Source of the DNA: a virus
Strand: one strand, 5' to 3'
Virus record (IMG/VR): IMGVR_UViG_3300047323_000320
Location: 1-64,000 of that record
Length of the DNA stretch: 64,000 nt
Position numbers and translations under genes: made by a program. This document shows positions 1-64,000 of this stretch, piece by piece (position 1 is the first letter of the stretch; the number at the start of each line of letters is the position of its first letter). Under the pieces are notes generated by a model that was not told the origin of the DNA, ran no database searches, and saw only the letters and a program-made list of their open reading frames with translations.

Positions 1-2
1 AG

Positions 3-107
3 CAAACCTGGGAAATGCTGGTGCGTGAGCCATTCCAGCGCACGTACAGGGAATTGAGGCAGCTACACGACCAGTCGGCCGCCATATTGTCGCGGCGCCT
101 GCGATAG
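3..107 (+). CDS. C-terminal end of an unknown rightward gene (partial)
   Basis: An open frame enters from the left edge of the window in frame 3 and ends at TAG (105-107), giving the last 34 residues of a protein (QTWEMLVREPF... to ...SRRLR). The tail is charged and helical with no recognisable motif. It converges on the leftward operon and its stop lies within a hairpin. It cannot be the continuation of the gene that starts at 63911, because the frames disagree across that junction. Function unknown. Confidence 0.5.
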   Translation, partial: QTWEMLVREPFQRTYRELRQLHDQSAAILSRRLR

Positions 108-113
108 GCGCCG
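93..113. terminator. Convergent hairpin, probable bidirectional terminator
   Basis: A perfect 8-bp inverted repeat (CGGCGCCT, 5-nt loop, AGGCGCCG) sits between the end of the rightward gene and the end of the leftward operon. There is no strong T run on either side. The convergent position and the stem strength are the only evidence. Confidence 0.5.
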
Positions 114-133
114 TTGCATACTCATAGAATGGT

Positions 134-340
134 TCAGCGCGGGTTTTTGAGGGCGTCGGCAAACCGATGCAGGATGGCTTCCTGCATCGGTGCGGTGAAC
201 TCGCCGTTCATCTGAATGTGGGCAATCCAGCGCTTGCCGTCGAGCAGCACATAGAAATTCGACTCGCCTTGCGCAATGACTTCGAGATTCGGAATCGGTT
301 GCACTTCGATGCTGGGGTCTGCTGCGGGCACAACGTTCAT
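134..340 (-). CDS. Small hypothetical protein, last gene of the leftward operon
   Basis: This 68-residue protein starts at ATG 340, chosen because it overlaps the stop of the upstream gene as ATGA, a typical coupled start. A longer in-frame start at 385 would overlap its neighbour far more. The middle (NFYVLLDGKRWIAHIQMNG) looks like beta strands and the end is helical. No cysteine clusters, signal peptide or membrane segment is visible. Function unknown. Confidence 0.6.
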   Translation of the reverse strand: MNVVPAADPSIEVQPIPNLEVIAQGESNFYVLLDGKRWIAHIQMNGEFTAPMQEAILHRFADALKNPR

Positions 341-741
341 GCTGCCTCCGTGTTTTTGGGCAATGCCTGGCCACAGCATGGGCATACCGGCTGCGCTGCC
401 TTCATCGCCTGTTTCTGCTGCCGCCTGATCGCGGGATAGAGTGAACGCGGGTTGATGCCGTAGCGCTGCGCGGCCGCGTAGGGCGTCGCCTCTGGATGTT
501 CCTTAAGGTAGGCCAGGGCGTGGCGTAGGCGGTCTTTCAGATAGACCGCAATCAGGCGCCAGCCCTCGCGGTCAACGGTGGGCGCTGCGGCCGTCTGAGC
601 AGGCACAGCACGCCGCTTGCCTGCCTCACTCTCATAGACTGCCAGGCCGGTTATATCGTCGCGCTGTAGCGCCTTCTCGATGCTGGCGTGTGCGTCCGGC
701 GCGAACAGCGCGAACAGCGCTTCACGGTCAATGGTGGTCAT
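337..741 (-). CDS. Hypothetical protein with HTH-like segment and C-terminal CxxC knuckle
   Basis: The product has 134 residues. A helical stretch around residues 85-110 (ATPYAAAQRYGINPRSLYPAI) has the spacing of a helix-turn-helix, and the C-terminus carries a CPCCGQ cysteine cluster that could bind a metal. This suggests a small DNA-binding regulator, but the call rests on pattern only. It is ATGA-coupled to both neighbours (start 741, stop 337), so it is translated as part of the leftward operon. Confidence 0.65.
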   Translation of the reverse strand: MTTIDREALFALFAPDAHASIEKALQRDDITGLAVYESEAGKRRAVPAQTAAAPTVDREGWRLIAVYLKDRLRHALAYLKEHPEATPYAAAQRYGINPRSLYPAIRRQQKQAMKAAQPVCPCCGQALPKNTEAA

Positions 742-983
742 GGCTGGTTTGCGGCCTTCAATTGCTTTACCTCAGATTCGAGCGCTTTTAGTCGTTCCTT
801 GATCGTGTCGATATCTTCCCATTGCGCGGTCGCGCCTTCGCCAAAATTGGCCAGGTCGCGGCGCACGGCATGAACGGCGTGTTCAAGCGTCGTCAGGCGG
901 CTCTTGATCTGCTTGAACCCTTCGGCGTTCTCTTCGCGCATTTCGCGGAGTTGGACCAGAACGATATTGTTTTCGTCGGACAT
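738..983 (-). CDS. Small coiled-coil protein
   Basis: The 81-residue product is almost entirely heptad-patterned (LREMREENAEGFKQIKSRL... and IKERLKALESEVKQLKAAN), so it should form a coiled coil. The start follows a CAGGGG ribosome site. It overlaps the next gene as ATGA. There is no enzymatic motif; it could be an adaptor or an antitoxin-like partner, but nothing in the sequence decides this. Confidence 0.6.
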   Translation of the reverse strand: MSDENNIVLVQLREMREENAEGFKQIKSRLTTLEHAVHAVRRDLANFGEGATAQWEDIDTIKERLKALESEVKQLKAANQP

Positions 984-1024
984 TTTTAGCCCCTGTGTTA
1001 AGTCTCAAAGTATAGCGCCAGGCG

Positions 1025-1408
1025 TTACCCTTGGCGCGTGGCGTGGTTATAGCGGTCCTGCAGGCGACTCAAGCGGCGTTCCAGGCGAAGCGCCTTTGCC
1101 TTTTCGTGTCGTTCCGGTTCGCTGGGGTTGCGCATGAACCCTTCCAGCATTTCCTGCAGGCTGCTGGCGACAGCCAGCGTTTCCTTCATCAGCGCTTCCA
1201 GGTCGTGCTGGTCGATATAGGCGAGCGTGTCGCACTGCGGGCAGCGCCCAGCCGGTGACGGATCGCCAGGCGTGAGCATGCAATCGTCTATCACGTTCAG
1301 GTCAGCAAACGCGCCGCGCCAGTCGCAGTCGTCGCAATGGCACGGCGTGGGATCGGGTGGCATGTCGAGCGCGGCGCGATAGTACGACGTGTGTTTGATC
1401 TTTCGCAT
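1025..1408 (-). CDS. Hypothetical protein with two CxxC zinc-knuckle pairs
   Basis: The product has 127 residues. The N-terminal half holds CHCDDC and a later CPQC, the arrangement of a small zinc ribbon. The C-terminal half is a charged helix (EPERHEKAKALRLERRLSRL). The start at 1408 has an AGGAG site in the repeated leader CGCAGGAGTAACGATCATG. A nucleic-acid-binding role is plausible but not shown. Confidence 0.65.
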   Translation of the reverse strand: MRKIKHTSYYRAALDMPPDPTPCHCDDCDWRGAFADLNVIDDCMLTPGDPSPAGRCPQCDTLAYIDQHDLEALMKETLAVASSLQEMLEGFMRNPSEPERHEKAKALRLERRLSRLQDRYNHATRQG

Positions 1409-1455
1409 GATCGTTACTCCTGCGGTTGTGTGAGTGGTTCCACGCGGTCCAGGTC
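1406..1455 (-). repeat. Leader/3'-tail repeat, copy A
   Basis: This is one of three direct repeats (about 1406-1455, 1600-1631 and 1943-1993). Each carries the same leader, GGTTGTGTGAG... with AGGAG before ATG when read on the minus strand. Copies A and C also share the preceding TTCCACGCGGTCCAGGTCA, which encodes the end of the 62-residue gene. They look like remnants of tandem gene duplication. Confidence 0.7.
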
Positions 1456-1602
1456 AATCGACGTGGCGTATTGAATGTCGGCGTACTGCTGCGCCAGATC
1501 GCGCCAGGCAATCCACGCATGTGAGGCGTCCACATGCATCCGGCATTTGCCACGGCCGAGGTTGGGGCGGGATATGTGCACGGTGAAATGAAAGCGTTTC
1601 AT
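1414..1602 (-). CDS. Small hypothetical protein (62 aa)
   Basis: The start was placed at ATG 1602 (MKRFHFTVHIS...) because it follows the repeated AGGAG leader; the longer reading to 1689 would run through that leader. The sequence has a beta-rich start and a helix (AWIAWRDLAQQYADIQYAT). The last residues, LDRVEPLTQPQE, are encoded by the repeat that precedes the next gene, and the same coding tail appears without its gene at 1943-1993. Function unknown. Confidence 0.6.
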   Translation of the reverse strand: MKRFHFTVHISRPNLGRGKCRMHVDASHAWIAWRDLAQQYADIQYATSIDLDRVEPLTQPQE

Positions 1603-1631
1603 GATCGTTACTCCTGCGGTTGTGTGAGTGG
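1600..1631 (-). repeat. Leader repeat, copy B
   Basis: The 32 bp CATGATCGTTACTCCTGCGG followed by TTGTGTGAGTGG is identical to copy A over this span and supplies the ribosome site for the 62-residue gene. Confidence 0.75.
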
Positions 1632-1666
1632 GCAAGCTGGGCGCGCCAGTAGCGCGCCGGGTTTGC

Positions 1667-1945
1667 CTACTTCGAACCCTCGCCACCATATACGCACGTC
1701 TTTTTGTGGTCGTTGAATCCAGGCGGCACGCGGTCGGCGCGGCACTTCATGGAAAGCATTGCTGCATGCGGCCGTGACTCGGCGGCCGATAGTTCGCGCA
1801 GGCGTTGCTGCGCTGCTGCGAACGTGAGTTGTTCGGCGCATTCATGAAAGACCGTCGAGGGTCCACCGTACACAATCGCGGCGCCTCCGCGTTCATAGAA
1901 TTCGGCTTGCCTGACTATCAGGCGAAAATCGTATAGCTTGGCCAT
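1667..1945 (-). CDS. Hypothetical protein (92 aa)
   Basis: The start at 1945 follows GCAGGAGTTAAGACC in copy C of the repeated leader. The protein has a strand-rich N-terminus (AKLYDFRLIVRQAEFYERGG) and a helical middle. Two cysteines near the C-terminus are not in a recognisable metal site. It belongs to the leftward operon. Function unknown. Confidence 0.6.
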   Translation of the reverse strand: MAKLYDFRLIVRQAEFYERGGAAIVYGGPSTVFHECAEQLTFAAAQQRLRELSAAESRPHAAMLSMKCRADRVPPGFNDHKKTCVYGGEGSK

Positions 1946-1993
1946 GGTCTTAACTCCTGCGGTTGTGTGAGGGGTTCCACGCGGTCCAGGTCA
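1943..1993 (-). repeat. Leader/3'-tail repeat, copy C
   Basis: About 50 bp match copy A with a few substitutions, including the leftover coding tail for LDRVEPLTQPQE. No complete gene of that family precedes it, so it looks like the scar of a deleted duplicate. Confidence 0.7.
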
Positions 1994-2566
1994 TTCGGCC
2001 GTAGCTGCGACTTTGCCGCGTGCTTTCAAAGTCTCATCCGTCAACGTCTGCATCGACAGCAGAAAGCCCGCGCCGTCTTTGCGTGGCTCACGGCGGCGCA
2101 GATCAAAAACGCTGCTGGCTCGGTAGCCGTCGCGCAGTTCAAAGCCGGTGTTATAGCCGGATTCGATGAACGCATGGGCGATGCCTGCCGCGACGCATAC
2201 GCGCCGGCAGAATTCCGCGTATGCGCCATCGCCCTTTGCATAGCCTAGTTCGTTGTTGAATGCTTCCAGGCGCTTCTCTATCCGCTCCATGGTCTTAAGC
2301 ATGGCGCGCAGGTCGTTCAGTTCGTGGCGGCCGCTTTCATCCGATACCAGGCGGATACCATAGACGCCTGAAAAGTCGCGGCTCACGTAGGCGGTCGCGT
2401 CGAGCGAAAGGCTATGCAAAAAGCTATTGCCGCACACTCTGTAGAGTTTCAGGTGTAACTCCGCACCATCGCCCCAGGTGTTTGCGCGCGCGAACGCGTA
2501 CGCATAGGGCGTTTCGTTTTTGTCGGTGGGCGCTTCGACGTGCTTTTTCGCGAGGGTAACAGTCAT
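1991..2566 (-). CDS. Hypothetical protein (191 aa)
   Basis: Start ATG 2566 follows CGGAGTTAAGGCC. The protein is mixed alpha/beta with strands at residues 20-70, a long amphipathic helix (DLRAMLKTMERIEKRLEAFNNE) and a C-terminal strand region. No catalytic motif or membrane segment is seen. Its size and position suggest an early accessory phage protein. Function unknown. Confidence 0.65.
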   Translation of the reverse strand: MTVTLAKKHVEAPTDKNETPYAYAFARANTWGDGAELHLKLYRVCGNSFLHSLSLDATAYVSRDFSGVYGIRLVSDESGRHELNDLRAMLKTMERIEKRLEAFNNELGYAKGDGAYAEFCRRVCVAAGIAHAFIESGYNTGFELRDGYRASSVFDLRRREPRKDGAGFLLSMQTLTDETLKARGKVAATAE

Positions 2567-2570
2567 GGCC

Positions 2571-2912
2571 TTAACTCCGTGCGTTGGGATAGGTGCGGCT
2601 GAGCTTCACAAACTGGCTTGATGACTTCCACTCCAGCACGTCGCGGCCGGCGTCGGTCAGTAACCAGTAGTCGTCATGGTGCGTCGGCGCGAGCGAGCCG
2701 AACGCAAAGCACACATTAGCCGCGAGCCGTGCGGCGTCGCGCATGTCTTTGCATTCGATTGGATCACTTACGCGTCCCTGCGGATCGGTTGAGCCGAATT
2801 GGACCGTATAGCGCGGGCGGGCTTTCTTCTGCGCGGGCATCGTTTCTAACTCCTGTATCAGGCTGCGTTCATATCCGACCCAGGCGCGGCGTTCGGCAAA
2901 TCGCGGGTGCAT
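2571..2912 (-). CDS. Hypothetical protein with two well-spaced in-frame starts
   Basis: The frame offers ATG 2912 (MHPRFAERR) after TTTAGGAGTCCAAACC and ATG 2840 (MPAQKKARPRY) after ACAGGAGTTAGAAACG. Both have AGGAG at good spacing, so 113- and 89-residue forms may both be made. The shorter core includes YTVQFGSTDPQGRVSDPIECKDMRDAARLAANV. The longer form is reported. Function unknown. Confidence 0.6.
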   Translation of the reverse strand: MHPRFAERRAWVGYERSLIQELETMPAQKKARPRYTVQFGSTDPQGRVSDPIECKDMRDAARLAANVCFAFGSLAPTHHDDYWLLTDAGRDVLEWKSSSQFVKLSRTYPNARS

Positions 2913-2966
2913 GGTTTGGACTCCTAAAGCGTGTGATTGGGCGCCCATTGCTGGGCGCCGTGGTTG

Positions 2967-3611
2967 TTAGAAAGGTCCGTCCTGCTGGTCGTCGGCCGGC
3001 GCGGGCTTCGTCGGTTTGCGCGGTGCGGGCTTCGTCGGCGTCGGCGTCGGCGTCGGCTTCTGTGCGGCTGCTACGGGTTGCGCTTCGGTGGCGGCTGCTA
3101 CGTCATCCAGTGATACCGCGCCGTTGGGAAATAGCAGGGTCATCAGGTCGCCTTGCGTGGCCTTGCCGCGCGCGGGCGCGAGTCGTTGAACCTTCGGCAA
3201 GGGTTCCTCGCCGTCGAGACCCCAGGGCGCTTCTGCGTAGCCGTCGAGCGCGCGGATTGCTTCGGTCATGATCGCGCGGACGATAGTCGCGCAGTCTGAC
3301 GCCTCGTAATCGTCTACCTCGCAAGCCTGGTAGTTGAAGCACTGCGCGGACTTCAGCACCACAACCGGCGCGAGGTCGGCCGCGTCGGCGGGCCGCCAGG
3401 TGATAGCGTAGTCGGGCCTGTAATCGTCATCAGCCGGATAGCGGGCGCGCAAGCTGGCGATATTGCCCGCCAGCAGGATATCGGCGAACGCCTGCGCGCG
3501 GTGCGTGGCGTCGATGCAATCGCCATTGTTGAGCGTGAGGCGAATCCGGCGCGCCTGGGCGAACGTCGCGAGCGCGTTAATGTGGCGGACTGAGCAAAGA
3601 AAGGCGGACAT
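2967..3611 (-). CDS. Hypothetical protein with Pro/Thr/Lys-rich tail
   Basis: The 214-residue protein has a globular N-terminal region of about 165 residues. Its C-terminal tail (KPTPTPTPTKPAPRKPTKPAP) is disordered and encoded by an obvious GTCGGC repeat. It starts after TGGAGGCTTAACC at 3611 and ends in DDQQDGPF. The acidic C-terminus after a basic linker recalls ssDNA-binding proteins, but the fold is not recognisable, so no function is assigned. Confidence 0.6.
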   Translation of the reverse strand: MSAFLCSVRHINALATFAQARRIRLTLNNGDCIDATHRAQAFADILLAGNIASLRARYPADDDYRPDYAITWRPADAADLAPVVVLKSAQCFNYQACEVDDYEASDCATIVRAIMTEAIRALDGYAEAPWGLDGEEPLPKVQRLAPARGKATQGDLMTLLFPNGAVSLDDVAAATEAQPVAAAQKPTPTPTPTKPAPRKPTKPAPADDQQDGPF

Positions 3612-3613
3612 GG

Positions 3614-3928
3614 TTAAGCCTCCAGGGGTTGCGTTGTGGGTTGCGGCGCGGGCCGCGTGAACTGTGAAACCTTGCTATGCAGGTGCGGGACGTGAAGCAG
3701 GGCATACGCACAGATCAGGTCGATATGCTCGGCTTCGGGATGCACGAGTGCGGCGCGGCCGTACAGCGCTGTAACCTGCTCAATCGCCAACTCTTCAGCC
3801 TGTGCCACGTCGCCAAGGTGCGCGGCGTTGCCGGACTGGAGCGCGGCGCTTTTCACTGCGGCCCAATCGGTGCGGACCTGGCTAACAGCCGGCGAGCGGG
3901 CGAAGAGTTTGCGAACGGCGTTGAACAT
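3614..3928 (-). CDS. Hypothetical protein (104 aa)
   Basis: The protein starts at 3928 after GAGAGAAATAACC. It is mostly helical (VRTDWAAVKSAALQSGNAAHLGDVAQAEELAIEQV) with a low-complexity tail. It lies directly upstream of the 214-residue gene with 2 nt between them. No motif was recognised. Confidence 0.6.
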   Translation of the reverse strand: MFNAVRKLFARSPAVSQVRTDWAAVKSAALQSGNAAHLGDVAQAEELAIEQVTALYGRAALVHPEAEHIDLICAYALLHVPHLHSKVSQFTRPAPQPTTQPLEA

Positions 3929-3964
3929 GGTTATTTCTCTCAGGTGTGGTTGTGGTAATTCATC

Positions 3965-4028
3965 GTAAGTACAACTTACCGGCGCTTATGTGCGGCCGCA
4001 TACTCGGCGCCCCGTTTTTACAGGGCGC
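3965..4028. promoter_or_regulatory. Hairpins between DUF932 gene and downstream operon
   Basis: GTAAGTACAACTTAC (3965-3979) is a perfect 6-3-6 palindrome. About 30 bp upstream in the leftward sense, GGCGCCC and GGGCGCC flank a loop containing TTTTT. The first could be an operator and the second an attenuating hairpin that lowers expression downstream of the DUF932 gene. Confidence 0.35.
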
Positions 4029-4043
4029 CTGATATGCGAATGC

Positions 4044-5033
4044 TTAGGCGGTGAGAAGGTCGAGCACCTTCACTTTCAGTTTTTCGCCAGGACCGAACCA
4101 TGCCGACTCCAGGCGGTTATCCTGGGACGTGGCGCGTACATGGTGATCGACAAACTCCGTTGCCGCGTTCAGCAGGCCCCATGCGGTGCCTTTCACGCCG
4201 TCAAGATTGGAGCCGCGCCCGCTGCCCTGGAAAAGGTCCATCATCTTTTTGAATGCTGCTTTCTCCTGCGCTTCCTGCACCTGCGCAGAGGTCAGCGTGT
4301 TAAAACGCTTGTCGGTCAATGCTTCGATCAGCACGCGTTCGGCCTTGTCGGCGCTAACACGTTCGCCCGCCAGCAGGCGCATTGTCCCTGCCCAGGCGTT
4401 GAACTCTTCGCGGCTAATGCCCAGTTCATCCTTCATCGCCTCCGCGTCAAACGTCGAGCGGTGGCTAATCTTCGCGTCAGCACGGCCGCGCAATGCTGCG
4501 GTCATGGTGTTTTGGCAAACGACGCGAACCGTGGTGCGCTTGCCGGTTGTTGCCATGCTGCCGTCCGTCGCGGTTGCCAGCAGCAGATAGCCGCCTACCT
4601 TGTCGGCCGCGTTTTTGATCGTTGCCTCTGCACCGATCTTCGCGAGCGCCCAAAACTTGCGGCCGCCGTGCAACGTGCCGGCCGTTTCCAGGCTAAAGCC
4701 TGCCTGCGCCGTCAGATCGGCCATGAAGTCGAGAATCTCGCGCGGCTGAACAATCTTGAAGCGGGCCGACACGATGCCCAGGGAGTCTTTCGTATCCGAG
4801 CGCATCAGAACGCGCATGTCGTCAACCGTGCGCCATGCGTCGGCGCCCTGGCCGTAGCCGGTGGCATAGCGAACAAAGCCGGATTGAATCTTCCAGTCCA
4901 TCCCGGCGGCCGCCGCCCACTCTTCATGCGTGGCGCCTTCCTCCAGGCGTTCGCCCAGGCCGTGCCAGGGCGTGGCGCCGATATAGGCCATTTCGGCTTT
5001 GCCGTTCGAGCGGATAGTAAGTGCGTGTGCCAT
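4044..5033 (-). CDS. DUF932 (phage/plasmid-like TIGR03299) protein
   Basis: The 329-residue product matches the DUF932 family, widespread in phages and plasmids and biochemically uncharacterised. Recognisable features are the opening (NGKAEMAYIGATPWHGLGERL), the central FKIVQPREILDFM and GGRKFWALAKIG blocks, and the TTVRVVCQNTMTAAL segment. The start at 5033 has an AGGG site in ACAAGGGTTCTAACC. It is the first gene of the leftward operon and lies next to two repressor-type operators, so it is probably shut off in the lysogen. Family assignment is firm; function is open. Confidence 0.85.
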   Translation of the reverse strand: MAHALTIRSNGKAEMAYIGATPWHGLGERLEEGATHEEWAAAAGMDWKIQSGFVRYATGYGQGADAWRTVDDMRVLMRSDTKDSLGIVSARFKIVQPREILDFMADLTAQAGFSLETAGTLHGGRKFWALAKIGAEATIKNAADKVGGYLLLATATDGSMATTGKRTTVRVVCQNTMTAALRGRADAKISHRSTFDAEAMKDELGISREEFNAWAGTMRLLAGERVSADKAERVLIEALTDKRFNTLTSAQVQEAQEKAAFKKMMDLFQGSGRGSNLDGVKGTAWGLLNAATEFVDHHVRATSQDNRLESAWFGPGEKLKVKVLDLLTA

Positions 5034-5054
5034 GGTTAGAACCCTTGTTCGTGA

Positions 5055-5071
5055 ATTGAGAAAATGACAAT
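5055..5071. promoter_or_regulatory. Repressor-type operator O1
   Basis: ATTGAGAAAATGACAAT matches 15 of 17 positions of the perfect palindrome beside the repressor gene (58844-58860). It lies about 20-40 bp upstream of the DUF932 start codon. Confidence 0.6.
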
Positions 5072-5143
5072 TGATCGAGTGGTGCGAATTTCCTTAAGGC
5101 CCGTCTTTCCCGCGCCCCGAAGGGTGATTGAAGAATAGGCTTA

Positions 5144-5164
5144 TACAGCTAGTTGTACAGCTAG
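5144..5164 (-). promoter_or_regulatory. Leftward promoter/operator candidate with tandem TACAGCTAG
   Basis: TACAGCTAGTTG followed by TACAGCTAG forms a 12-bp-period direct repeat and an imperfect palindrome about TGTACA. Read leftward it gives CAACTAGCTGTATAAG, whose TATAAG resembles a -10 box. The same 12-mer occurs in a good leftward promoter at 47752. No convincing -35 box is seen here. Confidence 0.45.
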
Positions 5165-5178
5165 GGAAAACCCTACAA

Positions 5179-5195
5179 ATTGTCCTTTTCTCAAT
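5179..5195. promoter_or_regulatory. Repressor-type operator O2
   Basis: ATTGTCCTTTTCTCAAT is 15/17 identical to the operator at 57996 (ATTGAGCTTTTCTCAAT) and shares the ATTGAGAAAA core on the minus strand. Confidence 0.6.
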
Positions 5196-5286
5196 TTATT
5201 TGTGGGGTAACGCACACAAAACCGGCTCTCGCGGTTAATATCGGCCCTGGGAAATTGCCTCCTGCAATTCCACGAATCAATCAAGC

Positions 5287-5310
5287 GGTCGCCACTCGGC
5301 GGCCGTTTTT
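5287..5310 (+). terminator. Rho-independent terminator or attenuator before the virion operon
   Basis: GGTCGCC-actc-GGCGGCC followed by GTTTTT forms a 7-bp stem with one G-U pair. It lies 17 bp before the first rightward gene, so it may end a leader transcript or attenuate the operon. Confidence 0.6.
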
Positions 5311-5326
5311 CATTTGAGGCCGCGCA

Positions 5327-5692
5327 ATGGCAACGACCGTAGAAATCACACTAGGCGACGATGGAAAGCTCACCGTTGGCATTGCTGAGGAACCCAGCGC
5401 AGACCTGGACGACTCGCAGCAGGTGGCGAACGTCGAGCAGGCGTTAGCCATGGCCAAGCATCTGTTAGCGAATCCGCCGGCCGACACGGACGAAGCGAGC
5501 GAGCAGGGCGGCGCCGACGATGACAGCGCGCCCGATGCCGATGCGGCCGGCGCCGCTCAGCCTGCGGCCGGTGGCGATGCTGGCGCGGCTCAGCCTGCGG
5601 CCGGTGGCGATGCTGGCGCCGGTGGCGGTGGCGGTGGCGATGCCCAGGCGATGTGGGATCAATTGGCCCAGCAGCAAGGCCCGGCGCACTGA
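5327..5692 (+). CDS. Acidic low-complexity hypothetical protein
   Basis: The 121-residue product has a short globular N-terminus (ATTVEITLGDDGKLTVGIAEE), an acidic helical part, and a low-complexity C-terminal half with duplicated AAQPAAGGDAGA units and a Gly run. The duplicated unit is also an exact DNA repeat (GCTCAGCCTGCGGCCGGTGG). It ends in AMWDQLAQQQGPAH. It is the first rightward gene, before the terminase block. Role unknown; virion or packaging-associated is a guess from position. Confidence 0.6.
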   Translation: MATTVEITLGDDGKLTVGIAEEPSADLDDSQQVANVEQALAMAKHLLANPPADTDEASEQGGADDDSAPDADAAGAAQPAAGGDAGAAQPAAGGDAGAGGGGGGDAQAMWDQLAQQQGPAH

Positions 5693-6246
5693 GCGCACAA
5701 CGTCCGTTTTGCTGTCTGGAGCGCATACAGCTATCGCCCGCGCGCCCCCAGGCCAGGGCTTCCCAGGACTCTACGAAGCACGCCGCGACGGTTGCGGCCG
5801 CTCCCAGGATTGCAGGAAAGCACGCCGCGCAACGCCGCACAGTGGGCGCGGCTCGACCGTATACAGAGGCCGAGTGTGCATAAGCACAGTTGATAATGTC
5901 CATTATGTAAAATCGTAAGTGACTGATTCTAAAGGGATTGTCACTGTTCGCTAGTGCCAGATCGCCAGAACAGGGCGCATTTGTGGCATTGCGTGGCGTT
6001 GCAGCGTGCGCCGCGTGGCGGATGTGGACGTGTGCCGAGCAGGCCGATCGAGCCGAGCCGCTGCGCTCCTGTGTCTCTGGGAACGAATGAAAGGCGCCGG
6101 CCCAGGATGAGTTTTCGACCCCCCGGCATACCCCAAATTCGCCCGACTTGGGGCCCCCTTTTCGCTCGTGGGCGCAAACAGGGACAAAAATTTTTAAAAA
6201 ATTTTGACGCGCTGTTTAGGACCCCTTAACAGAATCAGGTGAACAG
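5693..6246 (+). other. Non-coding region upstream of the terminase (candidate packaging/regulatory region)
   Basis: No convincing gene is present in these 554 bp. They hold two imperfect direct repeats (TTCCCAGGACTCTACGAAGC at 5760 and CTCCCAGGATTGCAGGAAAGC at 5801, both followed by ACGCCGCG), a 14-bp palindrome ATAATGTCCATTAT (5893-5906), a hairpin CCCCAA...TTGGGG followed by CCCCCTTTT, and an A/T tract (about 6186-6205) leading into TTGACG. A packaging start and the terminase promoter are reasonable guesses. Confidence 0.5.
6204..6232 (+). promoter_or_regulatory. Promoter/regulatory element before the small terminase gene
   Basis: An A/T tract precedes TTGACG (6204-6209, 5/6 to a -35 box), then 17 bp, then TAACAG. 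The imperfect palindrome CTGTTTAGGACCCCTTAACA (from 6212) fills the spacer and -10 area and ends 15 bp before the ATG. Nearly the same 20-mer lies before the gene at 13356. Confidence 0.5.
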
Positions 6247-6951
6247 ATGGCCTCCCGGAAACCTCCGACTCTGAACGCACCGCCCAAATCCAAGGTGCTG
6301 ACACTCGCCGCGTCGACGGACAAGCCCCTGGTGAAGAAGGGCGCCGGCGGCAAGCCGCGCGACATGACGCCGCGTGAAATTCTTGAGCAGCAGATCACCG
6401 AACAGGCACAGGCGCGCTTCGTGGCATCGGCCGCGATCGACGCGGCGGTAGCGATGCAGCAGACGCGCCTGGGCAACACGCGGCCGAGCGCCGCGACGCT
6501 GCGCAGCAAGGCGCGCATCAAGGTCTCGGACGTGCGCGAAGAACTGCTGCTGCGCATCGCGGAAGGCGAGTCGGTTTTCACGATCAGCCACGACGACCAC
6601 ATGCCGGCCCGCGCCACGCTCTACAAGTGGATTCGTGAGGACCCGCAGTTTCGCGCGGAGTACGAGACCGCACTGGAGCAGCGCGCCGACAAGTACGTGG
6701 AACAGATCGCGGACCTGTCGCGCTACATGAGCGAGCGCGCCGCAATGGGCGCGAGTAACGAGGAAGTCACGGCGCTGAAGTCGCACATCAACTCGCTGCA
6801 GTGGATCGCCGCGCGCCTGAATGCGAAGAAGTACGGCGACCGCCAGCAGCTCGACGTCGACCAGAAAATCACGCTGGACGAAAAGCAGCTGGACCAACGC
6901 CTCGCGCTGCTCATGCAGAAGGCGCAACCGAAAAAGCTGCCGGCCGAATGA
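6247..6951 (+). CDS. Terminase small subunit
   Basis: The 234-residue protein is assigned to the small terminase subunits, which recognise the packaging start on phage DNA and recruit the large subunit. A helix-turn-helix-like region (RIAEGESVFTISHDDHMPARATLYKWIRED, about residues 100-130) is followed by the characteristic FRAEYETALEQRADKYVEQI and LQWIAARLNAKKYGDR helices. The N-terminus is basic and disordered. The start at 6247 follows CAGGTGAACAG. Its place just before the large subunit, with one gene inserted, supports the call. Confidence 0.85.
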   Translation: MASRKPPTLNAPPKSKVLTLAASTDKPLVKKGAGGKPRDMTPREILEQQITEQAQARFVASAAIDAAVAMQQTRLGNTRPSAATLRSKARIKVSDVREELLLRIAEGESVFTISHDDHMPARATLYKWIREDPQFRAEYETALEQRADKYVEQIADLSRYMSERAAMGASNEEVTALKSHINSLQWIAARLNAKKYGDRQQLDVDQKITLDEKQLDQRLALLMQKAQPKKLPAE

Positions 6952-7034
6952 ATAGGCGCGCCTATTCAAAAGAATACCCGCACCCTTTCCGCCCAATAGG
7001 GGCGGGCCTCCGGGTGAATAGGCGCGCCGATTCA
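6949..7034. repeat. Twin 20-bp AscI-centred palindromes between terminase genes
   Basis: TGAATAGGCGCGCCTATTCA (6949-6968) is a perfect 20-bp palindrome. A second copy with one change, TGAATAGGCGCGCCGATTCA, lies at 7015-7034, exactly 66 bp later. Between them is a hairpin CCGCCC-aata-GGGGCGG, and a half copy (GCCGATTCAA) follows. The array occupies the non-coding gap after the small terminase gene. Confidence 0.8.
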
Positions 7035-7058
7035 ACCGCTACGCCGATTCAAAAACCC

Positions 7059-7694
7059 ATGAACTTCGAACGCCTGCTGACGGGTCTGCCCGTGGAGCCG
7101 CTGGCCGCAAAGCTCGCGGCTAACCCCGACTGGTGGAACGCAATCACGATGCGCCAGGACTTCCTGGGCTCGCCCCACTACGACACGCACACGATTTTCC
7201 TGCGCGGGCCGGCGGGCTTCAGTTTCGAACAGTACTTCGCGGACCCCGGCGCCCACGACTATCACCTGCTGTCGGCCGTCATGGATGAGCTGATGCCCGT
7301 GCTGCGGCCGCTGCTGCTCGCGATCGACTGGCAGGAGCTGGGCCGGATTCTTCTCGTGCGCATGCCCGCTGGCGCCGCGCTCGATGAACACACAGACGAA
7401 GGTCACTACGCCGAAACCTACGCCCGCTTCCATGTGCCGCTGGTAACGAATCCAGGTTGCAGCCTGACGGTCGACCGCGAACGCCAGCACATGGGAGCGG
7501 GCGAGGCATGGTGGTTCGATCACCGCAAGCCCCATAGCGCACACAACTCGGGCGAGACCGATCGGATTCATTTGATCGTGGATGCGGTGTGCGCCCGGTA
7601 TAAGACTGGACGACACGATGGACCTCGCGACACTGGACCTATCGAGCCTCACGCTCGTGGAGAAGCAGGAACTGCTGGACCTGCTGGAGCTTAA
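7059..7694 (+). CDS. Aspartyl/asparaginyl beta-hydroxylase-like 2-oxoglutarate dioxygenase
   Basis: The 211-residue product resembles the Asp/Asn hydroxylase family (cupin-fold Fe(II)/2-oxoglutarate enzymes). Visible features are H111-T-D113 as the HxD metal pair, a following RFHVPLVTNPGCSL strand, GEAWWFDHRKPH with H159 as the likely third metal ligand, and a basic RIHLIVD strand that would bind 2-oxoglutarate. It sits between the terminase subunits and overlaps the large-subunit gene by 77 bp. The start is ATG 7059, after the twin palindromes. The substrate is unknown; a virion or host protein residue is inferred from the family only. Confidence 0.75.
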   Translation: MNFERLLTGLPVEPLAAKLAANPDWWNAITMRQDFLGSPHYDTHTIFLRGPAGFSFEQYFADPGAHDYHLLSAVMDELMPVLRPLLLAIDWQELGRILLVRMPAGAALDEHTDEGHYAETYARFHVPLVTNPGCSLTVDRERQHMGAGEAWWFDHRKPHSAHNSGETDRIHLIVDAVCARYKTGRHDGPRDTGPIEPHARGEAGTAGPAGA

Positions 7695-9063
7695 GCAGCA
7701 GCGCGCCGATCAGAACAAACTCTTCGCCTACGCGCCGTACCCGAAGCAGATGGAGTTCCATGCGGCCGGCGCCTACGAGAACGTAATCGACCGCCTGCTG
7801 ATGGCAGGCAATCAGCAAGGGAAAACCTGGTCGGCCGGCTTCGAAACGGCCATGCACCTGACGGGCGAGTATCCCGACTGGTGGACGGGCAAGCGTTTCG
7901 ATGAGCCCACGGTCGGCTGGGCCGCAGGCGTGACGGGCGAATCGACGCGGGACAACCCGCAGCGGATTCTGCTGGGACGACCTGGCCAGTGGGGCACGGG
8001 CAGCATTCCGGCTGATCGCATCATCGGCATTACGCGCAAGGCGCATGGTGTACCCGATAGCGTGGACAGCGTGAAGGTGCGGCACAAGTCCGGCGGCACG
8101 TCGATCGTATTCTTTAAGGCGTACGAACAGGGGCGGGAAAAGTGGCAGGGCGAGACTTTACATTGGGTCTGGTTTGACGAGGAACCGCCGGAAGAAATCT
8201 ACTCGGAAGGCAAGACGCGGACGCAGGCAGGTGACGGCGGGCGCGGCGGTATCACGTACATCACGTTCACGCCGCTGCTCGGCATGTCCAGTGTCGTGCG
8301 GCGCTTCCTGCTCGACAAGATTCCCGGTACGCACGTCACGAACATGACGATTGACGACGCGCTGCACTACACGCCGGCACAGCGCGCGCAGATCATCGCG
8401 GGCTACCTGCCGCATGAGCGTGAAGCGCGGGCGCGTGGCATTCCGACCATGGGCAGCGGCCGCGTGTACCCGGTGCCCGAGGACACGATCAAGGTGGCGC
8501 CGTTCGCCATTCCGTATCACTGGCCGCGCATCTGCGGCGTCGACTTCGGCTGGGATCACCCGGCGGCCGGCGTATGGCTCGCATGGGACCGCGAGACCGA
8601 CACGCTGTACGTCTACGACTGCTACCGGCAGAAGGAACAGACCTCCATCTATCACGCCGCGATCATCAAGAGCAAAGGCGCATGGATTCCGGTGGCATGG
8701 CCCGTCGACGGTCTGCAGACGCGCGACGGCAAACAGGCCAAGGTCATGTATCAGCGCCACGGCGCGAACATGCTGGAGAAGCACGCGCAGGACAAGGACG
8801 GCGGCACGTCGCTTGAGGCGACGACGCAGGAAATGCTGGAGCGCATGCAGACCGGCCGCTTCAAGGTGTTCTCGCACCTGTCGGACTGGTGGGAAGAGTT
8901 CCGGCTGTATCACCGCAAGGACGGCCTCATTGTCGACATCAACGACGACCTGATGAGCGCGACACGCTACGGCGCCATGATGATCCGCTACGCGGAGACC
9001 ATCACGCCCAAACGCGAGTTCATTCCGTCGTTCGGCTCGCTCGACAATGAAGCGGGGTACTAA
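7618..9063 (+). CDS. Terminase large subunit
   Basis: The 481-residue packaging motor has an ATPase and a nuclease domain. Walker A is AGNQQGKT (residues 63-70), Walker B is HWVWFDEE (D187, E188), and the RNase-H-like nuclease begins with GVDFGWDHPAAG (D309). The start at 7618 (MDLATLDLSS) fits the usual short helical leader before the YPKQMEFHAAG motif. It translocates DNA into the procapsid through the portal and cuts the concatemer. The start is poorly provided with a ribosome site (GGACGACACG) and overlaps the hydroxylase gene. Confidence 0.93.
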   Translation: MDLATLDLSSLTLVEKQELLDLLELKQQRADQNKLFAYAPYPKQMEFHAAGAYENVIDRLLMAGNQQGKTWSAGFETAMHLTGEYPDWWTGKRFDEPTVGWAAGVTGESTRDNPQRILLGRPGQWGTGSIPADRIIGITRKAHGVPDSVDSVKVRHKSGGTSIVFFKAYEQGREKWQGETLHWVWFDEEPPEEIYSEGKTRTQAGDGGRGGITYITFTPLLGMSSVVRRFLLDKIPGTHVTNMTIDDALHYTPAQRAQIIAGYLPHEREARARGIPTMGSGRVYPVPEDTIKVAPFAIPYHWPRICGVDFGWDHPAAGVWLAWDRETDTLYVYDCYRQKEQTSIYHAAIIKSKGAWIPVAWPVDGLQTRDGKQAKVMYQRHGANMLEKHAQDKDGGTSLEATTQEMLERMQTGRFKVFSHLSDWWEEFRLYHRKDGLIVDINDDLMSATRYGAMMIRYAETITPKREFIPSFGSLDNEAGY

Positions 9064-9119
9064 GTATCTGATTTTGCTCCATAACTCGAATGTGAGTTTT
9101 GGGGTGCTGGAGACCAGTC

Positions 9120-9266
9120 ATGAAAAACGATAGACCACACATCCGATGGTCGAAATATTGGGAAGCCTGGGAATGCAAGTTCGCGGGTCTCTCGCGTATC
9201 GGCGACACGCCGCTGAACGCGTTCCACGAATGGAAGCGCGCGGCGCTCGCGGGGAACAAGCGATGA
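9120..9266 (+). CDS. Small hypothetical protein (48 aa)
   Basis: The protein begins MKNDRPHIRWSKYWEAW and ends RAALAGNKR. The start at 9120 follows GGAGACCAGTC and the stop overlaps the next start as ATGA. It is basic and tryptophan-rich. The good ribosome site and coupling support a real gene; function unknown. Confidence 0.6.
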   Translation: MKNDRPHIRWSKYWEAWECKFAGLSRIGDTPLNAFHEWKRAALAGNKR

Positions 9267-9532
9267 AAGTCCAACGCGGTGACATCGTTGAAACGTGGGG
9301 CCCGCACAGCAACGGCCACATGGAACAGAGCGGGTACGTCACGCACGTCTATGGCGAGGGCGACGAACCCGGCGTACTGGTGAACCTGCACGTCATGGTC
9401 GACCTGGGCGCTCCGCTGATCGCAGCGGAAGTGCCCTGCTACCCGACGCGACAGCACGCGGTGGCGGCGCTCGCGGGCGCCTCGATGAGCAACGGCGGGG
9501 CACAGGTGTGCTGGCCACGGGAGACAACATGA
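9263..9532 (+). CDS. Hypothetical protein (89 aa), beta-rich
   Basis: The start at 9263 is ATGA-coupled to the preceding small gene. The protein looks beta-rich (KVQRGDIVETW, GYVTHVYGEGDEPGVLVNLHVMVD) and resembles small barrel proteins. No catalytic motif is seen. It is coupled to the DUF6378-type gene by a 4-bp overlap. Confidence 0.6.
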   Translation: MKVQRGDIVETWGPHSNGHMEQSGYVTHVYGEGDEPGVLVNLHVMVDLGAPLIAAEVPCYPTRQHAVAALAGASMSNGGAQVCWPRETT

Positions 9533-9927
9533 AAGCCGTTCACGGACCTCTGGCAGGACCGCTTGACTGCGTGAACCAGCAGCGCGTGGAAGAAGCGTGG
9601 GCCGCGTACGACCAGGCGCGGCAGACCGGACAGCTTTCGCTGGGGCCTGCGCGACCGAGTGCGCCGGGACTGCTGAACAAAGCGGCCGAACACATGGCCG
9701 AGCGCGCGAAGCAGTACGACAAGCCGGACGGCGAGCGTTCGATGGGCAAGGCGGTGCAGGCGTTCAACGCAATCACCGGCCGCGACCTCACCGAGCCGGA
9801 AGGCTGGCTGTTGCTGCAGGTGCTGAAAGACGTACGGCTGTTCCAGCGTGCCGGCTATCACGCCGACAGCGCTGAAGATTGCATCGCCTACGCGGCCCTG
9901 AAGGCCGAAGCGAAGGCGCGCGAGTAA
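9529..9927 (+). CDS. DUF6378-like phage protein
   Basis: The 132-residue product carries the block AERAKQYDKPDGERSM, GKAVQAFNAITGRDLTEPEG and YHADSAEDCIAYAALKAEA, typical of a conserved family of phage proteins I know as DUF6378, whose role is not established. The N-terminal 40 residues are variable. The start at 9529 overlaps the previous gene. A strong terminator follows 60 bp downstream. Confidence 0.75.
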   Translation: MKAVHGPLAGPLDCVNQQRVEEAWAAYDQARQTGQLSLGPARPSAPGLLNKAAEHMAERAKQYDKPDGERSMGKAVQAFNAITGRDLTEPEGWLLLQVLKDVRLFQRAGYHADSAEDCIAYAALKAEAKARE

Positions 9928-9988
9928 CAGGGGATACGCGATGCGACCGGACTGTGACCGGGCATAAGCAAATCGCGACCCTCATTCA

Positions 9989-10015
9989 GGCCCGCTTCGG
10001 CGGGCCTTTTCTTTT
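9989..10015 (+). terminator. Rho-independent terminator
   Basis: GGCCCGC-TTCG-GCGGGCC followed by TTTTCTTTT is a textbook hairpin between the terminase block and the portal block. Confidence 0.9.
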
Positions 10016-10030
10016 CCACGGGGCGCTCGA

Positions 10031-10315
10031 ATGGACGGTGATCTTTTGAAAGTCGTGGTCACTGCCCTGGGGTCGGGCGGCCTGGTAGCGGCGCTGTTGC
10101 GAGTGATTGGGCCCGCACTGCGGCTCAACCAGGCCAGCAACGACGCAAGCAGTCGTGCGATTGCGCAATGGACCACGCTCTACGACGAGCAGAAGAAGGA
10201 AACCGCAGAGGCGGTCGCTGCGCTCCGCGCCGCAGAAGAGCGCCTGCGCGCTGCCGAAGCACAGCTGGCCCAGGCCCTCGCGCGTATCCGTCAACTCGAA
10301 GAGAAACAGGTCTAG
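10031..10315 (+). CDS. Small membrane-anchored coiled-coil protein
   Basis: The 94-residue protein has a hydrophobic N-terminal segment (VVVTALGSGGLVAALLRVIGPAL, residues about 8-30). A long Ala/Glu coiled coil (AVAALRAAEERLRAAEAQLAQALARIRQLEE) follows. This is the layout of small membrane-tethered phage proteins that sit near portal genes. Function unknown; a holin- or spanin-like role is possible, but a full lysis set exists at 25.8-27.1 kb. Confidence 0.6.
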   Translation: MDGDLLKVVVTALGSGGLVAALLRVIGPALRLNQASNDASSRAIAQWTTLYDEQKKETAEAVAALRAAEERLRAAEAQLAQALARIRQLEEKQV

Positions 10316-10317
10316 CC

Positions 10318-10539
10318 ATGACGAATTACACCCAGCGCGTTCGCGCCGCGATCTACACCATCCTCACGCTTCTGGCGATGTCACTAACGATGACCGGATG
10401 GTACGCGCATGGCCTGGTGAAACAGACCCCTAGCCCCACGCCAATTGCGAGCGGGGCCTATCAGGGCTGCTCCGAACGACTACGCGATACGCGCCCGCTT
10501 TGCGCGAGTTTCAGCGCGCCCTCGCGCAATGGGAGCTGA
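10318..10539 (+). CDS. Small single-pass membrane protein
   Basis: The 73-residue product has one hydrophobic segment (AIYTILTLLAMSLTMTGWYAHGLV, about residues 11-34), then a Pro/Ser-rich part with two cysteines. The layout recalls an Rz1-like or o-spanin-like protein, but there is no lipobox cysteine. It ends 2 bp before the portal start. Function unknown. Confidence 0.5.
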   Translation: MTNYTQRVRAAIYTILTLLAMSLTMTGWYAHGLVKQTPSPTPIASGAYQGCSERLRDTRPLCASFSAPSRNGS

Positions 10540-10541
10540 GT

Positions 10542-12911
10542 ATGTTTGACGTTGAAAACCCGCCAGAACAGGCGCTGGACCCGCTGGACGATCAGACCGA
10601 CCCGATGACGCCAGAAGAGGCCAAGGCCAAGGCGGAACAGGACCGCCTGGACCGTCTGCAGCTGTTTGAGGCGATGCTGTGCCAGCGGCGCATTGAGGCC
10701 GTGCAGGCGCGCGCCGCGTCCGGCATTGAACGCCAGTGGCTCGATGACATCGACAGCTACCAGGGCCGCGACGCGTCGACGCGTCGTGCGGACATTACCG
10801 CCGCAGCGGCCGCCGGCGGCGCCGTGTCGCCGCGCCGTGGATCGCCCAACGAATCGACGCAGGGCAACCGCTCCACCGTGTTCGTGCAGCTCACGCGGCA
10901 AAAGACCAACGCGGCCGCCGCGCGATGCGCCGACATGCTGTATCCGACCGACGACAAGAACTGGGGCATCAAACCGACGCCGGTTCCCCAGCTCTCGGAT
11001 ATGGTGAAGGGCCGCGCCGGCCAGCAGCAGGTTATGGAGAACGGCCAGGGGCTGATGCACCCGGACAACCCCCAGCAGCCGCTCACGTATTCGGACCTCG
11101 CCGCTGAGAAGATGCAGATTGCCGCGCAGAAAGCGAAGGCAATGCAGGACGAGATTGACGACCAGCTCACCGAGTGCCAGTACAGCTATGAAGGCCGCAA
11201 GGTCATTCAGGACGCGGCCATGCTGGGCACGGGCATTCTGAAGGGGCCGAGTGTCGTCAATCGCACCGCGAAGAAGTGGGCGCCGCAAACCGACGTGGAC
11301 CCACGCACGGGCCAGAAAACGACGGTGCAGGTGCTGCAGATGGTGCAACAGATTCGCCCGCGCAGCTACCGCGTGGACCCGTGGAACTTCTTCCCCGACC
11401 CCGCGTGCGGCGAGAACATCCAGGACGGCGCGTATGTGTACGAGCGCGAATACATGCCGGGGCGTGAACTCGCGAGACTGGCCAAGGTTCCCGGCTTCAA
11501 CTCGGCCGCGATCATGGCGTGCCTGCGCGAAGGCCCGCAGACCGTTCGCGCTGAAGAAGGCGGCTACGACCAGCGCCGTGCGGCCGACACGGCCTACGAT
11601 CGCGCAGGCGCCTACGACGATAAGCGCTTCGAGCTGTGGACGTACACGGGCGACGTGGCGCGCGACGACCTGATTGCTGCAGGCGTGGACGTGCCGGACG
11701 ACGCAGAAGGCTGGCTGACGACGCTCTCAGGCGTGTTCGTCATGTGCAACAACCGCGTTATCAAGGCGATGCTTAACCCGCTCGATGCGGGCGATTTTCC
11801 CTACGACGTGTTCGTATGGGAGCGCGTCGCGCTCTCGCCGTTTGGCGTGGGTATCCCGTACCTGATGCGCTACGCACAGCGCACGCTCAACGCAGCGTGG
11901 CGCGCGATGCTGGACAACATGGCACTGTCGTCCGGCCCGCAGATCGTCATGAACAAGCGCGCCGTCACGCCGGCCGATGGCGACTGGAACCTCACCGCGC
12001 GCAAGTTGTGGTGGATGGAGGACGGCGAGGACGTGCAGAAGGCGTTCTGGGTATTCGAGATTCCCTCTCACCAGAGCGAAATCAGCGCGATCATCGACCT
12101 CGCCCAGCGCTTCGCCGACGAAGAAACCAGCCTGCCGCAGATCGCGCAGGGTGAGCAGGGCACCGCGCCGGAAACAGTCGGCGGCATGTCGATCCTGATG
12201 AACAGCGCGAACACGGTGTTGCGTCGCCTGGTCAAGCAGTTCGATGACATGGTGACGCGCCCGCACATCCGCCGGTATTACGACTGGAACATGGCCTACA
12301 ACCCCAAGGAAGAGATCAAGGGCGACTTTGAGATCGACGCGCGGGGCTCGACGGTGCTGATCGTGCGCGACCAGCAACAGCAGGCCGTCATGCAGCTGTT
12401 CCAGATGGCGGACAGTCCGACGTTCGGTATCTACGTGGACCCGGAAAAGCTGTTCCGCAAGGGTCTCGAAATGAATCACCTGACGCCCGACGACGTTATG
12501 CGGACGGAAGCGGAGATTCAGCAGAAGCAGAAGGAGCTGGCGAACCAGAAAGCGCCGGTCGATCCGCGTGTGCAGGCCGCGCAGGTGCAGGCCCAGGCCC
12601 GTGTGCAGGAAGCCAAGATCAGCGTGCAGGGCGAGCAGGCATATATCGCTACCCAGCAACAGATCGCGCGCGACGATCACGCCGCGCAGATGGGCGAGCT
12701 GCAGATGAAGCGCGAGCTGGCGATCCTGGACTACGCGAACAAGAACCAGATGCAGCTCAATCAGGTGAAGGCCGACCTGGCGATGCTGGCGCTGAAGCTG
12801 AACAGCGATCACGCCATGAAAAACGCCGAGCTGCAGACCCGTTCCTCGCAACAGACCGGCCCCGCCGATGCAGCGACCCCCGTTCAATCACCCGATAAGG
12901 CGCTCCAATGA
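10542..12911 (+). CDS. Portal protein
   Basis: The 789-residue protein forms the dodecameric DNA gate of the head. The start at 10542 (MFDVENPPEQAL) follows GGGAGCTGAGT. The podovirus-type portal is recognised from KTNAAAARCADMLYPTDDKNWGIKPTP, RPRSYRVDPWNFFPDPAC, the helical tunnel region around GEQGTAPETVGGMSILMNSAN, and a long Gln-rich C-terminal helix (QVQAQARVQEAKISVQGEQ) like a barrel extension. It lies after the terminase genes and before capsid genes, as expected, and overlaps the next gene as ATGA. Confidence 0.85.
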   Translation: MFDVENPPEQALDPLDDQTDPMTPEEAKAKAEQDRLDRLQLFEAMLCQRRIEAVQARAASGIERQWLDDIDSYQGRDASTRRADITAAAAAGGAVSPRRGSPNESTQGNRSTVFVQLTRQKTNAAAARCADMLYPTDDKNWGIKPTPVPQLSDMVKGRAGQQQVMENGQGLMHPDNPQQPLTYSDLAAEKMQIAAQKAKAMQDEIDDQLTECQYSYEGRKVIQDAAMLGTGILKGPSVVNRTAKKWAPQTDVDPRTGQKTTVQVLQMVQQIRPRSYRVDPWNFFPDPACGENIQDGAYVYEREYMPGRELARLAKVPGFNSAAIMACLREGPQTVRAEEGGYDQRRAADTAYDRAGAYDDKRFELWTYTGDVARDDLIAAGVDVPDDAEGWLTTLSGVFVMCNNRVIKAMLNPLDAGDFPYDVFVWERVALSPFGVGIPYLMRYAQRTLNAAWRAMLDNMALSSGPQIVMNKRAVTPADGDWNLTARKLWWMEDGEDVQKAFWVFEIPSHQSEISAIIDLAQRFADEETSLPQIAQGEQGTAPETVGGMSILMNSANTVLRRLVKQFDDMVTRPHIRRYYDWNMAYNPKEEIKGDFEIDARGSTVLIVRDQQQQAVMQLFQMADSPTFGIYVDPEKLFRKGLEMNHLTPDDVMRTEAEIQQKQKELANQKAPVDPRVQAAQVQAQARVQEAKISVQGEQAYIATQQQIARDDHAAQMGELQMKRELAILDYANKNQMQLNQVKADLAMLALKLNSDHAMKNAELQTRSSQQTGPADAATPVQSPDKALQ

Positions 12912-13279
12912 GCACAAAAAACACCATCGTCGTTCCCCAGGGGATGCCGAACATTCGCATCGTGCAATGGGCGGCGCTCGCTAACGGTGAAGCCGGCGAC
13001 GCGATCGGCGCGGACTTCGCGCCCTGGTCCGATCGTTCCGTGCAGGTGGCGGGCACGTTCGGCGCAAGTGGTTCGGTCCTGTGGGAAGGATCGAATGACG
13101 GCGTGAATTGGGCCACGCTGAACGCGCCGCAAGGCACGGCACTGACCTGGGCCACGACGGCAATCAAGCAGGTGCTGGAAGGCGCGCTGCTGATGCGCCC
13201 GCGCGTCACGGCGGGCGACGGCACCACGTCGCTGATTGTCACGGTGCAGTTGCGACTGCCCACACTTCGCGCAGGCTGA
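12908..13279 (+). CDS. Beta-rich structural hypothetical protein
   Basis: The 123-residue protein is coupled to the portal gene by ATGA. Segments such as DRSVQVAGTFGASGSVLWEGSNDGVNWATL have the look of an immunoglobulin-like or decoration fold found on phage particles. This is an inference from composition and position; no family is recognised with certainty. Confidence 0.6.
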   Translation: MSTKNTIVVPQGMPNIRIVQWAALANGEAGDAIGADFAPWSDRSVQVAGTFGASGSVLWEGSNDGVNWATLNAPQGTALTWATTAIKQVLEGALLMRPRVTAGDGTTSLIVTVQLRLPTLRAG

Positions 13280-13315
13280 AAGCGGTATCGCGTCCACGCG
13301 CTTATAAACGGCTCG

Positions 13316-13336
13316 CTGTTTAGGAGCCCTTAACAA
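13316..13336 (+). promoter_or_regulatory. CTGTTTAGGA/CCCTTAACA element, copy 2
   Basis: CTGTTTAGGAGCCCTTAACA matches the element before the small terminase gene at 19 of 20 bases and also lies 15-20 bp before a start codon (13356). TATAAA occurs just upstream at 13303, so a promoter may overlap. Confidence 0.5.
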
Positions 13337-13355
13337 AACTCAGGAAGGGAAGATC

Positions 13356-14123
13356 ATGAGCGATATTCAAGCGACGCCTGCCGAACAGCCGCAGGACGAG
13401 AACACCGTAGCAGTGAGCGCCGCGCCCGCTGACTCGGGAAACACATCTGCGTCCGCTGCCTCGGAAGGGGCAACGTCTACAACGGCCTCTGCCTCGCCTG
13501 CCAGCGGTTCGACAAGCGAAGCCGCGACGACTAGCGCCGCGCCCACGGAGACCGCGCCCGCAACGGACGCGATCACCCCGGCAGTTTCTGACGCCGACAT
13601 GGCTAACGCAGCTGCGCAGCTGGAGCTGCTGGTCAATCTGTTCACTGGCGTCACGGCCGCACGCGCGGCGCTCTCGCAAGTGGCCTCGCTCGCTAACGCG
13701 ATCGGCGAGCGCACCACGAAGCTCGCGGGCATCAACACCGACATCGCTTCGGCCCAGGCCCAGCTCGACTCCCTGCAATCGCAGGTTGCCGCGAATCAGG
13801 ACAACGCCGCGACGATCGTGGCCGCTGCTGTCTCGATGGCGGGCAGCAAACAGGCCGAAGCCGAGAAGTACGCGGCGGACCTGAAGGCGTCGGCCGTGCA
13901 GGCGAACGCCGCGCTGCGTGAAGCGGCGGTTGCCGAGTGCGACGCCATGCGCGCGTCGGCCGACACGTACGTTGCGGCCGCCCGCGCCCAGGTGCAGCAG
14001 GCAACGACGGAACTGACCGACTTGCACTCGCGCAAGACGATTGCGACGGGCGAACTCAGTGACCTGGAAACCAAGGTTGCCGTGGCGCGCGCGAACCTGC
14101 GCACGATCCTGGGAGATAGCTAA
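13356..14123 (+). CDS. Alanine-rich coiled-coil virion-associated protein
   Basis: The first 75 of 255 residues are a low-complexity Ser/Thr/Ala tail. The remainder is continuous amphipathic helix (ERTTKLAGINTDIASAQAQLDSLQ..., AEAEKYAADLKASAVQANAAL). It starts after AGGAAGGGAAGATC at 13356. Such proteins occur as fibre stalks or scaffold-like proteins in podoviruses; the sequence alone does not decide. It overlaps the next gene by 1 bp at the stop/start. Confidence 0.6.
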   Translation: MSDIQATPAEQPQDENTVAVSAAPADSGNTSASAASEGATSTTASASPASGSTSEAATTSAAPTETAPATDAITPAVSDADMANAAAQLELLVNLFTGVTAARAALSQVASLANAIGERTTKLAGINTDIASAQAQLDSLQSQVAANQDNAATIVAAAVSMAGSKQAEAEKYAADLKASAVQANAALREAAVAECDAMRASADTYVAAARAQVQQATTELTDLHSRKTIATGELSDLETKVAVARANLRTILGDS

Positions 14124-14515
14124 TGACCATCGGCCTCGCAACGGCCGTGCGCAATGCGATGCTGGATGCGATCACCACGCAGGCCGGCGCAAGCGCACTG
14201 CTGCGAATCTACGACGGCACGCGCCCGGCAACCGGCGGCACGGCGACCAACAAGCTCGCTGAGCTGACGTGCAGCGCGACGCTGGGCGCCGCGTCCAGCG
14301 GGGGCGTGCTGACGCTGAACAGCATCACGTCGGCAAGCGCGCTGCTCTCGGGCACCGCGACCTGGTTCCGGCTGGTCAAGTCGGACGGTACGACCGTCAT
14401 CATGGATGGCTCGGTGGGCACATCGGGGTCCGACATCAACCTCAATAGCACGTCTATCAGCTCGGGCGCGACGGTCTCCGTCACGTCCGGTTCGATCACG
14501 GCGGGCAATCCCTGA
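14123..14515 (+). CDS. Beta-rich phage structural protein
   Basis: The 130-residue protein opens MTIGLATAVRNAMLDAI and continues LLRIYDGTRPATGGT, a motif I recognise from conserved phage structural proteins of Burkholderia podophages and relatives. The C-terminus is Ser/Thr/Gly-rich beta (LNSTSISSGATVSVTSGSI). It is probably a surface or decoration protein. Start at 14123 overlaps the previous stop (TAATG). Confidence 0.65.
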   Translation: MTIGLATAVRNAMLDAITTQAGASALLRIYDGTRPATGGTATNKLAELTCSATLGAASSGGVLTLNSITSASALLSGTATWFRLVKSDGTTVIMDGSVGTSGSDINLNSTSISSGATVSVTSGSITAGNP

Positions 14516-14537
14516 CGCTGGCTAACCGGAGACAGGC

Positions 14538-16205
14538 ATGGCGACAGTAACCGTCTACCTGACTGGCTCCGGTAACTGGCCGAAGCCGGCGGACTGGGAC
14601 GACACCATTTCCGGCCCCACGGCAACCGCTGAAGCGTGGGGCGCGGGTGGCGGTACGACGGCTGATGGATCGTTCGGCGCATCGGGCGCCGGCTCTGGCG
14701 CCTACTCGAAGTCCACGGGCTTCACGTTCGGCGCGGCATCGTCGCTGCCGTACGTGTGCGGCGCGGGCGGTGCATTGGCCGTCACGAACAACACCCCTGG
14801 TAATGGCGGCTCAACCCGCTTCGGCGGCACGACGCTATCGAACGCGATCGCGTCCGCCAACGGCGGTAACGGCGGCCTGCCGGGTAACACCAACCAGGTC
14901 GCGGGCGGCACCGGCGGCACCACGACCGGCACCGTCGGCACGACGCTCAAGCGCGCGGGCACAGCCGGCGCCAAGGGTGGCGACAACAGCGCGACGGGCG
15001 GCGGTGGCGGTACGGGTGGCGGCGGTGCAGGCGCGCCGGGACCGGACGCCATTGCGCCGACGCCTTCCAATCCAGGCACGTCGCTGAACAACGGCACGGC
15101 CGGCTCCCATGGCGACGGCACGACCGGCACCGGCACGGGCGGCACGGCCGGCACGCTGGCGAGCCCGAACGGCGGCAACGGCGGCAACGATAAGGACAAG
15201 GGCGGCGGTGGCGGTGGCGGCGGTGGCGGTGACACGCTCAACGTCATCGGCAACGGCGGCAACGGCGGCTTCCCCGGCGGCGGTGCAGGCGGCGGTTCGA
15301 ACTTCGGTGGCGGTTCTGGCGGCAAGGGCGGCGACGGCGGTATCAAGATCACGTACACGTCCGCGACGAGCAGCACGACCGGCACACTCGCGACGACCCT
15401 GGCTGGCGTTACTGCGTCGATCACGGAGACCGAGACTTTCAGCGGCGCCCTCGCGACGACGCTGGGCAATGCCGTAGCGTCAATGAGCGGCGCTGAGACC
15501 TTCAGCGGCCCGCTGGCGCCCTCGCTGGGCGCGGCGACGTTCACAGGTAGCGGCACGGTCAGCGGGCCATCTGGAAGCCTTGTAACGACGCTTGCGAATG
15601 CAACGATGTCGGCGAGCGGCGCGGAGAAATTCAGCGGCCCGCTCGCGACCGCAGGCGCCAACGCGACGATGGCGGGCGCCGGGGCCGAGACCTTCAGCGG
15701 CGCGCTGGCGGCAACGCTGGCCAACGCGTCGATGGCGGCGGCCGGCACGGTCCAGATTCTGAGCGGCACGCTGGCCGCGACCCTGGCGAATGCCGTGGCC
15801 GCGATCACGGCGAACCTGGGCGAAAGCGGGGCACTCGCGGCCACGCTGGCCAACGCCACGTTCAGCGGCGCGGCCCAGGAGATTTTCAGCGGCGCGCTCA
15901 CGCCGTCGCTGGCCGATGCGTCGATGTCGGGGCTGGGTAACGAACGCTTCGCGGGCACGCTGGCGCCGTCGCTGGGCGACGCCACGCTGTCGGCGGCCGC
16001 GCTGGAAACGTTCAGCGGGCCGCTCACGGTGGCGCTGGCCAATGCCACGTTCGCCGGCGCGGGCACGCAGTTTACCGCCAGCTCGACGCTGAACGTCACG
16101 CTGGCCAACGCCACGATGGACGCATACGGCAACGTGCCGCAGGACGCTATCCCGGAAGAAAGCGGCTACTGGATCACGCACCTGCGGCGTGACCATCAAC
16201 TTTAA
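14538..16205 (+). CDS. Glycine-rich fibre-like protein with tandem ANAT/FSGAL repeats
   Basis: The 555-residue protein has three parts: a short N-terminal strand region, a glycine-rich domain (residues about 30-275, GGNGG and GGGG runs ending KGGDGGIKITYTS), and a C-terminal array of about ten units of 25-30 residues built on TLANATxxxAGAETFSGALA. Glycine-rich polyproline-II-type tips and short-unit repeats are known in phage adhesins. The same repeat is visible as a DNA repeat, so copy number may vary. It ends in a unique cap (PEESGYWITHLRRDHQL). It probably decorates the particle or tail. Confidence 0.65.
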   Translation: MATVTVYLTGSGNWPKPADWDDTISGPTATAEAWGAGGGTTADGSFGASGAGSGAYSKSTGFTFGAASSLPYVCGAGGALAVTNNTPGNGGSTRFGGTTLSNAIASANGGNGGLPGNTNQVAGGTGGTTTGTVGTTLKRAGTAGAKGGDNSATGGGGGTGGGGAGAPGPDAIAPTPSNPGTSLNNGTAGSHGDGTTGTGTGGTAGTLASPNGGNGGNDKDKGGGGGGGGGGDTLNVIGNGGNGGFPGGGAGGGSNFGGGSGGKGGDGGIKITYTSATSSTTGTLATTLAGVTASITETETFSGALATTLGNAVASMSGAETFSGPLAPSLGAATFTGSGTVSGPSGSLVTTLANATMSASGAEKFSGPLATAGANATMAGAGAETFSGALAATLANASMAAAGTVQILSGTLAATLANAVAAITANLGESGALAATLANATFSGAAQEIFSGALTPSLADASMSGLGNERFAGTLAPSLGDATLSAAALETFSGPLTVALANATFAGAGTQFTASSTLNVTLANATMDAYGNVPQDAIPEESGYWITHLRRDHQL

Positions 16206-16214
16206 GAGGCCCCC

Positions 16215-17564
16215 ATGAAACCAATGCTCCCGCGCCGTGTAGACGGCCAGGGCGAGAAGGGCGAGATTACCGTCAGCCGTGACTGCCAGCGCGCGTATGT
16301 CCATGATGGTCACTCGCGCACCGGCCTGTCGCTGCGCGACTTCACGGGCGTCGGCATGAACCGTGTGCATGACGACATTCTCGTGCATCGCAGCGCGCCG
16401 CAGCGGATCATCGTCTACGGCGACTCGATCACGCAGACGAACTCGTACAGCGGCATTCCTGACGGCTCGCCCCCGCGCACGGAAATGTGGACGCAGGGGT
16501 ATGGCTACGCCGAGCAGAGCATCGCTCGCAGCCTCAAGCCGTACCGCTATATCCGCAACGCGGGCATCGCGGGGCAGACCACGGCACAGATTCTTGCGCG
16601 GCTCCATGACGACGTGCTGGCCTACAAGCCGGATGTCGTCCTGCTGATGGCGGGCACGAACGACATTCTGCAAGGCCAGGTCGACCAGTCATACACAGCC
16701 ATGATGAGCAATATTGAGCTGATGGTGATTGGCATGTTGGAGAACGGCTGCGACGTGATTCTCGCGACGCCGCCAGCGAAAGACAGCGCGCCGGATGAAA
16801 CGCGCATGGCGATCCAGTTTTTCTACATGCTGGCCGACTTTTACAACCTGCCACTGCTCGATACCTACAAGATCACCGTCAACCCGCAGACCGGCATGTA
16901 CAAGGCCGGCTATTCGGCGGACGGCGTGCACCCGAACCCGGTGGCGATCGACGCGATTGCAGTGGAAGGCGCGAAGGTGCTGGCCGAGCCGTGGAAGTAC
17001 ACGAACCCCACGTACCTCGCAGCAGTCTCCGAAGCGACCGTGGGCAACCGGCCGAACCTCATCGGCAATGGCTCGTTCGCGCTGCCGCCGTCGCCGATCG
17101 ACGGCACGACGCTGCAGGCATGGGATGTTGGCGTCGATCACGCGACGTTCACCTGGAATACACCGGCCGCGCTGCCCTACACCGGGAACAACTTCGTTTT
17201 CACGCAGAACGCAGGCGCCGGCGGTGGCCAGTACGGCCTCTATGGCTCCGGTGTCAGTACCGGCTACAAGGAAGGCGATGTGCTGGTGGGCTCGCTGCAC
17301 ATGAAAACCACGGGCCTGACCGTCGCGAGCGCGCAGGGCTTCACGTTTGGCTTCGGCTTCGACAACGGTGATAACGCGCGGCTGACGAATCAGTGGCCAT
17401 ACAACGCCGAGTGGGTTCTGTCGCAGGAAATCATCGTGCCGAAGAACCCCGGCAACATCATCCCGACGCTGTATCTGCAGGATGTCGGCGTGTACACGGT
17501 GAATAACGTGACGCTCTGGAACAAGACGGCGGCCGAGGCAATCTGGAAACCTGGCCAGCTATGA
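16215..17564 (+). CDS. GDSL/SGNH-hydrolase virion protein (esterase/deacetylase)
   Basis: The 449-residue protein contains an SGNH hydrolase domain at residues about 65-250. Block I is VYGDSIT with nucleophile S71, block III is MAGTNDI (N149), and block V is DGVHPN with D236 and H239. The C-terminal about 190 residues are beta-rich (NGSFALPPSPIDGTTLQAWDVG...) like a carbohydrate-binding jelly roll. Phage enzymes of this type remove ester or acetyl groups from capsule or O-antigen during adsorption. Gene order among fibre-like genes fits. Substrate unknown. It overlaps the next gene as ATGA. Confidence 0.85.
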   Translation: MKPMLPRRVDGQGEKGEITVSRDCQRAYVHDGHSRTGLSLRDFTGVGMNRVHDDILVHRSAPQRIIVYGDSITQTNSYSGIPDGSPPRTEMWTQGYGYAEQSIARSLKPYRYIRNAGIAGQTTAQILARLHDDVLAYKPDVVLLMAGTNDILQGQVDQSYTAMMSNIELMVIGMLENGCDVILATPPAKDSAPDETRMAIQFFYMLADFYNLPLLDTYKITVNPQTGMYKAGYSADGVHPNPVAIDAIAVEGAKVLAEPWKYTNPTYLAAVSEATVGNRPNLIGNGSFALPPSPIDGTTLQAWDVGVDHATFTWNTPAALPYTGNNFVFTQNAGAGGGQYGLYGSGVSTGYKEGDVLVGSLHMKTTGLTVASAQGFTFGFGFDNGDNARLTNQWPYNAEWVLSQEIIVPKNPGNIIPTLYLQDVGVYTVNNVTLWNKTAAEAIWKPGQL

Positions 17565-17788
17565 AAATTGATACGCAGTCCCGCACATGGCAGGAGATTC
17601 AGGCTTATCTGACTCAACGCCTCGCCAAGTGCCGCGAGAAGAACGACAGCGGCAAGCTCGATGCGACAGCGACCGCGCTGCTTCGCGGCGAGATTGCCGC
17701 CGTTAAGGATTTGCTCGCCCTACCTCACCAGGTAGCGCGGGTCGAAAGGGATGATCCTGGTTATGGCACCGACGAACTGGACCGCTAA
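17561..17788 (+). CDS. Small hypothetical protein (75 aa)
   Basis: ATGA-coupled to the esterase gene. The protein is helical (RTWQEIQAYLTQRLAKCREKNDSG, ALLRGEIAAVKDLLAL) and looks like the small helical proteins that often precede scaffold genes in podoviruses. It is followed by a strong terminator. Function unknown. Confidence 0.6.
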   Translation: MKIDTQSRTWQEIQAYLTQRLAKCREKNDSGKLDATATALLRGEIAAVKDLLALPHQVARVERDDPGYGTDELDR

Positions 17789-17811
17789 GACCACGACCGT
17801 CCTAAATCACC

Positions 17812-17839
17812 AAGCCCGCCGATACGAGCGGGCTTTTTT
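17812..17839 (+). terminator. Rho-independent terminator
   Basis: AAGCCCGC-CGATACGA-GCGGGCTTTTTT has a 6-8 bp stem and six T residues. It separates the fibre/esterase block from the scaffold/capsid block. Confidence 0.9.
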
Positions 17840-17854
17840 ACGCCTGGAGCGAGC

Positions 17855-18754
17855 ATGACTGTCGATAACGGAACGCCGGAACTCACTGAACAACAGCTTT
17901 GGGACCAGGAGGCGCAACTTGCCAACGATCCCCCAGCCGCCGCAGCGACCCCGGCAGAACCGAAACCCGCTGAAACCGTAACTGACCCGAAGCCTGCCAC
18001 GCCGGCCGCAGCTGCGGCGCCGGTCGATCCATACGAGGGCCTGCACCCAGCCGTACGCGCGAAGCTGGAAGCGCAGGACCAGTTGGCAGACCGGCTTCGC
18101 AAGACTGAAGGCCACATCGGCGGCCTGGTATCTGAGAACAAGCGCATCAGGGATGAGCTGGCCGCCGCGAAAGCCGCCGCCGAAGCCGTCCGGGTGGCGC
18201 CGACTCAGGCACAGGTTGCCCAGGCGAAGGCGAGTACGGAGAAGTGGGACCAGTTGAAAACGGATTTTCCCGAATGGGCTGATGCCCTTGAGGAACGCCT
18301 TGGCGCTACCGCCCAGCCGGACTTCGAGGGCCTGCGGAACCAGATTCGGGATGAGCTGACCCCGCAGCTGACGCAACAAATCTCGTCGCAGCTGAAGGCC
18401 GAGATTGCTGCCGAGACTGAAGGGCGACTGGTGAACATTGCGCATCGTGGCTGGACGGACACGGTTAAGAGTCCAGAGTTTATTTCCTGGTACGAAGCGC
18501 AGCCGGCAGACGTGAAAGCACTTGGCGCAAGCCCCACCGCAGAAGATGCGATCGCATTGCTTGATTCGTACAAGGCCGCTACGGCGGGCAAGCCGAGCGC
18601 GGCGCAAATCAAGCAGCAGCGGCAGCAACGGATGCAGGAAGCCGCAACCGTGGCGCGTGGAAACCAGGGCGGCGCCCCTGTCAAGAGTACCGATGACATG
18701 AGCCCCGAAGAGTACTGGAACCATCTGGCACGAGTCGACGCGGCGAAGAGATAG
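17855..18754 (+). CDS. Scaffolding protein
   Basis: The 299-residue protein lies just upstream of the capsid gene. It is hydrophilic and helical, with a Pro/Ala-rich N-terminal tail, a coiled-coil middle (AKLEAQDQLADRLRKTEGHIGGLVSENKRI) and a C-terminal helix-rich segment ending in SPEEYWNHLARVDAAKR, as in podovirus internal scaffolds. It would guide procapsid assembly and leave before packaging. The call rests on position and composition. Confidence 0.7.
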   Translation: MTVDNGTPELTEQQLWDQEAQLANDPPAAAATPAEPKPAETVTDPKPATPAAAAAPVDPYEGLHPAVRAKLEAQDQLADRLRKTEGHIGGLVSENKRIRDELAAAKAAAEAVRVAPTQAQVAQAKASTEKWDQLKTDFPEWADALEERLGATAQPDFEGLRNQIRDELTPQLTQQISSQLKAEIAAETEGRLVNIAHRGWTDTVKSPEFISWYEAQPADVKALGASPTAEDAIALLDSYKAATAGKPSAAQIKQQRQQRMQEAATVARGNQGGAPVKSTDDMSPEEYWNHLARVDAAKR

Positions 18755-18763
18755 GAGCCAGCG

Positions 18764-18907
18764 ATGGCGACACAGGGTTACGGGACCAGTCCCGGCCGCA
18801 ACTCCGCAAATGCAGTCGGTACGTCGCTCCCACGGTCGGTCACGACCAAGCCCGTGCCGCTGATCCTTTCCGCAATGAAAAAACCTGTTAAGGGGAAGTC
18901 AAAATGA
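18764..18907 (+). CDS. Small basic protein (47 aa) before the capsid gene
   Basis: The protein starts MATQGYGTSPGRNSANAV after ATAGGAGCCAGCG and ends KKPVKGKSK. Its stop overlaps the capsid start (AAAATGA). It is strongly basic and Ser/Thr/Pro-rich. The ribosome site and coupling argue that it is translated. Function unknown. Confidence 0.6.
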   Translation: MATQGYGTSPGRNSANAVGTSLPRSVTTKPVPLILSAMKKPVKGKSK

Positions 18908-19929
18908 CGATGCAAGGCTATTCCACCGCGCCCTCGCGGAACCTGATTCGTGCAGAACAGACGATGCTCAAGCACGCCGAACCGATCATCGTTCTCGGTA
19001 ACTTCGGCACGCAGCAGGAGCAGCCGACGCGCAAGACGGACACGGTTGTGTTCCGCCGCCTGAACCCGTTCAACATGCAGGCGAACGGCACGCCGGGTAT
19101 CACCGCGCAGAACTTCATCCTGGCTGAAGGCACCACGCCGAACGCCAACACCATCGCGTACACGGACGTGTCCGTGACGCTGCAACAGTACGGCGTGCTG
19201 TTCAAGTTCAGCTCGAAAGTCGAACTCATGTATGAGGACGACATTCCGAGCGACATGGCACAGCTGACCGGCGAGCTGCTGGCAGAAGTCGCCGAACTCA
19301 TCCGCTACGGCGTCGTGAAGGCCGGCACCAACGTGCTGTATGCAAACGGCTCGACCCGCGCCGCTGTGAACAGCGTTATCTCGCTGAACCGCCTGCGCCA
19401 GGCCGTGCGCGCGCTGGAAGTGAACCGCGCAAAGATGGTCACGCAGCGCCTTTCCTCGGGCGTGAACTACGGCACGTCGCCGGTGGAACCGGGCTATATC
19501 GTGTTCCTGCACACCGACTGCGAATCGGACGTGCGCAACCTGCCGGGTTTCACCAAGACGGCAGAGTACGCGCAGTTCAAGCCGGTGCATGAGCGTGAAA
19601 TCGGCTCGGTGGAGCGCTTCCGCTTCGTCACGTCGCCGCTGCTCTCGCCGTTCCTCGGCGCGGGCTCGGGCACGCTGAACGGTTGCGTGTCGGTAGGCGC
19701 TACGAACGTGGACGTTTACCCGATGATCGTAATGGCCCAGGAAGCGTGGGGACAGGTCGCGTTGAAGGGCATGGGCGCGGTGAAGCCCACGATCCTTAAG
19801 GCGTCCGAACGGAACCACGCGAACCCGCTGGGCCAGTTCGGCTACGTGGGCGCGAATTTCTGGACTGCAGCAGTTCGTCTGAACGAGAACTGGATGGTCA
19901 GGCTGGAGGTAGGCGTTTCGGCGCTGTAA
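18904..19929 (+). CDS. Major capsid protein, N4-gp56 type
   Basis: The 341-residue protein is assigned to the N4 gp56-like capsid family (HK97 fold). Characteristic segments are KHAEPIIVLGNFGTQQEQPTRKTDTVVFRR near the N-terminus, LQQYGVLFKFSSKVELMYED for the spine, GYIVFLHTDCESDVRNLPGF and the C-terminal MIVMAQEAWGQVALKG. It follows the scaffold gene, and its start has a strong AAGGGGAAG site in ACCTGTTAAGGGGAAGTCAAA. It forms the icosahedral shell. Confidence 0.88.
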   Translation: MTMQGYSTAPSRNLIRAEQTMLKHAEPIIVLGNFGTQQEQPTRKTDTVVFRRLNPFNMQANGTPGITAQNFILAEGTTPNANTIAYTDVSVTLQQYGVLFKFSSKVELMYEDDIPSDMAQLTGELLAEVAELIRYGVVKAGTNVLYANGSTRAAVNSVISLNRLRQAVRALEVNRAKMVTQRLSSGVNYGTSPVEPGYIVFLHTDCESDVRNLPGFTKTAEYAQFKPVHEREIGSVERFRFVTSPLLSPFLGAGSGTLNGCVSVGATNVDVYPMIVMAQEAWGQVALKGMGAVKPTILKASERNHANPLGQFGYVGANFWTAAVRLNENWMVRLEVGVSAL

Positions 19930-19973
19930 TCACTCTTGACGGGCCAGCGTGAGCTGGCCCCGGAGAAACGGAC

Positions 19974-20162
19974 ATGACTGAAAGCGTCAACCAACGCGGC
20001 AAGTCCATCACTGGCTCGGCGAATCAGCGCGCGATTGAAGCGCTGCTGACTTCGATCCAGGTGGACCTTGTTGCAATTCGCCAGTTCATGGCGACACACC
20101 AGCATAGCGCGCTGAACGCTGCGCCCTCGACGGCGCCGGCGGCGCTCAACACTCTCCCGTAA
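19974..20162 (+). CDS. Small hypothetical protein (62 aa)
   Basis: Starts at 19974 after GGAGAAACGGAC. The core is a helix (QRAIEALLTSIQVDLVAIRQFMATHQ) with an Ala/Pro tail. It lies between the capsid gene and a beta-rich structural gene, so it is probably a minor virion or decoration protein. No family is recognised. Confidence 0.6.
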   Translation: MTESVNQRGKSITGSANQRAIEALLTSIQVDLVAIRQFMATHQHSALNAAPSTAPAALNTLP

Positions 20163-20172
20163 AGGAAAAACG

Positions 20173-20664
20173 ATGAGCTACAACCTGACTGGCGCCTTTT
20201 ACGGCGGCAATATCACCCTGGGCAAGGCGGGCCTCGCAGCCGGCACGACCACGACCTATTCGATCGCCACGGCATTCACGTATGCGATCAAAGGCCAGCT
20301 GTACAGCAAGGGCACGGTCACGAACGCGGCTTCGCCCGTGACCGATCTGAACACGGGCGTCGCGTTCAAGCCGCTGTCGGCGAACCAGGCCTGCGTGTTC
20401 GCGTTCACCGTGGACGCCTCGGGCGTCGTCGGCGTCGCGCAGGGCCCGATCGTGTCGAACCTGGACCTCACCGGCGGCGCCGGCGCGGCTCAGTTCCCGG
20501 CGACGGCGGATGGCGTCACGCCGTTCGCTTACCTGCTCGCACAGGCAGGCCCGACCGCCGTGGGTACGTGGACGTTCGGCGTCAACAACCTGTCGGGCGT
20601 CACGGGTCTGTCGTACGCGTTCCGCGACATCCTGGCCGTACCGGCACAGCCGATCACCGGCTAA
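20173..20664 (+). CDS. Beta-rich structural protein
   Basis: The 163-residue protein is Gly/Ala/Thr-rich and looks like a beta-sandwich (TYSIATAFTYAIKGQLYSKG, ACVFAFTVDASGVVGVAQG). The AGGAAAAACG site before 20173 is good. It resembles head-decoration proteins. It is followed directly by two stacked terminators. Exact role unknown. Confidence 0.65.
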   Translation: MSYNLTGAFYGGNITLGKAGLAAGTTTTYSIATAFTYAIKGQLYSKGTVTNAASPVTDLNTGVAFKPLSANQACVFAFTVDASGVVGVAQGPIVSNLDLTGGAGAAQFPATADGVTPFAYLLAQAGPTAVGTWTFGVNNLSGVTGLSYAFRDILAVPAQPITG

Positions 20665-20678
20665 TACCGTGTCTCCAG

Positions 20679-20700
20679 CCCCGCCGCAACGCGGGGTTTT
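20679..20700 (+). terminator. Rho-independent terminator 1 of a pair
   Basis: CCCCGC-cgcaac-GCGGGG followed by TTTT. Confidence 0.85.
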
Positions 20701-20704
20701 ATAG

Positions 20705-20735
20705 CGGCCGTCCCTCGGGGCGGCCGTTCTTTTTT
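20705..20735 (+). terminator. Rho-independent terminator 2 of a pair
   Basis: CGGCCGtCCC-tc-GGGgCGGCCG followed by TTCTTTTTT. The tandem arrangement gives a tight stop after the capsid block. Confidence 0.9.
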
Positions 20736-20763
20736 GTGCCCATAAAAAACACCTGGAGCAGGC

Positions 20764-21279
20764 ATGAGCAATACCAACAAACCGAATCCGCCGCGCGTGC
20801 CGAACGTCGCGCCGACGCAGCGATTCGAAACCAACGACGTTCAGATTGAAGGCGACAAGCCCATCGCGATTGACGAGATTCGCTCGTACAACGCTTCGGG
20901 CGGTCTCGACCTGGAACAGATCACGGGCGGCAGCGCCACGACTGAACAGCTCGAACTCGAAGCGTTCATGAACGAGACCCTGGTCATTGTCGTGCAGGAA
21001 AGCGCGGACGAAGAGGCGCTGCCGATCGTGACGCTCACCGTCAACGGCGTGACGCAACCGATCATGCGCGGCGTCGCGACGCCAGTGAAGCGCAAGTATG
21101 TCGAAGCCCTCGCGCGCGCCAAGGAAACGAAATACAAGCAGTCGCTCTCGGACCCGTCTGACCCGTCCTCGATTGCGATGATCGGGCGCACGGCGCTCGC
21201 CTATCCGTTCGTCGTTGAAAAAGACCCGAACCCGAATGGCTTCGCATGGCTACGTGAAGTGCTGAAGCAACCTGCATAA
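20764..21279 (+). CDS. Hypothetical virion-module protein (171 aa)
   Basis: Starts at 20764 after CTGGAGCAGGC. The protein has a disordered proline-rich N-terminus and a mixed domain (EDIRSYNASGG-like start; LVIVVQESADEEALPIVTLTVNGVTQPIMRGVATPVKRKYVEALARAKE). This pattern is found in conserved podovirus proteins next to tail connectors. I cannot name the family. Confidence 0.65.
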   Translation: MSNTNKPNPPRVPNVAPTQRFETNDVQIEGDKPIAIDEIRSYNASGGLDLEQITGGSATTEQLELEAFMNETLVIVVQESADEEALPIVTLTVNGVTQPIMRGVATPVKRKYVEALARAKETKYKQSLSDPSDPSSIAMIGRTALAYPFVVEKDPNPNGFAWLREVLKQPA

Positions 21280-21290
21280 GAGAGGGGCGC

Positions 21291-21971
21291 ATGAACTTCG
21301 TTGACCTGGTTGAGGACTTGCGCGTGGAGTGCGGCGTGTCCGGCACTCGGCTTATCACGGTGCAGAGTCTGAACGGCGAGCTGGACCGTCTGCGCAAGTG
21401 GACCGTGGACGCGTGGAACATGATCCAGATGAAGCACCAGGACTGGAAGTTTCTGCGCGCCTACTTCACGTTCACCACGACCCCAGGCAAGCAGTCGTAC
21501 ACGCCGGCAGAAGCGGGCGTGCCGACGCTGGACCTGTGGCAGCAGGACTCGGTGTGGATGTATCAGACCTCGCGCGGCGTCGTGGACCAGATGCCGCTCG
21601 GCGCGATGGCCTGGGAGCATTTCCGCCGCATGTATCTCATGGGCGGCCAGCCCCAGGCGCGGCCGATGGCGTTCTCTATCAGCCCTGAAAAGACCTTCTG
21701 GCTCGGGATGATTCCCGACAGCACTTACACCCTCACGGGCGAATACTGGCGCGATCCGCAGACCCTGGTTGAGGACACGGATGTGCCGCTGATGCCGGCG
21801 AAGTATCACAAGCTCATCGTGCTTGAAGCGATGAAGAAATACGCCGGCTTCGAAGCGGCCGCCGAAGTCATGCAGCGCGCCAATTCGGAAAGCGGCCCGC
21901 TCTGGAATGCCCTCGTCATCGACCAGCTGCCGCAAGTCACGATCGCGGGGGGCTTCAATGGCGACTGCTAA
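21291..21971 (+). CDS. Head-to-tail connector/tail adaptor protein
   Basis: The 226-residue product starts after AGAGGGGCGC at 21291. The opening FVDLVEDLRVECGVSGTRLITVQSL and the following WTVDAWNMIQMKHQDWKFLRAYFTF are typical of podovirus gp4-like or tail-tube adaptor proteins that bind below the portal. It overlaps the next gene by 14 bp. The assignment is from family resemblance and gene order. Confidence 0.7.
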   Translation: MNFVDLVEDLRVECGVSGTRLITVQSLNGELDRLRKWTVDAWNMIQMKHQDWKFLRAYFTFTTTPGKQSYTPAEAGVPTLDLWQQDSVWMYQTSRGVVDQMPLGAMAWEHFRRMYLMGGQPQARPMAFSISPEKTFWLGMIPDSTYTLTGEYWRDPQTLVEDTDVPLMPAKYHKLIVLEAMKKYAGFEAAAEVMQRANSESGPLWNALVIDQLPQVTIAGGFNGDC

Positions 21972-23802
21972 TCCGGTCCTGACCGAATACTTCCCGCTCT
22001 CGGGCGGGCTCGACCAGGTAAGCCCGACGCTCTCGCTCAAGCCGGGGATGGTGCGCGATGGCGTGAACTATGAATGCGCCACGACCGGCGGCTATACGCG
22101 CATCAAGGGCTACGAACGCTACGACGGCCGCCCGTCGCCGTCCGAACAGCCGTATTGGGTCCTCACGGGTTCAATCGCGGGCGTGTCGATCGGACAGACC
22201 ATCACGGGCGCCACGTCCGGCGCTACGGGCGTGCTGTGCTACGTCGACACGTCGACCACACCGGGCGTTACCTACATTGCGTTCACGAAGCTCGTGGGCT
22301 CGTTTGCGCCGGCCGGCGAACAGCTGAAGGTGGGCGCTGTAGTCGTGGGCTCGTGCGTAGGCTCTGAAGCGCGGTCGGCCGCGCCGTCGCCGGCAACGGA
22401 CGTGGTGTATCAGAAAGCGGCCGCCGACGTTTACCGCGCCGACATTGGCCCGGTTCCGGGAAGCGGGCAGGTGCTGGGCGTGTGGATGTACAACGATGTC
22501 GTCTACGCTTTTCGCAACACGGCGGACGGCACGGCCGCGAAAATGTACAAGGCGACCGGCACCGGCTGGCAGCTCGTGACGACGCCCACGCTGGCACCGG
22601 GCGGCCACTACGAATTCGTGAATGCGAACTTCGGCGGCACGACCGCGATGCAGAAAATGTTCGGCTGTGATTCTGTGAACAAGGCGTTCATGTTCGACGG
22701 CACGACGTTCACGCAGATCACGACGGGCATGACGCTGGACACACCGAACCATATTGAAGTCCACAAGAATTTTTTGTGGCTTGCGTTCGACGCCAGCCTG
22801 CAGCACTCGGCGATCGGCGATCCGACAACGTGGAGTGTCGTGGTCGGCGCCGGCGAAATTGCGCTGGGCGAGAAAATCACGAGTCTCAAATCGTATATCG
22901 GTAACAGCTCGTATATCGGTTCCAGCGCATCGAACGCGATGCTGATTCACACATCCAGCAAGACGCAGATTCTGTATGGCTCCAGCAACGCTGACTTTAG
23001 CCTCTCCAAGCACTCGGACGTATCCGGCGGGCTCGCCGGCAGCGTGCAGATCGCGGACCAGCCTTACTACATGTCGGAGCTGGGCCTGACCAATCTCCAG
23101 GTCACGCAGGCATACGGCAACTTCATCCAGTCCTCGCTCTCGCAGACCATTAACCCGTTCATCCTGCAGGAGAAGTCGCGTATCACGACGAGTTGCATCG
23201 TGCGTGAGAAGAGCCAGTACCGCCTGTTTTTCAACGACGGCTATGCGCTCTATGTGACGTTCCTGAACGGCAAGGTGCTGGGCATGATGGTGCAGAACCT
23301 GGGCATTCCGATCCGTACGGTCTGCTCGCTGAAGAAGGCAGATAACAGCGAGTGGATTTTCGCGGGTTCCGACTCGGGCTATGTGTACCAGATGGAGAAG
23401 GGCCCGAACTTCGACGGCCTGCCGATCCTCTCGTATCTCAGTCTCGTGTTCGCGGCGTTCAAGTCGCCGCGCATCCGCAAGCGCTGGCGCAAGGCGGTGC
23501 TGGAAGTGAAGGGCTCGGGCTACCTGGAATACGCGGTATCCAAGGACCTTTCCTGGATCAGCCCCGACATCGCGCCGTCGCGGCCCCTCGTTCAGACCGC
23601 GCAGCTCCAGGGCATCCCGTGGGACACGTTCGCCTGGGATGAATTCTTTTGGGATGGCGTGAACAACGCGCCGGCTGAAGTGCAGCTGGACGGCACGGGC
23701 GAAAACATGGGGCTTCGCGTGTCCACGCAGAGCGACTGCTTCGACTCGTACACCGTGGAAAGCGTGATTGTTCACTACTCCATGCGTCGACAACTGAGAT
23801 AA
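21958..23802 (+). CDS. Tail hub / DNA-stabilisation-like protein (P22 gp10-type)
   Basis: Start ATG 21958 (MATANPVLTEYFPLSGGLDQ) was chosen for its position after GGGGGGCTTCA and its small overlap. The 614-residue protein is beta-rich and begins with PLSGGLDQVSPTLSLKPGMVRDGVNYECATTGGYTRIKGYERYDGRP, a signature of phage packaged-DNA-stabilisation or tail-hub beta-propeller proteins. The C-terminus ends in a jelly-roll-like part (LQGIPWDTFAWDEFFWDG). It probably joins connector and tail fibres. Confidence 0.7.
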   Translation: MATANPVLTEYFPLSGGLDQVSPTLSLKPGMVRDGVNYECATTGGYTRIKGYERYDGRPSPSEQPYWVLTGSIAGVSIGQTITGATSGATGVLCYVDTSTTPGVTYIAFTKLVGSFAPAGEQLKVGAVVVGSCVGSEARSAAPSPATDVVYQKAAADVYRADIGPVPGSGQVLGVWMYNDVVYAFRNTADGTAAKMYKATGTGWQLVTTPTLAPGGHYEFVNANFGGTTAMQKMFGCDSVNKAFMFDGTTFTQITTGMTLDTPNHIEVHKNFLWLAFDASLQHSAIGDPTTWSVVVGAGEIALGEKITSLKSYIGNSSYIGSSASNAMLIHTSSKTQILYGSSNADFSLSKHSDVSGGLAGSVQIADQPYYMSELGLTNLQVTQAYGNFIQSSLSQTINPFILQEKSRITTSCIVREKSQYRLFFNDGYALYVTFLNGKVLGMMVQNLGIPIRTVCSLKKADNSEWIFAGSDSGYVYQMEKGPNFDGLPILSYLSLVFAAFKSPRIRKRWRKAVLEVKGSGYLEYAVSKDLSWISPDIAPSRPLVQTAQLQGIPWDTFAWDEFFWDGVNNAPAEVQLDGTGENMGLRVSTQSDCFDSYTVESVIVHYSMRRQLR

Positions 23803-23806
23803 GAAC

Positions 23807-25147
23807 ATGGCAAACGGTTACTACACGCACTCGACGTATCCGGCCACGAACTCCGCAGGCTCGTCGGCCGCCATGCGTGCTGAGCTGGACGCGGTAATGG
23901 CGGGCTTCGGCCTGCTGCCGGACCCGCTCGGCCTGGGACAGAAGGGCTTCACCGGCGGTTCGTGGAACAACCCCGTTGTGACCAACGGCACGTTCACGCT
24001 CGGCACGCTCGACGCGATGGTGCTGGGCGGCGTCACACCGGCGGCGGCACACGTCACGACGCTCGGCGCGAGCGGTGCGGTCACGCTGGCGAGCGGCGGC
24101 AGTCTGACGGGCACGTTCACCGGCATCGCCGGCGCGATCCTCTCGGCGTTCGCCATTACCGGCGGCTCGATCAACAACGCGCCGATTGGTGCCACGACAC
24201 CGAACACGGGCAGTTTCACGCAGCTCACCGTTAGCGGCTCGGCGACGTTCAACGGGCCGATTGTCACGACGGGCGGTTTCGCGTCCGGCTCGGGCTCGCT
24301 GGAGCTGGGCAGCACGTCCGCATCGCAGCTCGCCTATATCGACTTTCACAGCTCGGGCCAGAATCTCGACTATGACGCGCGAATTGGAGTCGTAGGCGGC
24401 GGTGGCACGCTGGGTCAGGGCGCGATGAGCTACACGGCGGCGTCGCACGCGTTCAACACGCGGCCGACGTTCGCCGGCGCCGTGCCGTGGGACGCGGGCA
24501 ACCTGCCCAATCCGTTCCAGACGACCGGCGGGCATATCACGGGCGCGACGACGTTTGATCTGCGGCCGACGTTCAATGGCTCGATCCCCTGGGACCATCT
24601 GAATCTGCCCTCGCCGTTCCAGACGACCGGCGGCATTATCACCGGCGCGACGCAGTTCTCCAGCCGGCCGACATTCAACGGCGCAACGCCCTGGGATACG
24701 AGCAACTTCAACCCCGGCAGCTACGTCGCGTTCGGGCAGACCGCGACGTATGCGGACTCGGCCCTCGCGCTGCGCTCGGGTGCGAACCCAGCCGGCAGCC
24801 GCATGGTGTTCAACTGGTCGGGCCAGGGCGGCCAGCCTCAGTGGGTGTGGGGCGGCGCCGATGGCGTCAACATGTACGTCTACAACCCGTCGAACTTCAG
24901 CGTCAGCTGGGCGGCTAACGCCGGGGCCGCCAGCAGCGTCGGCGGTGTGTCCAACCCGGCGACGAATGGCTCTACCTGCCAGTGGACCACGGGCATTGTG
25001 GAGTTCGGACCCCTGACACCGGGCGGAACCATGAACGCTTCGGCGCCTTACGTCATGGTCGGCTGGCGTACCACGGACAGCGGTTTTCTATCCGTGAATG
25101 ACGGCGGTCATAACTGGATTCGCTGTGTTGCTTTAAGGAACCAGTAA
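23807..25147 (+). CDS. Tail fibre protein with RPTFNGxxPWD repeats
   Basis: The 446-residue fibre opens with a podovirus-like attachment segment (ANGYYTHSTYPATNSAGSSAAMRAELDAVMAGF). It continues with a triple-helix-type Gly/Thr-rich stalk, then three units of RPTFxGxxPWDxxNxxxPFQTTGG with ITGAT linkers (about residues 217-305), and a C-terminal tip (GGTMNASAPYVMVGWRTTDSGF). It starts 5 bp after the tail-hub stop. The next gene is a likely fibre assembly factor. Confidence 0.8.
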   Translation: MANGYYTHSTYPATNSAGSSAAMRAELDAVMAGFGLLPDPLGLGQKGFTGGSWNNPVVTNGTFTLGTLDAMVLGGVTPAAAHVTTLGASGAVTLASGGSLTGTFTGIAGAILSAFAITGGSINNAPIGATTPNTGSFTQLTVSGSATFNGPIVTTGGFASGSGSLELGSTSASQLAYIDFHSSGQNLDYDARIGVVGGGGTLGQGAMSYTAASHAFNTRPTFAGAVPWDAGNLPNPFQTTGGHITGATTFDLRPTFNGSIPWDHLNLPSPFQTTGGIITGATQFSSRPTFNGATPWDTSNFNPGSYVAFGQTATYADSALALRSGANPAGSRMVFNWSGQGGQPQWVWGGADGVNMYVYNPSNFSVSWAANAGAASSVGGVSNPATNGSTCQWTTGIVEFGPLTPGGTMNASAPYVMVGWRTTDSGFLSVNDGGHNWIRCVALRNQ

Positions 25148-25157
25148 AGGAAAAGCT

Positions 25158-25565
25158 ATGAGAACAAGTGCCCAGCTGTCGTGGTGCCTTAGAAAGCTGT
25201 TCCCCGGCACGCAGAACGGCGTCGATTACCTGATTGGTCAGGAAACTGACCTGGCAGGCAACCAGATCGCCGACGCAAAAATCTATCAGTGGAGCCGGGA
25301 AGATTTAAAGCAACCGGATGAAGCCGCGTTAGCGAGCGCTCTTGCCAGATACGCGCAGGAGTATGCGCAGCTCGTGGCCGCAGCGAAGGCGCGGGACCAG
25401 CGTACGCCCCTGCTGGCTCACGCCGACGCGCTGATCCACACGGCCGAAGATGCCGGACAGACCGACAGACTCCCCGCGCTGCGAGCGTACCGCCAGGCGC
25501 TGCGCGACGTGCCGCAGCAACCTGGTTTTCCGACACAAATCAGCTGGCCCACGATGCCGGCGTAA
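25158..25565 (+). CDS. Tail fibre assembly-like protein
   Basis: The 135-residue protein follows the fibre gene. It has the layout of fibre chaperones: N-terminal FPGTQNGVDYLIGQETDLAGNQIADAKIYQWSREDLKQP, then Ala-rich helices, and a C-terminal LPALRAYRQALRDVPQQPGFPTQISWPTMPA, the typical ALRAYRQALRD(V/I)...P..ISWP signature of phage tail assembly proteins. It probably helps the trimeric fibre fold. Confidence 0.8.
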   Translation: MRTSAQLSWCLRKLFPGTQNGVDYLIGQETDLAGNQIADAKIYQWSREDLKQPDEAALASALARYAQEYAQLVAAAKARDQRTPLLAHADALIHTAEDAGQTDRLPALRAYRQALRDVPQQPGFPTQISWPTMPA

Positions 25566-25573
25566 CTGGAGCA

Positions 25574-25777
25574 ATGACGATGATTGAAACCTACACCCTG
25601 ACGCTGCCGAAAGCCGGCATGGACCTGGTTATCGCGGGCCTCGCTGAGCTGCCGTACCGGTCGGCCAAGCCGTTTATCGAAGAGGCAATGCGCCAGTTCA
25701 TCGCACAGGAAGCAGCCGCAGGCGTGCCGCAACCTGGCGGCGAAACCGAACCGGAGCCGCCGGCGGCCGCCGACTAA
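25574..25777 (+). CDS. Small hypothetical protein (67 aa)
   Basis: The protein begins MTMIETYTLTLPKAGMDLVIAGLAELPYRSAKPFIEEAM and ends in a Pro/Glu-rich tail. The LAELPYRSAKPFIEEAMRQ helix resembles small phage proteins found next to fibre and lysis genes. It has an AGCAATGACG start with an upstream GGAG. A terminator follows. Confidence 0.6.
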   Translation: MTMIETYTLTLPKAGMDLVIAGLAELPYRSAKPFIEEAMRQFIAQEAAAGVPQPGGETEPEPPAAAD

Positions 25778-25797
25778 CGCGCACACGCGCAGCACGC

Positions 25798-25824
25798 AAA
25801 GGGACGCTTCGGCGTCCCTTTCGC
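25798..25824 (+). terminator. Rho-independent terminator before the lysis genes
   Basis: AAAGGGACGC-TTCG-GCGTCCCTTT is a perfect 10-bp stem with a UUCG-type tetraloop, separating the fibre block from the lysis block. Confidence 0.85.
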
Positions 25825-25840
25825 ATTTCTGGAGCCCGAC

Positions 25841-26071
25841 ATGACCTTGATTGACGACGTGAAGAAAGTGCTGCTGCGTTCGTGGTCCGTACGCCTCACC
25901 GTGTTGTCCGCCGTCGCGGGCGCACTCGCACAGTTTCAGGACCAGCTCCCCGCGATCCAGCCGTATGTGCCGGCGCACCTGCTGGGTCCGCTCTCGATTG
26001 CCTGCGCGCTCGGCGCGACGGTCGCGCGCGTGATCCGCCAGGAAAGTATCTCCGGGGCGCCGCATGAATGA
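25841..26071 (+). CDS. Holin
   Basis: The 76-residue protein has a basic N-terminus (DDVKKVLLRSWSVRLTVL) and two hydrophobic stretches (about residues 18-32 and 48-64: LLGPLSIACALGATVARVI) typical of short phage holins. It overlaps the lysozyme gene by 8 bp and starts after CTGGAGCCCGAC. It would form the inner-membrane lesion that releases the endolysin at lysis. Confidence 0.8.
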   Translation: MTLIDDVKKVLLRSWSVRLTVLSAVAGALAQFQDQLPAIQPYVPAHLLGPLSIACALGATVARVIRQESISGAPHE

Positions 26072-26564
26072 CTACGAGCTGACGCTGGATGACCTGACGC
26101 TCACGAAGGCTTCAGAGAACTGCAAGCTCATCGCTTACCCCGATCCAGCATCGCCCCTCGCGCGCGGCACAGGCGCTTCAGGCGCCCCGTGGACGATCGG
26201 CTGGGGGCATACCGGCCCCGAAGTCCACCAGGGCCTTGTATGGACCCAGGCACAGGCCGATGCGCAGCTGCTCGCCGACATGGCGCGCGCCGAAGCGAAC
26301 GTGCGCGCATTCGTGAAGGTCCCGCTCTCGCGCGAGGAATTCATCGCGCTCTGTGACTTCGCTTTCAACATCGGCAACCAGGCGTTCGACACGTCGACGC
26401 TGCTGGCCAAGCTGAACCGCTACGACCTGGAAGGCGCGATCGCAGAGTTCGCGAAGTGGAACAAGGCGGGCGGCCGGGTGCTGAACGGTCTCATCAGGCG
26501 CCGCGACGGCGAGAAAGCGCTGTTCCTTCTCGGCTGTGACTTCTCGGAGAGCGCCCATGTTTAA
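26064..26564 (+). CDS. Endolysin, T4-lysozyme-type muramidase (GH24)
   Basis: The 166-residue enzyme cleaves the MurNAc-GlcNAc bond of peptidoglycan. The catalytic glutamate lies in KASENCKLIAYPDP (E18), with D27 and the T44 in PWTIGWGHT as the supporting residues. The C-terminal RVLNGLIRRRDGEKALFL is the usual GH24 ending. No signal-anchor is present, so export depends on the holin. It overlaps the holin and the Rz gene. Confidence 0.92.
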   Translation: MNDYELTLDDLTLTKASENCKLIAYPDPASPLARGTGASGAPWTIGWGHTGPEVHQGLVWTQAQADAQLLADMARAEANVRAFVKVPLSREEFIALCDFAFNIGNQAFDTSTLLAKLNRYDLEGAIAEFAKWNKAGGRVLNGLIRRRDGEKALFLLGCDFSESAHV

Positions 26565-27066
26565 CCCCTACGTCCTCATCGGCGTTCTCGTCACCTGGCT
26601 CGCCACGCTCGGCGCGGTCTACGTGAAAGCAACCAGCGACGAACACGCGCGCGACATCGCAGCCAGCGCCAAGGTGCTTGAACAGAAGCTCGCGGCCGCC
26701 GAATCAGATTGGGCTACGAACTATCAGGCGGCTCTGGAACTGGAGCAGGAGAAACAGGCCAATGAACGCAAGCGTTTATCTCATTCACATGCTGTTGCGG
26801 TGGCTGTGGCAGCGGACCCGAAAGCTCGCGATTGTGGTCTGTCTGCTGACTCTCTCGGGGTGCTTATCGGCTCCATCCGTGCCGCCAACGGCGCCCAGGA
26901 TGCCGCCCCCGGCGGCGGCAATGGTGGACTGCAACCCGGCGACGGAACCGCCGGACGGAACCCTGGCGGGAGTGTCGTTCGCGCTGGACAGCACGGCGTG
27001 GACGCTCTCAGCGTGCCGCCTGGCGTTCAGGGAACTGCGGGGCTGGGTCAATCAAACGTGGAGTAA
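26557..27066 (+). CDS. Rz: Inner-membrane spanin Rz
   Basis: Start 26557 (MFNPYVLIGVLVTWLATLGAVYVKA) gives an N-terminal membrane anchor at residues about 4-24, followed by a coiled-coil periplasmic part (ASAKVLEQKLAAAESDWATNYQAALELEQEKQANERKR) and a Gly-rich C-terminus. This is the i-spanin layout. It overlaps the endolysin by 8 bp and contains the Rz1 gene in another frame. It fuses inner and outer membranes with Rz1 in the last lysis step. Confidence 0.85.
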   Translation: MFNPYVLIGVLVTWLATLGAVYVKATSDEHARDIAASAKVLEQKLAAAESDWATNYQAALELEQEKQANERKRLSHSHAVAVAVAADPKARDCGLSADSLGVLIGSIRAANGAQDAAPGGGNGGLQPGDGTAGRNPGGSVVRAGQHGVDALSVPPGVQGTAGLGQSNVE

Positions 27067-27070
27067 ATAA
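26762..27070 (+). CDS. Rz1: Outer-membrane lipoprotein spanin Rz1 (nested in Rz)
   Basis: The gene lies out of frame inside Rz, starting at 26762 (MNASVYLIHMLLRW). The signal peptide ends in LTLSGC, a lipobox giving a lipidated Cys, followed by a proline-rich segment (LSAPSVPPTAPRMPPPAA) as in o-spanins. At 102 residues it is longer than the usual Rz1 because the reading frame continues to the end of Rz. It pairs with Rz across the periplasm. Confidence 0.82.
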   Translation: MNASVYLIHMLLRWLWQRTRKLAIVVCLLTLSGCLSAPSVPPTAPRMPPPAAAMVDCNPATEPPDGTLAGVSFALDSTAWTLSACRLAFRELRGWVNQTWSK

Positions 27071-27071
27071 C

Positions 27072-28292
27072 ATGGCGGGACTCATCAACGACGCAACGGG
27101 CGCCGCGCAGATGGCGCCGGCCGCGCAGGCGACGACCACGAACGCGACCGCTGGCCAGGCCACGTCGACCAACGCGACGGCGACCGGGTACGACCCGGCG
27201 AAGTCGAATTCGGCGAGCTACAACGCGACGACCGGCAACGCAGCAAGCGCGGCACTCGCGACCAATACCGTCGATGGAAAACAGACCGTCGCGGGCCAGC
27301 TCAAAGACATCATGAGCGACAATTCGCCGCTGCTGCAGCAGGCACGCGCGAACTCGCTTCAGCAGGCGAACTCGCGGGGCCTCGTGAATAGCTCGATGGC
27401 TCAGAGCGGCGCTGATGCGGCCGTGCTGTCGACGGCGCTGCCGATCGCGCAGCAGGACGCAACCACGTACTTCCAGAACGGTACGAACACAGCGGCGGCC
27501 ACGAACCAGAACAGCCAGTACAACGCGACGAACCAGCAGGACATGACCAAGACGAATCTTGGTTTCACGAACTCGGCGAGCGCGGCGAACGCAGCGAATC
27601 AGCAGCAGACGAACCTGGCCAACCAGAACGCGACGAACACGGCTTCGCAGTTCGGCGCGGCCGCACAGAACGCGGCCAGCTCGCAGAACGCCCAGCAGGC
27701 TACGGCGGTATCGCAGTCGAATGCGCAGAATCAGACCAGCGTATCGCAATCGAACGCGCAGGCCGCCAACAGCACGAGCCAGTTCAACGCAACCGCGTCG
27801 AACAATCAGGCGCTTGCGCAGATGGACAACGACCTCAAGGCGTTTCTCGATACGCAGGACAACGCCAACAAGATCACGCTGCAGGCGATGGACGGTGCGA
27901 CGAAAACGACGCTGGCCAACATCCAGGCGCAATACCAGGAAGCGCTGCAGTCCTCGCAGTCGGCCAGCGACATCTACAAGACAATCGTCGGCAACATCAG
28001 TTCGATCATGACCAACAAGGACATGGACGCGTCGGCCAAGCAAACCGCCGTCAACCAGCAGACCGCGCTGCTGCAGTCGGGGCTGAAGGTGGCGGGCGCC
28101 GTGTCGAACGTGGACCTGAGCCAGCTACTCAACTTCGACCTGAGCAGTTCAGTTCCGCAGCCGGACTACTCGGGCTCCAGTGGCCTGCACAGCACGTATG
28201 TGCCGCCGTGGGCGGACATCAACACGGGCGGCCGCAGCGGCAACGGCGGCGGACCCGGCGGTGGCAACGGTGGCAACGGCGGTGGAGAGTAA
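27072..28292 (+). CDS. Ala/Gln/Asn-rich internal virion protein
   Basis: The 406-residue protein is dominated by Ala, Asn, Gln, Ser and Thr with repeated NATN and QSNAQ stretches. It has a short structured helix region near residues 245-330 and a Gly-rich tail. It starts 2 bp after Rz1. The composition and position (between lysis genes and the giant protein) fit an ejected internal or tail-tube-forming virion protein of podoviruses. Confidence 0.6.
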   Translation: MAGLINDATGAAQMAPAAQATTTNATAGQATSTNATATGYDPAKSNSASYNATTGNAASAALATNTVDGKQTVAGQLKDIMSDNSPLLQQARANSLQQANSRGLVNSSMAQSGADAAVLSTALPIAQQDATTYFQNGTNTAAATNQNSQYNATNQQDMTKTNLGFTNSASAANAANQQQTNLANQNATNTASQFGAAAQNAASSQNAQQATAVSQSNAQNQTSVSQSNAQAANSTSQFNATASNNQALAQMDNDLKAFLDTQDNANKITLQAMDGATKTTLANIQAQYQEALQSSQSASDIYKTIVGNISSIMTNKDMDASAKQTAVNQQTALLQSGLKVAGAVSNVDLSQLLNFDLSSSVPQPDYSGSSGLHSTYVPPWADINTGGRSGNGGGPGGGNGGNGGGE

Positions 28293-28301
28293 GAGGCGAC
28301 C

Positions 28302-28757
28302 ATGACAATTACATACGGGACCGAAAGCGTCGCGGAAGTGCGGCGCGACATTGAGCCCCTTCTGGAGCTGCATTACGAAGAAGTTGCCATGCACAAGGAC
28401 GCTATCTCACTGGCGCCCGATTGGGCGCGGTATGAAGCGCTCGAAGCTGGCAACCGCCTCATGGCATTCACCGCGCGCGACGACGGCCGGCTGATTGGCT
28501 ATAGCGCCTGGTTCATGGATATGCACATCCATTACGCCGGCGCGCTCATCGCAACCAACGATGTCATTTTCGTCCACAAGGATTACCGCAAGGGCTGTAG
28601 TGCGGGCACTGACCTGATTCTGTACAGCGAAAAAATGCTCAAACAGATCGGCGTCACGAAGGCCGTGTGGCACATCAAATTCGAACACGACTGGAGCGCG
28701 ATTCTGCGTCGACGTGGTTACGTCAACGAAGATTTCACGGTCGGCAAAATTCTGTAA
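28302..28757 (+). CDS. GNAT-family acetyltransferase in the virion module
   Basis: The 151-residue protein shows the N-acetyltransferase fold: strands leading to IATNDVIFVHKDYRKGCSAGTDLILYSEKMLKQIG, where VHKDYRKGCSAG is the acetyl-CoA loop (normally Q/RxxGxG/A). It starts after AGAGGCGACC. GNATs in virion gene clusters of podoviruses are recurrent, with unknown targets. It could modify a virion protein or be delivered into the host. Confidence 0.75.
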   Translation: MTITYGTESVAEVRRDIEPLLELHYEEVAMHKDAISLAPDWARYEALEAGNRLMAFTARDDGRLIGYSAWFMDMHIHYAGALIATNDVIFVHKDYRKGCSAGTDLILYSEKMLKQIGVTKAVWHIKFEHDWSAILRRRGYVNEDFTVGKIL

Positions 28758-28767
28758 AGGGGCGGCA

Positions 28768-29988
28768 ATGGCTATTACCGGAGCAGCAGCAATCGGCGCT
28801 GTGGCAGCGGGCGTCGCGGGCGTATCGACTACCACGCTTCTTGTCGCCGGCCTCGCGATCACGGCTGTCGGCTATATCACCAACAGCACGCTTCTGAAGA
28901 AGATCGGCGGCGGCATGAGCATCGGCGCGGGCGGTCTGAATGCAGCGCAGGGCGTCGCGGGTGCAGCCGGGGGCGCGGCGGATGCAGCCAGCACCGGCAT
29001 GGCCGCACCGAGTGTCGCGGACGTGGCGGGCGCGGGCTCGCAGGCAGCGGGCGACGTGGCAGCGTCGACCGTGGGCGCGGCGACCGATACCAGCGCTGCA
29101 GCGGCGAGCGCGGCCGAGACAGCGGGCGTCGGCGGCAACACGTTCGGCTTTTCGACGGGCCTGAGCCCGATGACCGATGGCGCGGCTTCGACGTTCTCGA
29201 CCGGCGCGCTCGACAGTGCCACGGGCGCGACCACTTCGCTCGCTGATACGGGCGTGAACACGGCCAGTTCCGGCCTGGTCGACCAGTCGATCAACGCTAA
29301 CCTGGCGTCGAATTCTCCCAATGCGCAATCGCTGGGGCAGAGCAGCGCGGCCGCCAACAGCAACCCGGCAAACGCGTTCACGCCGAACGCGAATGATCCG
29401 AACTCGATCGCGGCCAACACGAACACCGCTTCGAGCGTCACACCGGGTAGCCAGGCGAGCGGCGGCTATGGCGGTGTGAGCGATGGCACGAGCGCAAGCG
29501 GTGGACCGGCGGCCACGGGCGGGGCCGCGAACCCTGGAGCGAACGGCTACGGCTTCACGACGGATGGCACGCCCCCAGGCACCGCGACCGGGCAGGCTAC
29601 GTCGGCGATGCAATCAACGGTATCGCCCGTGCCGGGTCCGAGTGGCACGTATGGCATGCAGAACCCGATGGACATGTGGGACCAGTTCATGAACAAGGTG
29701 CAGACCACGTTCGGCGACATGGACAAGTACACGAAGAACGGTCTTTTCCAGACGACGGCGGGCCTCGCGCAGGGCCTCGGCCAGGGCGCGCTCTCGATGA
29801 TGTCCGAGTCGCAGAAACAGAAGCTCCTGAAGCAGCAGCAGGATTGGGAACACGCGAACATGTCCGGCGCGGCCATGCCGACAGTGGGTTTCAGACCTAG
29901 CACGGCAAACCCGTACCAGACGAATCAGGCGGGCACGTATCAGGGCGCGCGGCCGGCAGTCGGCCTCATCAACGCGGCGAAGGGGTAA
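28768..29988 (+). CDS. Gly/Ala/Ser-rich internal virion protein with hydrophobic N-terminus
   Basis: Start 28768 (MAITGAAAIGAVAAGVAG) follows AAAGGGGCGGCA. Residues 1-70 are a glycine-zipper-like hydrophobic segment that could insert in a membrane. The middle is a long low-complexity Ala/Ser/Thr/Asn region. The C-terminus carries a helix-rich part (DMWDQFMNKVQTTFGDMDKYTKNGLFQTTAGLAQGLGQG). The composition fits an ejected virion protein that helps DNA cross the host membrane. Confidence 0.6.
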   Translation: MAITGAAAIGAVAAGVAGVSTTTLLVAGLAITAVGYITNSTLLKKIGGGMSIGAGGLNAAQGVAGAAGGAADAASTGMAAPSVADVAGAGSQAAGDVAASTVGAATDTSAAAASAAETAGVGGNTFGFSTGLSPMTDGAASTFSTGALDSATGATTSLADTGVNTASSGLVDQSINANLASNSPNAQSLGQSSAAANSNPANAFTPNANDPNSIAANTNTASSVTPGSQASGGYGGVSDGTSASGGPAATGGAANPGANGYGFTTDGTPPGTATGQATSAMQSTVSPVPGPSGTYGMQNPMDMWDQFMNKVQTTFGDMDKYTKNGLFQTTAGLAQGLGQGALSMMSESQKQKLLKQQQDWEHANMSGAAMPTVGFRPSTANPYQTNQAGTYQGARPAVGLINAAKG

Positions 29989-29991
29989 CGC

Positions 29992-30633
29992 ATGGCAAAG
30001 AACGACAAGCAACCGCCGGCCGCCCCGGCGCCGGCCGCACAACCTGACGCACAGGCGGCCGCACAACCGGCCGCACAACCGGGCGGCACGCAGCTGAGCC
30101 AGGACAAGCTCATCGCGACCGTCCAGCAGAAGGTACGCGACAGCGTGCCGCCGCAGTTCCGCGTCGCGGTGCAGAAAATCTATCTCGCCGGCATGAAGCT
30201 CATGTATTCGCCGGAAACGCACCAGATCATGCTGCAGCAGCTGCAGGGCAGCAACTTCCCCGCGCAGTCTGTCGCGCGTGGTATCGCCGCGCTCATGACG
30301 ATCATGTATCGCCAGTCCAAAGGGCAGATGCCCATTCCGGCGGCCGCGCCCGCTGCGATCCTGCTCGCCTGTGAAGCGCTCGATTTTCTGGAGCAGACCC
30401 AGCACCTGCAGGTGACGGCGGACCTCGTGAGCGACACGGTGCAGCAGCTCGTCGCGATCCTGCTGCAGAAGATGGGTATGACGCCGGACAGCATGGCGGC
30501 TGACGTGCGCCATAACGCACAGGCCGCTGGCATGAAGGTCCCAGGGCAGGCGCCGCTGCCGACTGCAGCATCCACGCCCCCAGGCTCGACACCGGGCCAG
30601 GGCGGCCTCGTACAAGCACAGATGGGAGGCTGA
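29992..30633 (+). CDS. Virion-associated hypothetical protein (213 aa)
   Basis: The protein has Ala/Pro/Gln-rich ends with a repeated AAQPAAQP unit, and a helical core of about 120 residues (QFRVAVQKIYLAGMKLMYSPETHQIMLQQL..., ILLACEALDFLEQTQHLQVTADLVSDTVQQLVAIL). It starts 3 bp after the previous gene, with AAGGGGTAACGC as ribosome site. It is probably internal or tail-associated. No family is recognised. Confidence 0.6.
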   Translation: MAKNDKQPPAAPAPAAQPDAQAAAQPAAQPGGTQLSQDKLIATVQQKVRDSVPPQFRVAVQKIYLAGMKLMYSPETHQIMLQQLQGSNFPAQSVARGIAALMTIMYRQSKGQMPIPAAAPAAILLACEALDFLEQTQHLQVTADLVSDTVQQLVAILLQKMGMTPDSMAADVRHNAQAAGMKVPGQAPLPTAASTPPGSTPGQGGLVQAQMGG

Positions 30634-30634
30634 T

Positions 30635-31825
30635 ATGGCAGACCTTGGGCTCATCCTTGGCGCGGCCCTCGCGGGCGGTGTGGCGGGCGCTGGCGGCGCC
30701 GCAAAAGACGCATTGAAGTCGCAGCAGGAATACATGCAGAAGGATGATCTGATCCACCTGCAAAACCAGCTGGACGAACAGAAGCAGCTGCGGATTCAGG
30801 AGGCGCATCAAACCTTCCTCTCGGGCCAGCAGGACAAGCTGTTTGGCCATGAAGAAACGATGCAGGGCAGCCTGTTCGCGCACGATTCCGGCGAGAAAAA
30901 GCTGGACCGTGCAAACGTGCTCGATAACACGAAGCAGCAGGGCGACAACGCGATGGCCGTGGAACAGGTCCGCGCGTCGACGGAAATGGCGATCGCGTCG
31001 ATGAACCGGCAAACGTCGCTGGCCGTCGCGCGCATGGCGCACGCTGCGCAGTCGGTCCAGTCGGACGCCACCGGCCTGATGTGGAGCGTGGGCGTCGGTC
31101 CTGATGGCAACGTGACGACGCAGCCTCTCACCGGGCCCGATGGCAAGCAGCTGCAGGGGCCGAAGAATATCGACGCCGCGACCGGCATGTTTGTGAAGGC
31201 GCTCACCGAAACTGCTGACCTCGCCGCGAAAAACGGCGACACGGAAGGTCACGACGTTGCCGTGCAGCGCATGAGCATGCTGCTCTCGGGCACGCCGCTC
31301 AAGGATGTCATGGGCATGTCATCGACGGACGTGCCGCCGGCGCGCGCACTCGCCGCGCTGCAGACGCCGGAAGGCCAGGCGCACTACGCCGACTTCAAGG
31401 CGAAGTGGCCAAAGTTCGCCGCGCAGATGGAAACCGGCGGCACCGTTCCCAAAGGCGCGGGCGATGGCTCGGGCAAGACCAGCACCGCGCCCAATCCGTT
31501 CGCCAGCGCGACCAGCACGGGCACACCGGGAACGCCGCCACTACCGGGCAATGGTCCGGCCGTGCCGACAGAACAGGTGAACCGGCCGGCGCTTGTGGGC
31601 GGGCAGCTGCCGCCGGCCGCCGCTGGCTGGCAGGGGCGCCCCGAAGTGACGCCGCCAGCAGGCGTGGCCCCGGTTACGCCGGCCGCACCTGCGGCGCCCG
31701 CACCGGCCGCGCCCGCGCCGACGTTCGCGCAGTCCGTCCGGCCGCCAGCATTCGCCGCACCTGCGCCCAATGTTCTCGACCCGGTAGGCCAGGGTCTTAT
31801 CACACAGCAGATTACCCAACGCTAA
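30635..31825 (+). CDS. Virion-associated coiled-coil protein with Pro/Ala tail
   Basis: The 396-residue protein has a small-residue-rich N-terminal segment (LILGAALAGGVAGAGGAAKDAL), a coiled coil (EYMQKDDLIHLQNQLDEQKQLRIQEAHQ), a central globular part with MERL-like helices, and a disordered Pro/Ala/Gly C-terminal 120 residues. It is in series with the other internal virion proteins and starts just before the giant protein gene. Function unknown. Confidence 0.6.
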   Translation: MADLGLILGAALAGGVAGAGGAAKDALKSQQEYMQKDDLIHLQNQLDEQKQLRIQEAHQTFLSGQQDKLFGHEETMQGSLFAHDSGEKKLDRANVLDNTKQQGDNAMAVEQVRASTEMAIASMNRQTSLAVARMAHAAQSVQSDATGLMWSVGVGPDGNVTTQPLTGPDGKQLQGPKNIDAATGMFVKALTETADLAAKNGDTEGHDVAVQRMSMLLSGTPLKDVMGMSSTDVPPARALAALQTPEGQAHYADFKAKWPKFAAQMETGGTVPKGAGDGSGKTSTAPNPFASATSTGTPGTPPLPGNGPAVPTEQVNRPALVGGQLPPAAAGWQGRPEVTPPAGVAPVTPAAPAAPAPAAPAPTFAQSVRPPAFAAPAPNVLDPVGQGLITQQITQR

Positions 31826-31834
31826 GGGGCCGCC

Positions 31835-34800
31835 ATGGCGGACAACTACTGGAACCAGTTCGACAAGCCCGCTTCGCCTGGCGCGGCGGGCGGTGGATCG
31901 GGCGCCGACTTTTGGGACCAGTTTGACGGTCCCGACCGGGGCCTCACGGGCGACGTGAAGGCCGGCCTTGCGCATACCGGCGTGAGCCTGCGCAACATGG
32001 CAGGCGGCGCCGAGAAATTCGTCGGTCGTGCGGCCGACGCCGCCGGCGATGCGTTCAACTCGGACACGTTGCACGGCATCGGCTCGCACCTGATGCAGTC
32101 AGGCAGCGACATGCAGAACGCGGCGGCCGCCAACGAAAACGGCAGCAACACGCTGGGCTTTGAAGGCCAGAACAGCACGCTTCGCCGCAACGCCTATGGC
32201 GTGGCGGACATGGGCGGCCAGATGGCCGTGGTAGGCGGTACGGGCGCGCTCGCGGGCGCGGCCGCTGGCGCCATGTTCGGCGGTGTGGGCGCAATCCCTG
32301 GCGCGATCCTCGGCTGGGGTATCGCCAACATTGCCGCGCTGCCGGCGATGCTGGGTCTCTCGCAGGCGTCGAACACGGCCGACAAGGTGGAAGCGAAGGA
32401 GCTGGCTGACGGCAAGAGCGCGAGCGAAGCGAAGCACGATGCGCTGGCCGCCGGCGCAATGACGGGCGGTGAGACCGCGCTGGGCGCGGCCGCAATCGGC
32501 GCGCTGGGTCCGGTTGCGAAGCTCGTGGGCCGTGCCGCCACGGGCGCCGTGGTGGAAACTGCACTGCGCGCGACGGCGAAAGACGTGGCGCTCGATACGG
32601 CCAAGGCGACCGCGCTGGGTTCGGCGGCCAACGTCGGACAGACGGCCGCGATCGAAGGCACTGAACAGGCGTACGGCGTGGGCGAAGGCCCGACCGCGCA
32701 AGGTCTCATCGACGCGGGTATCCAGGGCGCGGCAATCACGGGTCTCAGCCACGCACCGGGCGCCGCGCTGCGCGCGTCCAGCGCCGGGAAATATACCGGC
32801 CCCTTGCTGGACCCGCAGGCAGACCCCGAAGCGCGACAGAAAGCGGCGCTGGGCGCAATGGCCGTGATTGCCTCGCGCGATCCGGCACTCGCCAAAGACT
32901 TCGGCCTGTACGCGCAGGACCGCATCGCCAAGGGTTTGCCCATTGATCTTGGCGGGTCAGAAACCGTTGAGAATGCAGACGGCAAAACCACGGTCAAACG
33001 CGGCGACGACATTTACCGGGCCTTTGCACGCCAGCAGGAACAGGCGCAGGCCGACGCCGACACCGGCGCGACCCGTACGACGCAGGACGTGTCGCCGACG
33101 TTCGTGCCGACTGGCGACGAGCTGGCGGCCGCCAAGGGTCCGATCCAGGACAACGGCATTCCCGCTGCCCAGGGCCGCGACCATCCCGACATCGTGACGC
33201 CGGACGGTCTCCCGACTGCTGCAAGTGGTACGCCGTCGTGGATGACGGCCGCCGCGAATCCGACGCTGCGCACGCCGGAACCGGAACCCGTGCCGCAATC
33301 GGCCCCGCCGTCGATTACCGACACCATCGGCACGATCATGCACGCGGGCTCGATTGATGAGGCCGTGGCGGGCGCCGAACAGGCGATTGGCGGCAGCGCG
33401 GCGGATATGGTCCATCGGGTCAACGCGATCGGCGAAGCGGCCGGCGTCGTCACGCCCGAGGGCGCCGAAGCGACGCCGAGCGCGGATAACCTGGCGACTG
33501 ATCGCGCGTTTTTCGCGGACCAGGCGGACGCCGCGCAGCGCGACATGCGCCAGCAGGCATTCGACCAGGCACAGGCACAACCGACGCCGGCCGTTCCGGC
33601 GGATGCGTTCGCCGCGCGTGAGGCGCAAGCACGGGCCGAAGCGCAGGCACAGCGCGACGCCGCGCACCAGCAGATGCAGCGCGACCAGCTCGCGCAGCAG
33701 GCCGACACAGCGGGCCAGGTCTCGACCGCGACAGAAGCCGCTGCACCGCCCGCTGAAGCCCCGGCAATGTCGCGGGCCATGCAGGGCTCGCTGGACCGCG
33801 CAGCGGCCCGTATGCAAGGCGGCAAGCAGGTTTCGACGCTCGACCTTGGTATGCTGTCGCAGCATCATCCCGACCCGGCAATCCAGCAGCAGGCCGCGAC
33901 TGCGCTGGAGCTGCGCAAGAACCGCGACATCGTGCAGCCTGTCGCAGAAGCGCCGCAAGGCGTTCGCGCAGCTGAGGCGGCCGAGCCGATCGGCGGCCGT
34001 CCTGGCGTCACGACCATCGACGCCGCCGGCGCGATGCGCCAGGGCGAACCGGGCGCGCAGTTCAGCCCCGCGCGTGGTGCCGTCGATCCGCGCGTGAAGG
34101 CCGTGCAGGACGCGGTAGACCAGCAGGCAGGTGAAGGCAAGGCCGCGCCGGCAGTCGTCCACGTCGACCCGGCGACATTGCCGGAAACACGCACGGCCGC
34201 GAACAACGGTGTAGAAGGCGCAACGACACTATCGAAGAGCGAGGCGGGCCTGTTGCAGAAGGCGGCCGGCATCTTCAATAAAAAGCTCGTGCTGTTCCGG
34301 CAGGAAGGGGGCGTGCCGCCGGATGGCATGGTCCTGAAGTCGGACCCGAAAACCATCTACATCAACGCCGACGCCGCGAGCGCGCATCACCTGGTTGTAT
34401 TCGGGCATGAGCTGGCGCATCAGATGCGCACCGACGCGCCCAAGCTCTTCGACGCGATGCGCAAGTCTGTGCTGAAGGAGGCCGGCAAGGGCGCGCAAAG
34501 CGAGTTCATGCGGTACTACACGGGCAAGGACATGACGCCCGAGCAGATCAAGGCCGCGCTGGCAGACAAGCCCACGGCTGACCGCATGACCGAAGAGTTT
34601 GTGTCGGACCTCGTGGGCAACCGCTTCAGCGAGTACCGTACGTGGCAGCAGATTTTTGCGAACGCAGGCAAGGAAAATCGCGGGCTCGTGTATCGCATCG
34701 CCGACTACATTACGAAGTTCATTGACCATATCCTGGCCAATACTTCATTCAGGAAGTTCGCCACGGACGACATGGTGAACAACCTGAACGGTGTGCGTCA

Positions 34801-37800
34801 GTCGGTACGCCGCGCGCTGGCCGATTACTCTGCGCTGCAGGGCGACAAGGCGATGGCGCACGAAGCCGAGCAGCTGCGCGCACGACAGGCAAACCGCACG
34901 GAAGCGACCGAGCCTAAAAAGCTCGTGGAGCCCGTGGCCAACGATCGTGCGTTCATCGGCAAGGCACCGAGCAAGGCCGCGCCCGCAGCTGTGCCCGAGC
35001 GCGCCGCGCCGGCGGTCCAGGGCTCGCGCGACATCGAGCCGGTCGAACCGCCGAAGAAGTACGGCAAGGCACCCGAAAAAACCGTTCTCGAGCGCTCCCA
35101 GGATTCTGGGAAGCCTGAAGCGCCGGCCGAAGCACCGAAGATGGCCGCGCCGGCCGCAACGCTGGACGAAGCGAAAGCCGCGGAGTCGGCGCGCCGGCAG
35201 GCCGAGATTGTGGCCGAGATTCGCGCCGAGCGGCAGGCGGCCGCCGAGAAGCGCAGCAACGTTGCCAAGGAACGCGAAACGGTAGACCCTGAACGCGATA
35301 GCCTGTGGACCGCGCTGAGCAAGCTGGGCGGACTGAACGCGGATGAAGTGAAAAGCCAGTGGGGCTATGAAGGCTCGCTGGGTAAGAGCGGCCAGCGCAA
35401 TCTGCCTGCACTGTTCGATGGTTTCCGCCGGCTCGTGACCCGCAACGGCATGAGCCTGGAGCGCGCGACCGAAGCGCTGCACGAGCTGGGCTACCTGAAG
35501 GGCGAGGACCAGCACGAGCTGGAGCAGCGTTTCCGGGAAGCCGAGGGCGGCGACCATCATTACACCGATGCTGGGTACGCTAACCAGCATGCGGCCGAAG
35601 AGGCGCAGCGTTATGCTGAGCGCAATCTGACGCAGCAGGACATCGCGGAATCGGGCTATCATGAACAGCCAGAAGAAGCGCAGGCCGCAATCCAGGAGTA
35701 TTTCAATGAACCGCAGGTTGACACCGCCGCCGATGAAGCCGAAGCCGGCCGCCAGCGCGACGCCGACGAAGCCAGCGCCGAGCGCGAGCGAGTCGAACGG
35801 GAAACCGACGCCTACCTCCTTGAGCAGTACAGCCGCCGAGCCAGGGAGCAAGGCGAAGGCGTTCATCGCGAAACTGGAAGCGTCGAATCTGACGCCGGCC
35901 GAGAAGGCGAGCGCAACGCGGACACTCTTGAATCTCCTGCGCGCGCAGGAGAAGAATCGGGCGCGGGGCCGCACGAAGTCGACTGGCAAAACGCCGACTT
36001 CGGACTAACGCCTGAGAGCCAGGCAGAAGGTGAGGCACGCCTGGCGCGCGAAGAAGCTGCGCGCGCCGAGCAGGAAAGCGCCGGCCGCCAGGCCGATCGC
36101 AAGGCAGAAGCCGACGCGCAACGCGACGGTTTCAAACTCACCGGCAGCGACCGCGAGGCCGACGCCAACCCCGACCAGGATGCGCTCTTTTCCACCGTGC
36201 GCGGCAAGCACCTGGGCGACCTCAATGCAGCTGAGGAAGCCGCAGTGCGCAACGTCCTGAACGTCGATAACAAGCCCATCAAGGAAAAGTGGCAGGACTA
36301 CAAAAAGGGCTTGGGCAAGCGGCTTGAGCAGGGCATCGCTCACCGTTACGCCGCACTCAAGGACGTGTCGCCACTCGCGCATATGCAGGCGCGACTGGCG
36401 CGCGGCTCAGACGGCGCGCTGGAAGCACAGCTGATGTACGGCAAGGTCTTTGTCCACGACGACGGCTCCTACGATGTGAAGGTCAACGCGAAGGGCGGCT
36501 TCGCCAATGTCCTGCGCAAGCTGGGCGGCGAACACAATCGCTTCTTCCTGTGGATTGCCGCGCACCGCGCCGACGAACTGACGCAGCAGGAGAAGGAACG
36601 CCTGTTCAAGGGCGCCGACATCGAAGTGCTGAAGAACCTGGACCGGGGCCGTGAGGCGAAATTCGCCGAGGCCCTGAAAGATTACCAGGACTACAACAAG
36701 GCAATCCTCGACATCGCAAGCAAGTCCGGCCTGATTGATGAGGCCACGCGCGATGAAATGGCTTCGCGCATGTACGTGCCGTTCTATCGCGCGCTGCAGG
36801 ACCAGGAAGGCCCCGCCGGCCCGCGCAACGTGTCGGGGCTCGTGAACCAGTATTTCTCCAAGACGCTGAAGGGCGGCACCGAGAAACTGAACGACGATCT
36901 GCTGGCGAACGTCATGCAGAACTGGTCGCACCTGCTGGGGGCTTCTGCCCGCAACCGTGCCGCGCGCACGGCGATGGAAGCGGGCGAGAACCTGGGCATT
37001 GCCGAGCGGGTGAAGAGCCCGGAAGCGGCGACCAAAAACGCTATCAAGGTCATGGTCGACGGCAAGGCCGAGTTCTACGAAGTCCACGATCCGATGTTGC
37101 TGGGCGCCGTGTCGGCGATGTACGCGCAGGTTCCGAAGTGGATGAAGTCGCTATCCACGTTCAAGCACGCGCTTACGTTCGGCGTCACGTCAATGCCTGG
37201 CTTCAAGGTTCGAAACCTGATCCGCGACACAATCACGTCGATCGCCATTTCACCGGACATCAGCGCTAACCCGCTGGAGAACGTGAGGCGCGGCTGGGCG
37301 GGCACGGCGCACGACAGTCAGACGCGTGCCTCCATGCTCGCATCGGGCGGCATTATCCGCTTCGGCAACCTCGCCAAGGACGGGGACGCTGCACGCACGC
37401 ACCGTATGGTTATGGCCGGCGTGCCGCGTGACTCCATCCTGGATTCGCCTGGCCGGTTGAAGGCGTTCGCCGATACCGTGCGGGACAAGTGGGACGCCTA
37501 TGCGGAGCTGGGCGACCGTTCGGAGAACATCAACCGTGCGGCGCTGTATGAGCGGATGATCGCTGAAGGGCACAGCCACATGGAAGCGAGCTTTGCGGCC
37601 CGCGACCTGTTGGACTTCTCTGACGGCGGCACGAACCCGGTTGTGCAGTTTTTCGTCCAGTCGGTGCCGTTTTTGAACGCCCGTATCCAGGGCCTCTTCA
37701 AACTCGGCGAGGCGGCCACGAAGCCTGAGACCCGCAAGCGCTTCTATGCCATTGCTGGCACGGTCGTGATGGCGAGTCTCGCCAACCTGTTGATGTACCA

Positions 37801-38737
37801 GGACGATAAGGACTTCAAGGCCCGCGAGGATTGGGACCGCGATAACTACTGGTGGTTCAAGGTAGGCGGAGAAGCGTTCCGCATTCCGAAGCCGTTTGAG
37901 CTGGGCGCGATCGGCACGACGGCAGAGCGTATGTGGGAACTTCATTCGGACCCGTCGATGACGGGCGGGCGCTTCGCCCATGTGGTCGGCAAGATGATCG
38001 GTAGCCAGTTCAACCTGGACCCTACGCCGCAGATCGTCAAACCGCTCGCCGACGTGTATTCGAACCGGGATTCGTTCACTGAGCGCCCGATCGAAAACCA
38101 GTCCATGCAGAAGATGCAGCCGCAGGACCGTTACAACGTGAACACGTCCATGCTTGCGAGGGCGCTGGGAAGCCTTCCGGTTCCAGAGCCGCAAAAGCTG
38201 ATCGTCAACTCCACGTTTGAACGGCTCTCGCCGGTGCAGTGGGACGCGCTGCTGAAGGGTTACTTCGGCGGCATGGGTCAGTTCATCATCGACCTGTCCG
38301 ACGCCGGCGCGCGGCCGCTGACGGGGCAACCGTCCAGCGGCAAGCCGACGTTCAGCTTCGACAACGCGCTGCAGACCCTCTCCATGGGTTTCCTGAAGCC
38401 CACGGAAGGCCAGCAGACGCGCTACATGACGGACTTTTATGACCAGCTCACGAGTATCGAGCAGGCCCATAACTCATGGCGCGACGCAATCAAGACAGGC
38501 CAGCCGGACAAGGCCCGTCAGATCATGTCTGAGAACAGGCAGCTTATCAGTGCCTATTCGATGGCAGAGACCGTGAAGCGCCGCGAGTCCGCCCTGAACG
38601 TCATGGCCCGTCGCATCCAGAACAGCACTTCCATGGATGACGACACGAAGCAGGCGCGACTGCAGGCGCTCCAGGAGCAGCGCAACCAGCTCGCGCAGCG
38701 CATGGCGCAACGCCTGTCAGATCGCATCAACCAGTAG
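31835..38737 (+). CDS. Giant (2,300-residue) multidomain virion protein with HELAH metallopeptidase-like motif
   Basis: The N-terminal 100 residues are repetitive (WNQFDKP and WDQFDGP). Residues about 125-275 contain several hydrophobic Gly/Ala segments able to insert in membranes. About 400-800 is Ala/Gln coiled coil. HELAH (H858-E859, H862) gives an HExxH zinc-peptidase signature. About 1100-1450 is a charged E/R/A-rich linker. The last 850 residues are a helical globular region (KEKWQDYKKGLGKRLEQGIAHRY..., FGVTSMPGFKVRNLIRDTIT) like the C-termini of giant podovirus and DarB-like proteins. Bcep22-like phages encode an about 4,600-residue relative; this one is half that. Likely role: ejected DNA-entry protein. 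Confidence 0.75.
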   Translation: MADNYWNQFDKPASPGAAGGGSGADFWDQFDGPDRGLTGDVKAGLAHTGVSLRNMAGGAEKFVGRAADAAGDAFNSDTLHGIGSHLMQSGSDMQNAAAANENGSNTLGFEGQNSTLRRNAYGVADMGGQMAVVGGTGALAGAAAGAMFGGVGAIPGAILGWGIANIAALPAMLGLSQASNTADKVEAKELADGKSASEAKHDALAAGAMTGGETALGAAAIGALGPVAKLVGRAATGAVVETALRATAKDVALDTAKATALGSAANVGQTAAIEGTEQAYGVGEGPTAQGLIDAGIQGAAITGLSHAPGAALRASSAGKYTGPLLDPQADPEARQKAALGAMAVIASRDPALAKDFGLYAQDRIAKGLPIDLGGSETVENADGKTTVKRGDDIYRAFARQQEQAQADADTGATRTTQDVSPTFVPTGDELAAAKGPIQDNGIPAAQGRDHPDIVTPDGLPTAASGTPSWMTAAANPTLRTPEPEPVPQSAPPSITDTIGTIMHAGSIDEAVAGAEQAIGGSAADMVHRVNAIGEAAGVVTPEGAEATPSADNLATDRAFFADQADAAQRDMRQQAFDQAQAQPTPAVPADAFAAREAQARAEAQAQRDAAHQQMQRDQLAQQADTAGQVSTATEAAAPPAEAPAMSRAMQGSLDRAAARMQGGKQVSTLDLGMLSQHHPDPAIQQQAATALELRKNRDIVQPVAEAPQGVRAAEAAEPIGGRPGVTTIDAAGAMRQGEPGAQFSPARGAVDPRVKAVQDAVDQQAGEGKAAPAVVHVDPATLPETRTAANNGVEGATTLSKSEAGLLQKAAGIFNKKLVLFRQEGGVPPDGMVLKSDPKTIYINADAASAHHLVVFGHELAHQMRTDAPKLFDAMRKSVLKEAGKGAQSEFMRYYTGKDMTPEQIKAALADKPTADRMTEEFVSDLVGNRFSEYRTWQQIFANAGKENRGLVYRIADYITKFIDHILANTSFRKFATDDMVNNLNGVRQSVRRALADYSALQGDKAMAHEAEQLRARQANRTEATEPKKLVEPVANDRAFIGKAPSKAAPAAVPERAAPAVQGSRDIEPVEPPKKYGKAPEKTVLERSQDSGKPEAPAEAPKMAAPAATLDEAKAAESARRQAEIVAEIRAERQAAAEKRSNVAKERETVDPERDSLWTALSKLGGLNADEVKSQWGYEGSLGKSGQRNLPALFDGFRRLVTRNGMSLERATEALHELGYLKGEDQHELEQRFREAEGGDHHYTDAGYANQHAAEEAQRYAERNLTQQDIAESGYHEQPEEAQAAIQEYFNEPQVDTAADEAEAGRQRDADEASAERERVERETDAYLLEQYSRRAREQGEGVHRETGSVESDAGREGERNADTLESPARAGEESGAGPHEVDWQNADFGLTPESQAEGEARLAREEAARAEQESAGRQADRKAEADAQRDGFKLTGSDREADANPDQDALFSTVRGKHLGDLNAAEEAAVRNVLNVDNKPIKEKWQDYKKGLGKRLEQGIAHRYAALKDVSPLAHMQARLARGSDGALEAQLMYGKVFVHDDGSYDVKVNAKGGFANVLRKLGGEHNRFFLWIAAHRADELTQQEKERLFKGADIEVLKNLDRGREAKFAEALKDYQDYNKAILDIASKSGLIDEATRDEMASRMYVPFYRALQDQEGPAGPRNVSGLVNQYFSKTLKGGTEKLNDDLLANVMQNWSHLLGASARNRAARTAMEAGENLGIAERVKSPEAATKNAIKVMVDGKAEFYEVHDPMLLGAVSAMYAQVPKWMKSLSTFKHALTFGVTSMPGFKVRNLIRDTITSIAISPDISANPLENVRRGWAGTAHDSQTRASMLASGGIIRFGNLAKDGDAARTHRMVMAGVPRDSILDSPGRLKAFADTVRDKWDAYAELGDRSENINRAALYERMIAEGHSHMEASFAARDLLDFSDGGTNPVVQFFVQSVPFLNARIQGLFKLGEAATKPETRKRFYAIAGTVVMASLANLLMYQDDKDFKAREDWDRDNYWWFKVGGEAFRIPKPFELGAIGTTAERMWELHSDPSMTGGRFAHVVGKMIGSQFNLDPTPQIVKPLADVYSNRDSFTERPIENQSMQKMQPQDRYNVNTSMLARALGSLPVPEPQKLIVNSTFERLSPVQWDALLKGYFGGMGQFIIDLSDAGARPLTGQPSSGKPTFSFDNALQTLSMGFLKPTEGQQTRYMTDFYDQLTSIEQAHNSWRDAIKTGQPDKARQIMSENRQLISAYSMAETVKRRESALNVMARRIQNSTSMDDDTKQARLQALQEQRNQLAQRMAQRLSDRINQ
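35661..36008 (+). other. Possible overprinted ORF inside the giant gene
   Basis: A 115-codon frame opens within the charged linker of the giant gene. Its translation has a Pro/Ser/Lys-rich start but a plausible helical end (KAFIAKLEASNLTPAEKASA and TRTLLNLLRAQEKN). There is no clear ribosome site before 35661. It is listed because the host-frame sequence is low complexity here while the second frame is not. Confidence 0.2.
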
Positions 38738-38740
38738 GCT

Positions 38741-40234
<1,494 letters not shown>

Positions 40235-40250
40235 TCGAATATCTCCTGCG

Positions 40251-42347
40251 TTATTTCTGGTAGAACATTAGATCAGCCCCGTCCGCTGCAAGCGGCAGGC
40301 CAGCGAATCCCGGTTGCGGTTCACACATCAGATTTTCGACGTACACGACGCCTTCTGATTTTTTAGGGTCCTTTGCGGACGGCGCGGCCATCCAGTCGAT
40401 GTCGACTTCCAGCACGTTCTCATCGTGAACCGAAAAGACGATCGGCAGCCCCAGGCGATCCAGCTTGAGCGAGGGCCGAATCAGGATGTCCACGCCGTTC
40501 GCCTGCGTGCGGTTCTGGAAAATCTTGCCGCCGAAAGTCTTTTGCGTTTTCCATTGGTGCGTGTACTGGTCGATGCCGTCGAACACGATCGCATCGCGGC
40601 CGTACTTCTTGTCGAACTCGATGCGCGCGTTCGGATAGGCGAGCTTGCGCCCGCTCGGCAGCAGCTGGAAAAGCGTGTTGCTGCGGTACTCAAAACCATA
40701 GCGCTCACGCTGCACCACGCGCTTGTATTTGATCGACTCCATCGCATCGTCCTGCGTGCGATACCAGTTGTTCACCACGTTCGGGCTTTCCTTGCGCCAC
40801 AGCTTCACGGCCGGCACCAGCTCATGCTCCTGCATGGCGTCCTTGCCTTCGAGCGCGCCCATGTTGACAAGTGCATTGGGGCCGCCCTGGTAGCCGCAGG
40901 CCAGCTCTGTGACCTTGCCTTTGGGACGCAGCTCGGCGCGCGGGCCGCCTTTCTTAATCAGCTCGATCGGCACCTTGAACATGCGCGACGCTGAGGCTTC
41001 GTAGATGAGCCCGTGTGTCCTGAACACTTCAAGACGCCATGCTTCCTGTGCGTCCCACGCGGTCAGGCGGGCTTCAATCGCGGAGAAGTCCACGGCAATG
41101 AAACGCTTGCCGGGTGCAGGAATAAAGGCAGTCCGAATCAATTCAGACAACACCTGCAGGATAGCTTCGCCCCACAGCAGTTTCAAGGTCGCAATGTCGC
41201 CGCCCTTAACGAGCGAGCGCGCCAGCTCCAGGTCAACGATGTGATTCTGCGGAAGATTCTGGATTTGTACGATGCGCCCTGCCCAGCGCCCGGTGCGCGC
41301 GGCACCATAGAACTGTAGCAGACCACGAATGCGGCCGTCGCGGCAGACGCTGCGCTGCATCGCGCGATACTTGGTGACTGACGACTTGGCCATCAGCTGC
41401 CGCAGCTTCAGCACGCGCAGCGCGGCCGGCGACTTCACTGTGCCCAGCAGCTCTATCACGGTCTTTTTGCGCAAGTCCGTGATACGTGCTTCAACATCCA
41501 GTTCGGGGTTTATTTCGGCGTCCGCTTCGAGCTGCGCACGCTGGCGGTCCTCTTCTTCCTCGGCGTTGTTCAGCCAGTCAATCAGCTGCTTCACGCTGTT
41601 CGGGTTGCTCAGCCCCGTGACGCGTCGCGCTTCTTCGACCAGCTCGCCCTTGATGATGTCGTTGATGCGGATTGCGTTGTCGACCAGCTCCGTGTCAATC
41701 ATCACGCCGCGATCGTTGATACGTTGGTCCAGTGCCCACGCGGGCCACAGGCACGCCTGGTCATACTTCGCGAGGCGGCAGTACAGACCGCGCTCGGCTT
41801 CAACGTCGCGTTTGTTGTAGAGCTTGAATCCTTCCCACGCTTCGGGGAAGTGGTGGGGCAGATTGCGCGTGCGGTAGCCGTGTTTCTTGAGCGGTTTCTT
41901 GATCGGTACGCAGAATTTTTTAATGCCGTCCTTGCCCACGTCGCCCATTTTCTGAATGGGCATATTCAGGACTTTGGCCTGCATGGCAAGCGAACCGGGC
42001 AGACCCAGCGACATGCCCAGCACCATCGTGCAGCGCCATTGCTCGGGGTCGCAGTAGATACCGAAGTGTTTGTAGTACGCCTGGCGCTCGAACGCCGCGT
42101 TGAACGCGCGCTTGATTACCTTGGGGTCGCGCAGCGCGTCCAGGAACTCGGGCGGCACGGCCTCGCCTTGCGCGAGGTCGATGACGGTTACAGGGTCATT
42201 GTCGAACGCATATGCGAGCAGCATTATCTCTGCGTCGTCCGCGTCCCAATACTTATACAGCCCGCATTTCTTCAAATCATTGGAACTGAACGTTTCAGTA
42301 TCACTGAATAGCGTGCGTTCCTTGAACACAAACAAAGGTTGCGTCAT
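40251..42347 (-). CDS. Family-A DNA polymerase (Pol I-like) with 3'-5' exonuclease domain
   Basis: The 698-residue enzyme has an N-terminal exonuclease motif LFSDTETFS (D16, E18), a mid-protein exonuclease/thumb region, and the three polymerase motifs: A, AVDFSAIEARL (D420); B, RPKGKVTELACGYQGG; C, VFSVHDENVLEV (D642). It has no 5'-nuclease domain, as usual for phage enzymes. Start ATG 42347 (MTQPLF) follows GGATCGGGGT; a longer GTG reading exists. It would copy the phage DNA with the primase-helicase at 59.3 kb. A CTGTTTAGGAGCCCT element lies 24 bp upstream. Confidence 0.9.
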   Translation of the reverse strand: MTQPLFVFKERTLFSDTETFSSNDLKKCGLYKYWDADDAEIMLLAYAFDNDPVTVIDLAQGEAVPPEFLDALRDPKVIKRAFNAAFERQAYYKHFGIYCDPEQWRCTMVLGMSLGLPGSLAMQAKVLNMPIQKMGDVGKDGIKKFCVPIKKPLKKHGYRTRNLPHHFPEAWEGFKLYNKRDVEAERGLYCRLAKYDQACLWPAWALDQRINDRGVMIDTELVDNAIRINDIIKGELVEEARRVTGLSNPNSVKQLIDWLNNAEEEEDRQRAQLEADAEINPELDVEARITDLRKKTVIELLGTVKSPAALRVLKLRQLMAKSSVTKYRAMQRSVCRDGRIRGLLQFYGAARTGRWAGRIVQIQNLPQNHIVDLELARSLVKGGDIATLKLLWGEAILQVLSELIRTAFIPAPGKRFIAVDFSAIEARLTAWDAQEAWRLEVFRTHGLIYEASASRMFKVPIELIKKGGPRAELRPKGKVTELACGYQGGPNALVNMGALEGKDAMQEHELVPAVKLWRKESPNVVNNWYRTQDDAMESIKYKRVVQRERYGFEYRSNTLFQLLPSGRKLAYPNARIEFDKKYGRDAIVFDGIDQYTHQWKTQKTFGGKIFQNRTQANGVDILIRPSLKLDRLGLPIVFSVHDENVLEVDIDWMAAPSAKDPKKSEGVVYVENLMCEPQPGFAGLPLAADGADLMFYQK

Positions 42348-42370
42348 ACCCCGATCCCACACTGGTCCCG

Positions 42371-42391
42371 CCCGTTAGGGCTCCTAAACAG
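42371..42391 (-). promoter_or_regulatory. CTGTTTAGGA/CCCTTAACA element, copy 3 (diverged)
   Basis: On the minus strand CTGTTTAGGAGCCCTAACGG matches copies 1 and 2 through CTGTTTAGGAGCCCT and lies 24 bp before the polymerase start. A short stem (AGGCAG-cgtaa-CTGCCT) directly precedes it. Confidence 0.45.
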
Positions 42392-42395
42392 GCAG

Positions 42396-42725
42396 TTACG
42401 CTGCCTGGTTACTTTTTCTCATTGCTTCGTAGTGTTCCGTCACCAGCTCGGCGTGGCCGGCGATCGCATCGTGATACGTGGCATAGCGGCGCGTCACTTC
42501 ATCGGTGTAGTCCGCACCAATACGCGCCATCGTTTCGAAGAGAATCGGGACCCCTGGAACCTCACCCGTATCGCGGCCCAGGAAGATCGTTGAGACATAG
42601 CCCACTCCACCCAGGTCGGTCCAGCAAAGCTGGAGCCGCGCCCGGTCGTGCATGTACGCAGCGAACTCGCGGCGCGTGCGCGCACGGCGTGGCGTTTGGC
42701 CCTCTAGCACATAAGCTGACTTCAC
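42396..42725 (-). CDS. Hypothetical phage protein, paralogue of the 47.2-kb gene
   Basis: The 109-residue protein contains VSTIFLGRDTGEVPGVPILFETM and RRYATYHDAIAGHAELV, matching VSTVFLGLDHGF...LVFETM and RRYSTYDEAMRGHAEV in the gene at 47199-47720. The two are paralogues. I know this as a widespread family of uncharacterised phage proteins. It is the first gene of its operon, with no strong ribosome site. Confidence 0.7.
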   Translation of the reverse strand: MKSAYVLEGQTPRRARTRREFAAYMHDRARLQLCWTDLGGVGYVSTIFLGRDTGEVPGVPILFETMARIGADYTDEVTRRYATYHDAIAGHAELVTEHYEAMRKSNQAA

Positions 42726-43010
42726 GTAGCTATCTCTCAGACATTCCGAACTCTCCGGCTCGGATTGGCATAGTAGCTTAAGAAAAACTCAAGTGGAAAG
42801 AATTTGTAAAATTCTCCAGATGTTTTGTCAGATTTACGGGTTAACGATGGGCGTAAAAAAGCCCCGCCAAAATAGGGGCGGGGCAGAGGGGCCAAATACA
42901 CGGCGAGAGACCGCATATTCAGGTGCTTCACCGGGGGCGATGAAGCGCCGACAGTGTACCGCACGAGTGGCTGTTTATGGCTATTAAGGATATAACTAAT
43001 TGTCATATCC
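42726..43010 (-). other. Intergenic region ending the long leftward operon
   Basis: No gene. It holds a strong leftward terminator (42855-42884), an adjacent stem GGTGCTTCA...TGAAGCGCC, an inverted repeat GGATAT...ATATCC (about 42988-43010) and an AT-rich stretch before the 42725 start that could hold a promoter, although no clean -35/-10 pair is visible. Confidence 0.5.
42855..42884 (-). terminator. Leftward rho-independent terminator
   Basis: On the minus strand GCCCCGCC-ctatttt-GGCGGGGC followed by TTTTTT is an 8-bp GC stem with a T run. It ends the operon that comes from 47.7 kb. Confidence 0.9.
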
Positions 43011-43214
43011 TCAACTGGCCAGGTCTTTTCGCGCCTGTGCGGCGAGGCTTTCCAGGAACCCCGGAAGGAAGTGCATGAAGTCGTGCGTCCCTTTGGCCGC
43101 GACGCCGTGGCCGCGCTCGCCGTCGTACACGATCACGCAGATACCCTTGGCCTGAAGGCGCTCCATCAGCTCCAGTGCTTCGGGGTCGTACTTGCCAGGT
43201 CCGTTCAGTTTCAT
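43011..43214 (-). CDS. Small hypothetical protein (67 aa)
   Basis: ATG 43214 (MKLNGPGKYDPEALELMERLQAKGICVIVYDGERGHGVAA) is coupled to the previous gene as ATGA. It has a helix followed by a strand and loop, with a C-terminal helix (HFLPGFLESLAAQARKDL). No family is recognised. It is the last gene before the terminator. Confidence 0.6.
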   Translation of the reverse strand: MKLNGPGKYDPEALELMERLQAKGICVIVYDGERGHGVAAKGTHDFMHFLPGFLESLAAQARKDLAS

Positions 43215-43774
43215 TCGTCGTCCAGTGTCATTGAAAAGAGACCGCCAAAAGTCGTGTCCTCGGGCTCCAGTTCCCCCATTTCTGCGTGGCGCCTGGGCTT
43301 GTCGAATATCGGGCAGGCGCCGATGGTCGTGTAGCGGCAGGCGTGCAGAAATACCACGATCTTCTCTATCCTGTCGGGGTGCTGTGAAGGCGGCGTATGA
43401 TCCAGCTTCCTGAACTCTTCGTCGCTGATTCCCTCGGGCCGCTCCACCTGCGTAAACCACGTTTCGTTGATCTGCACCACAACGTCCGGCAGCGGTACGT
43501 CGAATTCGACGGCCATCTTGCGAACGAGCGAACCTGGGGTAGTGAGTTGCTGGAGCAGGTGGCGCATCCCGTCCTTGTGGAGCGTGCCATCGAAGAACAG
43601 TTCGGCCACCTTGCTCAGTGAAAAGGTCTTGTCGATTGTTCCCGGCTCTTTGCCCAGCTTCACGCCATAGAGCTGCGGCGGGTGCTTGCCCGACATGTTG
43701 AAGCGCTTCACAGCCTTGTCACCGTACAGCTTGAACAGGGCTTCAAAGTCGGCGCGTATGATGTCGCGGCTCAT
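43211..43774 (-). CDS. Hypothetical phage protein (187 aa)
   Basis: The protein is mixed alpha/beta with QLYGVKLGKEPGTIDKTFSLSKVAELFFDGTLHKDGM and a later EKIVVFLHACRYTTIGACPIFDKPRRHAEMG. No catalytic residues stand out. It overlaps both neighbours by 4 bp (ATGA). It could be a paralogue-free early function; no assignment is made. Confidence 0.6.
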   Translation of the reverse strand: MSRDIIRADFEALFKLYGDKAVKRFNMSGKHPPQLYGVKLGKEPGTIDKTFSLSKVAELFFDGTLHKDGMRHLLQQLTTPGSLVRKMAVEFDVPLPDVVVQINETWFTQVERPEGISDEEFRKLDHTPPSQHPDRIEKIVVFLHACRYTTIGACPIFDKPRRHAEMGELEPEDTTFGGLFSMTLDDE

Positions 43775-44106
43775 GCTTCTTCCTTAATCAGGTACTCGTC
43801 CGGCTGTCCGTCGAGCCATGCAGGTGGTCTGCCACGGCCGGACCACGTTGCGCCGGTCTCAGGGTCCCGATACAGCGGCGGGCGCGCCTGCGGCTTCGCC
43901 TTGACCCTGAAGGTGCGCCCGTCACGGCCGCGCTTGATCTGCTGCGTCTTGACCAGGCCCAGCTCGTAGGCCGTAAAGTCGAACTCGGCAATCTTCGCCT
44001 TCAGTTCCTCCAGCGCTGCCGCGCGTGCTTCTTCGCGCAGCGGCGCGAGCTGCGCGTCCAGCGCCTCAAGCTGCTCGATCAGCTGCCGCAGGGTGTAGTT
44101 ACTCAT
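43771..44106 (-). CDS. H-NS-family xenogeneic silencer-like protein
   Basis: Start ATG 44106 (MSNYTLRQLIEQLEALDAQ). The 111-residue protein has an N-terminal coiled-coil oligomerisation part and a C-terminal DNA-binding motif DPETGATWSGRGRPPAWL (residues 81-98) followed by EYLI, the classical H-NS/MvaT-independent Burkholderiales H-NS signature with the AT-hook-like core GRGRPP. H-NS binds AT-rich DNA in the minor groove and represses it. On plasmids such proteins can spare the host H-NS pool. It lies in the leftward operon downstream of trfA. Confidence 0.85.
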   Translation of the reverse strand: MSNYTLRQLIEQLEALDAQLAPLREEARAAALEELKAKIAEFDFTAYELGLVKTQQIKRGRDGRTFRVKAKPQARPPLYRDPETGATWSGRGRPPAWLDGQPDEYLIKEEA

Positions 44107-44175
44107 TTCCACTTTCGTCCGTGCTGAGCGTTTGTCATGTTGTTCGGTCTCCTACCTAATTTGACATAAAAAGAA

Positions 44176-44319
44176 TTAGCAACTTTTCATCTGCGCTTCA
44201 CGCGCTTCCTGTTGCAGCGACTGCAGAACCTTCAACAGCGCCGCGTGCCGGTCGCGCAAGCGCTCGATGTCATCTTCCAGGTCATCAAGCTCCTGCTGCA
44301 GCTCTTCAATCTCACTCAT
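44176..44319 (-). CDS. Small coiled-coil protein (47 aa)
   Basis: MSEIEELQQELDDLEDDIER followed by LRDRHAALLKVLQSLQ is a continuous heptad repeat. ATG 44319 overlaps the end of the upstream gene by 8 bp. The gene is too short to be assigned. It could be an adaptor, but the sequence only supports a coiled coil. Confidence 0.5.
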   Translation of the reverse strand: MSEIEELQQELDDLEDDIERLRDRHAALLKVLQSLQQEAREAQMKSC

Positions 44320-44560
44320 GGCCAGGCGCTGGCACGATGTGGCAACCGATCTTGAACGTATCGCAGCAGTCGTTCCAGCCGCGTGCATACTCCGTGCGCT
44401 GCCGCATGGTGTCCAGCTGGGTTATCTCAACGATGCGCGGGAAGTTTTGCGCCATGTCATCGGGCGTCGCGATCGCCGCGCAGACCGCCCACGAATGCAC
44501 TTCGTTGATGATGGATTCCAGGTGCTGAATCCGGCCCCGCAGCTCGTCAATTTCGCTCAT
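44312..44560 (-). CDS. Hypothetical protein (82 aa)
   Basis: ATG 44560 (MSEIDELRGRIQHLESIINEVHSW) follows GGTGG very closely. The protein is helical with a Cys/His-containing end (NDCCDTFKIGCHIVPAPGHE). It shares its MSEI start with the neighbouring coiled-coil gene, which hints at local duplication. It overlaps the upstream gene by 14 bp. Confidence 0.5.
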   Translation of the reverse strand: MSEIDELRGRIQHLESIINEVHSWAVCAAIATPDDMAQNFPRIVEITQLDTMRQRTEYARGWNDCCDTFKIGCHIVPAPGHE

Positions 44561-44762
44561 GTCCACCTAGCCAAAAGTCGCGCCGCTTCCAAAGCGCATA
44601 GATCGCCACGCTCGCGGCGCCGCAGAGCATGGCAAGCGTGAAGGTCCGTGGAACGAATACCCACCAGGGCGCGTTGCGCTTCTCCCACAACAGCCACACC
44701 TGGGCGCCCACGGCGAACAGCTCACCGACGATCACGAACCAGAACGTGTAGCGCAGGCTCAT
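44547..44762 (-). CDS. Small two-span membrane protein (71 aa)
   Basis: ATG 44762 (MSLRYTFWFVIVGELFAVGAQVWLLWEKRN) gives two hydrophobic helices (about residues 5-24 and 34-55) joined by a short charged turn, so it is an inner-membrane protein with an N-in, C-in hairpin. It overlaps the upstream gene as ATGA. A holin- or superinfection-exclusion-like role is possible, but it lies far from the lysis genes. Confidence 0.6.
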   Translation of the reverse strand: MSLRYTFWFVIVGELFAVGAQVWLLWEKRNAPWWVFVPRTFTLAMLCGAASVAIYALWKRRDFWLGGHERN

Positions 44763-44992
44763 TGCTTGCCGTGCAGCACGAACATACCGGGCACGATCGG
44801 CGTGACGTGAACGGCGTGCGGCGTGTCTATGCAAATGTCGCCATACTGCGGGTGCGTGTACATGCCAATGAACCCCTCACGCGTCTTGCCGTACAGCGTG
44901 AATTCCGTGCCGGCCGGTATGTCCAGGTCGACATCATGCACGGCCAGATACACCAGGTAAGGCTCTGTCAGGATCGCGCGCTCATTGGTCAT
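44759..44992 (-). CDS. Small beta-rich hypothetical protein (77 aa)
   Basis: MTNERAILTEPYLVYLAVHD to PIVPGMFVLHGKQ is a beta-rich sequence with no metal site or signal. It is ATGA-coupled at both ends in a chain of small genes. Function unknown. Confidence 0.55.
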   Translation of the reverse strand: MTNERAILTEPYLVYLAVHDVDLDIPAGTEFTLYGKTREGFIGMYTHPQYGDICIDTPHAVHVTPIVPGMFVLHGKQ

Positions 44993-45225
44993 AGCCAGGT
45001 CCCTACGATTTGCGGCGGGTCGCCGTCGCTGCGCGTCATGAAAATCATGTGCGGGTACGTCATGATGAAAAACGCCTCGATCTGCTCAAAGGTCTCGGCG
45101 TAAATTATGGCGTCGGTCGGCTCTTCGCCCTGCGCCGTCGCCAGCCACTGCCGCGCCGCATACCCCTGGGGATAGTCCAGCGGGCGCTCATACACGGTCC
45201 ACATGCGCAGGGGTTCGGCGTTCAC
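44989..45225 (-). CDS. Small hypothetical protein with GTG start (78 aa)
   Basis: The start is a GTG at 45225, overlapping the upstream stop as GTGA, and read as MNAEPLRMWTVYERPLDYPQG. The alternative ATG 45204 would lose this coupling. It has an aromatic-rich C-terminal part (IEAFFIMTYPHMIFMTRSDGD). Function unknown. Confidence 0.5.
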   Translation of the reverse strand: MNAEPLRMWTVYERPLDYPQGYAARQWLATAQGEEPTDAIIYAETFEQIEAFFIMTYPHMIFMTRSDGDPPQIVGTWL

Positions 45226-45446
45226 TTGGGCCCCGTCGAAAACTTGTAGCTTTTGGCGGGCGCCGTGGCCATGCTCGCCGGGTACTCCAGCACGCGATAG
45301 CCGCGCTTCGCAAAGCCGTCGCGGCCCTTGTACGGCATGTGACTGGCATCGTCCAGCAGCTTCGCCCACGCTTCGTCAGCCGTGTCGCCAGGCAGCCACG
45401 TCACAACCGTGCCTGCGGGAGTCACGGGAAACCACTTCTTACTCAT
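45222..45446 (-). CDS. Small hypothetical protein (74 aa)
   Basis: MSKKWFPVTPAGTVVTWLPG to AKSYKFSTGPK. The sequence has a helix (ADEAWAKLLDDASHMP) and a basic C-terminus. It is coupled at both ends. No family is recognised. Confidence 0.55.
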   Translation of the reverse strand: MSKKWFPVTPAGTVVTWLPGDTADEAWAKLLDDASHMPYKGRDGFAKRGYRVLEYPASMATAPAKSYKFSTGPK

Positions 45447-45640
45447 TCGTCGTTCTCCGTTTGGGCCTTCTTTGCCGTTGATAACAACACTCGTAGGGCT
45501 ATCTCGGCCTCTAGTGGCGTGCAGGCGTAACCGTCGCCGCGCCGGATCGTCACGGTGTACTCAGCAGCCGGCACGCTGTAGATACCCATGGGTGGCGGCT
45601 CGGCGTCGGCATCAGCTATAACCAGGTTGATTTGGGTCAT
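45443..45640 (-). CDS. Small hypothetical protein (65 aa)
   Basis: ATG 45640 (MTQINLVIADADAEPPPMGIYSVP) overlaps the upstream stop as ATGA. It is a mixed strand/helix protein (AEYTVTIRRGDGYACTPLEAEIALRVLLST). Function unknown. Confidence 0.55.
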   Translation of the reverse strand: MTQINLVIADADAEPPPMGIYSVPAAEYTVTIRRGDGYACTPLEAEIALRVLLSTAKKAQTENDE

Positions 45641-45879
45641 TGCTGTTCCTTGTCGAATTGCGCGAGCCCGTCCATACCCAGCTTGCGACGCAGGCTGTCG
45701 CGTCCAGCAGCGGCGCCCAGCAGGAACTGCGCACCGGGCATCGCGTCGATCTGATACTGGATGTACGCAATCTGCTTCGGGCTTGTCGCTTCCTTGCGCA
45801 GCTGCTGCAGCTCTTCGTAATACGCCTGCAGCGCCTTGCCTGCTGCGAAGCACAGTTCGGTCGTGGTCAGGTCTGTCAT
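45637..45879 (-). CDS. Helical hypothetical protein (80 aa)
   Basis: MTDLTTTELCFAAGKALQAYYEELQQLRKEATSPKQIAYI is helical and ends GMDGLAQFDKEQQ. ATGA coupling on both sides. No motif is recognised. Confidence 0.55.
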   Translation of the reverse strand: MTDLTTTELCFAAGKALQAYYEELQQLRKEATSPKQIAYIQYQIDAMPGAQFLLGAAAGRDSLRRKLGMDGLAQFDKEQQ

Positions 45880-46241
45880 TCCAGCTCCTTCAGTGCGTTG
45901 AACTGCTCGTAGCCGTTCCTGCAGATGCGGTAGCGGCGCTTTGATAGCGGGTTCACCAGCTCGGGCCGCAGGTTCTCAACGAGGACGCCCGTACAGCCCA
46001 GCTGCTGCGCGCAGAATTCGATGTCGGCCAGCAAGTCCGAGAACACACCCTGCCCGCGCCTGCCCTCTTTCACCGTCACGTCAGCGAGCGTCAGGACGTG
46101 ATAGCGCCGCCCCAGGAACTCGCGCGGGCCCATGCGCAGATATACGTCGAAGTCGCGATCGTGAAACCACCGTCGCTCACCGTCCTCGGCGTCCGTGAAC
46201 ACGTTCATGACCGGCATCAGAAACCGTTGCGCCTCTATCAT
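45876..46241 (-). CDS. GNAT-like acetyltransferase-fold protein (121 aa)
   Basis: ATG 46241 (MIEAQRFLMPVMNVF) lies 8 bp after the previous stop. The strand LTLADVTVKEGRRGQGVFSDLLADIEFCAQQ contains EGRRGQGVF, the R/QxxGxG/A acetyl-CoA-binding motif of GNATs. The next part, LGCTGVLVENLRPELVNPLSKRRYRICRNGYEQF, fits the closing strand and helix. The 45 N-terminal residues are shorter than usual. Substrate unknown; a second GNAT lies at 28.3 kb. Confidence 0.7.
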   Translation of the reverse strand: MIEAQRFLMPVMNVFTDAEDGERRWFHDRDFDVYLRMGPREFLGRRYHVLTLADVTVKEGRRGQGVFSDLLADIEFCAQQLGCTGVLVENLRPELVNPLSKRRYRICRNGYEQFNALKELE

Positions 46242-46248
46242 TCGCGCC

Positions 46249-46575
46249 TCAGAAGTTGACGTACTCTGTCGCCGGGTCGCCGTTCTCGCGGCGCCTGCCT
46301 GTATCAGGGTGCCGATGCCAGCCCCAGGGCTCGGTGCCCTCTTCGCCGTTCCAGTCCGCGAGCGCTGCGGCCGCGCGTGCATACGAGTCGTAACACCAGC
46401 GGTCGCCATAGCCCCAGCGCGTCAGGTCCGACAGAATTGCGTAGGTGTATGCGAACCTGTTGATCGCCGCGTCGCGGCCGTTCTCGAAGCGCTTGTAATC
46501 GGTGTAGCCGCACTCTGCGCAGATAGCCTCGCCGGCCTCGGCGTCGAGCCGTTCATGGTCCTCAATCTTTATCAT
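46249..46575 (-). CDS. Hypothetical protein with cysteine-pair motif (108 aa)
   Basis: ATG 46575 (MIKIEDHERLDAEAGEAICAECGYTDYKRFENG). CAECGY suggests one half of a metal-binding knuckle. The middle is aromatic-rich helix (YAILSDLTRWGYGDRWCYDSYARAAAALADW). It is followed 8 bp downstream by the GNAT-like gene. Function unknown. Confidence 0.55.
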   Translation of the reverse strand: MIKIEDHERLDAEAGEAICAECGYTDYKRFENGRDAAINRFAYTYAILSDLTRWGYGDRWCYDSYARAAAALADWNGEEGTEPWGWHRHPDTGRRRENGDPATEYVNF

Positions 46576-46576
46576 T

Positions 46577-46837
46577 TCAGTGCAAGTCTCCCTTAACCTT
46601 CGCCAGTACCTCGGTCGCGTCCAGCACTTCCGCGCCCTGTTCGACACTGCTGGCCATGGCGTTAAGCAGGCCCGTCATCATTGCCAGAAACTTGCCCGCA
46701 GCCGCGTCGCTGGGCGCGCCCATGGACTTCAGCACGTTGACGCACGCATCGCGGTTGACCTTGAGCAGCATCACGGTTTGGTCGATGGATTGCACCGTCA
46801 GCTTGCGCGCCCGCTCTTCGTTGAATTCCTTGGTCAT
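46577..46837 (-). CDS. Helical hypothetical protein (86 aa)
   Basis: MTKEFNEERARKLTVQSIDQTVMLLKVNRDACVNVL to LDATEVLAKVKGDLH. The protein is helical and soluble. It overlaps the next gene start as ATGA. No motif is recognised. Confidence 0.55.
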   Translation of the reverse strand: MTKEFNEERARKLTVQSIDQTVMLLKVNRDACVNVLKSMGAPSDAAAGKFLAMMTGLLNAMASSVEQGAEVLDATEVLAKVKGDLH

Positions 46838-47202
46838 TTCGGCAGAAACTCCTGCAGGTTCTCGCGCAAGTCCGCTGCAAATGCAGGGTCCAGTTCCTCA
46901 ATCTCGCGGATGTAGGCGGCCAGCTCTTCGGGGCCCTTGATGTGGCGGCCCTGCTCGCGTATGCGCTGCCAGCTCGCCAGCTCAGCCTCGGCCCGCCGCA
47001 CGTCCTGATGAACGCCGCCGACAAGGTGGCCCATCTTGTAAAGGTTGTAGACGCACAGGGGCACGCCCAGCGCATTCAGCGCGTTGATCCACATGCTATG
47101 GCCGTAGAAGTCCAGCAGGCCGCGTATGAAAATCCAGATGCACAGCGCCTGCGACAGCATATGCACCACGGGTAGCCAGTAGAGCCGAACGTAACGTTTC
47201 AT
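46834..47202 (-). CDS. Two-span membrane protein with cytoplasmic helical tail (122 aa)
   Basis: The N-terminal half holds two hydrophobic helices (LPVVHMLSQALCIWIFIRGLLDF and MWINALNALGVPLCVYNLYKMG, about residues 10-32 and 38-58). The rest is a charged helical tail (RRAEAELASWQRIREQGRHI). It is probably an inner-membrane early protein, for example for superinfection exclusion or host takeover; this is inferred from layout only. Confidence 0.55.
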   Translation of the reverse strand: MKRYVRLYWLPVVHMLSQALCIWIFIRGLLDFYGHSMWINALNALGVPLCVYNLYKMGHLVGGVHQDVRRAEAELASWQRIREQGRHIKGPEELAAYIREIEELDPAFAADLRENLQEFLPK

Positions 47203-47720
47203 TCACCCTTCCCCTTCAGCGCGTCGAGCTGCGCCACGGTCGCGCGCACATGCGCCGCGACTTCGGCATGGCCTCGCATCGCTTCGTCATAGGTGGAGTA
47301 GCGGCGCTGCGTCAGCTCTTCGTGAATCTCGCGCTCACGGTCGCCGAACAGCTTGACCCTTTTCGTCGCCGCCGAGAACGCCATGGTTTCGAACACGAGC
47401 GGCGGCCCGCTGCCAAAACCATGGTCAAGTCCCAGGAAAACCGTCGAGACCAGGCAGCCTTCGATGGTCTCCTGCTTGAGGACGCGGTTATCGAACCGCT
47501 CGAACTCGCGCGCCCATTCCAGCGTCGCCTCTTCGTCAGCGCCGCCAAGTGGGCTGATAGTGTGGTCCGCGTTCAGGCGCCAGTACAGCGGGCGTGCCAG
47601 CGCGTGCAGGGCCGCCGGCACTTGCCGCACCTGGGCGAGCTGGCGCGGCACGGCGGTGTACGAATACAGCGCGTCCATGCTGCGCTCGGTCTGCCGCTTG
47701 GCGTGTTGCGCGACTTTCAT
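47199..47720 (-). CDS. Hypothetical phage protein, longer paralogue of the 42.4-kb gene
   Basis: The 173-residue protein carries the block VSTVFLGLDHGFGSGPPLVFETM and RRYSTYDEAMRGHAEV, shared with the 109-residue gene at 42396-42725. The first 75 residues are unique to this copy. It is the first gene downstream of a recognisable promoter (47748-47775) and so leads the operon that runs to 43.0 kb. Confidence 0.7.
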   Translation of the reverse strand: MKVAQHAKRQTERSMDALYSYTAVPRQLAQVRQVPAALHALARPLYWRLNADHTISPLGGADEEATLEWAREFERFDNRVLKQETIEGCLVSTVFLGLDHGFGSGPPLVFETMAFSAATKRVKLFGDREREIHEELTQRRYSTYDEAMRGHAEVAAHVRATVAQLDALKGKGE

Positions 47721-47747
47721 GGGGACTGCCCGGTAAGAAAACCGTGG

Positions 47748-47775
47748 ATTTTACAGCTAGTTGAGCTTCTGTTAA
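47748..47775 (-). promoter_or_regulatory. Leftward promoter with CAACTAGCTGTA motif
   Basis: On the minus strand TTAACA (5/6 to -35), a 16-bp spacer and TAAAAT (5/6 to -10) lie 28-55 bp before the gene start at 47720. The spacer and -10 contain CAACTAGCTGTA, also present at 5144-5155 in a leftward context, so a shared regulator is likely. Confidence 0.6.
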
Positions 47776-47793
47776 TGAGATTTCAAAAGCTGG

Positions 47794-48696
47794 TTAATTC
47801 CCTTCCAACAAAAGTGACGCCTGCCCTATCGGGTTCTTCTGCACCTTGATTAGGTCGCCATCAGCGAGCGCCCACGCTTGGATGAACCCTTCCTTCTTCA
47901 ACGAGTCCAGCGCGGTTTTCAGCTGCTGTCTGAATGCAGGAAGGCTCTTTTGCTGACTGCCGCATAACTCTCGGAGCGTAGCCACTGAGTAAGGATAGAT
48001 CGGGTCAGAATGCGTGGCGTAGAAGGCGTGCAGATGTTGGGCCAATGGCTTCAGCTTCATTCGAACCATGTAGTCAATAAGTGTCATGTCTGCGCCAGTT
48101 AGCAACAACGCCATGCGTGGCTCCAGATAGATGTTCCAGGGGAGGTCAGGGCTCCGGTCATCTACGACATCAATCGTTTGGATCAGGTGAGAGCCATATA
48201 TGGGGCGCCATTTCTTCCCTTTGCTCAGCGTCACTTCGCGCTCAACGATCACGGTCCCCTTCAGAAGCCGCCAGTACGATTGGCGCAGGCGCTCATAGTT
48301 CTCGCCGGTGTTCTCCCAATGAAGCCAATCCAAGGCCGCGTTCCCCGTTATCTTCACGATCGTTTGAAGGTCCACCTTCCGCGCCATGTGCACCAGGTTC
48401 ATAAACACGTCGTGATCGTCCTGCCTCAGCTCCGGGCCGGAATAGGTGATGCGAATGTTCTTAAGCGTGGCTACCGGCCGGTTCTCATAGTTTTGACGCG
48501 GCAGCAATTTCGCAGACGACTGGAACAAAGCACTGCGCGCTAGGTCTTTCGATATTCCGCGCAAGTGGTCCGCCCAATTGGCGAGCCGCTTTTCTAGCTC
48601 ACTGTCTAGCGCTTCTAGCTCTTTCTCATCGCTCAACGTTAAGGCGCGCTCAGCCATTTCTCGCACGAGCGCGTTCACATTTCTCTCGTTTCCCAT
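47794..48696 (-). CDS. trfA: TrfA-family plasmid replication initiator
   Basis: The 300-residue protein matches the TrfA family (winged-helix iteron-binding initiator). Characteristic segments are LARSALF (residues 52-58), KNIRITYSGPELRQDDHDVF (about 79-98) and the C-terminal winged-helix region with AQHLHAFYATHSDPIYPYSVATLRELCGS and LKTALDSLKKEGFIQAWAL. Start ATG 48696 is placed after AGGGATTTGGCACTA; the longer reading would start at TTG. It sits directly beside an iteron array. It should open the origin and load the host replisome, so the element can replicate as a plasmid. Confidence 0.85.
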   Translation of the reverse strand: MGNERNVNALVREMAERALTLSDEKELEALDSELEKRLANWADHLRGISKDLARSALFQSSAKLLPRQNYENRPVATLKNIRITYSGPELRQDDHDVFMNLVHMARKVDLQTIVKITGNAALDWLHWENTGENYERLRQSYWRLLKGTVIVEREVTLSKGKKWRPIYGSHLIQTIDVVDDRSPDLPWNIYLEPRMALLLTGADMTLIDYMVRMKLKPLAQHLHAFYATHSDPIYPYSVATLRELCGSQQKSLPAFRQQLKTALDSLKKEGFIQAWALADGDLIKVQKNPIGQASLLLEGN

Positions 48697-48742
48697 TAGT
48701 GCCAAATCCCTGTGGATATCTCCAAGATTGGAGGGTTAACGA

Positions 48743-48824
48743 TACGTCGTTTCGAATATGTCTGACGAAGGATCAAATATGGTTTACGTCGTTTCGAATA
48801 TGGGTTTACGTCGTTTCGAATATG
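48743..48824. repeat. Iteron array: three exact 18-bp units plus one degenerate
   Basis: TACGTCGTTTCGAATATG is exact at 48743-48760, 48785-48802 and 48807-48824. GACGAAGGATCAAATATG (ending at 48781) is a degenerate copy. The ATG ends fall at 48760, 48781, 48802 and 48824, so the units are phased every 21-22 bp, two helical turns, as in RK2-type origins. Each unit contains the palindrome TTCGAA. Confidence 0.88.
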
Positions 48825-48877
48825 TCACATGTTTGAATTCATCAGCGTAAACAGTGCTTTGCCTTGGTTATCAACAG

Positions 48878-48916
48878 CCTATAAGCATTTCTTTAAGCAT
48901 ACTTATAAGCAGTAAA
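48878..48916. other. AT-rich putative unwinding region
   Basis: About 39 bp of AT-rich sequence with repeated TAAGCAT/TAAGCA units (ATAAGCAT, TTTAAGCAT, TTATAAGCAG) lie next to the iterons and between two DnaA-like boxes, the usual place for strand opening. Confidence 0.6.
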
Positions 48917-48951
48917 CCGTCACCGCCCTGTGGACAACTCGAAGCGCGAAG

Positions 48952-49287
48952 TCACAGTATCGGGCCGCGCACATTGGTCCAGCCGATCCATTTGCGCACG
49001 GTCTCAAGTGGCGTGCGCGCGCTCGCGTTGTAGCCTGCGCTACCCTGCCCGATCCACAGCGCTCGGCCTCCCAGCACGTCGCCGGGGTACGTCAGGCACG
49101 CGAAGTAACGCTGGTCCGGCTTGAACTTCCCTTCCTCGTCCAGGTAGAGCATGTCGCCCTGGCTGTCTATCGGGTACGCGCCCTGGATCACACTGCAGTG
49201 CAGCTTCGCGAGAATGTCGTCCAGGCTCGCGTCCGTTTCGACTTCAGTGATTTTCTGAATGAACGGGTCGATCAGATACGCGCGCAT
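48952..49287 (-). CDS. Hypothetical protein (111 aa)
   Basis: MRAYLIDPFIQKITEVETDASLDDI is followed by LHCSVIQGAYPIDSQGDMLYLDEEGKF. This is reminiscent of small early phage proteins with a strand-turn-strand and acidic loop (DUF3846-like). The family call is uncertain. It ends at the edge of the origin and would be transcribed toward it. Confidence 0.55.
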   Translation of the reverse strand: MRAYLIDPFIQKITEVETDASLDDILAKLHCSVIQGAYPIDSQGDMLYLDEEGKFKPDQRYFACLTYPGDVLGGRALWIGQGSAGYNASARTPLETVRKWIGWTNVRGPIL

Positions 49288-49290
49288 CCC

Positions 49291-49488
49291 CTACCCCTTC
49301 GCTTCGTTCACGAAACGCGCAATCGCGCCGATCAAAGCCTCAGCCCGATCGTCGGCCGGCGGCGTCAGGCCCCACTCGCGCATCAGGTCGGCAACGGCCC
49401 TGAACGAGCTATCGACCAGTGCTTTCTCTCCGTCGTTCATCATTTCGTACGCGAAGTGATACGACTTGTCTTGGTGTGTCAGCGGCAT
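49291..49488 (-). CDS. Small hypothetical protein (65 aa)
   Basis: ATG 49488 (MPLTHQDKSYHFAYEMMNDGEKALVDSSFRAV) follows TTTTTGGAGACCTTCAC. The C-terminus is helical (DRAEALIGAIARFVNEAKG). The ribosome site decides this start over 49596. Function unknown. Confidence 0.6.
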   Translation of the reverse strand: MPLTHQDKSYHFAYEMMNDGEKALVDSSFRAVADLMREWGLTPPADDRAEALIGAIARFVNEAKG

Positions 49489-49525
49489 GTGAAGGTCTCC
49501 AAAAAGCAGTTTTGCAGGAAGGGGG

Positions 49526-49912
49526 TCAGCCAAGGTGTTCGCCGCGCTCAATGGCCGCTGCCAGAGCCGCCGCTGCAGGGGCCGTCGACTCAACAATCAC
49601 ATCGGTCATGGTCCGGCCGCCGAACTTCTCGATCAGTTGCAGGTTGTCGTACAGCTCTTCGGGGACACGAATGGTCATCGGAATGCGCTTCGGCTTTTTC
49701 ACCACGTAACGGCGAAAACCGCCCTGAACGGGCTGGACGGGTCCAGGTGGGGTCGACGTAGCCTCAACGACCGCCGTGCCCGTGGCGGGCTGATTTTGGG
49801 CCTCAGAAGCGATTTTTGCAGGCTCGCCCTTCTCTGCTTCCGCAATCCGGCGTGCGGCTTCCTGTTTTTCGGTCGGGCTCGGGGTCATGGGGGCGGGTTT
49901 TCTCGTACTCAT
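49526..49912 (-). CDS. Ribbon-helix-helix DNA-binding protein, likely ParA partner (centromere-binding)
   Basis: The 128-residue protein has a disordered N-terminal about 70 residues, a basic patch (YVVKKPKRIPMTIRVPEELYDNLQLIEKFGGRTMTDVIVEST, about residues 73-112) with the ribbon-helix-helix pattern (strand MTIRVP, then helices), and an Ala-rich end. A small RHH gene downstream of a short ParA is the type Ib partition layout. It overlaps parA by 4 bp (ATGA). It would bind parS and also repress the operon. Confidence 0.75.
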   Translation of the reverse strand: MSTRKPAPMTPSPTEKQEAARRIAEAEKGEPAKIASEAQNQPATGTAVVEATSTPPGPVQPVQGGFRRYVVKKPKRIPMTIRVPEELYDNLQLIEKFGGRTMTDVIVESTAPAAAALAAAIERGEHLG

Positions 49913-50547
49913 GCAAATAGCTCCTCAAACAGGGCGTTCAGGTTTTGTGTGGCCTTCCCCTCGGTGTCTGCCTCGGGCACAGCAAGGCCGCGCGTAATGG
50001 CGTCACGAAACACGCCCCGACCGACGAGCGCCGTTTCGCACGGCTGAAAGTATGCCATGTAGTTGTTAAGGGCAGCACGCGTGCTGCGCACATCTATGCT
50101 GTTCTTGTGATACGGCACGTTGTTCAGAACGATGCGCGACCGGAAGGCGATGCCGGCTGACTTGAAACTGTCGAGCATGGCGGTCATGTCGTCCAGCGCC
50201 CACACGTCGAACTGGCTGGGCGCCATGGGAACCACAAGGTCATCGGCAAATGCGAGCGCGTGGGCGGCTTCGGGGCCACGCTTCCCGCCGACATCCACTA
50301 TAACCACATCGCTTTCAGTGCGCGCTGCTTCAAGGTCGCCCGTAATGTCGCCTGTGCCGACGCGGTAATGAACGCGTGGCAATACGCCCAGGTTGTCGCG
50401 CAGCAGGGACCACTTATGCGCGCTTCTCTGCCTGTCTGCATCGAATAGCGTAACCGTGCGCTTCCGTGCGGAGAACATGACGGCAAGGTTGGTAGACACG
50501 GTGCTTTTCCCCACGCCACCTTTCGGGTTGGCCACAACGATGAACAT
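49909..50547 (-). CDS. parA: ParA-family partition ATPase (type Ib, short)
   Basis: The 212-residue protein begins MFIVVANPKGGVGKST with the deviant Walker A (KGGVGKST, residues 9-16), continues to TLFDADRQRSAHKW (Walker A' region) and DVVIVDVGGKRGPEAAHALAFADDLVVPM (Walker B). There is no N-terminal helix-turn-helix, which marks the short type Ib form. The start has AGGAGGAAGT. It segregates low-copy DNA by moving over the nucleoid. With the RHH gene and the upstream repeats it makes a par operon. Confidence 0.88.
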   Translation of the reverse strand: MFIVVANPKGGVGKSTVSTNLAVMFSARKRTVTLFDADRQRSAHKWSLLRDNLGVLPRVHYRVGTGDITGDLEAARTESDVVIVDVGGKRGPEAAHALAFADDLVVPMAPSQFDVWALDDMTAMLDSFKSAGIAFRSRIVLNNVPYHKNSIDVRSTRAALNNYMAYFQPCETALVGRGVFRDAITRGLAVPEADTEGKATQNLNALFEELFA

Positions 50548-50554
50548 ACTTCCT

Positions 50555-50591
50555 CCTGTTTAGGCGCCCATAGTAGCGTGCCCTTAACAGG
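50555..50591. promoter_or_regulatory. Split CTGTTTAGG/CCCTTAACAG hairpin before parA
   Basis: CCTGTTTAGG (50555-50564) and CCTTAACAGG (50582-50591) are arms of an imperfect 10-bp palindrome with 17 bp between. The halves match the CTGTTTAGGA/CCCTTAACA element found elsewhere. It lies 7 bp before the parA start. Confidence 0.5.
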
Positions 50592-50827
50592 ATGAACAAG
50601 TGGATTGTGTGCGGTCGCGCTCGTTGGGCGTATGTATTGCTGTACGTATGTACGTAAGGAAGGGGAAAGGTATGGCGTCACGGCCCCCTGGCCATGTCAG
50701 CAGGGGGCCGTGACTAGGCTGCCACGCTTGCTATTTAACACCGGCGGCGAGCCGCTACCGGCGGGCGCTTGTGAGCGGGCTTTGTGTCGGGGCCTGCCTC
50801 GGGCCCGTGGGTGCGCCCCGTGGGTAA
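50592..50827. other. Upstream par region: GTAYGTA repeats and a 14-bp perfect inverted repeat
   Basis: No gene. TACGTATGTACGTA (50643-50656) with GTATGTAT nearby, then GTCACGGCCCCCTG (50677-50690), a 10-nt loop and CAGGGGGCCGTGAC (50701-50714). GC-rich stems fill the rest. The location upstream of parA is where a parS centromere and the par promoter would be expected. Confidence 0.5.
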
Positions 50828-51211
50828 TCAGTTCGTGGCGCTGCGGGGTTCGATCAGGCGGCGCTCGCCAATCACGTTCTCGGCCAGCATGCGCAGGGCC
50901 TCCCAATAGGCCCAGCCCGGTTGCGACGGGTCCATGCCCATGTCCCAGGTCAGGACCGCGTGGGCGAGGGAGCCGGCTTCCTGCGTCTGCACGTCCGGCG
51001 GCGCCAGGCGCGGCCAGAACACCGGGTTGTCCTCGCCCAGGCTGTTGTGAATCTGCGAGGTCGACATACTGGCGGGAAACGCCTTGTGGTGCCAGCCCTG
51101 GATCATGTGCGGACTGTCGCCGCGCGCCTCGATGTATACATAGACGTGCGTATGCTCGGCTTCGCGTACGTCGAAACGTACCTCCACCAGCTCATAGGTG
51201 CTATCGGCCAT
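50828..51211 (-). CDS. Hypothetical phage protein (127 aa)
   Basis: ATG 51211 (MADSTYELVEVRFDVREAEHTHVYVYIEARGDSPHMI) follows AAGGACCGAAGA. Strand-rich N-terminal half and helix-rich C-terminal half (SLAHAVLTWDMGMDPSQPGWAYWEALRMLAENVIGERRL). It ends in front of the hairpin upstream of parA. No family is recognised. Confidence 0.6.
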   Translation of the reverse strand: MADSTYELVEVRFDVREAEHTHVYVYIEARGDSPHMIQGWHHKAFPASMSTSQIHNSLGEDNPVFWPRLAPPDVQTQEAGSLAHAVLTWDMGMDPSQPGWAYWEALRMLAENVIGERRLIEPRSATN

Positions 51212-51452
51212 TCTTCGGTCCTTCTTGTGTATGTGGGGTTGCGTCGCTCTCACGGCGACGTGGAACGTTCAGGCTGCTCACCACGTAATCACCTGCCGGC
51301 ACCACATAGAAAAAGCGGCTCTCCAGGCAAACGGGGCGAGCGTCCTCCGCGCATTGTACGAAGTACCTCGTACGCAGTCGCGCAGAATACATCCACATGA
51401 CCATGAACAGCACCATCCCCAGCAACGCACCGTAGTAGAAATCGTCAGTCAC
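51201..51452 (-). CDS. Small membrane protein, GTG start (83 aa)
   Basis: GTG 51452 overlaps the upstream stop (GTGACTGA), giving MTDDFYYGALLGMVLFMVMWMYSAR with a single hydrophobic helix (about residues 7-24), then a beta-rich tail (RFFYVVPAGDYVVSSLNVP). It is a likely inner-membrane protein. It overlaps the next gene by 11 bp. Confidence 0.5.
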   Translation of the reverse strand: MTDDFYYGALLGMVLFMVMWMYSARLRTRYFVQCAEDARPVCLESRFFYVVPAGDYVVSSLNVPRRRESDATPHTQEGPKNGR

Positions 51453-51834
51453 CGCCCCAGCCCCCGCCGCAGTCGCTCGATGAAGAGCCGCTGTCGCTGC
51501 TCGATGAGCTGCTGTCGCACGACGATGAGCTGACGCCGTAGTCGATGTCGCTGGAGCTGGGCCGCGCGTCGCAGCTGCCGGCGATCGGCGATAGGGATTC
51601 CGTTGCCGGTGCGGGCACGAAATGAACCGTGCTGCCATTGGCCATGCGCCACGTTTCCGTCACATCAGGCTCGTTGTTCACATAACGCGAACTGGAAGAG
51701 TTCACGGAATGCGAAGTGTGGTACTTGTGGCAGCGGCCGCAGTATTTGTGCTTGATGTCGTTGCTGTTGTACGACGCGCTGCCGCACTGGTCGCAGCGGA
51801 TCGCGCGGCCGTTGTCAATCATGGTGTAGCTCAT
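51445..51834 (-). CDS. Zinc-ribbon protein with Ser/Gly-rich tail (129 aa)
   Basis: ATG 51834 (MSYTMIDNGRAIRCDQCGSASYNSNDIKHKYCGRCHKYH) follows AAAGGAGAGAAC. CDQC and CGRC form a zinc ribbon at residues about 14-40. A low-complexity tail (SSSSSSDSGSSSSDCGGGWGGD) ends the protein; this type of CGGGWGG tail is common in small bacterial proteins of unknown role. Nucleic-acid binding is plausible. Confidence 0.65.
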   Translation of the reverse strand: MSYTMIDNGRAIRCDQCGSASYNSNDIKHKYCGRCHKYHTSHSVNSSSSRYVNNEPDVTETWRMANGSTVHFVPAPATESLSPIAGSCDARPSSSDIDYGVSSSSCDSSSSSSDSGSSSSDCGGGWGGD

Positions 51835-52028
51835 GTTCTCTCCTTTGCCTGTGCCGCCTGAACGCGGCCTAATAAACGTTCGAACCGTTGCTTCTCGGCT
51901 TCGCACACTTCCAGTTCCTCGGCGTATTCAAACACGTCGGGGCAGCTGCCGATATGCATTTGCACGTCGCTGATGGCATGCGACAGCGCGCATGCAACCA
52001 GTTCTAGGTTCTTGCCCGTGAAGCGCAT
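51831..52028 (-). CDS. Small helical protein (65 aa)
   Basis: MRFTGKNLELVACALSHAISDVQMHIGSCPDVFEYAEELEVCEAEKQRFERLLGRV. Helical throughout with an acidic coiled C-terminus. It overlaps the zinc-ribbon genes on both sides (4 bp and 25 bp). Function unknown. Confidence 0.55.
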   Translation of the reverse strand: MRFTGKNLELVACALSHAISDVQMHIGSCPDVFEYAEELEVCEAEKQRFERLLGRVQAAQAKERT

Positions 52029-52225
52029 CTAAGCCTCTCCATGTATTCATTCCACTCGCGCTCGCAGCGGTCGCACGAGTCGCCGTAAAACTCCACTTCC
52101 ACGGCCGTCAGAATCTCGCCGCACTCGCTGCAGGCCCGGTAGGCGCACACCAGGCAGCGGTAGTGCGGCATGCCCACGTCCTCGGCGTACTGACAGTTCG
52201 GCCCGCCCTGGGCACAGGTCGTCAT
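52004..52225 (-). CDS. Cysteine-rich zinc-ribbon protein (73 aa)
   Basis: MTTCAQGGPNCQYAED then CLVCAYRACSECGEI and CDRCEREWNEYMERL: several CxxC pairs that could bind two zinc ions. ATG 52225 is coupled to the gene upstream. Likely nucleic-acid or protein binder; function unknown. Confidence 0.6.
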   Translation of the reverse strand: MTTCAQGGPNCQYAEDVGMPHYRCLVCAYRACSECGEILTAVEVEFYGDSCDRCEREWNEYMERLRCASRART

Positions 52226-52914
52226 GCGACCGCCCGCAGCAGCGCGTCGAACGGTCCCGCGTAGACGCCCAGGCGCCGCGCTTCGATCACCGCGTGGTAT
52301 TTCTGGAAGTGGCGCGCGTGGCGCTCGCGCGGCGTGAGCAGCACGCGTTTCACGTCGAACCCGTTGCCCAGCGTAAAACGCGGCGTCTGCTGGCTGCGGT
52401 GGCCCACGCGGTCATAGCCACACACGCGCATGCGCTGCAGCGGCACCACGCCTTCGCGCATGAGGCGCACGAAGCGGCCCACGCCCGATATGGTGAGCCC
52501 GCTGAACGCGGCCATTTCGTGAATGTTCATCGGCCCGTTGGTGGCCAGCTCCAGCACGAGTGCATGGCGCGCGGCGTGCCGGTTCTTGCGCTTGCGGTCG
52601 GGCGCATAGCGGCCCACGCGCACAATCTTCGCGTCAGGGGCGTCGCCGATCCCGTACAGGGGAATGTGAGGCCCCGCGCCCACGGGCGGCTCCCAAGCCG
52701 CTATACGCACGCGTGGCAGGCCCGGTACACCCTTCTTCAGGTGGCGCATGTACTTCGACATGCCCTCATGCCCCAGGAACACGAGTGGCGAGAGCTGGCG
52801 CGCGGTCATCGGGCCGTGCTGCTGGAGCGCGGCGACGATGCGTTTTTCGCCCCGGTACTTCGGGAAGTTGTACGCACCGCCGCGCTTGCGTTTGGGTTCA
52901 GCTGCGTTCGCCAT
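52222..52914 (-). CDS. Protein with two winged-helix-like DNA-binding segments (229 aa)
   Basis: ATG 52914 (MANAAEPKRKRGGAYNFPKYRGEKRIVAAL). Two similar helix-turn-helix patterns appear: GPMTARQLSPLVFLGHEGMSKYMRHLKKG (about residues 33-62) and GPMNIHEMAAFSGLTISGVGRFVRLMREG (about 124-152), each followed by strands. The opening is basic. It would be a bivalent DNA-binding regulator; targets unknown. No strong ribosome site is visible. Confidence 0.65.
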   Translation of the reverse strand: MANAAEPKRKRGGAYNFPKYRGEKRIVAALQQHGPMTARQLSPLVFLGHEGMSKYMRHLKKGVPGLPRVRIAAWEPPVGAGPHIPLYGIGDAPDAKIVRVGRYAPDRKRKNRHAARHALVLELATNGPMNIHEMAAFSGLTISGVGRFVRLMREGVVPLQRMRVCGYDRVGHRSQQTPRFTLGNGFDVKRVLLTPRERHARHFQKYHAVIEARRLGVYAGPFDALLRAVA

Positions 52915-53185
52915 ACCGGATTTCAGGCCAGAAAATGATGAGGGCGCGCGAACTGGTGTCGTACTGCGCGGTCTCCAGGATCGCGTCCAGGTCATCGGCG
53001 TCCATCGCTGAGCGGCCCGTGGTCGCCTCCTGCATCATCATGGCGCCCAGCCGCAGCGGGTTGCCGTCCTTGCGGTCCAGCTCCACAGCCAGCGCACCAT
53101 ACGGGCGCCGGTCGTAGGGGTAGGGCGTGCCACAGAAGCCCTGGTGGCCCAGGTCCTCCAGCAGCTCCTGGAACGTGTCAAACAT
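52898..53185 (-). CDS. Hypothetical protein (95 aa)
   Basis: MFDTFQELLEDLGHQGFCGTPYPYDRRPYGALAVELDRKDGNPLRLGAMMM to LIIFWPEIRYGERS. Mixed alpha/beta, acidic middle (DADDLDAILETAQ). It overlaps its neighbours by 17 and 8 bp. No family is recognised. Confidence 0.6.
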   Translation of the reverse strand: MFDTFQELLEDLGHQGFCGTPYPYDRRPYGALAVELDRKDGNPLRLGAMMMQEATTGRSAMDADDLDAILETAQYDTSSRALIIFWPEIRYGERS

Positions 53186-53576
53186 GGCTGACTCCCCGGC
53201 GCAACGCGCGCAGCTTCGCGATGTTCAGCCGCAGCTCGGCGGCCGCTTCCTTCGGGTCGTTGCCGTTCTCCAGCCACGCGGCCGTACACTCCAGCGAATT
53301 CTGCAGCTTCCATTCGAACTCGCTGAGGCTGTTGGTGCCCTGCGTCGACGCCACCGGGTCCGCATAGAGCGGCACGCCGATGTTCGACACGTTCTCGCGG
53401 AACAGGATCGCCATGTGCCGGCCGAACGTGGCGACGTTCTCCAGCACGTCCGGCGCGCCCACGAAGCACACGGGCATCTGGATTTTCGCGAGGGACAGCT
53501 GGCGCTCGCGCTGGGCCTTCTCGCCGTCGCGAAAGCCGACGTTGTAGGACTGCGCGAATTCAGTTGCTGCGCTCAT
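53178..53576 (-). CDS. Hypothetical protein (132 aa)
   Basis: MSAATEFAQSYNVGFRDGEKAQRERQLSLAKIQMPVCFVGAPDVLENVATFGRHMAILFREN. Amphipathic helices with a strand core, and C-terminal helix LRLNIAKLRALRRGV. Part of the coupled leftward chain. Function unknown. Confidence 0.6.
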   Translation of the reverse strand: MSAATEFAQSYNVGFRDGEKAQRERQLSLAKIQMPVCFVGAPDVLENVATFGRHMAILFRENVSNIGVPLYADPVASTQGTNSLSEFEWKLQNSLECTAAWLENGNDPKEAAAELRLNIAKLRALRRGVSHV

Positions 53577-53754
53577 GACTCACTCCCTCGATTGAGTTGG
53601 CGGTGTCGCGCAGGCCGCTCACGATCGCTTCGCGGTACTGCGCGTTATCCAGGTCGCCGGCAGCGGTCATAACCAGCTGGCCGTCCTCTTCGGTGAACGC
53701 GACGAAAAACACCGCCTCTTCTGTCTCTATCTCAAAATCGTTCGGCTCGTTCAT
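53560..53754 (-). CDS. Small acidic protein (64 aa)
   Basis: ATG 53754 (MNEPNDFEIETEEAVFFVAFTEEDGQLVMTAAGDLD) is coupled to the methyltransferase-like gene (ATGA). Strongly acidic, strand-rich; small acidic early phage proteins are sometimes DNA mimics, but no such function is shown. Confidence 0.55.
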   Translation of the reverse strand: MNEPNDFEIETEEAVFFVAFTEEDGQLVMTAAGDLDNAQYREAIVSGLRDTANSIEGVSHERSN

Positions 53755-54401
53755 ACAAGCTCCGCAACATGGTTGGCTTTGAAGCACGCGCGGGCAAACC
53801 CCAGCGGCGTCGCGCTCCGAATGTTGTGCCGCTCGGGTCCCGGCGGGCACTTGTGGATACGGTCGTCCGGCTGGCCCACGTCCAGCAGGCGAGCCGCCAT
53901 GGGCATTACGAAGCCGCCGCCGGTCCACAGGCAGGTGCGCTTCCTGTAGTTGTCGGCCGGCTCATACTCGGTGTAGTAGTGCGGCTGAAACGTGTAATCG
54001 CACTTGCGCCAGTGGCTCGCGATGTTGCTCACCGGGTTTTCGATCAGGTAGGGCGCGCCGCTCCACTCGCAGAACTCGGCGGCCGTGGCGAACATTTCCA
54101 CGCTTAGCGCGAGCTTGCGCAGGCCCTTGCCCTTGAACCATCGCGCGCCCGATACGGCCAGGTGATCGCACGGCGGGAAAGCCGTGACGAACGCGATGCG
54201 CGAGCGGTCGACGGGGCACAGCCAGGGTTTTGTGAGGTCCCAATGAACCTTGTGCAGACGGCCTTCCGTGGTAACGCCGCCGGTCTCGTAGGCGGGCGGG
54301 TGCTGAAGGTCAACGATCCAGCACTCATAGCCGGCCTCAAGCCACGGCTCAACCATCTTGCCGGTCACGTCAAACAGGCTGATAACAACGTCGCGCATCA
54401 T
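53751..54401 (-). CDS. C5-cytosine methyltransferase-like protein
   Basis: ATG 54401 (MMRDVVISLFDVTGKMVEPWLEAGYECWIVDLQHP) opens with a SAM-binding motif I. The catalytic block is AFPPCDHLAVSGARWF, with C78 in PPC as the probable nucleophile, followed by LIENPVSN (E121-N122-P123) as motif VI. C-terminal PLGFARACFKANHV is as in phage members. At 216 residues it is short, lacking most of a target-recognition domain. It may methylate cytosine in phage DNA for protection, or be an inactive relative. It ends ATGA-coupled to the acidic gene. Confidence 0.75.
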   Translation of the reverse strand: MMRDVVISLFDVTGKMVEPWLEAGYECWIVDLQHPPAYETGGVTTEGRLHKVHWDLTKPWLCPVDRSRIAFVTAFPPCDHLAVSGARWFKGKGLRKLALSVEMFATAAEFCEWSGAPYLIENPVSNIASHWRKCDYTFQPHYYTEYEPADNYRKRTCLWTGGGFVMPMAARLLDVGQPDDRIHKCPPGPERHNIRSATPLGFARACFKANHVAELV

Positions 54402-54490
54402 TGTGGCTCCGCACCGTAGAGCAGCGCCCAGGCGCTTCCGATGATCGTGAGGAACACGAACACACCGAACAGCCAGCTCAGCAGTTCCAT
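54398..54490 (-). CDS. 30-residue membrane peptide
   Basis: MELLSWLFGVFVFLTIIGSA followed by WALLYGAEPQ is one hydrophobic helix. Its stop overlaps the methyltransferase-like gene start (CAATGATG), and its start overlaps the end of the gene before it. The tight coupling suggests it is translated; a role cannot be inferred. Confidence 0.45.
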   Translation of the reverse strand: MELLSWLFGVFVFLTIIGSAWALLYGAEPQ

Positions 54491-54657
54491 GGCCTCTTCT
54501 CTTGCGTGGTATCGGGTTGCTGATCCAGCAATTCGATAGCCGCCTCACTCACGGCGGTATCGAATGCCTGCATCGCTTCCACGCGGCCCCAGCCGGTCTT
54601 GGCCTGGAGTCGCGCGGAGAACTTCGCACGGACCAGCTCAATGAGCTGGGCATTCAT
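54478..54657 (-). CDS. Small helical protein (59 aa)
   Basis: MNAQLIELVRAKFSARLQAK, then TGWGRVEAMQAFDTAVSEAAIELLDQQP. ATG 54657 lies 2 bp after the stop of the DUF2815 gene and its own stop overlaps the membrane peptide gene. Compact helices; function unknown. Confidence 0.55.
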   Translation of the reverse strand: MNAQLIELVRAKFSARLQAKTGWGRVEAMQAFDTAVSEAAIELLDQQPDTTQEKRPWNC

Positions 54658-54659
54658 GC

Positions 54660-55298
54660 TCAGTCCAGGAAGTCGCCGCCGGCGGTCGCCGGTGCTTCCA
54701 CGCCTTCCACGTCGCCGAACTCGTTGGCAACCTGGCCTGCGTCCTGCTGGCCCTTGCCGAACGGCACGCCCTTGGCTGAGAACTGCACGGCCTTCCAGCG
54801 CGTCGACACGCCGTTTTTGTCCGTGTCGTAGCCGAAGAAGTCGAGCTTCACGTAACCGAAGTCGCCCGACTGCCAGCCCTGCGTGTCCGACAGGTCCAGC
54901 GGAATGCTCTTCGGCGACAGCGTTACCGGCGCGTTATCCAGGTCGGCGCGCGTGCTGATGTACATACAGCCGGGGTAGCGCGGATTGCCCTCGTTGTCGG
55001 TCTCGGTATCGCCGTCCTTCAGGCAGGTATCGAACTTGGCGAGCGGCTTGCCGAACTTCTTGGTGAGCGCGTGCTGGATACGCTCGCGCACGAACTTCAG
55101 CAGCTCCGTGTCGGTCTTTTCGATCACCACGACGACGCTGAACTCGTCGCACTTGCGCATCTTGTTCAGGCGCGGTTTCCAGGCCGCCATGTGCGACAGG
55201 CGCACCGGGCCGAAAATCGCGGTCGAGCCCGACTTGTTATCAGCGTCGGTGACGATCGTCTTGAGCTTGCCTTTGCCTTCGCGGGAAAAATCAGTCAT
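54660..55298 (-). CDS. DUF2815-family ssDNA-binding protein
   Basis: The 212-residue protein opens MTDFSREGKGKLKTIVTDADN and contains TAIFGPVRLSHMAAWKPR, EFSVVVVIEKTDTELLKFVRERI, and GYDTDKNGVSTRWKAVQFSAKGVPFGKGQQ, the DUF2815 signature. The family is thought to be ssDNA-binding (OB-fold) in phage replication and recombination. The acidic C-terminus GGDFLD fits such proteins. It follows the Cas4-like exonuclease gene, the usual partner in this gene set. Confidence 0.85.
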   Translation of the reverse strand: MTDFSREGKGKLKTIVTDADNKSGSTAIFGPVRLSHMAAWKPRLNKMRKCDEFSVVVVIEKTDTELLKFVRERIQHALTKKFGKPLAKFDTCLKDGDTETDNEGNPRYPGCMYISTRADLDNAPVTLSPKSIPLDLSDTQGWQSGDFGYVKLDFFGYDTDKNGVSTRWKAVQFSAKGVPFGKGQQDAGQVANEFGDVEGVEAPATAGGDFLD

Positions 55299-55318
55299 GT
55301 TTTAAGGTCTCTTCAGGT

Positions 55319-56611
55319 TCATTCAACGGGTTCGAAGCCTTCAGCGGCTTTCGCTTTGTCATCCAGCTCGGGCCTGGGGTCGGTCTCATCCACGAGAACC
55401 GGCTTGCCGCGCGGCTTCGTGATGTACTCGCCCAGCAGGGCCTCAAACTTTTTCTTGCCTTTGAGCAGCGCGGTCATGTCCGTGATACCCAGCAGCTTCT
55501 GCTTCAGGTACTGCTCGGGTTTGAAGCCTTCGAGCGCGAGCGCCGTCTTAACTGCACCTTCATCCGTGTACTTGCGATTGGCGCGGCCTTCAACGAGCTT
55601 TTTGCCCTTGAACTTCTTGCCCTTTCCTGCCTCTTCGAGCGCCCATGTTTCCAGGTCGCCCGCCCACTTCTGCAAGTGCTGCGCTTCCGCGAGGCACTGG
55701 ATTACTTCATCGTCCGTCAACAGCGCCGGCTCGCGGAACTGGTAAATCGTCATGGCTCTCATCCGTTCGTTGCGCTCGCGGCAGTGAACCTTCGCCTTGC
55801 AGAACTGGCACGCTTCGGCGTCCGAAGCGTTGAATTCCACGTTACTCAGGTCTCCGGTTTCCATCGCGTGCCACACGCGGTCGGCGGTCGGCTTCACGCG
55901 GCTTTCCGCCCACTCCAGCAACTCGGCAACGGAAATTTCCCACTGCGCGATGTTGTTGATGCGCGGCTGGTACAGGTTCAGCACCACGCGCTTCAGGTCA
56001 AACAGATGCCGGAACATGTTCCAGGCGCCCAGCGCGTACAGCATCAGCTGCACGTTTTCTTCCACGCCTACGAACACGCCCTTGCCATACTTCAGGTCCG
56101 TCACGTCCAGCACTTCGTCACTGATAATCACGCAGTCGCCGGTTCCGAATCCTTCCGGGACCCAGGGCGAGAAGTCCACGCGCTGCTCAATGAAAACGAT
56201 CGCGTCGGGGTTGCGCTGCTTTGCTTCCTCGATACGGCCCTGCACGTAGTCGATGTAGTCCTGAACGTACTCCTGCATGTCGGCGGGGTAGGCCGTTTCA
56301 AGCTCTTCGAGTGCTTCATCGCGCAGGTCCCAGGCGCGCTGAATGACCGTGGCTTCTGCCAGGCCTTCCAGCATTACGCACAGGCCCCACTCGATGTCTA
56401 CACGTTTGCGCTCCAGCCATTCGTGCGCAGTAAGTCCTGCTTCCAGAGCCTCGCCGGCCCATGTGTGGGCTCGGGTTCCTTCCTCGGAGAATGAGCTGGC
56501 CTTGTCAGCGAATCCCAGCTCAGCCCAGGCAGATGCAGTGCAATGCATCCACCGATGAGCCCCACTAGCAGATAGCTTGGCGTGCGCACGCGGATTTTCA
56601 TGAACGCTCAT
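55319..56611 (-). CDS. DUF2800/Cas4-like (PD-(D/E)XK) exonuclease
   Basis: Start ATG 56611 (MSVHENPRAHAKLSASGAHRWMHCTASA) is ATGA-coupled; the longer frame to 56839 lies over the preceding gene. The 430-residue protein matches the DUF2800 family of Cas4/RecB-like nucleases. Features are HRWMHC, IVFIEQRVDFSPWVPEGFGTGDCVIISDEVLDVTDLKYGKG (acidic nuclease core with the DxK-like DLKYGKG) and a zinc- or Fe-S-like EACQFCKAKVHCRE near residue 290. It probably resects DNA ends for phage recombination. Confidence 0.85.
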   Translation of the reverse strand: MSVHENPRAHAKLSASGAHRWMHCTASAWAELGFADKASSFSEEGTRAHTWAGEALEAGLTAHEWLERKRVDIEWGLCVMLEGLAEATVIQRAWDLRDEALEELETAYPADMQEYVQDYIDYVQGRIEEAKQRNPDAIVFIEQRVDFSPWVPEGFGTGDCVIISDEVLDVTDLKYGKGVFVGVEENVQLMLYALGAWNMFRHLFDLKRVVLNLYQPRINNIAQWEISVAELLEWAESRVKPTADRVWHAMETGDLSNVEFNASDAEACQFCKAKVHCRERNERMRAMTIYQFREPALLTDDEVIQCLAEAQHLQKWAGDLETWALEEAGKGKKFKGKKLVEGRANRKYTDEGAVKTALALEGFKPEQYLKQKLLGITDMTALLKGKKKFEALLGEYITKPRGKPVLVDETDPRPELDDKAKAAEGFEPVE

Positions 56612-57027
56612 TGCCCCTGCGCAGCATCGCCGTGCACCGTTGCGTCGTTCGCCGCGACGCCAGTGACACGCTCGATGCTCGTTCCGCCGATCTTGTCCAT
56701 CAGCTCGGGCAGGACCTCGCACACGGCCGCAAGGAAACGATGGCACGGGTTGTACGGGTCGAACTCCTGCGAGCCGATGAGTACGCCCTGAATGGCCAGT
56801 TCGAACTCGCCGGTCTCTTCGTGCTTCTTCAGCATGCACTGAACGACGGTCGAGCCTTCCGGCAGCGTCGGCAGGTTCTTGAGTGCTTCGGCCTGTTCGT
56901 TCAGCTCTGCGTGCAGCTCGGTCAGCTCTGCGTGCAGCTCGGCGTGGGCCTCACTTGCCGCCGGCGCAACGAATGTGACGCCTGCAGCATCTTCTTGTGT
57001 GTTGGTCTCTTCGCGAATGTCGGTCAT
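56608..57027 (-). CDS. Hypothetical protein with HAEL repeats (139 aa)
   Basis: MTDIREETNTQEDAAGVTF to AAQGQ. Residues about 28-45 hold HAELHAELTELHAELNEQ, a tandem repeat encoded by an exact DNA repeat (GCTCTGCGTGCAGCTCG). The middle is a strand-rich domain (GSTVVQCMLKKHEETGEFELAIQGVLIG) with a hydrophobic helical end. Conserved partner position next to the Cas4-like gene, but no named family. Confidence 0.6.
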   Translation of the reverse strand: MTDIREETNTQEDAAGVTFVAPAASEAHAELHAELTELHAELNEQAEALKNLPTLPEGSTVVQCMLKKHEETGEFELAIQGVLIGSQEFDPYNPCHRFLAAVCEVLPELMDKIGGTSIERVTGVAANDATVHGDAAQGQ

Positions 57028-57034
57028 GGTCTGT

Positions 57035-57568
57035 TTAGCTCAGGTTGTGTTGTGCTGCAGCTGCCTTGAAGTCCGCGAGTGCGCTGACGCGGATGATGTT
57101 GTCCCGCTCGGCGAGCGCCGTGACGCTGGCCGCGTCGTGCTTGGCCAGGATCGCCAGCGCAATCTCGCGCAGCTCGTCGGTGTTGAAGAGGCGTGCGATC
57201 GCACGGATGTCCTCAATCTTCACTTCGTCGGCCGGCTTCCCAGAATCCTGGGAACCCTCGAGAACGGCTTTTGCCTGCGCGATGACTGCCGACTGGTCTG
57301 CCGTCGCGGTTTCGGCCGGTTCGGTCCTGACTTCTTCGGCGGCCGGCGCACGCCTGCGGCGCGGCTTCTCGGCGGGCATCACTTCGGCAGCAGCGGCCGC
57401 CGGCGTTTCAGCAGCGACGACCCGCTCCTGCGGCGCGGCGGTAGGCTCGGGCTGGCCGCGCGTCAGGATGTACTCTTCGGTCGCTTCATCGACGTAGGCT
57501 CGCAACGCAGACAGCACAGCGCGCAGCATGCCCGGTGTCTCGAAGCCGTTAAGCTCGATAGACAGCAT
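57035..57568 (-). CDS. Hypothetical early protein with disordered middle (177 aa)
   Basis: ATG 57568 (MLSIELNGFETPGMLRAVLSALRAYVDEATEEYILTRG) follows CCGAGGAAAACC, which decides it over the longer frame to 57703. An Ala/Glu/Pro/Arg linker contains KPRRRRAPAAEE. The end is helical (DEVKIEDIRAIARLFNTDELREIALAIL). Residues LEGSQDSGKP are coded over the palindrome TCCCAGAATCCTGGGA, nearly the same sequence as in the giant gene. First gene of the leftward operon. Confidence 0.6.
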   Translation of the reverse strand: MLSIELNGFETPGMLRAVLSALRAYVDEATEEYILTRGQPEPTAAPQERVVAAETPAAAAAEVMPAEKPRRRRAPAAEEVRTEPAETATADQSAVIAQAKAVLEGSQDSGKPADEVKIEDIRAIARLFNTDELREIALAILAKHDAASVTALAERDNIIRVSALADFKAAAAQHNLS

Positions 57569-57885
57569 GGTTTTCCTCGGGAATGGGTCAGACTCGGCGG
57601 CCGTGGACGGCGCGCTCGTAGAAATACAGGAAGGATTTGTTGCGGATTTGGACGTGCATTTTATGTAGGCTCTCAGGTTCAACGGGTTCAACAGTTTCAA
57701 CACAACTACAAGCAGTCCTAAACAGACGGTGGCGCCGGTTTCCCGCTTTTGACCACGGCCGCCGCTGGGGTGAAGAGCCCCAGCACGGGCAGCGGCAGGG
57801 CGGGAACCGACAGAAGTGGGCGCGCCCCATCGTTGGTGGCGGGTAGAGGCCCGCTCGCGCCCACTTCTTTCGGTTCCTGCAGTCC

Positions 57886-57991
57886 TGAGAATCTTCAGGT
57901 CACAGCGCAGCGTGGCCTGTGCGTGACGTGAGAGGTATCAGTGTTCACGGTTTAGGACTTACGTTCGCGCGCCGTGACCTGAAGATTCTCA
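57886..57991. repeat. 18-bp inverted repeat in the switch region
   Basis: TGAGAATCTTCAGGTCAC (57886-57903) and its exact complement GTGACCTGAAGATTCTCA (57974-57991) are separated by 70 bp. They flank a GC-rich segment with GTTTAGGACTT. They could be paired operators that loop, or ends of an excised element. Confidence 0.7.
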
Positions 57992-57995
57992 AGCG

Positions 57996-58012
57996 ATTGA
58001 GCTTTTCTCAAT
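57996..58012 (-). promoter_or_regulatory. Repressor-type operator O3 at the leftward early promoter
   Basis: ATTGAGCTTTTCTCAAT is an imperfect palindrome of the family. Read leftward, TAGAAT (5/6 to a -10 box) immediately overlaps its start, so binding would block the operon promoter. Confidence 0.65.
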
Positions 58013-58022
58013 TCTACCACCT

Positions 58023-58059
58023 AAAAATTGCCCCGAACCGTTCCTGCGAATCGGGGCAA
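58023..58059 (-). terminator. Terminator of the repressor transcript
   Basis: Read leftward TTGCCCCGA ... TCGGGGCAA followed by TTTTTAG is a 9-bp stem with a T run, ending repressor transcription before operator O3. Confidence 0.85.
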
Positions 58060-58168
58060 GTGGTGTGATAGGAATGTAGCCGGTGTTTTTTCCGACCGCA
58101 AGGGGATTTCGTAAATATTCTTACGAACTGATACAAACCTGTCCTTGCATGCTGTTAAGGGGCAGTGT

Positions 58169-58786
58169 TTACCCCCGCTTGAACCAGTCGATTGTAGTGG
58201 CAGATTTGACCGGAATATCCACCAGCTGCCGCTTGGACAAGGGGTGCGTCAGTGTGTACAGGCCGTCCGCTGTGCCCCGTGACAGCTCGCCGAACAGGGG
58301 TTTATCCTCATCGACGTAGGCCACGACAATCTGACCGACGCAGTGATAAAGCTCCAGCGCGCCGAAGCTCACGAAGCAGACCATGTGCGACCAGTACGAA
58401 TTGGGAAAATCGGTACTTCTTACCCTGAACGCCCAGGAATCGCTGGGCAGGCCAGGCGGTGCGGGAATCATCGCGAATGGCTGCGGCGCGGGGACCAGCT
58501 GGCAGTCGTCCATCGCCAGGCAGGTGAGCGCAATGAGCGGACTTTCCAGCGTCGGCGGGAAGCCCCAGCGCGCCATGATTTCAGCGGTCGGGACCTTGAT
58601 GATGTCGCTTAACTTCTTGAGTTCATTCAGGTTTAGCTTGCGCTCGCCCTTCAGCGTGTAGCTCAGCGTCGCCGGGTCAATCTTCATCAATGCCGATACA
58701 TCCTTCTGCGAAAGATTGCGCCGCCTGAACTGCTCCAGTATCCAGACCCTATCGGGCGCCCCCGGTTTTTTCGGCTCGTTACTCAT
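58169..58786 (-). CDS. CI-like phage repressor
   Basis: ATG 58786 (MSNEPKKPGAPDRVWILEQF) follows AAAAGGGGCTTCAAC, deciding it over the longer reading to 58816. The 205-residue protein has an HTH (residues about 24-48, LSQKDVSALMKIDPATLSYTLKG) and a C-terminal region resembling LexA/CI dimerisation domains (WAFRVRSTDF, FVSFGALELYHCVGQIVVAYVDEDKPLFGELSR). The usual Ser-Lys autocleavage pair is not seen (RSTDF and LFGEL). It should hold the lysogenic state; the four 17-bp palindromes are its likely sites. Confidence 0.8.
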   Translation of the reverse strand: MSNEPKKPGAPDRVWILEQFRRRNLSQKDVSALMKIDPATLSYTLKGERKLNLNELKKLSDIIKVPTAEIMARWGFPPTLESPLIALTCLAMDDCQLVPAPQPFAMIPAPPGLPSDSWAFRVRSTDFPNSYWSHMVCFVSFGALELYHCVGQIVVAYVDEDKPLFGELSRGTADGLYTLTHPLSKRQLVDIPVKSATTIDWFKRG

Positions 58787-58843
58787 GTTGAAGCCCCTTT
58801 TGCATAGTAATGACATTGTGTAATATCGACGCCTTAACGACCG

Positions 58844-58860
58844 ATTGAGAAAATCTCAAT
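58844..58860. promoter_or_regulatory. Repressor-type operator O4 between repressor and Cro genes
   Basis: ATTGAGA-AAA-TCTCAAT is a perfect 7-3-7 palindrome in the divergent gap, about 58 bp before the repressor start and 40 bp before the Cro-like start. Confidence 0.75.
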
Positions 58861-58899
58861 TCTGCTGCCTCATTTTGCCCCCTTTCCCTGCCCTTAACA

Positions 58900-59202
58900 A
58901 TGACAAAGACCAAACCCAAAGCTGGCAAGCGTTCGGTGCCGAACACTGCCGCACAATCGGCGCGTCGGGTGAACGACGCCGAACCCGCGCATTCGATCAT
59001 CAGAAAGCTCGGCGGCGTTCGCGCGCTGGCTGCAGCGGTAGGCGTGTCGCCGGCGGCGGTGACGCGCTGGCAGACCCACAAGACGGACGCGGACAGAAAT
59101 GGCTGCGACGGTGTGATCCCGGAATTCCGGCGCGCGGCGGTGATTGCGGCCGGACGCGCGATGCGTCGGCGCGTGACCAAGGCTGAATTCATCAAGTCGT
59201 AA
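58900..59202 (+). CDS. Cro-like HTH regulator
   Basis: The 100-residue protein has a basic N-terminal tail, and HSIIRKLGGVRALAAAVGVSPAAVTRWQTH (about residues 31-60) is a classical HTH of the Cro/YdaS type. The C-terminus is basic (RRAAVIAAGRAMRRRVTKAEFIKS). It starts right after CCCTTAACA and is divergent from the repressor, with operator O4 between, so it is the natural antagonist that turns off the repressor in lytic growth. Confidence 0.8.
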   Translation: MTKTKPKAGKRSVPNTAAQSARRVNDAEPAHSIIRKLGGVRALAAAVGVSPAAVTRWQTHKTDADRNGCDGVIPEFRRAAVIAAGRAMRRRVTKAEFIKS

Positions 59203-59270
59203 CGTGCGTAACCCAGCAGGGGTGCGCCGCAGGGCGGCACTGTACCTGTTTTCGACTTGTGGAGCCATGC

Positions 59271-61775
59271 ATGCAGCAGAACGAAACACCCGTGGCGCGG
59301 CGGCCGACCGCGCTGAAGTTCCGCGCCGATACGGTCCCCCTGTATCTGCGGGGACTGCGGCGCTGGTGCGTCTGGAAGTACACCCAGGTCGCCAGTGGCA
59401 AGTGGACCAAGACACCGATCAACGCCCGTACTGGCGGCGGTGCGATGTCCAACAATCCTTCCACCTGGTCGACATTCGAAGAAGCGCAGGCCGCGCTGCT
59501 GGATAACCGCGAGCTGGCGGGGCTTGGGTTCTTTCTCGGTGACGGCATTATCGGCGTGGATGTCGACAAGTGCCTGGATGAGTGCCTGGACTGGAATGCG
59601 CTGGCCGCTCGCGTGCTGGCAGAAGTCCCTGGCTACGCAGAAATTTCGCCTTCGGGGCGGGGCGTCAAGATCATTACTCGGGGCACGATTCCCCAAAGCA
59701 AGGCAGACCATAAACAGGGGCTCGAAGTCTATGACGGCACGCGCTTCTTTGCGGTAACGGGTCATGCCGTGCCGGGTCGGGACAATGCCATCCCTGAGTC
59801 GCCCATCAACCTTGCACCGTTCTTTGTCGCGCACTTCGGTTCCTATACCCCTGGGAGCGGGGTCGATGACGAAGATATGTCGGCGCTTGCGAATGCCAAG
59901 GGGCCGCTCGCAGGATGGTCGCTTGAACGTGTGCGCGACGAGCTGCTGCCGCATCTGTCGAGCGATAACCACTACTCGGAGTGGATCGAGATTGGCGCGG
60001 CCCTGCACCATCAGGGGGAAGCCGACGACGAGTGGCTGGAGCTGTGGGACGCGTGGAGCGCGGAGGCCGGCGAGCGCTATACGCCGGGGCTCTGTGCCGA
60101 TAAGTGGGAAACCTTCGGCGGCGACGCGAGTGGGCGCAAGCTCATTACGCTCGCCACCATCATCATGCGCGTCAAGAAGGCCCGCAGCGCCGAGCGCTTT
60201 GGCCGCGTGGATATGTGGAAGCAGCAGATCAACGCGACGGCGGATCGTGAGGAATTGCTGGACGCTTTGCCCGCGAAGATCGCGCGCGACGTGCTGGTGG
60301 ACGACCGGATCAGGGAAGAATTGGCGCAATGTCTCAAGCGGCGCCTCAAAGAGGTATTGCAGACGCCTTATTCGATAGTGAAGGTGCGGGGCTGGCTCAC
60401 ACCTGTGGTTGAAGTTTCTCAGGATTACCTTACGCCAGAGTGGCTGAAACCTTACGTGTATGTCACGGACGAAGATCGTTTTTTCGATACCGTGCGAAAG
60501 GTACGGTATACGCGGCAAAGTTTCAACGTCATGCATAACCGCGACATGCCCCGCAATGATAATGGCGACCCGGTAAAGCAGGCTGCGGACGGCGCGGCGG
60601 ACCTGTATGGAATCCATACGGTGCGCAGTGCCATCTATCAGCCGGCAGCGGGCCTGTTCTTCGACATGGACGGCGTGAGCTGCGTGAACACCTACGACGA
60701 CTCGCAGGTTCCTGCGATGCCGCCGGTGCTGCTCGATGACGAAGAGCGCGCCGTCGAAATTGTTAAACAGCACATCGCAAACATCCTGCCCGATGCGCGC
60801 GAGCGCCAGCTTTTTACCAACTGGCTGGCCTATGTCGTGCAGAACCCTGGCCTGAAAATCCGCTGGGCGCCGTATCTGTGCGGCGTGCCAGGCGACGGTA
60901 AATCGTTCTTCGTGTCGCTGCTGGGCGCTGCCATGGGCACCGCGCATGTGAAGGCTATGAACGGCGACATGCTCGCCTCGGGCTCCAGTTTCAGCGACTG
61001 GTCGGTCAATCGCTGCGTGACCGTGATCGAGGAAGCCAAGCTGCACGGTCAGAACAGGTTCGACGCGGCCAACCGGATCAAGCCATTTATCACCAACCCG
61101 GTGATCGACGTCCATCCGAAAGGGCGCGCGAGCTACAACGCGCCCAACACGGTGCAGTACATGGTGCTGTCGAACTACCTGGACGGCATGCCGGTGACGG
61201 ACGACGACCGGCGTTTCATGTTCCTGCAAACGGGGTTCAGCCTTGAATCGCTGCGCCGCTTCAAGCAGGCCAATCCGAATTTCTACACACGCCTGTTTGA
61301 CGCCGTGGCGGACTATCCCGGCGCAATGCGCTACTGGCTCATGCACTTCCAGGACTGGCACCCCGACTTCACGCCGGATGGTAACGCACCGCTCACAGAG
61401 ACGCGGGAACTGGTGATCGACATGGGTGAGAGTGACGCAGATTCGGCGGTGCGTACGGTGTTCGCCGACAAACCCGGCGGGGTCACGGGTTCGTATGTGG
61501 CAGCGGGTTCGTTTGCGTCGGCGGTCTACGAGCAGCTGGGTCCGGCGAGCGGGTACAGACGCGCGCAGATCGGCCGCCTGGTCACGGACTTCCTGCGGGC
61601 GCAGGGCTATCGCATCGCGGGCAAGGAGCGGCCGCGCCTCGGACCCAGGCGCGAGCAGTCCGCCATCTGGCGGCACGAATCCCATACGCCGGACTCACTC
61701 GGCTGGCTTGAGGAAGCCAAGCAAGTGATCGAGAAATCCTTTGCAGACGCGGCCGCGCGCGACTTTCTGGACTGA
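59271..61775 (+). CDS. Primase-helicase (AEP-like primase with DUF5906/D5-type helicase)
   Basis: Start ATG 59271 after GGAGCCATGC; the longer frame begins at GTG 59259. N-terminal region (residues about 15-140) has PLYLRGLRRWCVWKYTQVASGKWTKTPINARTGG and GLGFFLGDGIIGVDVDKCLD, typical of bifunctional primase domains (DVD as the metal pair). The C-terminal superfamily-3-type helicase has Walker A GVPGDGKS (residues 538-545). 834 residues. It would prime and unwind phage DNA. It follows the Cro-like gene in the early rightward operon. Confidence 0.88.
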   Translation: MQQNETPVARRPTALKFRADTVPLYLRGLRRWCVWKYTQVASGKWTKTPINARTGGGAMSNNPSTWSTFEEAQAALLDNRELAGLGFFLGDGIIGVDVDKCLDECLDWNALAARVLAEVPGYAEISPSGRGVKIITRGTIPQSKADHKQGLEVYDGTRFFAVTGHAVPGRDNAIPESPINLAPFFVAHFGSYTPGSGVDDEDMSALANAKGPLAGWSLERVRDELLPHLSSDNHYSEWIEIGAALHHQGEADDEWLELWDAWSAEAGERYTPGLCADKWETFGGDASGRKLITLATIIMRVKKARSAERFGRVDMWKQQINATADREELLDALPAKIARDVLVDDRIREELAQCLKRRLKEVLQTPYSIVKVRGWLTPVVEVSQDYLTPEWLKPYVYVTDEDRFFDTVRKVRYTRQSFNVMHNRDMPRNDNGDPVKQAADGAADLYGIHTVRSAIYQPAAGLFFDMDGVSCVNTYDDSQVPAMPPVLLDDEERAVEIVKQHIANILPDARERQLFTNWLAYVVQNPGLKIRWAPYLCGVPGDGKSFFVSLLGAAMGTAHVKAMNGDMLASGSSFSDWSVNRCVTVIEEAKLHGQNRFDAANRIKPFITNPVIDVHPKGRASYNAPNTVQYMVLSNYLDGMPVTDDDRRFMFLQTGFSLESLRRFKQANPNFYTRLFDAVADYPGAMRYWLMHFQDWHPDFTPDGNAPLTETRELVIDMGESDADSAVRTVFADKPGGVTGSYVAAGSFASAVYEQLGPASGYRRAQIGRLVTDFLRAQGYRIAGKERPRLGPRREQSAIWRHESHTPDSLGWLEEAKQVIEKSFADAAARDFLD

Positions 61776-62035
61776 CGGGCTGAGCCAGTGGCGGTCGCCC
61801 CGCCAGGAAAACCCCCACTGGCTCACAACTCTCTCAAAGCACTATCTCACCCTGCAAACCCTTACTGCTATTGCCTTTTACCCCTTTCTTTTATTTGAGT
61901 GAGTGAGTGAGTAAGTGAATAGAAGAGAGAAGAGAAATAAAAAGTAAATAGTAGAAAACAGGCAATAAAAAACAATTTCCCTATAGGGGCAGCGGTTTTC
62001 CCCGGAAATCATCACAGTCACTCATCAGCGAAATC
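61776..62035. other. Intergenic region with AT-rich, purine-rich tract (possible replication region)
   Basis: No gene. At 61897-61920 (GAGT) units are repeated, and from there to 61975 the plus strand is nearly all A/G with only a few T and C, AT-rich on its right half. The segment is unlike the rest of this GC-rich genome and lies between the primase-helicase and VRR-NUC genes. An unwinding or origin role, or an H-NS target, would explain it; no hairpin is visible. Confidence 0.5.
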
Positions 62036-62362
62036 ATGAAAGAAAACGCCGTCGAGACCTACCTGGTAGAGCAGCTGGAAAAGATCGGCTGCGACTGCCC
62101 GAAGTTTGTGAGCCCGTCGCGGTCGGGCGTGGTCGACCGGCTGTGCATTCCACCGCTGGGACTGCGAACGGACTTCATCGAGTGCAAGGCACCGGGCAAG
62201 GAAATGGCGCCGCTGCAGGCGCATGAGCGCGAGCGGTTGCTACGGCGTGGCCAGCGCCACGAAGTGATCGACACGAAAGCGAAGGTCGATCGGTACGTGG
62301 CGGAAAAGCTGCGGGAAATCAGTCTGCGTGCCGACTACCTGGCACAAAAGGGGAGCGCATGA
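62036..62362 (+). CDS. VRR-NUC domain nuclease
   Basis: The 108-residue protein fits the VRR-NUC family (PD-(D/E)XK, Holliday-junction-resolvase-like): VVDRLCIPP with D34, DFIECKAPGK with E49 and K51, then Q61 in PLQAHERERLLRRG. It follows the primase region and overlaps the helicase gene as ATGA. Phage VRR-NUC proteins are usually paired with helicases in replication or recombination modules. Start after AGCGAAATC, weak ribosome site. Confidence 0.87.
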   Translation: MKENAVETYLVEQLEKIGCDCPKFVSPSRSGVVDRLCIPPLGLRTDFIECKAPGKEMAPLQAHERERLLRRGQRHEVIDTKAKVDRYVAEKLREISLRADYLAQKGSA

Positions 62363-63903
62363 GCCGCATCTGGACACCGCGCGCCTACCAGCAGCACATG
62401 CTGGAGTTCGGCATCGAGACCCCGTACTGCCAGTGGGCGGTAGACATGGGGCTGGGAAAGACCGCGACGGCCGCCACGCTGATCCAGCGCACGCTGTACG
62501 ACCTGTTCGACACGAACCGCTGGCTGATCGTCGGGCCGAAGCGCGTGGCGTTCAAGTCGTGGCCCGATGAGCTGGCGAACTGGCTTCATCTTCAGGGCCT
62601 GCCTTACAGGGTCCTGGGAGCGGAGGACTTTGGTCTGACGCCCACGTTCGACATGGCCGATGCGTTCGACCCGGCGACAGGTGAGATTAAACAGGAACTC
62701 AGAAAGCGTGGCCTCGCGTTCGGCTGGGATGAGAACGACCCGGCGGCTGCGCAGCGCATCGCCAAGCGTGAGGCGAAGAAACGGATCATGAGTTATCGCG
62801 AACACGTCCACATCGTGAGCTATGACTTCCTGCCGTGGCTGGCCAAGGCGCTAGGCGATACCGCGTACTACGGCGGCCTGTGCCTGGATGAGTCGAGCAT
62901 GTTCAAGAATCAGGACACGGTGCGGTTTCGCGCGCTGCGGCACCTGCGCAAGAGCGCCGGCCGCGTGGTGGAGCTGACCGGCACGCCGGCGCCGCGTGGA
63001 CTGCTGGACCTGTGGGCGCAGTTCTTCATCCTGGACCAGGGCGAGCGCCTGGAGACTACCTACACGAACTACCGGCACCTGTATTTCAGGCCGGACAAGC
63101 GCGGCCGCGACGGCACCATCTACAGCTGGAAGCTGGACCCCGATGGCCGCGAGCGCATCTACAAACGCATTGGCGACATCAGCATGTCGCTGAAGAGCGA
63201 GGACTATCTGGAGTTGCCACCACTGATCGAGAACCCGATTCGCGTGGCGCTTCCTGCAGATGCACGAACACTGTACGACACGGTGGAGCGTGATCTGATT
63301 GCGGTGATGAACGGCAGCACCATCGTTGCGCCGAGCGCGGCGACGCTGTGCCAGAAGCTGCTGCAGATCAGCAACGGTGCGGTCTATGACGACGGCAAGA
63401 AAGCCGTGCATGTGCATGACGCCAAGCTGGACGCACTGGAAGAGCTGGTGGACGTGACACCGGGCAATCTGCTGGTTGCATACGCTTTCCAGCACGACGC
63501 CGCGCGCATCCAGAAGCGCTTCGGCCGGCGCGCGAGGAAACTGGAAACGGACCAGGACATTGACGACTGGAACGCGGGCAAGATCAGGATTGGATACGGG
63601 CATCCGGCGAGCTTTGGCCACGGGCTGAACCTGCAGCACGGCGGCAGCAATGCCGTGTGGTTCGGTCCTACCTACTCGCTGGAACTCTGGCAGCAGTTCA
63701 TCAAGCGGCTGCATCGCAGCGGGCAGACAGCGGAGCGCGTGATTGTGTCTGTGATCCTGGCTGAAAACACGCTGGATGAACATGTGCGCTATGACGTGAT
63801 CCAGGACCGCGACACCGAGCAGAGCGCGCTGCTGGCGGCCGTGCGTGCGCGCATTGTGAGCGTCGGCGCGGCGAACGATTCAGCGTACATCCTGGTAGCG
63901 TGA
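62359..63903 (+). CDS. SNF2-family (superfamily 2) DNA helicase/translocase
   Basis: The 514-residue protein has motif I MGLGKTAT (G31-L-G-K34-T35), motif II LDESS (D177, E178), motif III LTGTPAPRG, and C-terminal motifs ending HRSGQTAERVIVSVILAENTLDEHV, typical SNF2-type. N-terminal RAYQQHMLEFGIETPYCQWAVDMG is as in phage VRR-NUC-linked helicases. ATGA coupling to the nuclease gene suggests a joint action, such as fork remodelling or recombination. Confidence 0.88.
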   Translation: MSRIWTPRAYQQHMLEFGIETPYCQWAVDMGLGKTATAATLIQRTLYDLFDTNRWLIVGPKRVAFKSWPDELANWLHLQGLPYRVLGAEDFGLTPTFDMADAFDPATGEIKQELRKRGLAFGWDENDPAAAQRIAKREAKKRIMSYREHVHIVSYDFLPWLAKALGDTAYYGGLCLDESSMFKNQDTVRFRALRHLRKSAGRVVELTGTPAPRGLLDLWAQFFILDQGERLETTYTNYRHLYFRPDKRGRDGTIYSWKLDPDGRERIYKRIGDISMSLKSEDYLELPPLIENPIRVALPADARTLYDTVERDLIAVMNGSTIVAPSAATLCQKLLQISNGAVYDDGKKAVHVHDAKLDALEELVDVTPGNLLVAYAFQHDAARIQKRFGRRARKLETDQDIDDWNAGKIRIGYGHPASFGHGLNLQHGGSNAVWFGPTYSLELWQQFIKRLHRSGQTAERVIVSVILAENTLDEHVRYDVIQDRDTEQSALLAAVRARIVSVGAANDSAYILVA

Positions 63904-63910
63904 GGCACCT

Positions 63911-64000
63911 ATGAGCATTGAACGGTTGACCGATCTGGCCGCACCTATCGCGAGTCTTGAGCCGCGCGTCGATGGCACGCCGTTGCGCGGGCTGGGCTGG
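63911..64000 (+). CDS. Unknown gene, N-terminal part only (cut by window edge)
   Basis: ATG 63911 lies 7 bp after the helicase stop and the frame stays open for 30 codons to the right edge (MSIERLTDLAAPIASLEPRV...). Only the start is visible and no family can be assigned. It probably continues the early rightward operon. Confidence 0.45.
   Translation, partial: MSIERLTDLAAPIASLEPRVDGTPLRGLGW

Follow-up and report, generated by a model that had tools for sequence, protein, structure and literature searches.

A TrfA-type replication and partition block in an N4-gp56-capsid phage genome, probably a phage-plasmid

Plasmid-type replication and partition genes in the window

The window analysed here comprises bases 1-64000 of the 64,483-bp IMG/VR virus record IMGVR_UViG_3300047323_000320, named G0. 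Its minus strand carries a plasmid-type initiator gene, trfA, preceded by an origin-like segment and, upstream of both, by parA and its putative ribbon-helix-helix (RHH) partner, as follows:

47794..48705 (-), trfA, plasmid replication initiator (PF07042; 41% to a B. glumae plasmid TrfA; tree; AlphaFold model)
48711..48719 (-), DnaA-box-like ATATCCACA on the iteron side, one mismatch to TTATCCACA (in the sibling genome G002 the corresponding position has TTATCCACA without mismatch)
48739..48824 (-), three 22-bp iterons of CATATTCGAAACGACGTAAACC type (48803-48824, 48781-48802, 48739-48760)
48875..48920 (-), putative unwinding element, an AT-rich stretch containing three repeats of ~12 bp (GCTTATAAGTAT / GCTTAAAGAAAT / GCTTATAGGCTG)
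48929..48937 (-), DnaA-box-like TTGTCCACA on the distal side, one mismatch (exact TTATCCACA in G002)
48952..49287 (-), small DUF3846-like ORF between par and oriV (PF12957 25.1 bits, below the cut-off of 27.5)
49526..49912 (-), putative RHH centromere-binding partner, ParG/Arc-like (Arc-like phrog_6506, E 5e-4)
49909..50547 (-), parA, short ParA/ParF-type partition ATPase (PF01656 53.7 bits, phrog_164 111 bits; PDB ParF/ParA matches)
50677..50714 (no strand), perfect inverted repeat of 14 bp preceding parA, which may serve as an operator or a centromere

The trfA ORF, for which an ATG at 48696 is the likely start in preference to the TTG at 48705, matched the Pfam TrfA family with 79.8 bits (cut-off 22), in agreement with the initial annotation, which had assigned it to this family without database searches. 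The database comparison proposed there placed its nearest plasmid relatives among the TrfA proteins of Burkholderia glumae plasmids (38-41% identity) and found none among catalogued phages: G0 TrfA had no match at E 1e-5 in 50,697 phage records, nor did two further TrfA queries at E 0.01. An AlphaFold model (12 homologues, mean pLDDT 74) matched RctB, the TrfA-DNA entry 9a0w and RepE in the PDB; RctB, TrfA and RepE are replication initiators that bind iterons. A sequence search of solved structures returned nothing significant. The protein was assigned to phrog_26900, annotated as 'unknown function', which also holds the TrfA proteins of two viral genomes described below (G002 and G063).

Read on the coding strand toward trfA, the upstream segment consists of a DnaA-like box, the AT-rich repeats, the three iterons and a second DnaA-like box. 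Two of the 22-bp iterons are identical and the third matches at 82%, with a degenerate stretch separating the second from the third. Such repeats were not expected by chance (0 in 100 shuffles), their periodicity reached 22/22 as compared with a shuffle maximum of 16, and the 22-bp spacing is helically phased. Tandem Repeats Finder independently reported both the iteron array (48743-48824) and the AT repeats (48880-48911), the latter lying in a segment that, at the 60-bp scale, falls within the top 0.3% of the genome for AT content. The iteron origin claimed earlier is therefore borne out, and it follows the logic of iterons, DnaA boxes and AT-rich 13-mers reviewed for RK2 (PMC5043065).

ParA, at 212 aa, has its Walker motif near residue 9 and no N-terminal HTH, as in ParF/MipZ-like proteins, and it additionally matched AAA_31. 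Its gene overlaps the partner ORF by 4 bp. The partner could be aligned with plasmid ParG and with the partner in G052, and its model (low confidence, pLDDT 51) has a strand-helix-helix order; a sequence search of solved structures gave nothing significant. From sequence and model the partner is probably an RHH protein, so that in the ParA-RHH pair previously proposed the short ParA stands and the RHH identity holds as probable. A centromere repeat array upstream of parA was not above chance in G0 and was significant in G002. An apparent second copy of the 50677-50714 element was discarded, being merely its own inverted repeat.

A closed phage genome and the search for integration machinery

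Elsewhere in the window lie the genes of a tailed phage, among them:

7582..9063 (+), terminase large subunit (phrog_2, phrog_5653)
10500..12911 (+), portal / head-tail adaptor (phrog_332, phrog_1216)
18904..19929 (+), N4-gp56-family major capsid protein (TIGR04387 250.8 bits; phrog_1357)
58169..58816 (-), CI-like HTH repressor (PF01381 30.4 bits; homologue in G002)
58900..59202 (+), Cro-like divergent regulator (P22_Cro E 3e-6, below cut-off)

With the tail genes and the endolysin/lysis genes the virion and packaging set is complete, and the genome encodes its own primase-helicase, polymerase, SSB and nuclease. The PHROG and TIGR04387 matches confirm the terminase, portal, capsid, tail and lysis assignments made from the sequence at the outset, and both members of the suggested CI/Cro switch are present, the Cro-like one at a score below cut-off. 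The description of the phage as a podovirus in the style of Bcep22 did not hold: only 3/70 genes match BcepIL02, and terminase, portal and capsid are not among them. Megablast detected no close phage relatives, and the nearest named relatives by capsid and portal were the environmental genome MW202426, Pseudoalteromonas phage Y3 and Stenotrophomonas phage StenR_269. The host probably belongs to the Burkholderiales, judging from the affinity of TrfA and from a Paraburkholderia element that has a long virion protein in common with G0 (48%).

The two termini of the record have a 110-bp direct repeat in common (one mismatch), and joining them there yields a circle of 64,373 bp. A 193-codon open frame, ~51% identical to its homologue in G002, crosses the join uninterrupted. 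Because the end repeat closes the circle and the open frame runs through the join, the whole genome is very probably present, with the cut lying within a gene, and the absence of an integrase can therefore be tested. The circular assembly is compatible with an extrachromosomal circle in lysogens, but its source may be virion DNA.

No integrase had been recognised in the window, and profile searches extended this result to the whole record, including the remaining 483 bp beyond it. In the complete circular genome there was no match to the profiles for tyrosine recombinases (PF00589), serine recombinases (PF00239), rve transposases (PF00665) or protelomerases (PF16684), all of which do match in control genomes. 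A linear plasmid form of the N15 type was rejected, as the whole record holds no protelomerase. The genome contains no tRNA gene, and hence no possible attachment-site marker of this kind, and no Rfam element; host flanks are absent from the record.

The same replicon type in related phages and in Burkholderia plasmids

The sibling genome G002 (IMG/VR 3300044831_000007; 66,517 bp, with a 146-bp end repeat at 95%) has 55/70 G0 genes in common and carries trfA-oriV at the syntenic site, flanked by the polymerase and SSB genes. Its layout comprises exact TTATCCACA boxes, GCTTAAAG repeats and four 22-bp iterons, followed by a trfA 57% identical to that of G0. Between the two origins the DNA alignment is confined to the DnaA-box/AT segment (62 nt at 77%); the iterons differ in sequence, yet within each phage they repeat perfectly or nearly so, and the partition pair is highly diverged, with only 25% identity between the ParA proteins. 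Iterons that have changed in this manner while staying regular suggest that initiator and binding sites co-evolve. A kept layout with changed iterons is what such co-evolution would produce, and functionless repeats are hard to reconcile with it.

Three Burkholderia plasmids (B. glumae p79s4p and bglu_3p, B. cenocepacia pTY921B) carry 21-22-bp iterons upstream of a homologous trfA, and ATTAAAGAAG repeats (TTAAAG-type) also occur in the bglu_3p and pTY921B origins. In p79s4p and pTY921B the elements run in the order seen in G0, parA - small partner - iterons - trfA, and in the TrfA tree G0 and G002 group together (96/94) and are joined to p79s4p (98/99). We considered whether p79s4p and pTY921B are themselves phage-plasmids and rejected this, since their annotations contain no virion genes.

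A TrfA relative is also encoded by 14 environmental viral contigs. A terminase large subunit was recognised in about 8/14 (24-116 kb), in one of these by a weak match, and period 20-24 repeats precede trfA in many; part of these contigs may be plasmids. One of the TrfA-bearing genomes, G063 (IMG/VR 3300049749_000001; circular, 61.6 kb), is distantly related to BcepIL02 and has, like G0, a TrfA (28%) and a ParA (30%), but no iterons were seen upstream of its trfA. Repeated capture of TrfA by phages is thus plausible on sequence grounds. It is about an even chance that TrfA phage-plasmids form an overlooked recurrent class, in which unrelated tailed phages (G0/G002, G063 and several 50-116 kb TerL contigs) would have taken up TrfA replicons repeatedly and altered their iterons and partition cassettes so as to escape incompatibility, with phrog_26900 as their initiator.

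Probable maintenance as a plasmid prophage, and known systems

Because a complete genome without an integrase carries TrfA, a matching origin and partition genes, G0 probably persists as a plasmid. We regard it, with good confidence, as a temperate podovirus-like phage with an N4-gp56 capsid, probably kept as a low-copy, TrfA-driven plasmid prophage, that is, a phage-plasmid. The initial annotation had proposed as much, and the circular closure and the conservation of the TrfA/iteron/DnaA-box origin in G002 and in Burkholderia plasmids, together with the ParA/RHH-like pair, lend the phage-plasmid reading good support. The sequence itself shows the anatomy of genes and origin, their conservation, the circular closure and the lack of a detectable integrase, and from these we infer replication activity, copy number, partition and lysogeny.

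In the repressed state, TrfA monomers would bind the 22-bp iterons adjacent to trfA and, together with host DnaA bound to the boxes on either side, would open the TTAAAG-repeat region and bring in the host helicase. From there the phage DNA would replicate as a low-copy circle, whose copies would be segregated at daughter-cell formation by ParA and its RHH-like partner, a pair that probably also autoregulates the par operon. Once the CI-like repressor is lifted, lytic replication would be carried out by the primase-helicase, polymerase, SSB and nuclease of the phage.

The best-surviving alternative, which we hold to be unlikely, is that TrfA and oriV form a lytic-phase origin, at which a plasmid-type initiator starts theta replication after infection, ParA and its partner serving regulation or genome positioning rather than prophage maintenance. 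The rep/par block does lie within the early minus-strand gene cluster, and the phage polymerase and primase could act after opening by TrfA. However, another relative, G001, closer in its capsid (85% identical to that of G0) and with 41/70 genes in common (63,256 bp, end repeat of 132 bp), retains polymerase, SSB, nuclease and helicase and has no TrfA, ParA or integrase. BLAST found no homologue of the CI-like repressor in G001, candidate ORFs at its repressor locus had no CI-type Pfam match, and its minus-strand ORFs between polymerase and SSB had no homologue in G0 or G002. Since G001 has the replisome without TrfA, the core lytic replisome in this lineage appears able to dispense with TrfA, and a role in the prophage state is therefore favoured, although the comparison is suggestive only. 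A phage with a purely lytic cycle would, moreover, gain little from a partition cassette, and the CI-like repressor co-occurs with the block in G0 and G002.

Still less probable is integration of the prophage, either by a recombinase of an unrecognised kind or by homologous recombination, with the rep/par genes as a passenger or a backup. Phages of the Bcep22 type encode a recombinase, and one of them, JC1, integrates into rimO, with earlier members giving unstable lysogens (PMC9144972); the remark in the initial annotation that Bcep22 phages were described as unable to form stable lysogens is roughly right, but leaves out the recombinases and the integration of JC1. Among relatives by capsid, the more distant G012 and G030 have tyrosine integrases, and the Paraburkholderia element of L085 lies within a 722-kb scaffold with recombinases nearby. 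Against this, the complete G0 circle yielded no integrase, resolvase, rve or protelomerase match, and it offers neither a phage tRNA gene as an attachment-site mark nor host flanks. We give very little credence to an assembly chimera of phage and plasmid: the record belongs to a virus collection, no cultured isolate stands behind it, and its rep/par genes are plasmid-related, but the genome closes as a circle and a homologous trfA-oriV occupies the syntenic polymerase-SSB interval of G002. Equally improbable is a decaying, non-functional relic of past plasmid recombination, for although one iteron is degenerate and the DnaA boxes are imperfect, trfA and parA are open and full-length and the origin layout is kept around regular iterons in both phages.

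Maintenance of G0 as a plasmid prophage would link a plasmid replicon type that has been studied in depth with a phage lineage not listed among the phage-plasmids, and would give phrog_26900 a suggested function by which more such phages could be found. G0 and G002 form a natural pair, in which the initiator gene was kept and the iterons and partition genes were changed, which opens the specificity of iterons and plasmid incompatibility among phages to direct testing.

Among known systems, the lessieviruses (Bcep22, BcepIL02, JC1) resemble G0 in their similar size, a long DarB-like protein and a CI-like repressor, but encode a serine or tyrosine recombinase. The Burkholderia TrfA/iteron plasmids and the IncP plasmid RK2 have, like G0, a TrfA-family initiator with iterons upstream of its gene; p79s4p and pTY921B, unlike G0, carry transfer, metal-resistance or transposon genes, and the iterons differ in sequence between plasmids and phages and number seven to twelve in the former as compared with three to four in the latter. 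The phage-plasmid class is already known, and the TrfA replicon on an N4-gp56-capsid lineage is a new combination within it; TrfA receives no mention in two recent papers on phage-plasmids, PMC12977533 and PMC10879196. Like G0, phage-plasmids such as P1, N15, SSU5 and other groups combine virion genes with plasmid replication and partition genes and lack chromosomal integration machinery, and G0 differs from them in its TrfA initiator and its N4-gp56 podovirus-like head.

Replication and partition loci

At three loci the encoded TrfA protein matched phrog_26900, a PHROGs family labelled 'unknown function', which could receive the annotation of TrfA-type replication initiator.

TrfA proteins matching phrog_26900
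window 47794-48705, minus strand
L095:13681-14667, in the sibling genome G002
L133:9938-10885, in another phage genome

Immediately upstream of parA in G002, an array of TCACATCA/TCACCTCA-type repeats (36386-36488, corresponding to L095:16386-16488) exceeded what was found in shuffled sequence and is a candidate centromere.

Inverted repeats beside the CI-like gene

The non-coding stretch at window 57704-58168, which adjoins the CI-like gene, contains two long inverted repeats, the first with 25-nt arms (92%) and a folding energy of about -67 kcal/mol, and the second with 23-nt arms (96%) separated by a 60-nt loop. A hairpin with a AGAAGTGGGC/GCCCACTTCT core occurs next to the CI-like gene in G002 as well as in the window genome. 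No Rfam family matched this region, which is possibly a regulatory RNA or an operator.

Virion-type genes and a Bcep22-related genome

Window 31835-38737 encodes a long virion-type protein of 2300 aa, whose final ~850 residues are conserved at 39-56% among relatives and which has a homologue on a 722-kb scaffold of Paraburkholderia silviterrae. Located amid structural genes is a protein with a GDSL/SGNH-type lipase-esterase domain (16215-17564).

The initial annotation had envisaged a plasmid replication and partition block on a Bcep22-style podovirus; the sole Bcep22-related case that fits this idea is the environmental viral genome G063 (L142-L145; 61.6 kb, circular, with an exact end repeat of 127 bp), which encodes both TrfA and ParA and to which the Bcep22-group phage BcepIL02 is a distant relative.
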